Below the pieces are notes generated by a model, which saw nothing but the letters and a program-made list of their open reading frames with translations, had not been told where the DNA came from and did not search any database. From the IMG/VR virus record IMGVR_UViG_3300017527_001415, positions 1-35,353 of that record: a DNA stretch of 35,353 nucleotides; one strand, given 5' to 3'. The translations under genes were made by a program, and so were the position numbers. This stretch comes from a virus. Within the stretch, counting starts at the first letter, position 1, and every line of letters starts with the position of its first letter. Positions 1-35,353 of the stretch are shown one piece after another.

Positions 1-82
1 ACCGGGTGTCTCTCCTAATACCACGGGGCCGGAACACCCCGTGGTCTGTTAAGTCGCTACTACCGCATTTTTGGCATTTCAT
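1..82 (-). CDS. Zinc-ribbon protein, NrdR-like N-terminus (partial, runs off the left edge)
   Basis: A leftward reading frame opens at an ATG at 82-80 behind a good Shine-Dalgarno (AAGGAGA at 93-87) and stays open to the window edge. The first 27 residues hold a CxxC pair (Cys3, Cys6) and an Arg-rich stretch ending RRDTR. That layout resembles the N-terminal zinc ribbon of NrdR-type regulators and of small phage zinc-ribbon proteins, but the second Cys pair and any ATP-cone lie outside the window, so the family call is weak. It follows the next leftward gene by 53 bases and probably shares its transcript. An 8-bp perfect inverted repeat (21-28 with 37-44) lies inside the visible coding part. 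Confidence 0.55.
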   Translation of the reverse strand, partial: MKCQKCGSSDLTDHGVFRPRGIRRDTR

Positions 83-109
83 GGTGTCTCCTTTGGCGTG
101 TGGGTGGAT

Positions 110-129
110 CGGGGGGCCGAAGCCCCCCG
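110..129 (-). terminator. Intercistronic GC hairpin with UUCG tetraloop
   Basis: On the - strand this reads as an 8-bp perfect stem CGGGGGGC / GCCCCCCG closed by a C(UUCG)G tetraloop, one of the most stable known. It lies 6 bases after the stop of the leftward gene at 136-645 and ahead of the ribosome-binding site of the next leftward gene. There is no T-tract after it, so it is not a classic intrinsic terminator; it may be an attenuator or an mRNA-stabilising hairpin. Confidence 0.5.
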
Positions 130-135
130 GTGGGA

Positions 136-645
136 TCAGATTGCCTCTTCAGCTGCGAGGCGGGCGCGTTTGGCTGCGCTGCGGAGGATGTTCCCGCAGT
201 TCATCCGGACCATTCCCGGATTGCGGCCCTCGTACCGCTCGAAGAGCCAATTCTGAATGCTGACCCAGCCCCAATCGCCAGCCTGCTTCTTGAACTGGCG
301 GCCCAGCTTGACCGAAAGGCCGTGCTCGATCGGCATCTGCGCCAGGGCCTTTGCCACGGTGCGGAGCACCTCCGCCTCGTCCAAGCCGCGCAGCGTGTCC
401 GCTGTCGCGTCGGCGATGTCGTAGGTGTCCCTTCCGGACGCCGTGACGTCCAAGCCGCGGACGTAGCGGCTGTGGTCGGGGAACAACCGGACCTTCAGGA
501 CGAAGCCACAAAAGTCACACGGCTGGTTTAGCCGCTCAACGCCGTTGACGCCGCCGCAATCGGGGCAGGTCAGGTGCTTGCTCTTGTCGGTCAGGTCGCG
601 GGTCAGGGTGTTTGCCGTGGTGGTGCGTGGTGTGTTTGCGCTCAT
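136..645 (-). CDS. Phage zinc-ribbon protein of unknown function
   Basis: A 169-residue protein. The start is well supported: AGGAGG (656-651) sits 6 bases upstream of the ATG, and a sigma70-type promoter lies further upstream (726-754). A zinc ribbon is visible near the N-terminus (Cys27, Cys30, Cys43, Cys46). The C-terminal half is basic and helical, ending in an NPGMVRMNCGNILRSAAKR segment, a type of motif I associate with small phage proteins of unknown role. DNA or RNA binding is plausible but inferred. The gene is clearly richer in G+C than the structural genes to the right. It is transcribed away from the late operon, as early or regulatory phage genes often are. Overlapping frames on the other strand lack ribosome-binding sites and are rejected. 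Confidence 0.75.
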   Translation of the reverse strand: MSANTPRTTTANTLTRDLTDKSKHLTCPDCGGVNGVERLNQPCDFCGFVLKVRLFPDHSRYVRGLDVTASGRDTYDIADATADTLRGLDEAEVLRTVAKALAQMPIEHGLSVKLGRQFKKQAGDWGWVSIQNWLFERYEGRNPGMVRMNCGNILRSAAKRARLAAEEAI

Positions 646-725
646 TTTGTCCTCCTGGACTTGAGCTGCGCCCTTTTACGGGCAGTGGGCCGTTGGGGGA
701 GCCTCTCTCCCTCAACGACAGTTTC

Positions 726-754
726 AGTAGAACACACCGTGCGGCTCCTGTCAA
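726..754 (-). promoter_or_regulatory. Leftward sigma70-type promoter with extended -10
   Basis: On the - strand: -35 TTGACA (754-749, exact consensus), a 17-base spacer, and -10 TCTACT (731-726, 4 of 6). The spacer ends in TGTGT, giving a TRTGN extended -10. Predicted transcription starts near 719, about 75 bases ahead of the leftward start codon. A 7-bp inverted repeat, CACCGTG (735-741) and CACGGTG (761-767), brackets the -35 and could be an operator. Confidence 0.7.
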
Positions 755-767
755 GTACCACACGGTG
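735..767. promoter_or_regulatory. Candidate operator (inverted repeat around the leftward -35)
   Basis: CACCGTG at 735-741 and its exact reverse complement CACGGTG at 761-767 are 26 bases apart centre to centre, about 2.5 helical turns, and flank the -35 of the leftward promoter. This suits a dimeric repressor, but no repressor gene is visible in the window and the arms are only 7 bp. Confidence 0.35.
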
Positions 768-978
768 CACGCGGGGGGGCCGCTGCGGGTGCGGTGCGGC
801 GCGGGTGGTCTCGTTGGGTCCCCCCGGCGGGGGGTGGCCGGTGCGCGGTGCGGGGGCGGTCGCGAGGGGGCCGGTCGTATTTAAAAACTGGTCCGTCCAC
901 CTATCGAATTTTTTCGGGAGCACTAAGTAACCCACGTATTCAACTATCCGTGCCCAGTTAGCCTTTGTGCACCAATAC

Positions 979-1007
979 TTGACAGAGAGCTTCATCTGTG
1001 CTATAAT
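979..1007 (+). promoter_or_regulatory. Late promoter, exact sigma70 consensus with extended -10
   Basis: TTGACA (979-984), a 17-base spacer and TATAAT (1002-1007), both hexamers exact and spacing optimal, with TGTG one base before the -10. Transcription should start near 1014. It is the only strong promoter seen ahead of the packaging and head genes, so it probably drives the late operon. An upstream GTGCACC element (967-973) is also found ahead of the divergent leftward promoter. Confidence 0.85.
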
Positions 1008-1027
1008 GAGAGTAGAATAAGGAAGCC

Positions 1028-1048
1028 ATGTCAAATGCTTCGTTTTAA
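1028..1048 (+). CDS. Six-codon leader mini-ORF (candidate)
   Basis: Inside the predicted late leader, AAGGA (1019-1023) lies 4 bases before an ATG that opens a frame of six codons (MSNASF) closed by TAA. It is 47 bases upstream of the terS start. The ribosome-binding site and position fit a leader peptide, but so short an ORF can arise by chance and no attenuator hairpin is evident between it and terS. Confidence 0.25.
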   Translation: MSNASF

Positions 1049-1095
1049 GGTGTCGCTGGCATAGGTTGCCTTGCGGATCTAATGGGGAGGAAGAG

Positions 1096-1512
1096 ATGCA
1101 GCCCAATTGGGATCATATTAAGGAAGTGTGGGAGCAGGGTGTAGAAGATTTAACTGTAGTCGCCGACCAGTATCAAGTGTCGCTCCCTAGTATTACCCTG
1201 AAAGCTCAGTCGGAAGGCTGGGGTGATAGGGGCAGTGCTACCCCTTTATGTCCAGATTTGTCTGTGCCTATCCTCACCGAAAAGGAAGTGTTGCTGGCAC
1301 ACAAAACAGATTTAGGTCGTCTTAGGTTACTGGCGTGTACCGTAATGGAAACCATGCAGTATGAGGTTGATGGCGCAGTAATTTTGAAATCTTTAGAAAA
1401 GCTGGCGAGAATTTATACCCAAGTCATTCCCATGGAACGCAAAACGTTTGGGCTGGACGAAGGTACATCTGATATGCCGGATGGCATCACGATCAATGTC
1501 GGCGACAGGTAA
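1096..1512 (+). CDS. terS: Terminase small subunit
   Basis: A 138-residue protein and the first gene after the late promoter. Residues 5-42 (W-D..I...W..GVEDLTVVADQYQVS...LKAQSEGW) form the N-terminal helix-turn-helix typical of phage small terminases: a Trp-led helix, then A-x-x-Y-x-V-S, then an EGW end. Small terminase recognises the phage DNA packaging site and regulates the large subunit. The ATG at 1096 was chosen because GGGGAGG (1084-1090) sits just upstream; a longer frame from a TTG at 1066 has no such site. The 3' end overlaps the large terminase gene, and the pairing supports the call. Confidence 0.8.
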   Translation: MQPNWDHIKEVWEQGVEDLTVVADQYQVSLPSITLKAQSEGWGDRGSATPLCPDLSVPILTEKEVLLAHKTDLGRLRLLACTVMETMQYEVDGAVILKSLEKLARIYTQVIPMERKTFGLDEGTSDMPDGITINVGDR

Positions 1513-2995
1513 TCTTAACTTCGAAGAGGACCTTGCCGGTTTTTCGCCCCGGCAAATGGCCGCAGTTGATGCCCTTGACGACCGCAAAATCCGGTATATT
1601 TTATACGGCGGCGCGTTGGGGGGCGGGAAAAGTTACCTGCTTAGATGGGCTGCCGTAAGACAGCTAATAAAGATAGTAAAAATATATAGAGTCAATAAAC
1701 CTGTCGGGATGATAGCATGCGAGAATTATCCGGCCCTGAAAGACAGACAGATACAAAAAATTGCGACAGAGTTTCCAGCGTGGTTGGGGACGTCGCACAA
1801 TGATCATAAAGATTATGGCAGATGTTACATTTTAAATCCCAAGTTTGGCGGCGGCGTGATCGTGCTGAGGAACTTGGACGACACCAGTAAGTACCAGAGT
1901 GCAGAGTTTGTTTTCGTTTTCGTTGACGAGTTGACAAAGAATAAATATGAAGTGTTCACATTCCTCAGATCACGATTGCGCTGTCCAGGGGTTCCGACAA
2001 ATGAACTCAAATTTATTGGTGCTACCAATCCCGGTGGAATCGGTCACGGATGGTGCAAAGCCTTCTGGATCGACCGAATCTTCGCTGACGAATGGTCCGG
2101 ATTCGAAGACGAATTCAAATACATACCTTCCAAAGCAACAGACAATCCCCACCTTGATGATGATTACTACCGAACACTTGATACGCTGCCAAAAAACCTC
2201 CGAGAAGCGTTTAGAAATGGATCCTGGGACATATATCTGGGGCAGGCTTTCACCGAGTTCAGAAAAGAAATACATATCCTTCCGGATGACACCCCAATCC
2301 CCGCAGGTGCTCCGTGCTATCAGACGTTCGATTGGGGCTTCGGAAAGCCTTTCAGCGTAGGGTGGTGGTATGTTGATAACGAAGGGCGGTTAATAAGATT
2401 CGCAGAATGGTACGGCTGGAACGGGACACCGAACGAAGGACTTAGAATGGCCGACTCGACTATTGCACAAGGTATAGTTGATCGGGAGAAAAGTTTCAAT
2501 GTTAACGGAGTGCCGAGAAACTTTATAAGGATTTCTGGAAATGACATATTTAACAAAAAGCCAGATTACAAAGGCGGTGGGCAAGGCAAATCCACTGCCG
2601 AGGTCTTTGCGGCACATGGACTACATTTCAATCCTGGTGACTCTTTACGAACACTTAAAATCCGTCAATTTAGAGAAAGACTTAAGGTCAGAAGCGATGG
2701 CCAACCAATGTTGTATGTGTATAAAACATGCGACCAATTTATAAGGACAATACCGAACCTGGTGATGGACACCAAAACAACTGAAGATATCGACACAGAC
2801 GGTGAAGATCATGCATACGACGAAGCGTGTAACCTCTGCATGGCGCGTCCGATAACTCCGGAACCGCCGCCAGTGATACAATCTGAGGTTGATAAACGTT
2901 TAGATCATTTAGAAAAACAAATAAGCGACCCATATGATAGGTTCGAACAGGAAACAGTACAAAACGATTTCGGAATAATAGCAACACTACAATAG
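1496..2995 (+). CDS. terL: Terminase large subunit
   Basis: The packaging motor ATPase and nuclease, about 499 residues from this start. The Walker A region GGALGGGKS is at about residues 38-46, and Walker B with the catalytic Asp-Glu pair at 144-145 follows a hydrophobic strand (FVFVFVDE). The C-terminal RNase H-like nuclease is visible as Asp279 (FDWGFGKP), Asp350 (SGNDIF) and Asp442 (DHAYDE). These are the expected acidic residues for metal-dependent cutting of concatemeric DNA. Length and motif order are normal for the family. The start is uncertain: in-frame ATGs lie at 1448, 1481 and 1496, none with a clear ribosome-binding site, so translation is probably coupled to terS, which it overlaps. 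Confidence 0.93.
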   Translation: MSATGNLNFEEDLAGFSPRQMAAVDALDDRKIRYILYGGALGGGKSYLLRWAAVRQLIKIVKIYRVNKPVGMIACENYPALKDRQIQKIATEFPAWLGTSHNDHKDYGRCYILNPKFGGGVIVLRNLDDTSKYQSAEFVFVFVDELTKNKYEVFTFLRSRLRCPGVPTNELKFIGATNPGGIGHGWCKAFWIDRIFADEWSGFEDEFKYIPSKATDNPHLDDDYYRTLDTLPKNLREAFRNGSWDIYLGQAFTEFRKEIHILPDDTPIPAGAPCYQTFDWGFGKPFSVGWWYVDNEGRLIRFAEWYGWNGTPNEGLRMADSTIAQGIVDREKSFNVNGVPRNFIRISGNDIFNKKPDYKGGGQGKSTAEVFAAHGLHFNPGDSLRTLKIRQFRERLKVRSDGQPMLYVYKTCDQFIRTIPNLVMDTKTTEDIDTDGEDHAYDEACNLCMARPITPEPPPVIQSEVDKRLDHLEKQISDPYDRFEQETVQNDFGIIATLQ

Positions 2996-3004
2996 GGGAT
3001 TATA

Positions 3005-3283
3005 ATGGAAGTTATTTTTGCAAAAGACAAAATCGCTGATGCGGCTACATTTTTTCTGGACGCAAGCCCAGAACGCCCTGTAACTTTCCAAGTTGACGGT
3101 GCTCTTGCTGCCGATACGTTTACTATTACCGGTGCTGGTATTGACGGTTCAACTGCAACTACTCTGGCAACAGCGATGGTACTTTCAGCTGCCGCCCCCG
3201 TTATAACTTTCACTTACCCCATTAGAATTATAATTACCAAGGGTACACCGGCTAATAACGTTGGGCTAATGAAGTTGGGCTAA
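3005..3283 (+). CDS. Small hypothetical virion-region protein
   Basis: A 92-residue protein, start supported by AGGGGA (2994-2999), which overlaps the terL stop. The sequence is rich in Ala, Thr, Val and Ile in alternating beta-like patterns and has no Cys, membrane helix or known motif. A small beta-sandwich virion protein is possible, but I do not recognise the family. The gene ends inside a perfect 14-bp tandem duplication (3260-3287) that appears to have altered its last codons and its junction with the next gene. Confidence 0.65.
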   Translation: MEVIFAKDKIADAATFFLDASPERPVTFQVDGALAADTFTITGAGIDGSTATTLATAMVLSAAAPVITFTYPIRIIITKGTPANNVGLMKLG

Positions 3284-3287
3284 TGAA
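3260..3287 (+). repeat. 14-bp perfect tandem duplication at a gene end
   Basis: GTTGGGCTAATGAA occurs twice head to tail (3260-3273, 3274-3287). Removing one copy makes the upstream gene end TTA TGA, overlapping the next gene's ATG in a standard ATGA junction. With both copies the upstream gene gains a Gly and stops at TAA, leaving a 7-base gap. Confidence 0.9.
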
Positions 3288-3290
3288 GTT

Positions 3291-3521
3291 ATGATAAATT
3301 TCGAAGGCCTACTACTTTGTATAAATACTATCGGGATATTCATGATACTGGTATGCATTTTCATGTTAATGAACGTGTTGAAAAAGCTAAAGCCCGAAAT
3401 ACGATACGTGTCGACCAAGAAAGAAGACAGACAAACTGTTAGCCATATGAAGGACGTATATCAGGAGGCATGGGAAGGGGACCCTATAATTGCTAACAAA
3501 AGAACGGAGACAATAAAATGA
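3291..3521 (+). CDS. Small single-pass membrane protein, unknown
   Basis: A 76-residue protein with one clear hydrophobic helix at about residues 7-28, followed by a basic stretch (LKKLKPEIR) and a polar C-terminal tail. This suggests an N-out/C-in single-pass topology by the positive-inside rule. No Shine-Dalgarno is obvious at the ATG; coupling to the preceding gene is likely and was probably tighter before the 14-bp duplication. The stop overlaps the next start (ATGA at 3518-3521). Its place among terminase and portal genes does not explain a membrane role, and no function is assigned. Confidence 0.6.
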   Translation: MINFEGLLLCINTIGIFMILVCIFMLMNVLKKLKPEIRYVSTKKEDRQTVSHMKDVYQEAWEGDPIIANKRTETIK

Positions 3522-4003
3522 TACTCACGTGCACCATGTGCGGCCACGAGATTGCCGACATCAGCGAAGATACTAGGTTACCAATACAAGGGTCTATGTT
3601 CCCCTCCAAGGATCCCAAACACGGCTTCCCTCCTCCGTGGTCACCCGTGGTGGGGTGGGAATATATGTATTGTCCCCTTTGTAGCAAACGTCCTTTCCTT
3701 GATCCAGCTGATGACGGCAATATTTCTATTACTACCAACGAAGGACCCAGGGTCATTACCGCAAAGGGTGTCATTGATGTCACCCCAGAGGTTGTTGATA
3801 TCCCTAAGAGGGAAGTGGTAGACGTTACCCCAGAGATGATAGATAAATCTGAGTTACTTGAGGAACATATCTATGAAGAGGAACCTACTTCTACTTTCGA
3901 ATATCTTTTAGAATCTGGAGAGATAACGCAGAAGGGTTCTTGGTTTGCTTTCGAGGGTAAAAATTATCGTAGAGCTGATTTAGAGGAAATAATCAATGGC
4001 TAA
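3518..4003 (+). CDS. Zinc-ribbon protein between terminase and portal
   Basis: A 161-residue protein. Cys5, Cys8, Cys52 and Cys55 (CTMC and CPLC) form a split zinc ribbon with a Pro/Trp-rich loop between the pairs. A middle segment repeats V-[IV]-D-V-T-P-E-[VM]-[VI]-D (about residues 87-110). The C-terminal third is acidic and ends in a compact domain (SWFAFEGKNYRRADLEEI). Small zinc-ribbon genes are common beside phage portal genes, but their job is unknown to me. It overlaps the genes on both sides (4 and 8 bases), indicating coupled translation. Confidence 0.7.
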   Translation: MILTCTMCGHEIADISEDTRLPIQGSMFPSKDPKHGFPPPWSPVVGWEYMYCPLCSKRPFLDPADDGNISITTNEGPRVITAKGVIDVTPEVVDIPKREVVDVTPEMIDKSELLEEHIYEEEPTSTFEYLLESGEITQKGSWFAFEGKNYRRADLEEIING

Positions 4004-6134
4004 AGACGCTGATTATAAGGGTAGTGAGCTTATACCTGATAGGGACCACCAAGATGTAGGTAGGAGAGTATTCGACCTACTTGATCAGGTGCTGTCAGAC
4101 AAGGAATCACTTGGTCTTGAATCCAAGTGGTATAGGTTCTACGAACTTGGAAAGAATAAGCAGTGGCGGAAGCATTCCGAAGACCTTACTCTAGTGTCTG
4201 CTAACCTGCTTTCGGTACATCGAAGACGTACTATAAATACCCTCACAGATAATAACCCTACCTTCAACGTACGCCGAATAATATCAAAGGATGATACGGA
4301 CGAGAAGTTCAAAACGGTTCTCAGGGCTACAGAATATTGGTGGAATGAGACCGAGCAACAGGACATACTTGAACTATCCGTACATAATGGCGAGACATAT
4401 GGTGTATGTATCGAAAAATCTGTCTTTGACCTTGAAAAGGAGTATGGAATAGGTGAAGTAGATACCGTGAACGTTGATCCGTTCCATTTTGGCCTTTATC
4501 CGGTCAAGTGCAAAGATATTCAGAAGGCCCAGGCGGTTCTCCACTACTATCCGATGTCTGTCCGAGATATTAAGAGGAACTTCGGAAAAGCCGCAAAGGA
4601 AGTTACAGCCGATTCTGAGGTTCTGAACTCCCTTAGTGATGACCGGAGATATGTTTCAGGCGTCAAAGAAACTGTCGCGGGTCACGGATCGGGTCAGACG
4701 ACATTCGGTGGATCGGTCAGGAACCTCATGGCAAATCTCACGGGGTCCACGTCAAATAACGATAGCGACGAAGCAATTGTCTGCGAGTGTTGGGTAAAAG
4801 ATTACAGCCAAGACGAAAAAGGCTTGTCGGTTTACACTGGTAATATAAGGGTTATAACGGTTGTGAACGGCACGATTGTGCTGTCGGATAAGTCTAACCC
4901 GTCGATAAACCCCGACTTGCCGAGGGAAGTAGTTGCCAAGACATATCTCTATAGCCGTTTCCCATTTGCAAAAGCCAATTCGAATAAAGACCCAGTAAAT
5001 TTCTGGGGCGAAAGTGACTTCGAACAGCTTACGGGGCTGCAGATGGAGCTAAATAAATCCCTAAGTCAGTTCTCTTCATTAAAGGACAAGGTAGCCGGTG
5101 TCAAGTTTGTCAACCCCATCACCTCTGGGGTATCCGAATCCAAAATCACTACCGGCGCAACTATCCTTGCCCCTACTACGATGAATCATGGGATGGGCTA
5201 TATACCCCCTCCACCTATTCCGAAAGAGCTTTTTGAGTCTATGACGATGTATAAGGAGCTGTTTTTTGCTGTTGCGGGGACATTTGATTTGGAGCAGGCG
5301 AATACTCCTGGTAGTCAGGTTATCGCATACAAGGCCATTGCGGCCCTTATTGAAAGAGCATCTACTATGATGCGGGGTAAAATCCGTAACTATAGTAGAC
5401 TTATAAGGGATCGGGGCCGGATGGCAGTCTCCATGATGCAGAATTGGTATACGGAAGAAAGGTTCATTACCTTTACAGAAGGCGGAGACGAGGTTCCCGG
5501 TGCAGTTCTTGGTGTGGATATGATCGTGCCGATGAAGTTGACGGTTGTCAACGGATCAACCATGCCGGTGTCAAATGTCCAGAGACGTGAAGAGTCCCTT
5601 ACCCTATATGACAAGGGTGCCATCGACAACGAAGAGCTTCTTAAAATGCTGGAATGGCCCAAATATAATGAAGTTGTTACCCGCATGGAGTCAGGCCCTG
5701 TTGGTGAGTTTGTTACAAAGCTTATCGATGCCGGTATGCCAGAAGAAATGGCCCAATACTTCAACGAGATATCCGAACTTGATGAGAAGAAGCTGGAGAG
5801 GGGTCTTGAGAGGGGCGAAATACCATTCTTTAACCAGGTATTTCAATTTGAGGGTATGCAACCAGATGTGAAATCTGAAATAGATATTCAGAAGGCACAG
5901 GCAGAAGTAGAGGAGTCAAACGCCAGGACAAACAAACTGGGTGCCGATGCTGACGAGATAATGGCCCGTGCAGAGAAGGAAAGGGCGTCTATTGGGCAGA
6001 CCGACGAACGGATCAAAATTGAACGCGCAAAGGTTGCTGCCGATGCCAGGAATAAGGCGAGGGAAATGCAGATAAAGGAAAAAGAAAGTAAAGAAAAACC
6101 CAAATTAACTGAGGTAAAGAATGCCGCTGCATGA
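3996..6134 (+). CDS. Portal protein
   Basis: A 712-residue protein whose position after terminase and before the scaffold, length close to the P22 portal, and content support the call. The N-terminal part (about residues 20-110) has the portal-like pattern of a charged amphipathic helix, a Trp-Tyr segment and an N-x-L-x-x-x-x-R..T...N.P..NV strand leading into the ring core. The portal is the dodecameric channel at one capsid vertex that docks the terminase and later the tail. The last 90 or so residues are a long charged coiled coil (KAQAEVEES to KEKESKEK), comparable in placement to the barrel region of podovirus portals. The start overlaps the preceding gene by 8 bases. Confidence 0.88.
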   Translation: MAKDADYKGSELIPDRDHQDVGRRVFDLLDQVLSDKESLGLESKWYRFYELGKNKQWRKHSEDLTLVSANLLSVHRRRTINTLTDNNPTFNVRRIISKDDTDEKFKTVLRATEYWWNETEQQDILELSVHNGETYGVCIEKSVFDLEKEYGIGEVDTVNVDPFHFGLYPVKCKDIQKAQAVLHYYPMSVRDIKRNFGKAAKEVTADSEVLNSLSDDRRYVSGVKETVAGHGSGQTTFGGSVRNLMANLTGSTSNNDSDEAIVCECWVKDYSQDEKGLSVYTGNIRVITVVNGTIVLSDKSNPSINPDLPREVVAKTYLYSRFPFAKANSNKDPVNFWGESDFEQLTGLQMELNKSLSQFSSLKDKVAGVKFVNPITSGVSESKITTGATILAPTTMNHGMGYIPPPPIPKELFESMTMYKELFFAVAGTFDLEQANTPGSQVIAYKAIAALIERASTMMRGKIRNYSRLIRDRGRMAVSMMQNWYTEERFITFTEGGDEVPGAVLGVDMIVPMKLTVVNGSTMPVSNVQRREESLTLYDKGAIDNEELLKMLEWPKYNEVVTRMESGPVGEFVTKLIDAGMPEEMAQYFNEISELDEKKLERGLERGEIPFFNQVFQFEGMQPDVKSEIDIQKAQAEVEESNARTNKLGADADEIMARAEKERASIGQTDERIKIERAKVAADARNKAREMQIKEKESKEKPKLTEVKNAAA

Positions 6135-6501
6135 TTATCATTGTAATGCCTGTGATCTCGTTTTTGAGGAGATTGTAAAATGGGACGAACGTCAGGTGAA
6201 ATGCCCTAATTGCCAGGGTGCATCATTCAGGGTATATCTTAATTTTAAGGGGATAGAGAAATCTACTCCGGATTGGCTGTACGATACTTTAGAGGTCGTC
6301 GACAAGGACGGGGAACAACACTGTCAGGACTTTTTGAAGCATCCAACAAAGGGTACATATAAAAATTGGATGAAGGGGGAGGGGCTTCGACCCATGGAAG
6401 AAGGTGAGTCTATGAAGAAGAAATCCCGTGATACTTCTAACATACGCCGAATGGTGCATGAGAAGTTCAGGAAGGACAATACAATAGAGGTTAGACCATG
6501 A
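6121..6501 (+). CDS. FmdB-like zinc-ribbon protein
   Basis: A 126-residue protein beginning MPLHDYHCNACDLVFEE, the hallmark start of the FmdB-type putative regulatory zinc ribbon, with Cys pairs at 8/11 and 28/31. The rest is basic and helical. FmdB-like ribbons occur in many phages between the portal and scaffold genes. Their function is not established; a DNA-contact or assembly role is guesswork. The gene overlaps the portal gene by 14 bases and the scaffold gene by 4. Confidence 0.8.
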   Translation: MPLHDYHCNACDLVFEEIVKWDERQVKCPNCQGASFRVYLNFKGIEKSTPDWLYDTLEVVDKDGEQHCQDFLKHPTKGTYKNWMKGEGLRPMEEGESMKKKSRDTSNIRRMVHEKFRKDNTIEVRP

Positions 6502-7355
6502 ACAAATTTCAAGAACACATTCTTCAGATGTTACAGTACGGCTCGATTGTCGATTTCGTAGATTCCCCCGGTGGGACTATGAGCGAAGCCGGTTCCGGCG
6601 GCTCAAGCGGTGCAGATACCGTTGATACCGTTGAGACTATTACCCCTGATGATACGGGGGGTAATGATACTCCTGGTGATGACAATACTGCGGACGATAC
6701 TACTGTAGATACCGCAGACGACACTTCTTCAGATGATGCCGCTGCGGACGATACCGCTGTGTATACTACAAACAATACAGATGAAAGATTAACAGCTTTA
6801 GCAGGGGAAATTAGCACCCTGGTAGAAGCTTTAAAAGGTAGCCCCAATAGTGACTATGAAGGGGGAGAGGGTGATGGGTTTGATATCTCTTCTCTTGAGC
6901 ACGAGGATTTGGTAGCTATGATGGCGGATGACCCAAGAGGGTTTATCGATAACCTTACAGCAGTGATCCACAGTCAGGTTTCACAGGGCGTAAGGGAAGA
7001 GACCGCTACATCCCAGTACAATTCTCAAGTTGAGAATACTATCGACCAATATGCAGAAGATAATAAAGATTTTGAGTCGATGTGGGACGAAGGAAAACTC
7101 CAGGCATTCATGGAGAAAAACCCCGGTCACAATGCGATTTCGGCTCATATGGCTATTACCATGAACCGGCGTGTTGCTGACGCTAAAAAAGAAGGAGCCG
7201 AAAAGGCCGCAAAGGATTTCGGCACTAAATCAAATAACCAAGTTCTTAATGGTGGTACATCCGTTTCCCCAGAACAAAGGGACGCGGCATTAAAAAACCC
7301 CGAAAAATTCGGGGGTAGAGCTGCGGTGTTGGCCGCCAGAGCTGGTATTACTTAA
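6498..7355 (+). CDS. Scaffolding protein (putative)
   Basis: A 285-residue acidic protein directly before the major capsid gene, the usual place for a scaffold. Residues 30-95 are a low-complexity Asp/Thr-rich tract. The middle is helical (DERLTALAGEISTLVEAL and later segments), and the C-terminal 60 residues are Lys/Ala-rich, fitting a helical element that contacts the capsid shell. Scaffolds direct procapsid assembly and leave before maturation. No protease motif is visible, so a fused scaffold-protease is not supported. The start overlaps the previous stop (ATGA). Confidence 0.78.
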   Translation: MNKFQEHILQMLQYGSIVDFVDSPGGTMSEAGSGGSSGADTVDTVETITPDDTGGNDTPGDDNTADDTTVDTADDTSSDDAAADDTAVYTTNNTDERLTALAGEISTLVEALKGSPNSDYEGGEGDGFDISSLEHEDLVAMMADDPRGFIDNLTAVIHSQVSQGVREETATSQYNSQVENTIDQYAEDNKDFESMWDEGKLQAFMEKNPGHNAISAHMAITMNRRVADAKKEGAEKAAKDFGTKSNNQVLNGGTSVSPEQRDAALKNPEKFGGRAAVLAARAGIT

Positions 7356-7365
7356 GGAGAAGTAA

Positions 7366-8337
7366 ATGTTAACCTTTGATCAATTAGAGTCTGTAACCAA
7401 CGATTATTTTATTCTCGATGGTGGCAAGGCTACGGATATTTATTTTGATACATCTTACCTGTTGAATCTATTGCTGAAACAGCAGAAGGGTATCTGGAAA
7501 CGCCCTGCCGGTGGTATTCGGGTACGAGTTCCCTTGAAATATGACGGTTCCGAGGCCGGTTTTTATGGTCGTGGAGATACGCTGTCAAGTGACAAGCGGG
7601 ATAACGTAAATGCTGCCTATTTTCAGTTGGCACATGCATATGGTAATGCTACCATTTTACGTCTGGACACCCTGGAAAACTCCGGCCCAGAAGCAGTTGT
7701 TGATTTGGCCCTCGACGAGGTTGAAACCGCTCAGTCCTCGCTGACCAAGGTACTTGCACAATCCATTTATGATGCTCCCGGCGGAGCAGCTGACAGGCTT
7801 ACCGGCATGCTGGCCATGTGTAATGAGACATCAAGCCTGGCATATGGAAATATTGCCGAAGATGACCTGGTTGCCGAAGATGGTACCAAACCTTGGGAAG
7901 GTAAAGTAGATGCTACCGTAGAAGGTATTACCACTACCATCCTCAGGGATATGGCAACAACCGCCAAGATTCGTGATGGTCGGTTCGGTAAACCGGATAT
8001 CGGTGTAATGCCCGAGGCCCTGTTTAATATTATCATCGATACCCTGACCGTTCAGCAGCGATATGTAAACTCTGCTGAGACTGCCAAGGCCGGTTTCATC
8101 GGTGTTGAATTTGAGGGTAAGACCCTTACGCCGGATGACTATTGTCCGTCTGGGTATTGTTTCCTCCTGAACACCAAGAACGTTGGCTTTGCCGTCCATA
8201 AGAAGGGTTTTTTCACCCGTGGACCGTGGCGTGTTGTTGAGGATTCCCCTGAAGACAAGACCATGAAGATTTACTTCGATGGCAACTTGGTATGTTCCAA
8301 CCGTAAGGCACATATCGCCCATTCAAACCTGTCGTAG
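7366..8337 (+). CDS. Major capsid protein
   Basis: A 323-residue protein with a good ribosome-binding site (GGAG 6 bases ahead), following the scaffold and followed at once by a terminator, typical of the most expressed virion gene. Features expected of a HK97-fold shell protein are present: an N-terminal helix, an extended loop rich in Gly and charges (about residues 45-80), the long spine region, and a C-terminal segment GFIGVEFEGKTLTPDDYCP..YCFLLNT that closely recalls phage coat proteins. It needs no prior cleavage by sequence evidence, since there is no long N-terminal delta domain. Confidence 0.9.
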   Translation: MLTFDQLESVTNDYFILDGGKATDIYFDTSYLLNLLLKQQKGIWKRPAGGIRVRVPLKYDGSEAGFYGRGDTLSSDKRDNVNAAYFQLAHAYGNATILRLDTLENSGPEAVVDLALDEVETAQSSLTKVLAQSIYDAPGGAADRLTGMLAMCNETSSLAYGNIAEDDLVAEDGTKPWEGKVDATVEGITTTILRDMATTAKIRDGRFGKPDIGVMPEALFNIIIDTLTVQQRYVNSAETAKAGFIGVEFEGKTLTPDDYCPSGYCFLLNTKNVGFAVHKKGFFTRGPWRVVEDSPEDKTMKIYFDGNLVCSNRKAHIAHSNLS

Positions 8338-8352
8338 GTTTGATGTTCTGAG

Positions 8353-8394
8353 TACCCTTGTCAACCTGCAGGAGGCGCAGTAAAGGGTATTTTT
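8353..8394 (+). terminator. Intrinsic terminator after the major capsid gene
   Basis: TACCCTT (8353-8359) pairs with AAGGGTA (8383-8389), and an inner CTGC/GCAG stem (8366-8369 with 8377-8380) lies in the loop. Five Ts follow (8390-8394). It is probably partial, because downstream structural genes appear to depend on read-through from the late promoter. Confidence 0.65.
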
Positions 8395-8430
8395 AAACTT
8401 AAGAGTCCTCCAAAAGGATAAGGTAAAAGT

Positions 8431-9159
8431 ATGTCACGTCCGATGAAGAAAACTGGTTTCCGTCAAGGAATCCACGTGCAGTCCGCCACCATGAAAGAAG
8501 CAATTGGCACTGTCCGCATTCTGCGCGATGGTCGGGTCTTTCGCTATTGTAAAAATGGGGCAGCAGCCCTAGCAGCGGGTCAGTGCGTTATGCCAGCTGC
8601 CAATGATACAGATCTCCAGAATCAGGCCGCTGGCGCAGCCGGTGCCGCTTCTGTAGGAGATACCCAAGTAACCTTTACCGCCGGTGCTGCCGTTACTGCA
8701 GTTGCTGGTCATTTTAAGGGCGGGGTTCTCGGCGTTATCGACGGTGCCGGTCAGGGTCATAGTTATGAGGTTGATGGTTCCACTGCAGTTGCTGCCGGTA
8801 CCGCAATCACTGTAACCTTGTGTGAGCCTCTCCGGTTTGCTATCGTCGCTGCTGATGAGTGGACCTTGCACCCCAATCCCGGTATGGGGGTTCTTGAAAC
8901 TACCGGTGTAACCGTTCCCTGTGTTGGCGTTGCTCACATCGCCGTAACCGCTGCCTATTACTTTTGGGCACAGACAAGAGGTCCCGTATCCGTGCTTAAT
9001 ACCGCTGGTTCGGCTATATACATTAATGTTGGCCCAACCGCTGCCGGTTCTGTTGTGTCCATCTCCACCGCTTTGGATATTGATCAGACAGTCATCGGTA
9101 AGATGATGGATGCTGCTGCTGCTGGTGATTATGGTATGGTCAATTTGTACATCGACTGA
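8431..9159 (+). CDS. Capsid decoration / head structural protein
   Basis: A 242-residue Ala/Gly/Val/Thr-rich, beta-type protein right after the major capsid gene. A segment near residues 30-60 (RYCKNGAAALAAGQCVM) and the following beta-rich repeats match the general look of abundant decoration or head-associated proteins that follow capsid genes in many phages. Residues 85-150 and 160-240 look like two beta domains. Stabilising the outer capsid surface is inferred from position and composition. The ribosome-binding site is an AAGG-type sequence about 9 bases before the ATG. It is flanked by terminators on both sides, so its dose relative to the coat protein is probably set at transcription. 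Confidence 0.7.
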   Translation: MSRPMKKTGFRQGIHVQSATMKEAIGTVRILRDGRVFRYCKNGAAALAAGQCVMPAANDTDLQNQAAGAAGAASVGDTQVTFTAGAAVTAVAGHFKGGVLGVIDGAGQGHSYEVDGSTAVAAGTAITVTLCEPLRFAIVAADEWTLHPNPGMGVLETTGVTVPCVGVAHIAVTAAYYFWAQTRGPVSVLNTAGSAIYINVGPTAAGSVVSISTALDIDQTVIGKMMDAAAAGDYGMVNLYID

Positions 9160-9160
9160 G

Positions 9161-9221
9161 TTTAACTGAATATTAGGGGTGGAATTTCACCCCTTTTAAT
9201 CTTAATAAGGAGTATAACATG
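9161..9221 (+). repeat. Direct repeat copy 1 (terminator + ribosome-binding site + start)
   Basis: This 61-base segment recurs at 9484-9544 with a single mismatch (9187 against 9510). It holds a terminator hairpin, the ribosome-binding site AAGGAG and the ATG of the downstream gene. The offset is exactly 323 bases, showing a tandem gene duplication. Confidence 0.9.
9175..9197 (+). terminator. Intrinsic terminator, copy 1
   Basis: AGGGGTG (9175-9181) and CACCCCT (9188-9194) form a 7-bp stem with a 6-base loop, followed by a short T-run (to 9197) and an AT-rich stretch. It sits between the decoration gene and the first 80-residue gene. The short T-run suggests partial termination. Confidence 0.65.
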
Positions 9222-9461
9222 GCTTTTGCCTATACAGTAACAGGAAACGACATTTGGGGACGAAAGCGTGTAGTTATGGGTACCTTTTCCCAAGTTGATG
9301 ATGATACGGGTGGCGATATTGTCACCGGTCTAAGATTAATTGAAGGATTTGATATGAGTGTAAATCCCATAACTGTTTCAGCATCCGGCGGCACTGTCAG
9401 TGTAACACTTGCAGGTTCCGACGGTAACCAAGAAGGGTTCTGGAAAGCTGTAGGGCTGTAA
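9219..9461 (+). CDS. Small virion protein, tandem paralogue A
   Basis: An 80-residue protein with a strong ribosome-binding site (AAGGAG). The sequence goes from MAFAYTVT through R(V)VMGTF, a DTGGDIVTGLRLIE centre and beta strands to FWKAVGL. It shares the start, the VVMGTFSQ, DTGG and TGLRL blocks, and the FWKA-(V/I)-G end with the protein of the next gene, of exactly equal length. Small proteins of this type occur beside capsid and decoration genes in phages, so a minor head or tail structural role is likely but not shown. Confidence 0.7.
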   Translation: MAFAYTVTGNDIWGRKRVVMGTFSQVDDDTGGDIVTGLRLIEGFDMSVNPITVSASGGTVSVTLAGSDGNQEGFWKAVGL

Positions 9462-9483
9462 AACGGGCCATTGATTGGGAGAT

Positions 9484-9544
9484 TTTAACTGAATATTAGG
9501 GGTGGAATCTCACCCCTTTTAATCTTAATAAGGAGTATAACATG
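9484..9544 (+). repeat. Direct repeat copy 2 (terminator + ribosome-binding site + start)
   Basis: Second copy of the 61-base segment at 9161-9221, with one difference in the hairpin loop. The two coding regions that follow have diverged far more than this non-coding block. Confidence 0.9.
9498..9520 (+). terminator. Intrinsic terminator, copy 2
   Basis: Same hairpin as copy 1: AGGGGTG (9498-9504), a 6-base loop, CACCCCT (9511-9517), then T-run to 9520. It lies between the two 80-residue paralogues. Confidence 0.65.
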
Positions 9545-9784
9545 GCATTTGCTTACGCAGTAACGAAGAAGGATGTATGGGGTGGCCATAGAGTTGTTAT
9601 GGGTACCTTTTCTCAGGGAAACGGGGATACGGGCGGCGCAGTTGCCACTGGTCTTCGTCTTGTTGAAAATTTTGATATCACCACAGAATGCGAGAATATC
9701 GCGGTGTCTGGTGGTGAAGTAACAGTTACTACAGAAGATCCTGGTGGTGCTCAAGCAGGTTTCTGGAAAGCGATAGGTTACTGA
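9542..9784 (+). CDS. Small virion protein, tandem paralogue B
   Basis: An 80-residue paralogue of the preceding gene, with conserved MAFAY start, RVVMGTFSQ, DTGG, TGLRL and GFWKAIG segments. The middle differs: residues 45-70 are more acidic and carry a Cys. Same length and no insertions, so the fold should be the same. The two proteins may occupy related positions in the virion, or one may be specialised. The stop lies two bases before the next start, which lacks a strong ribosome-binding site, so the adaptor gene is likely translationally coupled. Confidence 0.7.
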   Translation: MAFAYAVTKKDVWGGHRVVMGTFSQGNGDTGGAVATGLRLVENFDITTECENIAVSGGEVTVTTEDPGGAQAGFWKAIGY

Positions 9785-9785
9785 T

Positions 9786-10445
9786 ATGGCTATCACGGTT
9801 GTTGGTCTCATTCAGAGGATAGGGCTAAAAATTAACCGCATAGATATGGACAGAGATTTTATTCTTGCCGTGTTGAATCAGTGTAATGCGGATATAGCTT
9901 CTAGGATTGACTTTAAGGAGCTGGCAACCGTTGATACCATCACTTTCACGGCGGGGGAGAACACTATCTCCCTACCGTCTGATTTCCATAAAAATTTAGA
10001 TTTTGGTAGGAATACTACCACTAATCGATCGATTACTGTTCTTGACAGCAGACGTATTATAGATCGGCAAATGGATCGTATAGATCGTACCGGTAACGTC
10101 ATTCTGGTAGCACTCGATTACCCTAATATATATTTCCAATATTCCCCGTCCGCAAATCAAGCGGGTACGATCTACTACCATCGCTTGCCCACGGATTTGA
10201 CACTGGACGGTATTTTTCCGGCCTATATCCCTGCGGGTCTTACATTTCGTATTTTCTATAACTATACTATTGGCGAGATGTACGACGTAATAGAAGACGG
10301 TGTTGAGGGCGAGAAAGTAAATACCATGTATCATAGGGATCAATATGATAAGGCCGCCGCTGAGCTTGCCCTGTTTATAGGACCCGATCCTGATTTGCCA
10401 CGTAGGCTAGATAAGAATAATACTTTTTTTGATTTTAACGTATGA
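9786..10445 (+). CDS. Head-tail adaptor (connector) protein
   Basis: A 219-residue protein. The N-terminal 50 residues form the helical pattern typical of phage adaptor proteins (...ILAVLNQCNADIASRIDFKEL), followed by a beta-rich part with TFTAGENTISLPSDF, a Y-hydrophobic strand (NIYFQYSPS) and YYHRLPTDLT...PAYIP, a layout shared with short-tailed phage connectors. The C-terminal helix holds the Tyr/Glu-rich segment (YTIGEMYDVIEDG). Such proteins form a ring beneath the portal. Position before the propeller gene supports the role. No strong ribosome-binding site is seen. Confidence 0.7.
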   Translation: MAITVVGLIQRIGLKINRIDMDRDFILAVLNQCNADIASRIDFKELATVDTITFTAGENTISLPSDFHKNLDFGRNTTTNRSITVLDSRRIIDRQMDRIDRTGNVILVALDYPNIYFQYSPSANQAGTIYYHRLPTDLTLDGIFPAYIPAGLTFRIFYNYTIGEMYDVIEDGVEGEKVNTMYHRDQYDKAAAELALFIGPDPDLPRRLDKNNTFFDFNV

Positions 10446-11377
10446 AAGTCAATATATACAAAAGCGGCATCGGGATAAACAACAAAATAAAAGAACACCG
10501 TCTGCCCTTCAATGAGGAATCCGGTGTATCGGCTTTTAAAGATGCAGAAAATATAGTAGTAGACCCCACCGGTGAGGCTGTTGCCTTGAAAGGGACGTCT
10601 GAAATAGCATCTGGTGACTATCATTCTATATTTCCGGGAGAAGAATGGGGGCTTATTGCTTTAAATAGGACAAACGATACGGCCATATACAAAGTAGATG
10701 TTTCTGAAACCGGAGCAACAGTACTTACGGGGATTCAGTCTGGGTTTACTAGGGGTGCTAGATTCGATTTTTGTAAGCCCGACGATTACCTCAACATTTA
10801 TTACACTAATGGCTTTGGGAGGGGGACGATAACTCCCGACTGTACATTTATTGATTGGACAGAAAGTAATAGAACTAGTGAAACAAAAAATTTTGCAGTA
10901 ATACCAATACCGGATCATATATGCTATGCTTTTGGCCGTATTTTCTTTTCCGTTGATAATGTGATATATTATACAGAATACGGGCATTTAGGTATGTATG
11001 ATCAGTCAGTTAATGGCGAGCAATTACCATCAAAAATTATCGCAATGGTTCCAACTGTGGACGGCATATACGTGTCCGATAGGGATTCAATACACTTTCT
11101 TAATGGTTTAAACCCTAAAAAGTGGAATGCAGTAAGGGTGTTAGATTATCCTGCAAAGGAATGGGGGACCTATCCTAATAAAATTAATCCTTATTTATTA
11201 GGATTTGATACCAATACCCCTTGTGGAGTATTAGCTACAAAAAGGGGCCCAGTTATATGTTTACCAAGCGGTAATATAGAAAATTTAATAGAAGGAAGTA
11301 TAAATATGCCGGATTGTCCGGATATCGGGGCAATTGCTGTCTTCGATGAAACACTAATCATACAGACAGGAGAATAA
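10442..11377 (+). CDS. Beta-propeller tail/stabilisation protein
   Basis: A 311-residue protein with repeated beta-propeller blades: ADN-like N-terminus (DAENIVVDPTGEAVALKG), HSIFPGEEWGLIAL, DYLNIYYTNGFGRGTI, GRIFFSVDNVIYYTE, VPTVDGIYVSD and SIHFLNGLNPKKW. This order is what I recognise in podovirus tail hub/stabilisation proteins (P22 gp10-like or T7 tail-tubular-B-like in role), which plug the neck and hold DNA in. It overlaps the adaptor gene (ATGA at 10442-10445), and this adaptor-propeller pairing is a strong argument for a short-tailed virion. Confidence 0.72.
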   Translation: MKVNIYKSGIGINNKIKEHRLPFNEESGVSAFKDAENIVVDPTGEAVALKGTSEIASGDYHSIFPGEEWGLIALNRTNDTAIYKVDVSETGATVLTGIQSGFTRGARFDFCKPDDYLNIYYTNGFGRGTITPDCTFIDWTESNRTSETKNFAVIPIPDHICYAFGRIFFSVDNVIYYTEYGHLGMYDQSVNGEQLPSKIIAMVPTVDGIYVSDRDSIHFLNGLNPKKWNAVRVLDYPAKEWGTYPNKINPYLLGFDTNTPCGVLATKRGPVICLPSGNIENLIEGSINMPDCPDIGAIAVFDETLIIQTGE

Positions 11378-11379
11378 AG

Positions 11380-12123
11380 ATGTGGGATTTTTCGTCGGGC
11401 TTTAAGGAGCAACTTTTAGATCGGGATACAACCTTTAGCGAGGTTGTGAATATAACCGGAAACACGGTTACTTTTTCAGCGACCACTATTACTGATTCAG
11501 GCAATGGTCTGGGCGATATCGCTGTTGACGATTGGGTAACTGTTGTTGTTGCTGGCACCGCAGGAAATGTAAATGTTAAGGCCAAATGCCTTACTGCTGC
11601 TGCCGGGGCATTAACCTTTGCCGCCGGGACGTTCACCGTTGACGCAGTAGGTGCGCCAGCCTGCCTTGCTATCATTAAGGGCGGTTCTTTCAAAGAAATT
11701 ATGCAAAACAGTGCACTATACCTATATAACGGTACACCTCCTACCAATGCGGATGCGGTTGAGACAGGGACCCTTTTAGCTAAACTTACAGCTGATAGCA
11801 ATACGATGGGTTTTGATACGTCATTAAATGGTCTGAATCTTGGACAGTTTGCAAGTGGTGTTCTACATCGTGGCATTGACCCAGCAACGAGTATTGCTGA
11901 AGTGTGGTCCGGGGATGGTTTAGTTGCTGGGACAGCTACCTGGGGTAGATGGCACGCCAACGATGGTGCAACAGGTGCCAGCACAACTGAGGTCAGAATA
12001 GACGGGGATGTTACTACATCCACTGGCGGCGATATAGTTATGGTTAGCAGAACGATTGCTGTTGGTGTCCCCGCTGTGCTGTCTGAAATGAATATTGGTA
12101 TTTTTTCCTCAGCGTATAGTTAA
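11380..12123 (+). CDS. Tail structural protein
   Basis: A 247-residue, beta-rich protein with a good ribosome-binding site (AGGAG). After an N-terminal helix there is an insert rich in Thr/Val/Ala (residues 20-95). A second half follows with LYLYNGTPPTNADAVETGTLLAKLT, a W-G region (WSGDGLVAGTATWGRWHAND), RIDGDVTTSTGGDIVM and a final strand. The P-x-x-A-D-x-x-x-T-G-T-L-L and G-T-A-x-W-x-R pattern recurs in phage tail proteins of unknown detailed role. No enzyme motif is seen. Confidence 0.65.
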   Translation: MWDFSSGFKEQLLDRDTTFSEVVNITGNTVTFSATTITDSGNGLGDIAVDDWVTVVVAGTAGNVNVKAKCLTAAAGALTFAAGTFTVDAVGAPACLAIIKGGSFKEIMQNSALYLYNGTPPTNADAVETGTLLAKLTADSNTMGFDTSLNGLNLGQFASGVLHRGIDPATSIAEVWSGDGLVAGTATWGRWHANDGATGASTTEVRIDGDVTTSTGGDIVMVSRTIAVGVPAVLSEMNIGIFSSAYS

Positions 12124-12125
12124 TC

Positions 12126-12659
12126 ATGGCTATTACGGCTAATGTTGGTGTTGGTATTGGGATTAATTCCTCAGTTACCAGCACAAGGGGAGTTGGTGCT
12201 AATGTAGGTATTGGCATAGGTATCAACTCAACCATGCATACCTCTCCTGTTGCCGCTAATGTCGGCATCGGGATAGGTATTAGTTCTGTGGCTTACGTAG
12301 AGCCGAGGATAGGCGTAAATGTTGGCATTGGAATCGGAATCGGTGCCAAGGCGAACGCTGAGGTCTGGTTGCAGAATAATATTAGCATCGGCATAGGGAT
12401 CAATAGTGAAATTGTAGCCCATTCTGGCATTAAGGCAAATGTTGGTATTGGAATCGGTATCAGTTCAATGATATCTAAGCCGGTTTATGTTGTTGCAAAC
12501 TGTGGTATTGGTATTGGCATCAGTGCAGAAATAGAAGCATATCATGACCTAATCACTAATATGGGCGTAGGTATCGGAATAAATTCTATTATAGATAATG
12601 ATGGCGATACAGTGCCTATTTGTACATTTCCAAGTCATTCTGACAGTAGGTGGTGCTAA
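12126..12659 (+). CDS. Gly-Ile 20-residue repeat protein
   Basis: A 177-residue protein made of eight tandem repeats with the core [AV]-N-[VIM]-G-[IV]-G-I-G-I-[NS]-[SA]. The repeat Asn falls at residues 6, 26, 45, 65, 85, 105, 125 and 145, a 20-residue period broken once by one residue. Between cores lie 10 variable residues. The strictly alternating Gly and beta-branched residues suggest one strand per repeat stacking into a beta-solenoid or similar filament; the variable part would be exposed. The last 20 residues (DGDTVPICTFPSHSDSRWC) do not fit the repeat. It sits among tail genes, so a fibre or spike part is a fair guess. Start has only a weak ribosome-binding site. Confidence 0.7.
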   Translation: MAITANVGVGIGINSSVTSTRGVGANVGIGIGINSTMHTSPVAANVGIGIGISSVAYVEPRIGVNVGIGIGIGAKANAEVWLQNNISIGIGINSEIVAHSGIKANVGIGIGISSMISKPVYVVANCGIGIGISAEIEAYHDLITNMGVGIGINSIIDNDGDTVPICTFPSHSDSRWC

Positions 12660-13141
12660 TGACTATAGCTGTTCAGGGAGCAGTGGGAGAAAATAATAGT
12701 AAGGCAACGACAAGGCTATCTTACAAGTTCAATTCGTTGGCTGTAATAAATGGGGTACCCTTTGGTGCCAATAGTTCTGGCCTGTTCCAGTTAAATACTG
12801 GGGAAACCGATAATGATTCGGTATACACCCGTACATTTACCCTTGCTACCACTGATTTCGGTGATGATCATCCAAAGCATTTACGGTATATATACATGAC
12901 CGTGGATACGGATAACGATTTTAAGCTGTCAATCAAGACTGACAACGGGCTTGATAGAATACTAGAAGCATCATTACTGATGACGGGCTTACAGCGGATA
13001 AGGATAGAGAATATATATGCAGATGTTGGTGAACATTGGTCTATTACTATGTATTCGAACCATTTTTTTAGGGTAGATAAGATCAGTGCAATATTTTATC
13101 GTACTTCTTACGGCAATATCGGTTGTGAGAAAGTAATATAG
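12659..13141 (+). CDS. Phage structural protein, unknown class
   Basis: A 160-residue protein starting at the ATG of a TAATG overlap with the preceding gene; AGGTGG (12648-12653) serves it. A longer frame from a GTG at 12650 is less likely. The content is beta-rich: KFNSLAVINGVPFGANSSGLFQL near the N-terminus, then TDFGDDHPKHLRYIYMTVDTDNDFKLSIKTDNG, and a final beta region with HWSITMYSNHFFRVDKI. I recognise this pattern from uncharacterised phage virion proteins coded next to tail genes, without a known role. Confidence 0.65.
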   Translation: MTIAVQGAVGENNSKATTRLSYKFNSLAVINGVPFGANSSGLFQLNTGETDNDSVYTRTFTLATTDFGDDHPKHLRYIYMTVDTDNDFKLSIKTDNGLDRILEASLLMTGLQRIRIENIYADVGEHWSITMYSNHFFRVDKISAIFYRTSYGNIGCEKVI

Positions 13142-13149
13142 GTGATATA

Positions 13150-14475
13150 ATGAGTTTTGTAGAACAGGTTCCTTTTCAGTATACAGGTGTCTATGCCCCT
13201 ATTGAAGATGTCAAGGAGACTATTGATTATACCAGAGCATATGCTACCGATCAAGCCGATTCGCTATCCGATGCTATTGAAAATTTAGAGGCACTTACCG
13301 GAAGCTATGTGCCTGATTTTAGTGTAATTAATTCTGTTATACCGTCTCTAGTCTCCCCGTCTTTTCCGCCAAAGCCAGACCTTAATACTAATTTAAATGA
13401 GAATTGGCCAACTGATGATGTCCCCGATCCAAATATACTCGAGAATAGTCCGGATTTCAGTTTTATAGACCCAGTTGCCCCTAGTCCGCTTGATCCAAGC
13501 TTTGATTATACTCCAGGCATTTTTTCATCGTGTCTGTGGGTTGATTTATGTTCACAAGTTAGAGACGATTTGATTAATGGCGGCACTGGATTAAATGATT
13601 CTGTATATGGTTTAATTCTGAACCGTGATTCTGAGGCGCGGAGATCAATTGAAGAAGAATCTAGACAAAGATTGTACGACGCTGTGGGGGAAAGTGGTTT
13701 TGGTCTTCCCGGCGGCATGGCCTCAGAGGCCATTCTCCAACATGAAAGAGAGATACACGCCAAGAATATTGATGCGATTAACTCGACAACCATCAAAGAT
13801 TTCGATTTAGCCGACGGGAATACTAAATTCATTAAAGAGCTGTCTCTTAAAATGGAAGGAATCCAACGGGCTGCTTACGACAACGATGAGAATAGGTTAT
13901 TTGAAATAGCGAAAGTATCGAAGGACTTTATAATAGCTATTTATGACCAGAATGTAAAGATATATATCGCCCAATGGGAAGGCGTAAAAATAAAGCTTGA
14001 GTCATTAAAGGTCCAAGTAGAGGCGATCATATCAAGGAATGAAGGTGAAATAAAGGTATTCCTTGGCAAGATTGAGGCGTTTAAAGCAAGAGTAGAGGCC
14101 ATTGCCGCCGAGAACAAATCAAAGACCGATGTGACCATAGCAAAGGCCGATATATACAAAACAGAAGTAAGCGCCATCTCTTCCCAGTTCAGTGCTCTGG
14201 TAGAAGAGATTAGAGTGGCTATGGACAAATATAGGTTGGAACTATCTGAGTCAATTGAAAAAGAGAAAATTAATTTAAGTGCCTATACCTCAGGTGCGGC
14301 CCTATCAGAACGTATTGCGGAATCTATAGCTAATATTGCGGCACAGTCGGTTGCTTCGGCTCTTGGTGCACTTAATACCAGTGAGAGTATAGCATATAGT
14401 GGTTCTGAATCCCTTGGGTATAGCTCTTCTCTTACCAATTCTTTATCAGAGGGTCATAGTTACGAAGAATCATAA
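13150..14475 (+). CDS. Long coiled-coil virion protein
   Basis: A 441-residue protein. Residues 1-125 are Pro/Asp/Ser-rich with repeated P-D-x-x-x-I-x-x motifs. Residues 160-225 contain QRLYDAVGESGFGLPGGMASEAILQHEREIHAKNID, a hinge-like LPGG turn between helices. Residues 230-380 form a long charged coiled coil. From about 400 the sequence becomes Ala/Ser-rich and ends in a Ser/Tyr/Gly tail. No enzyme motif is visible. The length of the helical part and the place between tail genes suggest an internal or tail rod-like component. The stop overlaps the next start (TAATG at 14473-14477). Confidence 0.65.
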   Translation: MSFVEQVPFQYTGVYAPIEDVKETIDYTRAYATDQADSLSDAIENLEALTGSYVPDFSVINSVIPSLVSPSFPPKPDLNTNLNENWPTDDVPDPNILENSPDFSFIDPVAPSPLDPSFDYTPGIFSSCLWVDLCSQVRDDLINGGTGLNDSVYGLILNRDSEARRSIEEESRQRLYDAVGESGFGLPGGMASEAILQHEREIHAKNIDAINSTTIKDFDLADGNTKFIKELSLKMEGIQRAAYDNDENRLFEIAKVSKDFIIAIYDQNVKIYIAQWEGVKIKLESLKVQVEAIISRNEGEIKVFLGKIEAFKARVEAIAAENKSKTDVTIAKADIYKTEVSAISSQFSALVEEIRVAMDKYRLELSESIEKEKINLSAYTSGAALSERIAESIANIAAQSVASALGALNTSESIAYSGSESLGYSSSLTNSLSEGHSYEES

Positions 14476-16475
14476 TGGAAGATGATGATTGGGTTATAAA
14501 ACCATTTACTTTTATAAAAAAGGATATCGAATTACCGGAGATACCCCGCCCAAAACCTATTCCTATACCTATTTGGCCAAAAATCCCGACTAGATTTGTT
14601 TTTAAAGGGGATAAAGTAAAGGCGAGAAACCTTATTGGGTTAGGTAGAAAACGGTTTTCTGATCTGACAACAGCACTTGGTTTTCAGGAGTTGGAGACAG
14701 GGTTCAACACCCTGAAGATGTCTGACGGGACAACAATAAAGGCATCCCAAAGTTATGGTATTTCAAAGGTTAGTATTTATGTGCCAACTGTTAAAGAAGT
14801 GTCGGTATTACGAGGAGAAGAGGGAGAGGCAGAAGCAGTTTTTTTCTACCATATAGTACACAGTGGCATAGTTGACAATCAGTTAGGTGGAACAGTTTAT
14901 GTCCCTGAGCTTGTTACAAACAGAATCATAATATGGGGAATTGGTTTATATTCTGATCTTGAAGAAAAAGGTACGGGAGAATTATTGTTAGACGTTGATA
15001 TTGCTAACGAAACTGTACATTACCCCGAAGGGCTTACTGTTGAGCAAGAGGACGCTTATAAAACATTGGCAGACGATTATTATCTAGTGATGAATCCGAC
15101 TATTGATCCTTCTGCGAGAGAACCAAAAGATATGCTTGCCGATTGGTTTATTACGGGGCCGATGGCAAATCCATTTACGGCATATACTTCATGTGGCAAT
15201 ACAGAAAACAGAGCATCCGTTTTTTTAAATGTGAACGAGTCATGGTCAGGAGCAAACGGAAATAATTGGTGGACAATGATAGAATACCCTGAGTTTCCAG
15301 TTTCGGACGCATGGAAAGATGAGTGGTGTCCTAGTTTCGGAGGGGACCAAGACCAGTTATATACAGAGAACGTCTGGCCTCTTATAGATGACAATGCAGA
15401 GAGTTATCCGGAATACAGGTATGCTGCCAATTATTATCCTCCGGACAATTATACCTTAGTGGTTAAAGACATCATGGATTGTCCATATACTCCTTATAAA
15501 ACAGGGTTATTTATGTTGGGGTGGCAATGGGACTTACTCGACTCTTTTCCGGAAGGAGGAAAGATCGGGCATCTTGGATTTGCCATTAAGTCAGGTAATT
15601 TTTTTACAGGGAACACAGAGTATCCATTTCCATGTTTTTTCTCAATTGAAAATGAAGACTATAATTTCGGTGTGTTTTATTTTAGCTTTAACTCTTACGA
15701 TTCTAGTGAAAATATAACAGGGGATTGCGCGGAGTATGTAACTTTTAACTTTGCCCTTGCAACAGGTAGTGCAAAAAGAGAAACAATTAGCATTACTACC
15801 CCGCTTGAAACGTTGACTGTTAGCGAATACTCAGTTTCAAGCACTCCTACATGTAGCGAATTAAATTGTTTTGATATGTCAAACGATCTAAACATCTCAA
15901 TAAACGGTGGCGGAGGTTATTTATCTAACGAATTGAGAGAATATTTGCCGTGCGATGTTGGAACAGCTAAAACAATAAGTAAGGTTTCAGAGGTTTATGA
16001 TGATGATTTTTTTACACAAACCAGCATTGTCGATGAGTCAGAGACAGATCTAAATTTATTTGGGCTATTAATACAAGAAGAACAAAATGCCAAAGTTAAA
16101 GCCTCGTATCGAGAAGAAACGGATTCCCATTATTATTGTAATGGCAATGATTATGGAACAAGTCAAAGCGGTGTCCCTTATACATACCATTGGCACGCAG
16201 GAGTCATAATTTACATTATATCACCGGAGCTGTGGTGGGAAGAAACGGACGGGATTAAATCTAATTTTTGGGATATTCATTCGGAAGAGTCAGAGCCAAG
16301 GGTGATTAATCCTAATCGTTGTTTAGTGTTAGAAGAGTATATCAATGGTGTGCTTGACGAAAAAAAAGAATTGACGGAAACACTATCTGCACTTCCTCAT
16401 AAAGACGGGACAGGTACTTACACACTTGAGACATACGGACATGAGTTCTATAGTGGCTTTACACATAGGTTATAA
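14475..16475 (+). CDS. Hypothetical 666-residue phage protein
   Basis: I do not recognise this protein. It begins with a Pro-rich segment in which KP, IP and WP pairs alternate (residues 24-38), followed by a basic patch, then several hundred residues that are acidic, aromatic (many Tyr, Phe, Trp) and beta-like, with scattered Cys (CSELNCF, CGNTE, YYCNGNDY). No signal peptide or membrane helix is seen. The DNA looks more A+T-rich than its neighbours. It starts within the preceding stop codon, so it is translated as part of the tail cluster, and a surface-exposed virion part is possible. Confidence 0.6.
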   Translation: MEDDDWVIKPFTFIKKDIELPEIPRPKPIPIPIWPKIPTRFVFKGDKVKARNLIGLGRKRFSDLTTALGFQELETGFNTLKMSDGTTIKASQSYGISKVSIYVPTVKEVSVLRGEEGEAEAVFFYHIVHSGIVDNQLGGTVYVPELVTNRIIIWGIGLYSDLEEKGTGELLLDVDIANETVHYPEGLTVEQEDAYKTLADDYYLVMNPTIDPSAREPKDMLADWFITGPMANPFTAYTSCGNTENRASVFLNVNESWSGANGNNWWTMIEYPEFPVSDAWKDEWCPSFGGDQDQLYTENVWPLIDDNAESYPEYRYAANYYPPDNYTLVVKDIMDCPYTPYKTGLFMLGWQWDLLDSFPEGGKIGHLGFAIKSGNFFTGNTEYPFPCFFSIENEDYNFGVFYFSFNSYDSSENITGDCAEYVTFNFALATGSAKRETISITTPLETLTVSEYSVSSTPTCSELNCFDMSNDLNISINGGGGYLSNELREYLPCDVGTAKTISKVSEVYDDDFFTQTSIVDESETDLNLFGLLIQEEQNAKVKASYREETDSHYYCNGNDYGTSQSGVPYTYHWHAGVIIYIISPELWWEETDGIKSNFWDIHSEESEPRVINPNRCLVLEEYINGVLDEKKELTETLSALPHKDGTGTYTLETYGHEFYSGFTHRL

Positions 16476-16486
16476 GGAGTTAAACC

Positions 16487-17344
16487 ATGCCAACAGCAAG
16501 CGATTTAAGAAAGAAATTCTATTCCCCCGGCACCCCGATCAAGATGCATGCCAGTGGCAGAGGGGGAAATAACGTGCATGTCATGAATCCAAAAATGGAT
16601 ATGGGTAGACAGGGTGGGAACCTTGTGCGGGGGTCCGGTTATCCCGGTACCGCTGCAGCCGGTCGTGGTGTCCCAAGGACGGTTCAGAGGGCTTCTGGCC
16701 CTATAAGCCCTAATTATCGCCATAATAAAGAACCGAGTCTTATGGACAAGGCAATGGAAATTGCGAATTCAATGCCTACCGGTCCCGGTAGCTTTAAGGG
16801 CAAAGCCGGTAAAGCCAGAGCACAGTCAAGGGCTATACAAAAGGCAGAGATGCTGTTTGGGGCCTTGTCAGGTTTGGCAGGCACTCAGATGCAGCAGCAA
16901 GGTGCCACTAATCGGACCCGCATGTCGGAGATGGGCTCAAATAGGCGACAAGGCATAAGTGAAGCCGGTCAAAATACTAGGGCCGCTGGGCGTGACGCTA
17001 CTTTGTTAGAAAGTAACAGGGTAAACGCAGAAGGTCGCCAGCTATCTCTTGCCCAAAAGCAACTACAACACCAAGAGAAAATGAGGGAAGATGCTATAAA
17101 CGCCATAGTTAGAACCGGGGAGAGGACGCGCGAGGAAGCTCAGGATGAATACAATTTATCCCAAGTGACTGATGAACAAAAGGCTGAGTTTGAACGTAGG
17201 AGGCTGGCGGGGCTAGGGGGCGAAGATAACGAACCCGATGTCGCAAAAGAAGAGGAAACTAATACTGGGCCACCCAAGAAATGGTCGATACCGTATTTGG
17301 GAAATAAGCTTTTAAGAGGAAATAAAGGTAACATGGGAACCTGA
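16487..17344 (+). CDS. Basic internal-virion-like protein
   Basis: A 285-residue protein with an AAGGAG ribosome-binding site. Residues 1-95 are Gly/Arg/Pro-rich and disordered-looking. Residues 96-225 are helical, Gln/Arg/Ala-rich (KARAQSRAIQKAEMLFGALSGLAGTQMQQQ, then long helix RQLSLAQKQLQHQEKMRED). The C-terminus is charged, then basic. Placement directly before the giant virion gene, high positive charge and Gln-rich helices recall small ejection or internal virion proteins that travel with DNA, which is inference. No catalytic motif seen. Confidence 0.6.
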   Translation: MPTASDLRKKFYSPGTPIKMHASGRGGNNVHVMNPKMDMGRQGGNLVRGSGYPGTAAAGRGVPRTVQRASGPISPNYRHNKEPSLMDKAMEIANSMPTGPGSFKGKAGKARAQSRAIQKAEMLFGALSGLAGTQMQQQGATNRTRMSEMGSNRRQGISEAGQNTRAAGRDATLLESNRVNAEGRQLSLAQKQLQHQEKMREDAINAIVRTGERTREEAQDEYNLSQVTDEQKAEFERRRLAGLGGEDNEPDVAKEEETNTGPPKKWSIPYLGNKLLRGNKGNMGT

Positions 17345-17361
17345 TACAAAAGGAATAAATA

Positions 17362-20300
17362 ATGAATCAAAAAGAATATAACGAGTTGATGGCCCGTAAA
17401 AAGGCAAGACAGGGTGCCACAATAGGGCAGCGTGTTGTCAACGATGACGTTAATATTGGACCAATTGAAGAATTTTCACGGGGAATAGGTCGGGGTGCTG
17501 TTAAATCTGCAGCCGCTATTGGACCGGGACTGATTGATCTTGCCTATAGACAAATGGGTGCAGCCGGTAACAAAGTACAAAGTAAAACAGCTGAACTTTT
17601 AGGGCTACCGCCCGAAGAACCGGTATACAATAAAGATAGAACACCATCTAAGTTTAGCCCAATTGGTATAAGTCGCAAAATTCTTGAAAAAACCGATAAG
17701 ATCACAGACTCTGGATTTTTGAAAGGTTCAGATTCGGTTAGAAAGAGTGCTTTTGGGGAGGGGAATGCTGGTGTAAAAGATCCCCAGTGGTGGATTGGTA
17801 ATTTGGCTGAAATGGCCCCGGCTACAGTAACCATTGCCGGTATAACTAGAAGAGCTATCACTAGAAATGGTCAGAAACATCTTGCTACGTTGGGTAGCAG
17901 GACTGCTACTGAGGCTGCAAAGAAAAAAGCTAAAAAAGAAATACAAAAGATATCACGTAATGCGGCCATTGGCTCATCTGTTGTACTGGAAGGGGCCATG
18001 CAGCATGACGAATATAGAAAATGGGAAAAAGAGAACCCTGAATCAGCCACCGCTATAGGTGATGCCGTAGCAACTATGTTTGGTGCTTCTTCCGGTATTC
18101 TGGAAGGTATTGGTATGGGTATGATAATGTCGTTCCCATTTATTAAAAAGTTTGGAAAAACTGCCGGACCTAAGGCCTCTGCTAATTTTTGGAAGGAATT
18201 TGCTAAGGCTGCGCCAAGGTCCATGGCTATTGAGGGTGGTACAGAGGTCGGGCAGCAAATTATCCAGAATATAGGTAAAGGTCTCGGGTATGATTTCGAT
18301 ACGGAAATTACCGAAGGGATCGCGGAATCGTTTATACTCGGTGCTGCTGTTGGTGGTGTGTTTAGTGGGTTTGAAGCCCAACAGGCCAAGTCCCCGAAGA
18401 GCCAGACAGAAGCCGACGAGATGAGGGTAAATAAGGCCAGAAATAGGCTCAAAACCGTAAAGAAGGATATCGCAAAATACCAAGCCGCTCTCGATAAGGC
18501 CAAGCCTGAAAGTTGGGCCCATACCAGAGCCGAAAAAGGTATGGATAGGGCTCTTGCTGAATTGACCAAGCAGGAAAGCATAATAGAAAGGGTAGCAAAA
18601 AGGATAAAGTCTGAAGATAATATAGACACTACCATGCCCACCGATGAAGAGGCATTTGGTACCACTGTTGACCCTAGTCTCACCATTGAAGAGGTTGCTG
18701 AAGGTATAGACGAGGGGACCATATCCATTGAAGATTGGCAAAAATCCCCAAAGGAAAAATACACGGCTGAAGAGATACAGATCGTGGATGAGCATGTAGC
18801 AGACCTGAAAAATCAGCAAGACATCGATGCCCTTGCCAGAGGGGAAGAAGTAGAAGCAGAAGTCCCCATGACACCCCCTGGGTCTACCGTTGTATTGGAT
18901 GGTACTAGTAATGATTCCCCATTTACACAACTACCCGAGGAGTATACAGACGAAGAAGCTATTGATGCTATTCAAAAAGATATGGAAATCATTCTTGAGG
19001 GGGATCAGGACCAAATTCCGAATATATCTTTGTCTGAGAAACCTTTACCCGAACCTGTACAGCAGCTGGCTGATCTATTTGGTATACGAGTTGTATATAC
19101 TAAATTAGATGCTAAACCAGGAGCGATTAATCCTGGTGGCATGAAAAGTCTTGTTGATCCAAAACTCGTTTATATTAACGAACTTTCATCAAAGCCTGAA
19201 CAATTCCTATTTGGTCACGAATGGAGTCACTCTTTAGAGGAAACGAATCCGGCGGCGTATAATGCGTTGCTGAATGCGGCTGTCCCTATGATGAAGAGAA
19301 GTGAGCTTGATAAGTATAAGGGTAAACTTGATAAGCGGGGGAGCCAGATAACAACTGATCGTGATGCCGCGAAAGAGATGCTTGGCGATTTTGTTGGGGA
19401 TAAATTTAGTGACAGGAAATTCTGGGATAAGGTATATAAACAGAACCCATCCAAGTTTAAACAAATAATAAATAGTATACGCGAGTTCGTAGCCAAGATA
19501 GCTGCAAATTTTACAGGGGTTTCTCCCGAGTCGGACGCCTTTTATAATGATATAATGGCTCTTGAGGGTGTTCTTGTCGATGTTCTAAATGAACATGTCG
19601 GTTATACCGGTGCTGTTGAGGCTGTTTCTAATAGTTCCGTACAGACTGGCGAGGCAACAGACCAGAATTTAGGCAATAAACATTTAACCCATATCAAGAT
19701 CGGGGAAAATGGCCAGATCCTTATGAGAGAGGATAAGGGTACCATATATATAACCAGGCTTGCCCGTGCCGGTGCTCGTACTGTTGGCGACATAAGTAAT
19801 ACTCTTACCAAGGAAGGTAAGGGCGCACCTACAGCTGTTCTAAACGAATTAAAGAAATACGCGGAATCTACCGGTAAAAAGATATCAGTTAAGGCAGAAG
19901 GACACCCATATTTTACCAAACAGGGCTTTGAGCAGGATGGCAGTAGCATGGTATGGGAGGCGAAGCCCAAGGAAGGCACCGGGGAGGTCGCCGCTGATAC
20001 CACCGTTGCCGCTGAGAAGCCCGCCAAGGCTGAGGCCCCTGTAAGCAAGAAGGACGCGGAGATAGCCCGCCGCATGGACGAAGCAGAATTACTCAAATCA
20101 AATAGAGAAATACGGGAACTTAACAAGAAAATAAAGGCTGAGCTTGAAGTAGCAAGGGTCGGGAACAAAGAAGAAATTGCATTTGCCAAGGAACAACACG
20201 ATAAGTTTGCTGCTCGTAAAAAGGAACTCGAAACTAGGGTTGCCGAAATAGAGACAAAGAGGAAAGCTGATGATAAGCAAGCAAGGGAACAAGTATCTCG

Positions 20301-23300
20301 TGACCGACAAAAGCGGGAGAAAGAGGCTAGGGACGCACGTGACGCTGCAAAGGGCAAGAAAGCAGATCGCAGCAATAGAAATAAGCAAAGCAAGAAGAAA
20401 GAAACGGGCGAATCTATAGCCGAGGCCGTATCGAAAAGTACCGGCAGTACAGTAACCTTTACCGGTAAACAAGGCGGATTCGGCCCAGTACCAGATACAT
20501 TCCTATTTAATGTTACAGCAAATGGTAAAGAGGCAACCTTCTCTGTACAGGAATTAACCAATAAGGCAGTCAAAGAGGCTGCAATAGCCAAACAAGAAGA
20601 GTTTGCAGCTAAGAAAGATACCAGGACCTTATCTGAAAAAGTAAAAGGTGTAAAAAGGGAAGAGGGGTATAAGGAAACTGGTGGAGTCACTGCAGAACTT
20701 GATCGTATTGTCGATTCCCTTGCCGATGCCGGAAAGCAGGGCGATATGGCCGCATTTGCTCAGGCTATAGCAGATTCCCCCATTGAGATGAATATTGCCA
20801 GTGAAGAAATAGCATTTGCTAATGCAGTTGCGAAGCATATGTTTGCTGGTGAACCAAATGACGGCACGCCCGCTGTCAAGAAAATACCGGAAGGCGTCAA
20901 AGGGAAGAAAACAAAACGTAGGCCGAAGCGTACCAAAGAGGAGCAAATAAAACTTAACGTTCTTACCGCTGAGTTAACCAGTAGTAAACATGTCGAACGG
21001 AAGGATATCAATCAAAAAGACATAGACCGTATCAAAAAAGAGGTCGATCTTCGTATAAATGATATCGATAACGAAAAGACGTTTAATGCCGAGATGGAAG
21101 ACGAACCCACGACATTGATGGATACGCTCAAATTTAGCCTTGATAAAAAGAGAAAGGACCCTAGTTTTAAAAAATGGTTCAAGGGCGGGGTCGTTAAGAC
21201 CGGTACATGGGATGGCTCTGAACCCGCTATGTTGTATCATGGTGCCACCAAAGACCGACAGAATTGGACAAAGGACGAGACCGCATTTCATTTCGGCACT
21301 TCCCCTGCCATTTCTGACGTATATTCGGCAATGTTTACGAATAGGTATGATGACCTTTCTATTGGTCCCGATAATCCCGATTTTGTTGGCATGGCCGATA
21401 ATTTGATGGTTGACTATGGGTACAAAGGCGAGGCTTTTGGAACAGGAGCAAAGACAGTACCGGCATATACTAATATAAGCAACCCACTAGTATTATATTA
21501 TCCCATAGGATATTTCGATAATGTATGGGGCGATGATAGTGTAATCAAAATGGCCCGTGATAGGGGCAATGATGGTATAATATCGATAGATGGGGAGAGT
21601 ATACATCTTGATGAGGCTCATAGTATGTCACCTGAAGCGGCAGAAGCAAATCTATTCAATGATGAAGACTATGAGCGCGGATATGTAATTATAAATGATC
21701 ACGAAGTCAGCACTGAAAAGGTGTTGAAAGCTTTCCAGGAAAGTTTAACCAATGATCTTGACCGTACCCAAACCTCTAACCATGTGGTCATTGTCATTGA
21801 TCCTAAAAAAGTTCGCCCTGCTTTCGATAAGGAATTGAAGTTTAGCCTTGACCCCAAAAAAGAACAATCTAACGCTAGGGAGAGATTTGAAAAGAAAAGG
21901 AAAGAGTTTAAAAAGAATCAGAAAAAAGTAAGCATGGACGACCCTGCTGCGGTACAAAAGGTATTAAGTACGCACCCTATACCAGAAATCAATATACAAA
22001 AATTTGCGTCGGGTAGGGCCAGATGGTTGGATAAAAATCCTATGGCGGGTTCAGTTAGTGAGGATTTTGATTCAGATTTTGCTGACCGGGAGCATCTGAC
22101 TACTGATCAAGAGACAGATGCAAAGTTTGCGCAATATAAGTGGGTACGATCAGAAACTATCCCCAATGCGTACATGAAAGCCGTTGCTGATTTCTTTGGT
22201 GTAAAGATAGTACCGTATGATATATTACCTGAGTCCGATATGAAATACTCCGGTCTATCGATTCAAGGCCATGAAGATATAGTATATTTAAAAAGCAACA
22301 TAGTAAATAATGAAAAAGGGATGCATGTATTCGGGCACGAATTTTTACATAACCTATCTCGTTCGGATCACGAGGCATACAAGGAATTTAGAAGAGAAGC
22401 CGTTAAATACTTAACTGTTCAAGAATTAATTGACTATCGTGAGCATAGGAGCGATAAGGAAACTCTAGATATAGATAGAACCATGGATGAGATACTGGCG
22501 GACAAAGCCGGTGACTTGTTTATTGACCCCAAATTTTGGGATAAGTTGAATAAGAGCAACCCATCTGTGTTCCAAAAGATAGTCAACGTATTGAAAAATT
22601 TACTGACCGCGTTTAGGCATAGCGGGCATTGGGGTCCTCTCCCTGAGTTAAATGAGTTCACTGAACTAGAAGATATGCTGATAAACCTGATAAATGAGCA
22701 TATCGGGTACAGAGGTGCTGCTCTTGATTTAGTAAAAAGTGTTAATGGCAAGGAAGCCGATGTTGACTATCTATTTAGTGATGAGTATAACGATCAATCC
22801 TGGACAAGGATATACTTAGAAAAGGGTAGGTCCAGAATAGTTATTAGGGAAACCGAAGCAGCAGTACGCGTTGATATGTCTAATTCATATGGTGGTATAC
22901 ATATTCTGGATAGCGCTATAAGTACATTGAAACGTTATGGTGTAAAGAATAATAAAAGCATAATTGGACATGATGGCTCAGAGATAGATATACCAGAAGA
23001 AATCATAATGGAATTAAATAAAATTATGACAGACCTTGATAGCGGTAAACCTCAATTTAGCCTTGACGAAAAGGTAAAGGGCAATGAATCATTTGTTAAT
23101 CCGATCAAGCAGAAAATAGAGGACCTTAAGCTCAGTACCAAACTCCCCAAGAGTCTCCCTGCTGGTGATTGGGATAAGATACTAAGGGGGATGGCCCGTA
23201 AGGGTAGGATTAATTACGAAGAGTACGAGTATTCCTACCTACCAGAATGGCTGTCGGAGCAAGAGGGCAAGGTTTCCCGTGAAGACGTCCTTAATTATCT

Positions 23301-26300
23301 GACCGAGAATGCACCCAAAGTTATAGTAAACCATAAATCCGCTGCAGGGGTTGCTGACAAACAAGTTAGGGACCTGTTTATGGATGGTCTCGGTGGCGAT
23401 ACAAAAGCATTAAAAAGAGCGGTATACATATCGACAATGGAAGTGCAGAGGAACCTCAGGCAATCCAATATATTCGACCCTGCTTTAAGTGAAAGACCAA
23501 AAGATCTTGCTAATGAATTAGTAGATCGATTCGCGGGCATGAAAGATGCTACCACTGAACAAAGACTGAATATGTTCAGGCAAGATGTGATAGGTAATAA
23601 AGTATATGATGCAATGGTAAGACGATATAAGTCTGAGGCAGAAAATGCCATAGATACCTCGCAGCAAATGCAAGCTATCCGTACGGAATCATACCAGGAG
23701 CATATACGCAACGGTGTCGATGAGATAACAGCAGAAGATATGGCAGAACGCGCCGCAGAAGCGTGGTATGAGAATGAGCATGGTGAATACTTTGATCATG
23801 ACGAAGCTTCTGGGTTTACATATGATAACATGATACTGCATGGCGGGCTGGGCCGGTACAATGAGACTCTTATAAATTACCACTCTCCCGGTGGTGAATA
23901 TAAGGGAACCGGCGAGTCCCACTGGCGCGAAAATAATGTATTGTCCCATTTGCGCTATGACTCCCACCAGTACGGGGACGGTACCGCTTTGGTGGTGTAT
24001 GAGAATCAGTCCGATTGGCAAGCCGACCTGTCAAGGGACGGGAAGACACGTACCATACCAGCTGAAAAGCTTCTAAAGGAATTGGCCCCTAAAATAAAGA
24101 AGGATCTGGCACGACCGCAGATAGGGAATAGAGCACCCTATTTTAGTGCAGAGGCCAGGGGAGATATAGCATTAGCTATTTTTGACCATCTTATAGCTAA
24201 TAGGAGAATTAGTCTAAAAAGAGGCCAATTTGATAAGATGGAGATACCAGATAACTTGCGTAAGCTGGTTGTCGATAATTACAAAGGCATAGCCCCCACC
24301 ACAGCAAATAAAACTTGGATCAATTCGTTTAATATATTTAAATACAATGTTAACACATTCCCCGAATCGGCTAAGGATTTAAAAGACAGGCATATATCCT
24401 CGTTACTTGATAAGTTCCGTACAATAGCGTCAGTAGGTTCGCCGTCATTATTAAAGTTTGAGAATAGCCTCCGTAAGGCTGTTGGGGAATTTAGAGAGAA
24501 TAACAGGTTTGCAGCATACAGAAAAGACGCTGGTGAGCTTCCTTTTGATATGACGGTTGGCCACCCCAAGGCCCCCTATAAGAAGTCGTGGCCCCTGTTA
24601 GGTTTCAAAACTGCCATGATCGAGGCTTATAAGCGTGGTGATAGTTATGTGGCATGGCCCTCTACTGATAAGCAGGTATCAAAAATTGAAGGGTGGCCGC
24701 GTGGTAGGAAATTCCAAAGTGTAATCGACAAGTATATCAAGACTATGCCTCGTCAGGTAAACGAATTTGTCAAGAAGTACGGTAGCAAGGTAGAAAAGAT
24801 TGAGGTTTCCGGCTATGAGATGTATGGTGTTGAAATAACCCCCAAACTTGAAGAACTTGTCAAGGGACAACAAGTACCTCAGTTTAGTCTTGATGAAAAG
24901 AAAAAATACCCATATAAGAGTGGTTTGTATAAGAAATACCAGGGATCACCAAAAGAGATAATCGATAGAGTCAGTAAAGAATGGGAACCAACTACCGATA
25001 TCAACTATGCTTTCTGGTTAACTCCTGATGGTACTCTTTTAGGCTCCCCTTATAAGCAATCAGTTAAAGACCCATCGCGACCTAGCCATAATGAAATTGG
25101 TGAAGATTTAAAATATGAGAATGGGGATACTATTCCTAGTGACCTTGGTGAAGACTCATGGCTTTCGCATTTTATGGATGCCACAGGGGCAATAAGGGTA
25201 CAAACACATGGGTCTGATGTACTTAAATATATAACTGTTGATAGGCAACCAACTAATAGGCAATGGGCCACTATAAATAGACACTATGATGGACATTTAA
25301 TAGCGGATATATCTACTCATCCAGAGGAATTTATTGATGCTAAAGAAGCTGCTTCAGGTAATATATCGCAAGTAAAGCGGGGCATAAATGAGACTTTAAA
25401 TAATAATGATGTAATAGGCAATGACAGAAACTTTGACCCTACTATGCCTCAGTTTAGTCTTGATGACCCAAAACTAAAATATGACAGATCTGAGTTTGAA
25501 ATACTAAACGCCGCTAGTAAGACATGGAAGCCCACACATGATCCAAAAATAGCTTTATGGGTAACACCGAATGGGGATATGTTAACTAGTCCTACTGGTG
25601 ATGCATATGTTCCTCATGGTGAGATAGTTAAGGATATGAATTTTATAAATGGTACTCCTGTTAAATTTATGTTTCCGTTTGGGCTGACCCCTGCATGGAC
25701 TATATTTGCGGATGCCACCGGATCTGTTAGAGTTCACCCGAATAAACACGGTGTATTTGAGACTATAGCTGTTGGGCATAAAAAGATAACTAGTAAACAA
25801 TGGGGAACTTTAAGTAGGAATACTGATAAGAACAGTAAAATAGCATTAGGCGTATCTGTCCACCCCGATTTAGATACTATCGATTCCAAAGAGGGATTGC
25901 TGTTTTCTGAAGTTCGTAATGAAATAAAACGTATACTTGACGATAAATCCAATCAAGTTAACCCCAGGTCACATAAACTTGATATTGAAAATTCGTTATC
26001 AACCATGTTAAACCATTATAATGATGTATCTCATGGGGACGATTGGTTGTCAAAAAATTTTGATATGACCATAGGTGAGTTAAAAGAAAAAATAGAAAAT
26101 ACTAAGAATGATAATATTGAGTTGATCAATGGACCTATTAATAAAAACGACTTGCCTAATAATAAAGGGGGAATGTTAACAGATGACGTTTTAGGTGGGT
26201 TGCCTCAGTTTAGCCTTGATGAAAAACTCGACGCCAAGGACCCACATGATAGGGTACAAAAGAGTATAGATGAGCACGGTGAGCCGGAAAGTCGACCCTG

Positions 26301-28887
26301 GTTTAGGGGTGTAAAGGATAGGATTACTGCTACTTGGAAGAGTTCCACTTCCATGATACCGATGATCCGCCCAGGCGAACTTGGATATTTTAAGGATAGG
26401 GTACGGTTGGCCAGAGAAATTGATAAATATGGTGCACAGCAAGCCTATTTTAGGATATATAATATCATTGGTAAGCTATCCGACGACGAGAGACAAGTTT
26501 TTACCATGAATATCGTCCTCAACGACATGTTAAATGATACCAAGCCCGATAAAGAGGGTAATGCCATACTCAGGGATGGCCATTTGCCCCATGGCTTCAA
26601 GACCGTTAATGAGATCAGGGAAAGTTTGATACATTTCAGGGCGCAAGCCAAGAAATCGCCCCGCGTTATGAATGCACTGGCTAGGCGAAGGGAGTCTATG
26701 CTGAAGATTCAAAAGGAACTGATAGATAAGGGATATTTGGATGATAGTCTACGCGGAAATGACTCCTACTTCCATCATGAAACAATCCGTAAGATGGTAG
26801 AGGACGACAGCTACCTATTCAACTCTGGTAATCCCAGAATGGAAACCGATAACCTCAAAATGGCAATGGACCGTGGTGGCAGTATAAAGGCATACAGCCT
26901 AAACTATATCACTTCTGAATTTTCCATGATATCCAATGCGGTCGCTACTCTGGAACTGGACAAAATAAGGAAGCAGATTAGATCGGTATACGATATCAAA
27001 CAGCAGCTGGTGAAACGGGCTAAAGGTGGCGATATAATCGTTCCTGAGGGGTATAGAAAGGTATATACCTCTAAGATGCCAGGATGGGGAGCAAGGCCAA
27101 AGTTCCCCGACATGTTGACCAAGGAACTGATAGCAAAGGAAAAACTTAATCGTGAAGTGCTGGAGAAGATAGCAAAGGCAACTGAGAAAAAGGGTAAGGG
27201 TAAAGATTACTGGGTATTGCCTGACAAAGTAGCCGACGCCATGGAGTCAGTACGTGAAGTCAAGGATACGAAAATACAGGCTAAAGTTTCCGAATCCGTT
27301 ATTCAGACGTGGAAAAAGTGGAAATTACTCAACCCGTTTAGTGTATTTAGATACAATGTTAACAACATGTCTGGTGATGTCGATATCGCCCTTGCCTATG
27401 ATTGGCGCATTATGCAGTATTTGCCCCAGGCCATGAAGGATATAGCAGGGGATATCAACAATATGGGAATGAGACTCCCGTTTAACATGCAGAGATATGG
27501 TGCATATCTTACCCCAGAAGTAAAGGCCGAGATGAAAGAGGCCCATAGGACGGGCGTAATCGGTGCCGGATTTGTAATGCATGAAGTAACTAATATATCC
27601 AAAGAGTTCGAAGCCCTTATAAGAGGGCCACAGGGCGGTAGTTTGGCAAAATTCGGCAAAAGGTGGTGGCAAAACTCCAAAGACGCTACCAACTATAGGG
27701 AGAACTTGCTCAGGCTTGCCACGTACAGATACTTTAAGGACCGTATAAAAACCGGTGAGAAGCATATATATGGGGCATCAAACCCGAAAGAGATAGATGA
27801 GATAAGGAATCCGGACGAGAAGGCTGCCAAACTATCCCGTGAACTGATCGGGGATTACGGCAGGTTGTCAGAGAATGGGGAGTGGATGCGTAAGCATTTG
27901 ATTCCTTTCTATTCTTGGATGGAAATTAATGCCCCAAGATACGTACGCATGATGCGGAATCTTAAGCACGAAGGAAAATCAAGGAAGGGTGCCGCTATTT
28001 CCAGTTTAGGATGGAAGGGGTCTGTTCTTGGTGCAAAGATGTTGATGTTCACCGGCATGGTAACATTGTGGAACAACATGATGTTTGGTGATGATGAGAA
28101 AGAACTGAAGGGGTTTCAGAAAAGGCAATCGCACTTGCTGCTCGGTAGACGGCAAGACGGCTCCATTCGCTACTTGCCAATGTCCGGTGCTTTCCGTGAT
28201 GCTCTCTCGTGGTTCGACGGTGACGACGCATTCTACGACCTTAAAGACATAGAGTCGGGCGAGTCGACCCCCGCGCAGAAGCTCCGTGAAGCCTACATGG
28301 CTCCCGTATGGAAAGCGTACCATGGTGCTAGACCATTTTTCAGGACGGGTGTAGAGACCGCTGCCGGATTTACCCTGTTTCCTGGAAATGAGCCGAGGCC
28401 CATACGGGATAAGATGGACTATGTTTCAAAGATGCTCTCTCTGGAGATGGCCTATAGGGCCGCTGCCGGTAAACCGACCCGTGGCATCGCTAAAGAGTTC
28501 TCTAATAAGCTGGTAACAAACGTTGATCCCGGCGAGTCTGCCTACCATGCGATAAGAGAAAAGGTCAGACACTATAATAAGAAAGTGGGCAAGGCAGAGT
28601 TTAAGTCACAGCCTACCTCTAAATCAAATGCCCTGTACTGGTATAAAGAAGCTGTAAAATACGGCGATCTGGAAGCCGCCTCGAAATACTGGCTATCATA
28701 CCTTGATATGGGCGGTTCTATGAAGGGATTAAAGAAGAGTATCAAGCTTGCTCGGCCTACTGGTGGGTTGCGTAGGAAAGATAAAAGAGGATTTTACAAA
28801 ACCTTAACTCAAGATGATAAAGTCTTATTGAACACAGCATCAAAGTGGTATAGACAAACGTACTCACGTTTGCCTAGCAAGCGTTGA
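17362..28887 (+). CDS. Giant multidomain (polyvalent/ejection-type) virion protein
   Basis: A 3841-residue protein filling a third of the window, start supported by AAAGGA. In order: Gly/Ala-rich membrane-active-looking segments (about 52-70, 146-168, 231-269, 319-337); charged helices; metallopeptidase-like domain 1 (HEWSH 619-623, Glu672); GNAT-like segment (about 774-868); charged coiled coil (896-1017); ADP-ribosyltransferase-like domain (LYHG 1291-1294 to about 1490); metallopeptidase-like domain 2 (HEFLH 1659-1663, Glu1710); a large module with HWRENNVLSHLR (from 2187) and ENQSDW (2214-2219), as in phage polyvalent proteins; a duplicated domain (Trp2541, Trp2722); and an LPD38-like helical C-terminal region (about 2960-3841). 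The motif [KQ]FSLD recurs at 1258, 1494, 1899, 2508, 2698 and 2950. Such proteins are packaged and injected in other phages. Individual activities are inferred. Confidence 0.85.
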   Translation: MNQKEYNELMARKKARQGATIGQRVVNDDVNIGPIEEFSRGIGRGAVKSAAAIGPGLIDLAYRQMGAAGNKVQSKTAELLGLPPEEPVYNKDRTPSKFSPIGISRKILEKTDKITDSGFLKGSDSVRKSAFGEGNAGVKDPQWWIGNLAEMAPATVTIAGITRRAITRNGQKHLATLGSRTATEAAKKKAKKEIQKISRNAAIGSSVVLEGAMQHDEYRKWEKENPESATAIGDAVATMFGASSGILEGIGMGMIMSFPFIKKFGKTAGPKASANFWKEFAKAAPRSMAIEGGTEVGQQIIQNIGKGLGYDFDTEITEGIAESFILGAAVGGVFSGFEAQQAKSPKSQTEADEMRVNKARNRLKTVKKDIAKYQAALDKAKPESWAHTRAEKGMDRALAELTKQESIIERVAKRIKSEDNIDTTMPTDEEAFGTTVDPSLTIEEVAEGIDEGTISIEDWQKSPKEKYTAEEIQIVDEHVADLKNQQDIDALARGEEVEAEVPMTPPGSTVVLDGTSNDSPFTQLPEEYTDEEAIDAIQKDMEIILEGDQDQIPNISLSEKPLPEPVQQLADLFGIRVVYTKLDAKPGAINPGGMKSLVDPKLVYINELSSKPEQFLFGHEWSHSLEETNPAAYNALLNAAVPMMKRSELDKYKGKLDKRGSQITTDRDAAKEMLGDFVGDKFSDRKFWDKVYKQNPSKFKQIINSIREFVAKIAANFTGVSPESDAFYNDIMALEGVLVDVLNEHVGYTGAVEAVSNSSVQTGEATDQNLGNKHLTHIKIGENGQILMREDKGTIYITRLARAGARTVGDISNTLTKEGKGAPTAVLNELKKYAESTGKKISVKAEGHPYFTKQGFEQDGSSMVWEAKPKEGTGEVAADTTVAAEKPAKAEAPVSKKDAEIARRMDEAELLKSNREIRELNKKIKAELEVARVGNKEEIAFAKEQHDKFAARKKELETRVAEIETKRKADDKQAREQVSRDRQKREKEARDARDAAKGKKADRSNRNKQSKKKETGESIAEAVSKSTGSTVTFTGKQGGFGPVPDTFLFNVTANGKEATFSVQELTNKAVKEAAIAKQEEFAAKKDTRTLSEKVKGVKREEGYKETGGVTAELDRIVDSLADAGKQGDMAAFAQAIADSPIEMNIASEEIAFANAVAKHMFAGEPNDGTPAVKKIPEGVKGKKTKRRPKRTKEEQIKLNVLTAELTSSKHVERKDINQKDIDRIKKEVDLRINDIDNEKTFNAEMEDEPTTLMDTLKFSLDKKRKDPSFKKWFKGGVVKTGTWDGSEPAMLYHGATKDRQNWTKDETAFHFGTSPAISDVYSAMFTNRYDDLSIGPDNPDFVGMADNLMVDYGYKGEAFGTGAKTVPAYTNISNPLVLYYPIGYFDNVWGDDSVIKMARDRGNDGIISIDGESIHLDEAHSMSPEAAEANLFNDEDYERGYVIINDHEVSTEKVLKAFQESLTNDLDRTQTSNHVVIVIDPKKVRPAFDKELKFSLDPKKEQSNARERFEKKRKEFKKNQKKVSMDDPAAVQKVLSTHPIPEINIQKFASGRARWLDKNPMAGSVSEDFDSDFADREHLTTDQETDAKFAQYKWVRSETIPNAYMKAVADFFGVKIVPYDILPESDMKYSGLSIQGHEDIVYLKSNIVNNEKGMHVFGHEFLHNLSRSDHEAYKEFRREAVKYLTVQELIDYREHRSDKETLDIDRTMDEILADKAGDLFIDPKFWDKLNKSNPSVFQKIVNVLKNLLTAFRHSGHWGPLPELNEFTELEDMLINLINEHIGYRGAALDLVKSVNGKEADVDYLFSDEYNDQSWTRIYLEKGRSRIVIRETEAAVRVDMSNSYGGIHILDSAISTLKRYGVKNNKSIIGHDGSEIDIPEEIIMELNKIMTDLDSGKPQFSLDEKVKGNESFVNPIKQKIEDLKLSTKLPKSLPAGDWDKILRGMARKGRINYEEYEYSYLPEWLSEQEGKVSREDVLNYLTENAPKVIVNHKSAAGVADKQVRDLFMDGLGGDTKALKRAVYISTMEVQRNLRQSNIFDPALSERPKDLANELVDRFAGMKDATTEQRLNMFRQDVIGNKVYDAMVRRYKSEAENAIDTSQQMQAIRTESYQEHIRNGVDEITAEDMAERAAEAWYENEHGEYFDHDEASGFTYDNMILHGGLGRYNETLINYHSPGGEYKGTGESHWRENNVLSHLRYDSHQYGDGTALVVYENQSDWQADLSRDGKTRTIPAEKLLKELAPKIKKDLARPQIGNRAPYFSAEARGDIALAIFDHLIANRRISLKRGQFDKMEIPDNLRKLVVDNYKGIAPTTANKTWINSFNIFKYNVNTFPESAKDLKDRHISSLLDKFRTIASVGSPSLLKFENSLRKAVGEFRENNRFAAYRKDAGELPFDMTVGHPKAPYKKSWPLLGFKTAMIEAYKRGDSYVAWPSTDKQVSKIEGWPRGRKFQSVIDKYIKTMPRQVNEFVKKYGSKVEKIEVSGYEMYGVEITPKLEELVKGQQVPQFSLDEKKKYPYKSGLYKKYQGSPKEIIDRVSKEWEPTTDINYAFWLTPDGTLLGSPYKQSVKDPSRPSHNEIGEDLKYENGDTIPSDLGEDSWLSHFMDATGAIRVQTHGSDVLKYITVDRQPTNRQWATINRHYDGHLIADISTHPEEFIDAKEAASGNISQVKRGINETLNNNDVIGNDRNFDPTMPQFSLDDPKLKYDRSEFEILNAASKTWKPTHDPKIALWVTPNGDMLTSPTGDAYVPHGEIVKDMNFINGTPVKFMFPFGLTPAWTIFADATGSVRVHPNKHGVFETIAVGHKKITSKQWGTLSRNTDKNSKIALGVSVHPDLDTIDSKEGLLFSEVRNEIKRILDDKSNQVNPRSHKLDIENSLSTMLNHYNDVSHGDDWLSKNFDMTIGELKEKIENTKNDNIELINGPINKNDLPNNKGGMLTDDVLGGLPQFSLDEKLDAKDPHDRVQKSIDEHGEPESRPWFRGVKDRITATWKSSTSMIPMIRPGELGYFKDRVRLAREIDKYGAQQAYFRIYNIIGKLSDDERQVFTMNIVLNDMLNDTKPDKEGNAILRDGHLPHGFKTVNEIRESLIHFRAQAKKSPRVMNALARRRESMLKIQKELIDKGYLDDSLRGNDSYFHHETIRKMVEDDSYLFNSGNPRMETDNLKMAMDRGGSIKAYSLNYITSEFSMISNAVATLELDKIRKQIRSVYDIKQQLVKRAKGGDIIVPEGYRKVYTSKMPGWGARPKFPDMLTKELIAKEKLNREVLEKIAKATEKKGKGKDYWVLPDKVADAMESVREVKDTKIQAKVSESVIQTWKKWKLLNPFSVFRYNVNNMSGDVDIALAYDWRIMQYLPQAMKDIAGDINNMGMRLPFNMQRYGAYLTPEVKAEMKEAHRTGVIGAGFVMHEVTNISKEFEALIRGPQGGSLAKFGKRWWQNSKDATNYRENLLRLATYRYFKDRIKTGEKHIYGASNPKEIDEIRNPDEKAAKLSRELIGDYGRLSENGEWMRKHLIPFYSWMEINAPRYVRMMRNLKHEGKSRKGAAISSLGWKGSVLGAKMLMFTGMVTLWNNMMFGDDEKELKGFQKRQSHLLLGRRQDGSIRYLPMSGAFRDALSWFDGDDAFYDLKDIESGESTPAQKLREAYMAPVWKAYHGARPFFRTGVETAAGFTLFPGNEPRPIRDKMDYVSKMLSLEMAYRAAAGKPTRGIAKEFSNKLVTNVDPGESAYHAIREKVRHYNKKVGKAEFKSQPTSKSNALYWYKEAVKYGDLEAASKYWLSYLDMGGSMKGLKKSIKLARPTGGLRRKDKRGFYKTLTQDDKVLLNTASKWYRQTYSRLPSKR
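24877..25466 (+). repeat. Domain-border repeat encoding PQFSLD (two identical 20-bp copies)
   Basis: An identical 20-base segment (starting CCTCAGTTTAG) occurs at 24877-24896 and 25447-25466, with close relatives at 23050-23069 and 26203-26222. All encode P-Q-F-S-L-D at a domain border of the giant protein. Two K-F-S-L-D copies at 21130 and 21838 share the amino acids and part of the bases. Confidence 0.85.
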
Positions 28888-28912
28888 CAGAAGGCTGTCG
28901 ATGTGGTATAAT
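28884..28912 (+). promoter_or_regulatory. Second late promoter, exact sigma70 consensus
   Basis: TTGACA (28884-28889), a 17-base spacer ending TGTGG, and TATAAT (28907-28912), both hexamers exact. The -35 includes the stop codon of the giant gene. Transcription should start near 28919 and supply the appendage genes that follow. No terminator lies before it, so read-through from the upstream operon adds to it. Confidence 0.85.
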
Positions 28913-28948
28913 GAAATAAAAGCGTTTAAACAACATTGAGGTAGTAAT

Positions 28949-29980
28949 ATGGCATATGCAAACTTAGTAGCCCAAAGTTGCTCTACCCATCAGGAAAAGT
29001 TCCAGAGATTCCGGGACTATCTTTGTAGCAGAAATGGGACCTATGATTACAGTGGCGATGGGTTGGGTTGGACGCTACATGATTCTGTCTATGCTGTTGA
29101 TGAGGATAATCTTACTGATGGTGACTATTTTGTTGTTTATTCTGCCGGTGAAAGTGGCGATGAGGATATGTACATTAAGTTTTGGTATGAAACCACTACT
29201 ACCTGGATGAGAACGTGCGGGTATCTTTATTGGGATAATTCAGCCCATACTGGAAATCTTTATTATGGTACAGTAACCGGTTATGGAATGTGTACACTAG
29301 GGACTGCCTCTTACTCCATAAGTATCTATGGGGACCTGGATTCATTTGCCCTTATAAATGAATATGGCACTACTGTAACAACGCAGATGTATTGTTTCGG
29401 TAAGACAGAAAATCCTATGTATGACGATACAGTGGCAACAGCAGCCGGTGCTTTGACTGCTGGTTCTGACGTGTCAATTGCCCTTGATGCTGTCCCCTCT
29501 ACATGGAATGTTGGCCAGGGATTTATGATTCGGGACACTGTTGACGGTGAAAAAGCCTTTATTAAGACTATCGACGGCAACACGATCACCGCTGATTTAG
29601 ATAATAGCTACCTTGCTGGCTCTAAATCTGCCCTTGACCTTATCTATTTGATCCCAGCGACGTCAGCTCCGGCCGTATTCTATGGTCCAGGTTCACATGA
29701 CCAAGGGCAGGCTTGGGGAGCAGCGAACTGCTACGTGTCGGGGGGAGCGGTAATGTCTCCGGTTGGTGGCTGTGTACCAGATACTATGAACCAAGAGTAT
29801 CTTGCATCAGCAATAACGCTGCACGACACAGCACCCGATGGTTATTTTGGAACAATGAGGAACGTATTCATAACTGGTGCCAACGGAAAGGTTCATAAAG
29901 ACGTTCTTACCGCAATGGATGGTACGGAATACCGATATTGGAAAGTTGGTAATTATCACTATGTGGTATTGGAGGCCTGA
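28949..29980 (+). CDS. Virion appendage protein
   Basis: A 343-residue protein and the first gene of the second transcript; the ribosome-binding site is GAGG in GAGGTAGTAAT before ATG. The N-terminal half is Asp/Tyr/Gly-rich and beta-like (DGDYFVVYSAGESGDEDMYIKFWYE...). Later come YLYWDNSAHTGNLYYG, a bridging region (TAAGALTAGSDVSIALDAVPSTWNVGQGFMIRD) and a C-terminal part ending RYWKVGNYHYVVLEA. The pattern with a described G-D-E/E-D-x-Y-I strand near residue 75 and a Y-W-x-x-x-N-Y strand at the end is one I associate with phage appendage proteins near the tail fibre genes. Specific role unknown. Confidence 0.65.
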   Translation: MAYANLVAQSCSTHQEKFQRFRDYLCSRNGTYDYSGDGLGWTLHDSVYAVDEDNLTDGDYFVVYSAGESGDEDMYIKFWYETTTTWMRTCGYLYWDNSAHTGNLYYGTVTGYGMCTLGTASYSISIYGDLDSFALINEYGTTVTTQMYCFGKTENPMYDDTVATAAGALTAGSDVSIALDAVPSTWNVGQGFMIRDTVDGEKAFIKTIDGNTITADLDNSYLAGSKSALDLIYLIPATSAPAVFYGPGSHDQGQAWGAANCYVSGGAVMSPVGGCVPDTMNQEYLASAITLHDTAPDGYFGTMRNVFITGANGKVHKDVLTAMDGTEYRYWKVGNYHYVVLEA

Positions 29981-29982
29981 TC

Positions 29983-30279
29983 ATGGCCAATATACATATT
30001 ATAAAGCCCACCAATTCAATTGTAAGTGGATGGATAGCCACTGGCACATTCTCTGGCACGGTGAAGGACGAAAATGGTAATTTTGTAGAACGTCGCTTAT
30101 TACTTTTGGATGTTACTCGTCTAAATATCGCAGACAGTACATCCTCTGATGCGACCACTGGCGAATTTACCTTAGTCGGGACAGGAATCGGTACTAACAA
30201 TAGATGTTCAGTCATCGCGCTTGGCGAAGGCGATGAGTATGATTCAATCTTAGGCTCGCTTACGGGAGTGATATCCTAA
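29983..30279 (+). CDS. Small Ig-like (carboxypeptidase-regulatory-type) virion protein
   Basis: A 98-residue protein with a GGAGG ribosome-binding site inside the end of the previous gene. The order of strands (FSGTVKDENGNFVERRLLLLDV, SSDATTGEFTLVGTG, NNRCSVIALGEGDEYDSILGSLTGVI) follows the transthyretin/carboxypeptidase regulatory-like fold often found as small tail-associated proteins, including the S-D-x-x-T-G-x-F signature. These act as surface or docking modules; no enzyme activity expected. It overlaps the next gene by one base (TAATG). Confidence 0.6.
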   Translation: MANIHIIKPTNSIVSGWIATGTFSGTVKDENGNFVERRLLLLDVTRLNIADSTSSDATTGEFTLVGTGIGTNNRCSVIALGEGDEYDSILGSLTGVIS

Positions 30280-32846
30280 TGGCCTACACCCCGCCAGCAG
30301 GCAATGCCGTTGACTTTGTAATCAATGACGGCTACACGTCCCCAAGTGGCGATGCGGTTAACTTCGTCATGTCGACCTCCGCGACCTCGGTAACGGCAAA
30401 TCCATACTTATCTTTAACAGAAGAAACTGATTATTACAGAGTTAATTGTGATGGTTATGTGTGGCGAATATACAAAACATCGTCTGATTATTTCTTAAGA
30501 CTAATGGAAGCCGATGGTACTACTGCTCTTTCAGACTTTTACGGAGCTGTACAAAGTTCGTCTACTTCATACCAAACCAGAAATGATACCGATAGGATTG
30601 TCAGCCTAATAGAAAATAGTCCTTTAAGAATTGTGGTACAAGTAGATTGTAATTTTGATTCTACTTATGGAGCAACTTCAACTTATATAACCGGTAGCAC
30701 AGGGGTCACTTATATATTTTACATCTACCCTGACAGGTTGTTCATTGATTTTAAATGGGAAATCGGCACACAATTAAGTTTAGATAATGGGTCTGGCACT
30801 TCTTTTTTTAATCAAGATTTGTTACTAACTAATGGTGGATGTTGGTACGAATCAAGTGGCAGTGAAGTTGCAGCGGATTACCATTATGATACCGATTGTG
30901 ACTCTGATAGCTATTTATTTGGATCTAACGATGAAATTAACATACAGCAAATGATTTCTAATTTTTCATTAGCTGGAAGTGGTACGGGTTCCGCATTGCA
31001 GTTCACAGGACAGGATGGTAGAATTAATTATGGTATTTATAATGGCACTGTGCCTGTAGGAACACATAGATTCTCTACTTGTATAGTTTTTGATTCTGCA
31101 GAAAGAGAAGACATAACACCAACGGTGGCCTGGACAGATAGGAATTATGTTGCAGGTAATCCAGTTGTAAACGATTCTATTGGTTATGAGTGTATTTCAG
31201 CAGTAACTTCTGGTAACTCAGGTGTTACGGAGCCGGGAACAGGTTCTGGTTGGACTACGTATTGGGTACAGTGTCATAAGTACACCTCTACGGACAGGCT
31301 GGCCATGGGGATTCAGTATTACGATATAGCTGCAAGCACCAACCTGCCGGACATAGTAGACAGTACAGGCTCTTTTGTTACCGACTTAAATCTCCCTAAA
31401 ACTATTGACTCTAATGAAGCGTTTGCTTCTGATGGTGCTTATCATCTTGATCTGGACCCAGACGATCACAACGCCAAAATAGAATTTGACCAGACAGAAT
31501 ATAATCCAGTTGTTATCCTCCATGATCCCAGTGTTAGAACAGGGAATGGATCTACTGAACATTTATTAGTACATTGGAAATGTGATTCCGATACTTTGGA
31601 TACTTATCAGGAAGATAGCGGGACTATTACTAGAAATGGAGCTACTTTTGTTTCAGGAGTTAGGGGTAATGGTGTTTTATATGATACTACTGATGAAGAA
31701 ACATATTTCCAATGTACTGATGGTACAAGTATAGATTTTGATCAAGGGACATTAACTTTTACCTATCAAAATAATGGAACTGGCTTAGTAAACTTGACAA
31801 AATTCATTTATCATGGGACTGGGGATGCCCAATTTAATTTTGATCGGTATAGTAGTTCTCAGCTCAGATTTGAAATGGGTGTTGATGGGTTAATCTTTAC
31901 TCCAACTGTGGATGTAGAAGATGGTGCCACTCATACCATTACCTTAATCTGGGAGGATGATTTCAGGCTCGTTGTAATGGATGGTGTAGTGCAGGTAGTT
32001 AGTTTCGCTACATACACAAAACCGAGTAGTACTGGTAATTTATATATAGGGAACAATTCTGCTGGATTATATTACGTCAATGGTATTATAGACAACTTTA
32101 AAATTTATGATGCCCCTATCATACCTTACGGTACCTTCATCTCAGCACAGCATGTGGAAGATGATGATTATATAGACGCCCATTCAGATATAGTAGTTTA
32201 TGTACATGGGGATGAAGTTCAATCAGATTCTGTAAAAATAGGTGGTGGTACAATTACCGCAAATTCAATGGCATACATCACTGGCCCAGATGGTGTAGCA
32301 AACAGTGCTTTTAATTTTACAGGTCAAGGCATAGGTACAGATTATATTCGGATTACTCCTTCTGCTGGAGTTATAAGTAATACCAAAGGCAAGATATGTT
32401 TTTGGTATAGGCACAATGATACGAGTAGTAGTAGTTATGCTACTATATGTGAACATACTTCTGCATCTAATGCTCTACGTATAAAGGTGGGATCATCTAC
32501 AAGGTTTACCTTTAGCTATCCAGATGGCAGTGCAGCGACATACCAAGATTACAGTGCAGGGTTTTGGGATGATCAGTGGCATTATTATGAGTTTATCTAC
32601 AATGTAGATGACGGGTACGCAGAAATGTGGGTGGATGAGGCTCTTTCAGACCATGTGGATTCATCTTTGGTAGCTGGAGATTTTTCTTCAGGCTATTTAG
32701 TTGTGGGTAATACAGCAGATGGGTGGAACAGAGATTGTGGTGGTGACATTCACGGATTCACGGTAACAAATGATATTAACACTCCACAACTACCTTTTGT
32801 TTTAGGGCATGGTCCTGTTTGGGTACCAAAGATATTAATTACGTAA
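30279..32846 (+). CDS. Tail fibre / receptor-binding protein with two LamG-like domains
   Basis: An 855-residue protein. The N-terminus has two copies of Y-[TP]-x-x-x-G-[ND]-A-V-[DN]-F-V (residues 3-30), a short repeat I know from tail fibre attachment regions. Residues 40-290 form a beta-rich domain. Residues 300-345 (VAWTDRNYVAGNPVVNDSIGYECISAVTS...PGTGSGWTTYWVQC) resemble a small carbohydrate-binding module. Two concanavalin-A/LamG-like domains follow (about 435-615 and 630-840), each with an LV-W or VVYVHGD start and a (N/D)G-x-I-(D/H)-x-F end. This domain set suits a receptor or surface-sugar contact protein. Ribosome-binding site GGGAGTG lies in the preceding gene. Confidence 0.75.
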   Translation: MAYTPPAGNAVDFVINDGYTSPSGDAVNFVMSTSATSVTANPYLSLTEETDYYRVNCDGYVWRIYKTSSDYFLRLMEADGTTALSDFYGAVQSSSTSYQTRNDTDRIVSLIENSPLRIVVQVDCNFDSTYGATSTYITGSTGVTYIFYIYPDRLFIDFKWEIGTQLSLDNGSGTSFFNQDLLLTNGGCWYESSGSEVAADYHYDTDCDSDSYLFGSNDEINIQQMISNFSLAGSGTGSALQFTGQDGRINYGIYNGTVPVGTHRFSTCIVFDSAEREDITPTVAWTDRNYVAGNPVVNDSIGYECISAVTSGNSGVTEPGTGSGWTTYWVQCHKYTSTDRLAMGIQYYDIAASTNLPDIVDSTGSFVTDLNLPKTIDSNEAFASDGAYHLDLDPDDHNAKIEFDQTEYNPVVILHDPSVRTGNGSTEHLLVHWKCDSDTLDTYQEDSGTITRNGATFVSGVRGNGVLYDTTDEETYFQCTDGTSIDFDQGTLTFTYQNNGTGLVNLTKFIYHGTGDAQFNFDRYSSSQLRFEMGVDGLIFTPTVDVEDGATHTITLIWEDDFRLVVMDGVVQVVSFATYTKPSSTGNLYIGNNSAGLYYVNGIIDNFKIYDAPIIPYGTFISAQHVEDDDYIDAHSDIVVYVHGDEVQSDSVKIGGGTITANSMAYITGPDGVANSAFNFTGQGIGTDYIRITPSAGVISNTKGKICFWYRHNDTSSSSYATICEHTSASNALRIKVGSSTRFTFSYPDGSAATYQDYSAGFWDDQWHYYEFIYNVDDGYAEMWVDEALSDHVDSSLVAGDFSSGYLVVGNTADGWNRDCGGDIHGFTVTNDINTPQLPFVLGHGPVWVPKILIT

Positions 32847-32850
32847 TGAT

Positions 32851-34389
32851 ATGGCAACTCTAGGAACAGATTATCAAATAGTTTGCCTGCCTGACGGATC
32901 ATGGGCCGTAACCTATGTTGGGACTCTGGTCACAAATGATACGCTGGAGTTCTCTGCAGAATCCGGGGCCGCTGCTGCTTATACCTTAACTGCAGATAGT
33001 GGGAGTTTTATCCTCGCTGGGCAGGACGCCACCCTTACATATGCCGGTGAGTATGAAGATTTAGTAGCAGATTCTGGGTCTTTTACTCTCGCTGGGCAGG
33101 ATACCGCTTTAGAGGTCGGTTACTATTTAGAAGCTGAAACGGATTCCCTTAGTATCGGTGCCTTAGATGCTGATTTAGAAGTTGGTTACTATTTAGAAGC
33201 GGAAACATCTTCCATAACCCTCGCCGGTCAAGATGCTACTCTGGAAGCCACCCGATATTTAGAAGCGGAAACATCTTCCATAACCCTCGCCGGTCAAGAT
33301 GCTACCCTAACCTACGCTGGACTTACTCATTACGAGTTAACTGCCGAAACAGATTCCCTCAGTGCCGGTACCCTGGATGCTGGACTCTTTAAGGGGTTCC
33401 TTCTTGATGCCGAGTCTGGGGCGTTTGCTCTTGCGGGTCAAGATACTGCTTTAGAGAAGGGTTTTTATTTAGAGGCCGAAACCGGTGCTATTACCCTTGC
33501 GGGTCAAGATACTGCTTTAGAGAAGGGTTTTTATTTAGAGGCCGAAACAGATTCCCTTAGTATCGGTGCTCTCGATGCTACTCTGGAAGCCACCCGATAT
33601 TTAGAGGCCGAATCTGGGGCAGTTATTCTTGCTGGCCAAGATACCGGCCTTACTCATTACGAGTTAACTGCCGATACCGAATCCGTCACCCTTGCGGGGC
33701 AAGATGTTGCCCTAGAAATAGCCCGATATTTAGGGGCTGAGACCGATAGCCTTGCGGCTGCCACTTTAGATGCCGGATTTCTTTGTGATCGTGTTCTCGA
33801 TGCCGAGTCTGGTTCCTTTACACTGGCCGGACAAGACACGGGGTTGGTCTATACCACATTAGGTGCCTATTTACTGACCGCTGATTCCGGCACCTTAACG
33901 CTTACCGGACAGGATACCGGCCTTATAGCTGCTCAGGATATGGCCGCAGACTCCGGTTCCTTTATGCTGGCCGGACAGGATGCCAACCTGTACAAGGGAT
34001 TCGTTATTAGTGCAGATACCGATGCACTGACCCTTGCCGGACAGGATACCGCTTTAGGGGCCACTAGATATTTAGAAGCTGAGACCGACCCTGTTGTCCT
34101 TGCTGGGCAAGATATCGGGCTTGGCTCCGGCTCTATATTAAATGCTGAATCCGGAGCGTTTACCTTCACAGGACAAGATGTTGATTTTGATAGAGAGTTT
34201 GTTCTCGATGCTGAATCCGGCCATATTACCCTTACTGGCCAGAATATCTTAATTGATTGGAGTGGTAGGCCACTTCCAGCCGGTGTAACAGAAATCGAGT
34301 TTACTGTCCGTTATCCATCAGTTGTATTTACCTCACGCGCCCCCTCTGTGGTTGTCACAGAACGTGCACCACTTATAAAATTTTTGTAG
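32851..34389 (+). CDS. Tail-associated 22-residue repeat protein
   Basis: A 512-residue protein. After a short N-terminal domain (residues 1-40), about nineteen copies of a 22-residue unit follow, consensus L-x-A-[ED]-[ST]-G-x-[IF]-x-L-A-G-Q-D-x-x-L-[E]-x-x-x-Y, up to about residue 480. Copies 3, 6, 9 and 12 share a variant (D-S-L replacing G-x-[IF]; L-D-A replacing G-Q-D). The C-terminal 35 residues (EIEFTVRYPSVVFTSRAPSVVVTERAP) do not follow the unit and may be a beta anchoring end. Repeats of the type A-G-Q-D occur in phage and prophage surface proteins. A spacer or stalk near the receptor-binding protein is my inference. Confidence 0.75.
   Translation: MATLGTDYQIVCLPDGSWAVTYVGTLVTNDTLEFSAESGAAAAYTLTADSGSFILAGQDATLTYAGEYEDLVADSGSFTLAGQDTALEVGYYLEAETDSLSIGALDADLEVGYYLEAETSSITLAGQDATLEATRYLEAETSSITLAGQDATLTYAGLTHYELTAETDSLSAGTLDAGLFKGFLLDAESGAFALAGQDTALEKGFYLEAETGAITLAGQDTALEKGFYLEAETDSLSIGALDATLEATRYLEAESGAVILAGQDTGLTHYELTADTESVTLAGQDVALEIARYLGAETDSLAAATLDAGFLCDRVLDAESGSFTLAGQDTGLVYTTLGAYLLTADSGTLTLTGQDTGLIAAQDMAADSGSFMLAGQDANLYKGFVISADTDALTLAGQDTALGATRYLEAETDPVVLAGQDIGLGSGSILNAESGAFTFTGQDVDFDREFVLDAESGHITLTGQNILIDWSGRPLPAGVTEIEFTVRYPSVVFTSRAPSVVVTERAPLIKFL
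33191..33305 (+). repeat. 49-bp exact direct repeat, 66-bp period
   Basis: 33191-33239 and 33257-33305 are identical over 49 bases, offset 66 bases (one 22-residue unit). This indicates a recent unit duplication within the repeat protein. Confidence 0.9.
33430..33548 (+). repeat. 53-bp exact direct repeat, 66-bp period
   Basis: 33430-33482 and 33496-33548 are identical over 53 bases, again offset 66. With the 49-bp pair upstream it shows ongoing expansion or contraction of the array by whole units. Confidence 0.9.
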
Positions 34390-34398
34390 GAGATTGTT

Positions 34399-34812
34399 AT
34401 GGCAACGTTTGTTAAGTTTAATGCTTTTGTTGAAGACCTTGCAGAGAAGGTACATGACCTTGGGTCCGACACCCTGACGGTTTTTCTTTGCGCCGCCGCC
34501 AATGCGCCGGTTGCCGCTACCGATGATCAGTTGTCCGATCTGACAGTGGCAACATATACAAACTGCTCCACCCGTGTAATTACCACTATTTCGTCAAGCC
34601 AAACCGGCGGTACGTATAGTCTGGTTCTCACCGATCTGGTGTTGACCGCTTCTGGTGGTACAGTAGGTCCTTTCAGGTATGTCGGCATTTACAACGACAC
34701 TGCTACAAATGATGAATTGATCGGTTACTATGACTATGGGTCAGATATTACACTGGCCGATGGCGAAACATTAACCATCGACTTTGCAGCAACCACGCTT
34801 ACACTTGCCTAG
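34399..34812 (+). CDS. Small tail-associated structural protein
   Basis: A 137-residue protein with a GGAG ribosome-binding site. It starts FVKFNAFVEDLAEKVHDLGSDTLTVFL and contains TASGGTVGPFRYVGIYNDT, LIGYYDYGSDITLADGETLTIDF: a pattern I recognise from a widespread group of uncharacterised phage proteins located among tail and appendage genes. The layout suggests a beta-sandwich with a conserved helical N-terminus. Exact place in the virion unknown. Confidence 0.75.
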   Translation: MATFVKFNAFVEDLAEKVHDLGSDTLTVFLCAAANAPVAATDDQLSDLTVATYTNCSTRVITTISSSQTGGTYSLVLTDLVLTASGGTVGPFRYVGIYNDTATNDELIGYYDYGSDITLADGETLTIDFAATTLTLA

Positions 34813-34821
34813 GAGCAAATC

Positions 34822-35151
34822 ATGGGACCGGCTATTGAACAATCGACCTATGTGGTGAATTGTGCCTTTCTCGACGAGGATGGGGACGCTGTTGTCCCCA
34901 CCGCGTTAACATGGTCGCTAACAAGTTTGTCTGGTGTTGTCATCAATGATAGATCGGATGTCGTGGTATCCTCCCCAAGTTCGTCAGAGGATATCGTTTT
35001 GAGTGGCGATGATCTCGTTATTTCTACCATACCAAGTGAAAATTCACGTGTTCTTACTGTTGAGGCTACATATAATAGCACTCTCGGAGACGGATTACCG
35101 TTAAAGCAAGTGCTCGTTTTCCCCGTACAAAATTTAGTTGCGGTGACGTAA
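34822..35151 (+). CDS. Small beta-type phage protein (Ig-like)
   Basis: A 109-residue protein with a GGAG ribosome-binding site 7 bases before the ATG. It is beta-rich: a P-x-x-L-T-W-S-L-T strand pair, GVVINDRSDVVV, then DIVLSGDDLVIS, RVLTVEATYNST and a final LPLKQVLVFPVQNLV. The pattern is that of small phage proteins with an Ig-like fold seen beside the type of protein coded just upstream. Role unknown, probably virion surface. It ends in a TAATG overlap with the next gene. Confidence 0.7.
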   Translation: MGPAIEQSTYVVNCAFLDEDGDAVVPTALTWSLTSLSGVVINDRSDVVVSSPSSSEDIVLSGDDLVISTIPSENSRVLTVEATYNSTLGDGLPLKQVLVFPVQNLVAVT

Positions 35152-35353
35152 TGGCACCAATACCAATCAAATCAGACTGTGATACCTGTCCAGAGCATCT
35201 TGCAACTAAGTTACTTTTAAAACAGCATGAAGAAAGGCTACATGATGTAGAGGAACACTATATGGATATTAGTAATGACAATTCAAATTTAGAAGGCCGG
35301 GTAACCATATTTATCTGGATAGTCGGCCTTTCTGCGTTGCTGGTATGTTCCAT
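35151..35353 (+). CDS. XhlA/holin-associated-type membrane protein (partial at right edge)
   Basis: Sixty-seven complete codons before the edge. The ATG is in TAATG with the preceding stop. The protein starts with a Cys-x-x-Cys-containing segment (SDCDTCPEH), then a charged heptad-like helix (LLLKQHEERLHDVEEHYMDISNDNSNLEGR) and a hydrophobic helix from about residue 54 (VTIFIWIVGLSALLVC...), still open at the edge. A short coiled coil followed by a C-terminal membrane helix fits the XhlA/holin-accessory type and suggests the lysis genes begin here. Other small membrane proteins remain possible. Confidence 0.55.
   Translation, partial: MAPIPIKSDCDTCPEHLATKLLLKQHEERLHDVEEHYMDISNDNSNLEGRVTIFIWIVGLSALLVCS

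Follow-up and report, generated by a model that had tools for sequence, protein, structure and literature searches.

MARTX toxins carry a string of effectors in a single chain, and these are freed after delivery by cuts in the linkers between them. The cuts are made by an InsP6-activated cysteine protease domain, which cleaves after leucines. In polymorphic toxins such as CdiA (VENN) and Rhs, a short conserved peptide lies at the border of the exchanged variable modules. Prohead proteases of large phages such as SPN3US cut virion proteins at defined sites during head assembly (PMC10052503). Polyvalent proteins occur in phages and conjugative elements; for phages they are a large and mostly uncharacterised arsenal delivered at infection. 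They are giant, multi-module products of late genes that combine ADP-ribosyltransferase (ART)-like and zincin-like domains (Iyer et al. 2017, PMC5512222). The zincin-like peptidases were proposed there to process these proteins and release their modules, with no site given, and the main text names no recurrent inter-module peptide.

The window, a 35,353-nucleotide stretch of viral DNA analysed as a whole, encodes a protein that is like the polyvalent proteins in size, modular make-up, late-gene position, and domain content. Its open reading frame of 3841 residues (17362–28887; plus strand, as for all features given here) belongs to the late (virion) gene block, with the terminase, portal, and major head protein genes upstream. 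The N-terminal part, residues 115–569, matches PHROG 2206, annotated "virion RNA polymerase" (2.7e-11). From this match and the position after the head and connector genes, we infer that virions carry the giant protein and deliver it to the host. Several unrelated effector-like domains share the single chain, and their families recur in other giant phage proteins: ART modules in 70+ loci, a metallopeptidase HMM family with 26–32 hits, shared by both domains of the giant protein and over 20 other viral proteins, and relatives of the ENQSDW module in viral and GTDB loci, comprising many phages and prophages. Pfam returned nothing above the cut-off for the whole chain or for pieces of it, so the relationship to polyvalent proteins rests on HMMs built in this analysis. 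Pfam LPD38 did not match the C-terminal module, a tblastn search of the C-terminal two thirds against named phages found no relative, and searches of viral contigs with only the window's ART piece or its small-domain pieces also found none.

An earlier note on this DNA had described an ART-like domain, two metallopeptidase-like domains, an HW...ENQSDW module, and a duplicated small domain, and this make-up was borne out by HMMs, Foldseek, and sequence identity. The HMM family defines metallopeptidase-like domain 1 (residues ~567–748, HEWSH at 619; 19060–19605) and domain 2 (residues ~1606–1783, HEFLH at 1659; 22177–22710), which are homologous and 33% identical; a sister phage, L001, has no such domain at the place of the second. 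The ART-like module (residues 1266–1493; 21157–21840) was delimited by family alignment A5, and Foldseek related its fold to PARP/ParT proteins (tankyrase and ParT), with probabilities up to 0.99 but E-values of at least 2e-3. The ENQSDW module (residues 1903–2506; 23068–24879) is 51% identical to that of the sister phage and has phage and GTDB relatives; Foldseek on its model gave nothing significant. Copies 1 and 2 of the duplicated domain (residues 2520–2682, 24919–25407; residues 2705–2864, 25474–25953) are 35% identical. The conserved C-terminal module (residues ~2991–3835; 26332–28866) occurs in 30 viral loci, and a [KQL]F[SA] peptide stands ahead of it in about half of them.

Between these modules, the pentapeptide [KQ]FSLD recurs as a seam. 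The six copies have their Phe at residues 1258 (KFSLD, 21130–21144), 1494 (KFSLD, 21838–21852), 1899 (QFSLD, 23053–23067), 2508 (QFSLD, 24880–24894), 2698 (QFSLD, 25450–25464), and 2950 (QFSLD, 26206–26220), at successive intervals of 236, 405, 609, 190, and 252 residues, and four of the six read PQFSLD, exactly as first counted. The other frames of the window contain none. From composition, 0.0054 copies are expected, and the Poisson probability of at least six is 3e-17, as computed after the fact. Chance repetition or compositional bias could be suspected for a short motif whose definitions were partly chosen after the fact, but six copies against 0.005 expected, together with scrambled controls that stay at chance, refute it for the giant protein and leave it a negligible probability.

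The copies follow five different types of module and are therefore not the end-piece of a single fold. A related possibility, which we consider distinctly unlikely, is that a functionless P-x-F end of the ENQSDW or ART family was simply copied along with its modules. Seven distant ENQSDW modules all close with P-x-F, even those in which FS varies, PDIRFS is a common ending among ART modules, and the near-identical DNA in the window would fit recent copying. However, the peptide also follows unrelated modules (the linker region, the second HExxH region, both duplicated domains, and MuF_C), and it is kept in other phages while the codons differ.

The sister phage L001 is 58–69% identical to the giant protein at both ends. 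BLASTP segments between the two (residues 1089–1265, 1875–2547, and 2947–3840) break at or near seams: homology stops just after the first at residue 1265, restarts near the third at 1875, and resumes next to the sixth at 2947. In L001, the block of ART and second HExxH domain is replaced by a domain X plus a duplicated-type domain, and the pair of duplicated domains is absent. This comparison of two predicted proteins demonstrates that whole modules were gained or lost at seams between sister phages. The possibility had been raised that structure prediction might place FSLD inside folded cores; in AlphaFold2 models, three of the four copies that are placed informatively instead fall inside a stretch below pLDDT 50 or at its edge, in predicted disordered linkers. 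The second seam, where related ART modules carry PDIRFS, falls below pLDDT 50, the third is at about 27, and at the fourth the ordered model ends at the Phe, with values below 50 from the next residue onward. The sister comparison, these disorder predictions, and homology-border statistics in other protein sets (below) all support the assignment of the motif to domain borders. The stronger claim that it marks nearly every border holds for residues 1258–2950; no [KQ]FSLD lies within the N-terminal 1250 or the C-terminal 890 residues.

At the DNA level, all six seams of the giant-protein gene read TTT AGY CTT GAY, and the Pro codon is CCT in 4/4 PQFSLD copies. The joint chance of such uniformity under the gene's own codon use is about 4e-9. 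The fourth and fifth seams share 20 identical bases (24877–24896 and 25447–25466, CCTCAGTTTAGTCTTGATGA), as the earlier note had seen, though the flanking domains are 35% identical. The near-identical seam DNA of this phage suggests recent copying, and copying at the DNA level probably did happen in this lineage. These observations, and the exchange of modules at seams, would also suit a rather unlikely alternative in which short homologous DNA is kept at module ends for shuffling by recombination and the peptide is a by-product. Seams outside the lineage speak against it. Their serine codons are AGY in 60 of 162 cases, with 60.4 expected, and both serine codon boxes are used within 33 of the 57 proteins that have several seams; two proteins (L104 and L077) repeat FSRREE or FSRER with different codons. 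Even the sister phage uses CTT or TTA, or has Asn. A scan of 2.9 million viral contigs for the seam-DNA pattern found it at a corresponding position in the sister alone, and the 10 other hits were scattered, their number being near a rough chance estimate. Because identical seam peptides are written with different codons at background frequency, the peptide is conserved outside the lineage and the DNA is not. Conservation beyond the encoded peptide is seen in the giant-protein gene and not across the other phages, and DNA kept for shuffling, one of two readings first proposed, fails as a general explanation while agreeing with the uniform seam DNA of this lineage.

FSLD-type seams are not peculiar to the giant protein. 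Looser relatives, [FY]S[RLVI] (PDIRFSR, GLPLFSR, QRFSL, and RYSIS), occur at module borders of giant polyvalent-type proteins in many phages and prophages. In 68 giant proteins, FSR is enriched 2.6-fold (64 against 24.7 expected); other letter orders give 14–34 in the same proteins, and other proteins from the same loci have 26 FSR against 40. Homology segments end near 20/64 FSR copies (6.0 expected) and begin after 26/64 (9.6 expected), with scrambled motifs at chance. When ART-type copies are left out, the counts are 12/54 against 5.0 for ends and 21/54 against 7.6 for begins. In a second set from GTDB genomes, segments begin after 19 of 44 seams (9.8 expected); without ENQSDW and ART copies the end signal was not replicated in this set, and only the begin signal held. 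Proteins of Oscillospiraceae contain 25 matches to [RKQ][FY]S[LVI], where 2.6 are expected, and the motif flanks MuF_C in 7/8. The motif definitions behind these counts were refined after the data had been seen. FSR stands at residues 521 and 683 of gp60 of Pseudomonas phage F116, and at 2999 and 3214 of the stretch read from Pseudomonas phage vB_PaeM_USP_18. The seams are not universal: in polyvalent proteins of crAss-like and Caulobacter phages, inspected by hand, clear seams are scarce or absent. Extension of the family of the seam-rich Oscillospiraceae protein L178 within viral contigs was without success. We found no published description of such inter-module peptide seams.

Taken at the peptide level, the tentatively preferred reading, which falls somewhat short of being probable, is that FSLD is an inter-module seam in flexible linkers, probably a processing site, along which modules are also shuffled. 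The seams would be short conserved sequences that join the independent modules of a polyvalent protein, which the virion probably ejects. A putative peptidase (the proteins' own zincin-like HExxH domains, a phage enzyme acting in trans, or one from the host) would recognise them, and after ejection the chain would be cut into separately acting modules. A new module would work once placed between two seams, and the seam DNA of this phage would recently have been copied from one module end to another. The effector-string layout is common to MARTX toxins and the giant protein, but the predicted HExxH peptidases in the chain are of a different class, no MARTX-type cysteine protease domain was matched by Pfam in the giant protein, and cleavage here is putative. 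CdiA and Rhs have one border per protein, whereas here there are up to six and the wording differs between phages. The sites cut during prohead maturation (SPN3US, PMC10052503) are likewise defined positions in virion proteins; cutting at the seams is putative, and the window proteins that were searched included no recognisable prohead protease.

Evidence on the peptidase itself is mixed. Peptide-level conservation and the position in linkers fit a protease site; self-cutting by the HExxH domains of the chain, as first suggested, is putative, and seam density shows no clear dependence on that metallopeptidase. FSR density is 0.31 per 1000 residues in proteins with a same-family metallopeptidase and 0.32 in those without; for FS[RLV] the values are 0.72 and 0.54 (p = 0.08), and several metallopeptidase-bearing proteins lack the seam. 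All 8 Oscillospiraceae proteins contain HExxH, and in 6/8 the next seam follows 102–186 residues later. Seams downstream of HExxH exceed expectation (z = 5.3, some P-x-FS seams being counted twice), an excess that is largely positional bias since the scrambled control reaches z = 3.1. The N4 virion polymerase, which bears an HExxH domain, is packaged unprocessed (PMC5512222) and has been studied as a full-length protein (PMC12633501). P1 DdrB, the one polyvalent-type protein reported to be processed (to ~76 kDa), was considered as a seam-cut example and set aside, as the region around residue 700 lacks a peptide of this kind. The lack of a clear dependence on metallopeptidases would suit an uncut docking motif, a repeated linear motif that binds a scaffold, capsid wall, ejection channel, or chaperone for packaging or threading of the long chain; repetition in linkers, conservation as peptide, and similar variants inside one protein fit it as well. 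Docking alone leaves the coincidence of module ends with the motif unexplained, the candidate binding partner is hypothetical, and for P1 DarB the capsid signal lies at the N-terminus (PMC9024508); we regard docking as unlikely.

A recurrent border peptide offers a practical way to split polyvalent proteins into modules from sequence alone, and gives the 2017 proposal of zincin-like self-processing predicted cut sites with which it becomes testable. Cleavage at these sites would mean that phages have a polyprotein strategy; without it, the seams still show how modules are exchanged. A broader idea, possible but doubtful, is that phages of several bacterial phyla use a general [FY]-S-[RLVI] cut-and-join linker code in injected multi-effector proteins, each phage having its own wording (FSLD, FSRRE, QRFSL, or RYSIS) to suit a cognate peptidase. 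Such a code would make these proteins the phage equivalent of viral polyproteins: whatever module lands between two seams would become functional. Residues after FS are more alike within than between proteins (z = 4.5); several controls reach z of 2–3, so phage-specific wording is suggestive only. A possible degenerate seam, PNISLSEK, stands at residues 553–560 (19018–19041), just before metallopeptidase-like domain 1, as the earlier note had placed it; VSLSKK occupies the equivalent position in the sister phage.

The late gene block of this 35,353-base viral record includes terminase, portal, major head protein and head-closure protein genes (PHROGs), and the late head genes are followed by a plus-strand ORF of 3841 aa at 17362-28887. 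Of its whole-protein family matches, only that to PHROG 2206 (virion RNA polymerase; residues 115-569) is clear; this match and the gene order suggest a putative ejected internal virion protein. An earlier note had placed [KQ]FSLD at Phe 1258, 1494, 1899, 2508, 2698 and 2950 of this giant protein, and all six positions match exactly (0.005 copies expected from composition). A degenerate copy, PNISLSEK, occupies residues 553-560. The observation that these short peptides, here called seams 1 to 6, lie at domain borders was confirmed and widened from a single protein to a class. No earlier description of the motif was found in the literature searched, which covers few subscription journals.

Module families were defined by iterative HMM searches among fetched relatives. 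The ADP-ribosyltransferase-like (ART) module is common to 70+ viral loci, and its AlphaFold2 model has PARP/ParT-like Foldseek matches whose probability reaches 0.99, though with E-values no better than 2e-3. Two homologous metallopeptidase-like domains, HExxH1 (HEWSH at 619) and HExxH2 (HEFLH at 1659), are 33% identical to each other, and the copies of the duplicated domain 35%. Relatives of the HW...ENQSDW module come from phages as well as from genome assemblies of bacteria and archaea, and the C-terminal module is present in 30 viral loci. Since five different module types precede the six seams, a single fold cannot account for them. In AlphaFold2 models of modest quality, the four FSLD copies placed informatively appear to lie outside folded cores. 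The ENQSDW model was built from 13 sequences and has a mean pLDDT of 53. In it, seam 3 is within a stretch of pLDDT <50, order ends at the Phe of seam 4 and pLDDT is <50 immediately after it, and seam 5 is uninformative, being in a low-confidence stretch of a duplicated domain that is poorly modelled throughout. The ART model, from 37 sequences, has a mean pLDDT of 61; seam 2 is at pLDDT <50 there, and seam 1 is in an N-terminal helix (pLDDT about 73) preceding the conserved core.

The sister phage L001 (IMGVR_UViG_3300021511_000022) shares 58-69% identity across the N- and C-terminal parts of the giant protein. BLASTP segments (1089-1265, 1875-2547 and 2947-3840, matching L001 1008-1172, 1444-2130 and 2079-2967) break off and resume at or near seams. 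ART and HExxH2 lie between seams 1 and 3 of the giant protein, where L001 has an unlike 130-residue stretch, LQFSLAP and one duplicated-domain copy; downstream of ENQSDW the duplicated domain occurs twice in the window and not at all in L001. Every such module change falls at an FSL (or FNL) peptide.

Looser seams occur in other giant proteins. In more distant loci the C-terminal module comes after variants such as FKFSRKD, PQFSVAS, VQFSKTE and FPLFSVK, and ITFSR, DIRFSR, FPLFAR, GQPAFSR and QPMFYR terminate ART, HExxH and ENQSDW modules in a protein of Dolichospermum phage Dfl-JY45. A non-redundant set of 68 giant proteins contains 64 copies of FSR (24.7 expected) and 14-34 of each of its five remaining letter orders; among the other proteins of these loci FSR is below expectation (26 vs 40). 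Homology borders were taken from all-against-all BLASTP, with expectation by rotation. A segment ends within 12 residues of FSR in 20/64 cases (6.0 expected) and begins shortly downstream in 26/64 (9.6 expected), and the excess persists without ART-type copies (ends 12/54 vs 5.0; begins 21/54 vs 7.6). Scrambled SF[RLVI], S[RLVI]F and [RLVI]SF showed no excess over chance at these borders. In a second set, chosen from GTDB genomes by ENQSDW, the enrichment of FSR was repeated (44 vs 20.7), as was the excess of segment begins (19/44 vs 9.8; 15/37 vs 8.2 after exclusions); the excess at segment ends was not replicated once exclusions were applied. At 6325-13488 of locus L048 (Dolichospermum phage), one chain carries several ART-like and two ENQSDW modules, with seam variants at most module ends. 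Pseudomonas phage F116 has its polyvalent content in two genes, gp59 and gp60, whose counterpart in vB_PaeM_USP_18 is apparently one ORF of about 4950 aa (loci L130 and L131); in both phages FSR seams follow the HExxH and the ART modules.

The giant protein is closely paralleled by a 4175-aa MuF_C protein from an Oscillospiraceae (Firmicutes) assembly, L178, one GTDB match, which has six QRFS[LVI]-type seams. Within its residues 1164-2373, QRFS[LVI] or close variants bracket a duplicated small domain and likewise MuF_C. Together with seven more MuF_C proteins from genomes of this family, it contributes to 25 copies of [RKQ][FY]S[LVI] (2.6 expected). Seams flank MuF_C in 7/8, 48-67 residues upstream and 46-97 downstream. 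HExxH is present in 8/8, and the next seam lies 102-186 residues downstream of it in 6/8 measured distances.

The earlier note had also proposed conserved DNA for domain shuffling. Elsewhere this does not hold: L104 encodes FSRREE as both TTT TCT CGC CGT and TTT TCC CGA CGG, the FSRER serines of L077 are AGC and TCG, and in 57 multi-seam proteins AGY encodes 60/162 seam serines (60.4 expected), with both serine boxes mixed within 33/57. The general constraint thus acts on the peptide. In the giant gene, all six FSLD copies read TTT AGY CTT GAY (background: AGY 35% of serine codons, CTT 24% of leucine codons) and the seam proline is CCT in 4/4, a uniformity with a joint chance of about 4e-9, computed after the fact. 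This uniform DNA suggests that copying from one module end to another took place recently, in agreement with how the modules differ from those of L001. A 36-base direct repeat within the gene (24320-24355 and 27329-27364, 86% identical) is another sign of intragenic copying; its first copy encodes FNIFKYNVN, part of the ENQSDW module, and its second NPFSVFRYNVN, part of the C-terminal one.

The mechanism behind the seams is a prediction. The simplest fitting account would be that a peptide conserved in linkers between exchangeable modules is recognised by something. A peptidase would be the most natural candidate, because zincin-like domains are the commonest in polyvalent proteins and were proposed in 2017 to release modules (PMC5512222). 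The giant protein's own HExxH domains, named as possible cutters in the earlier note's protease-site reading, are at most candidates for this role: seam density showed no clear difference between proteins with and without a metallopeptidase of this family. The N4 virion polymerase is packaged without processing (PMC5512222), and P1 DdrB has no seam near residue 700. It is also possible that the seam is a docking motif that is not cut, or a module end that hitch-hikes.

Other repeats were seen in the window. Neighbouring paralogous 80-aa ORFs, MAFAYTVTGNDIWGRKRVVMGTF and MAFAYAVTKKDVWGGHRVVMGTF, lie downstream of the major head protein (9219-9461 and 9542-9784), and a 177-aa ORF at 12126-12659 has repeated (V/A)NVGIGIGINS-like units. 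A 512-aa ORF at 32851-34389 is built of ESGAFxLAGQDTALE-like repeats; its weak Pfam match to DNA_pol3_beta is probably spurious.
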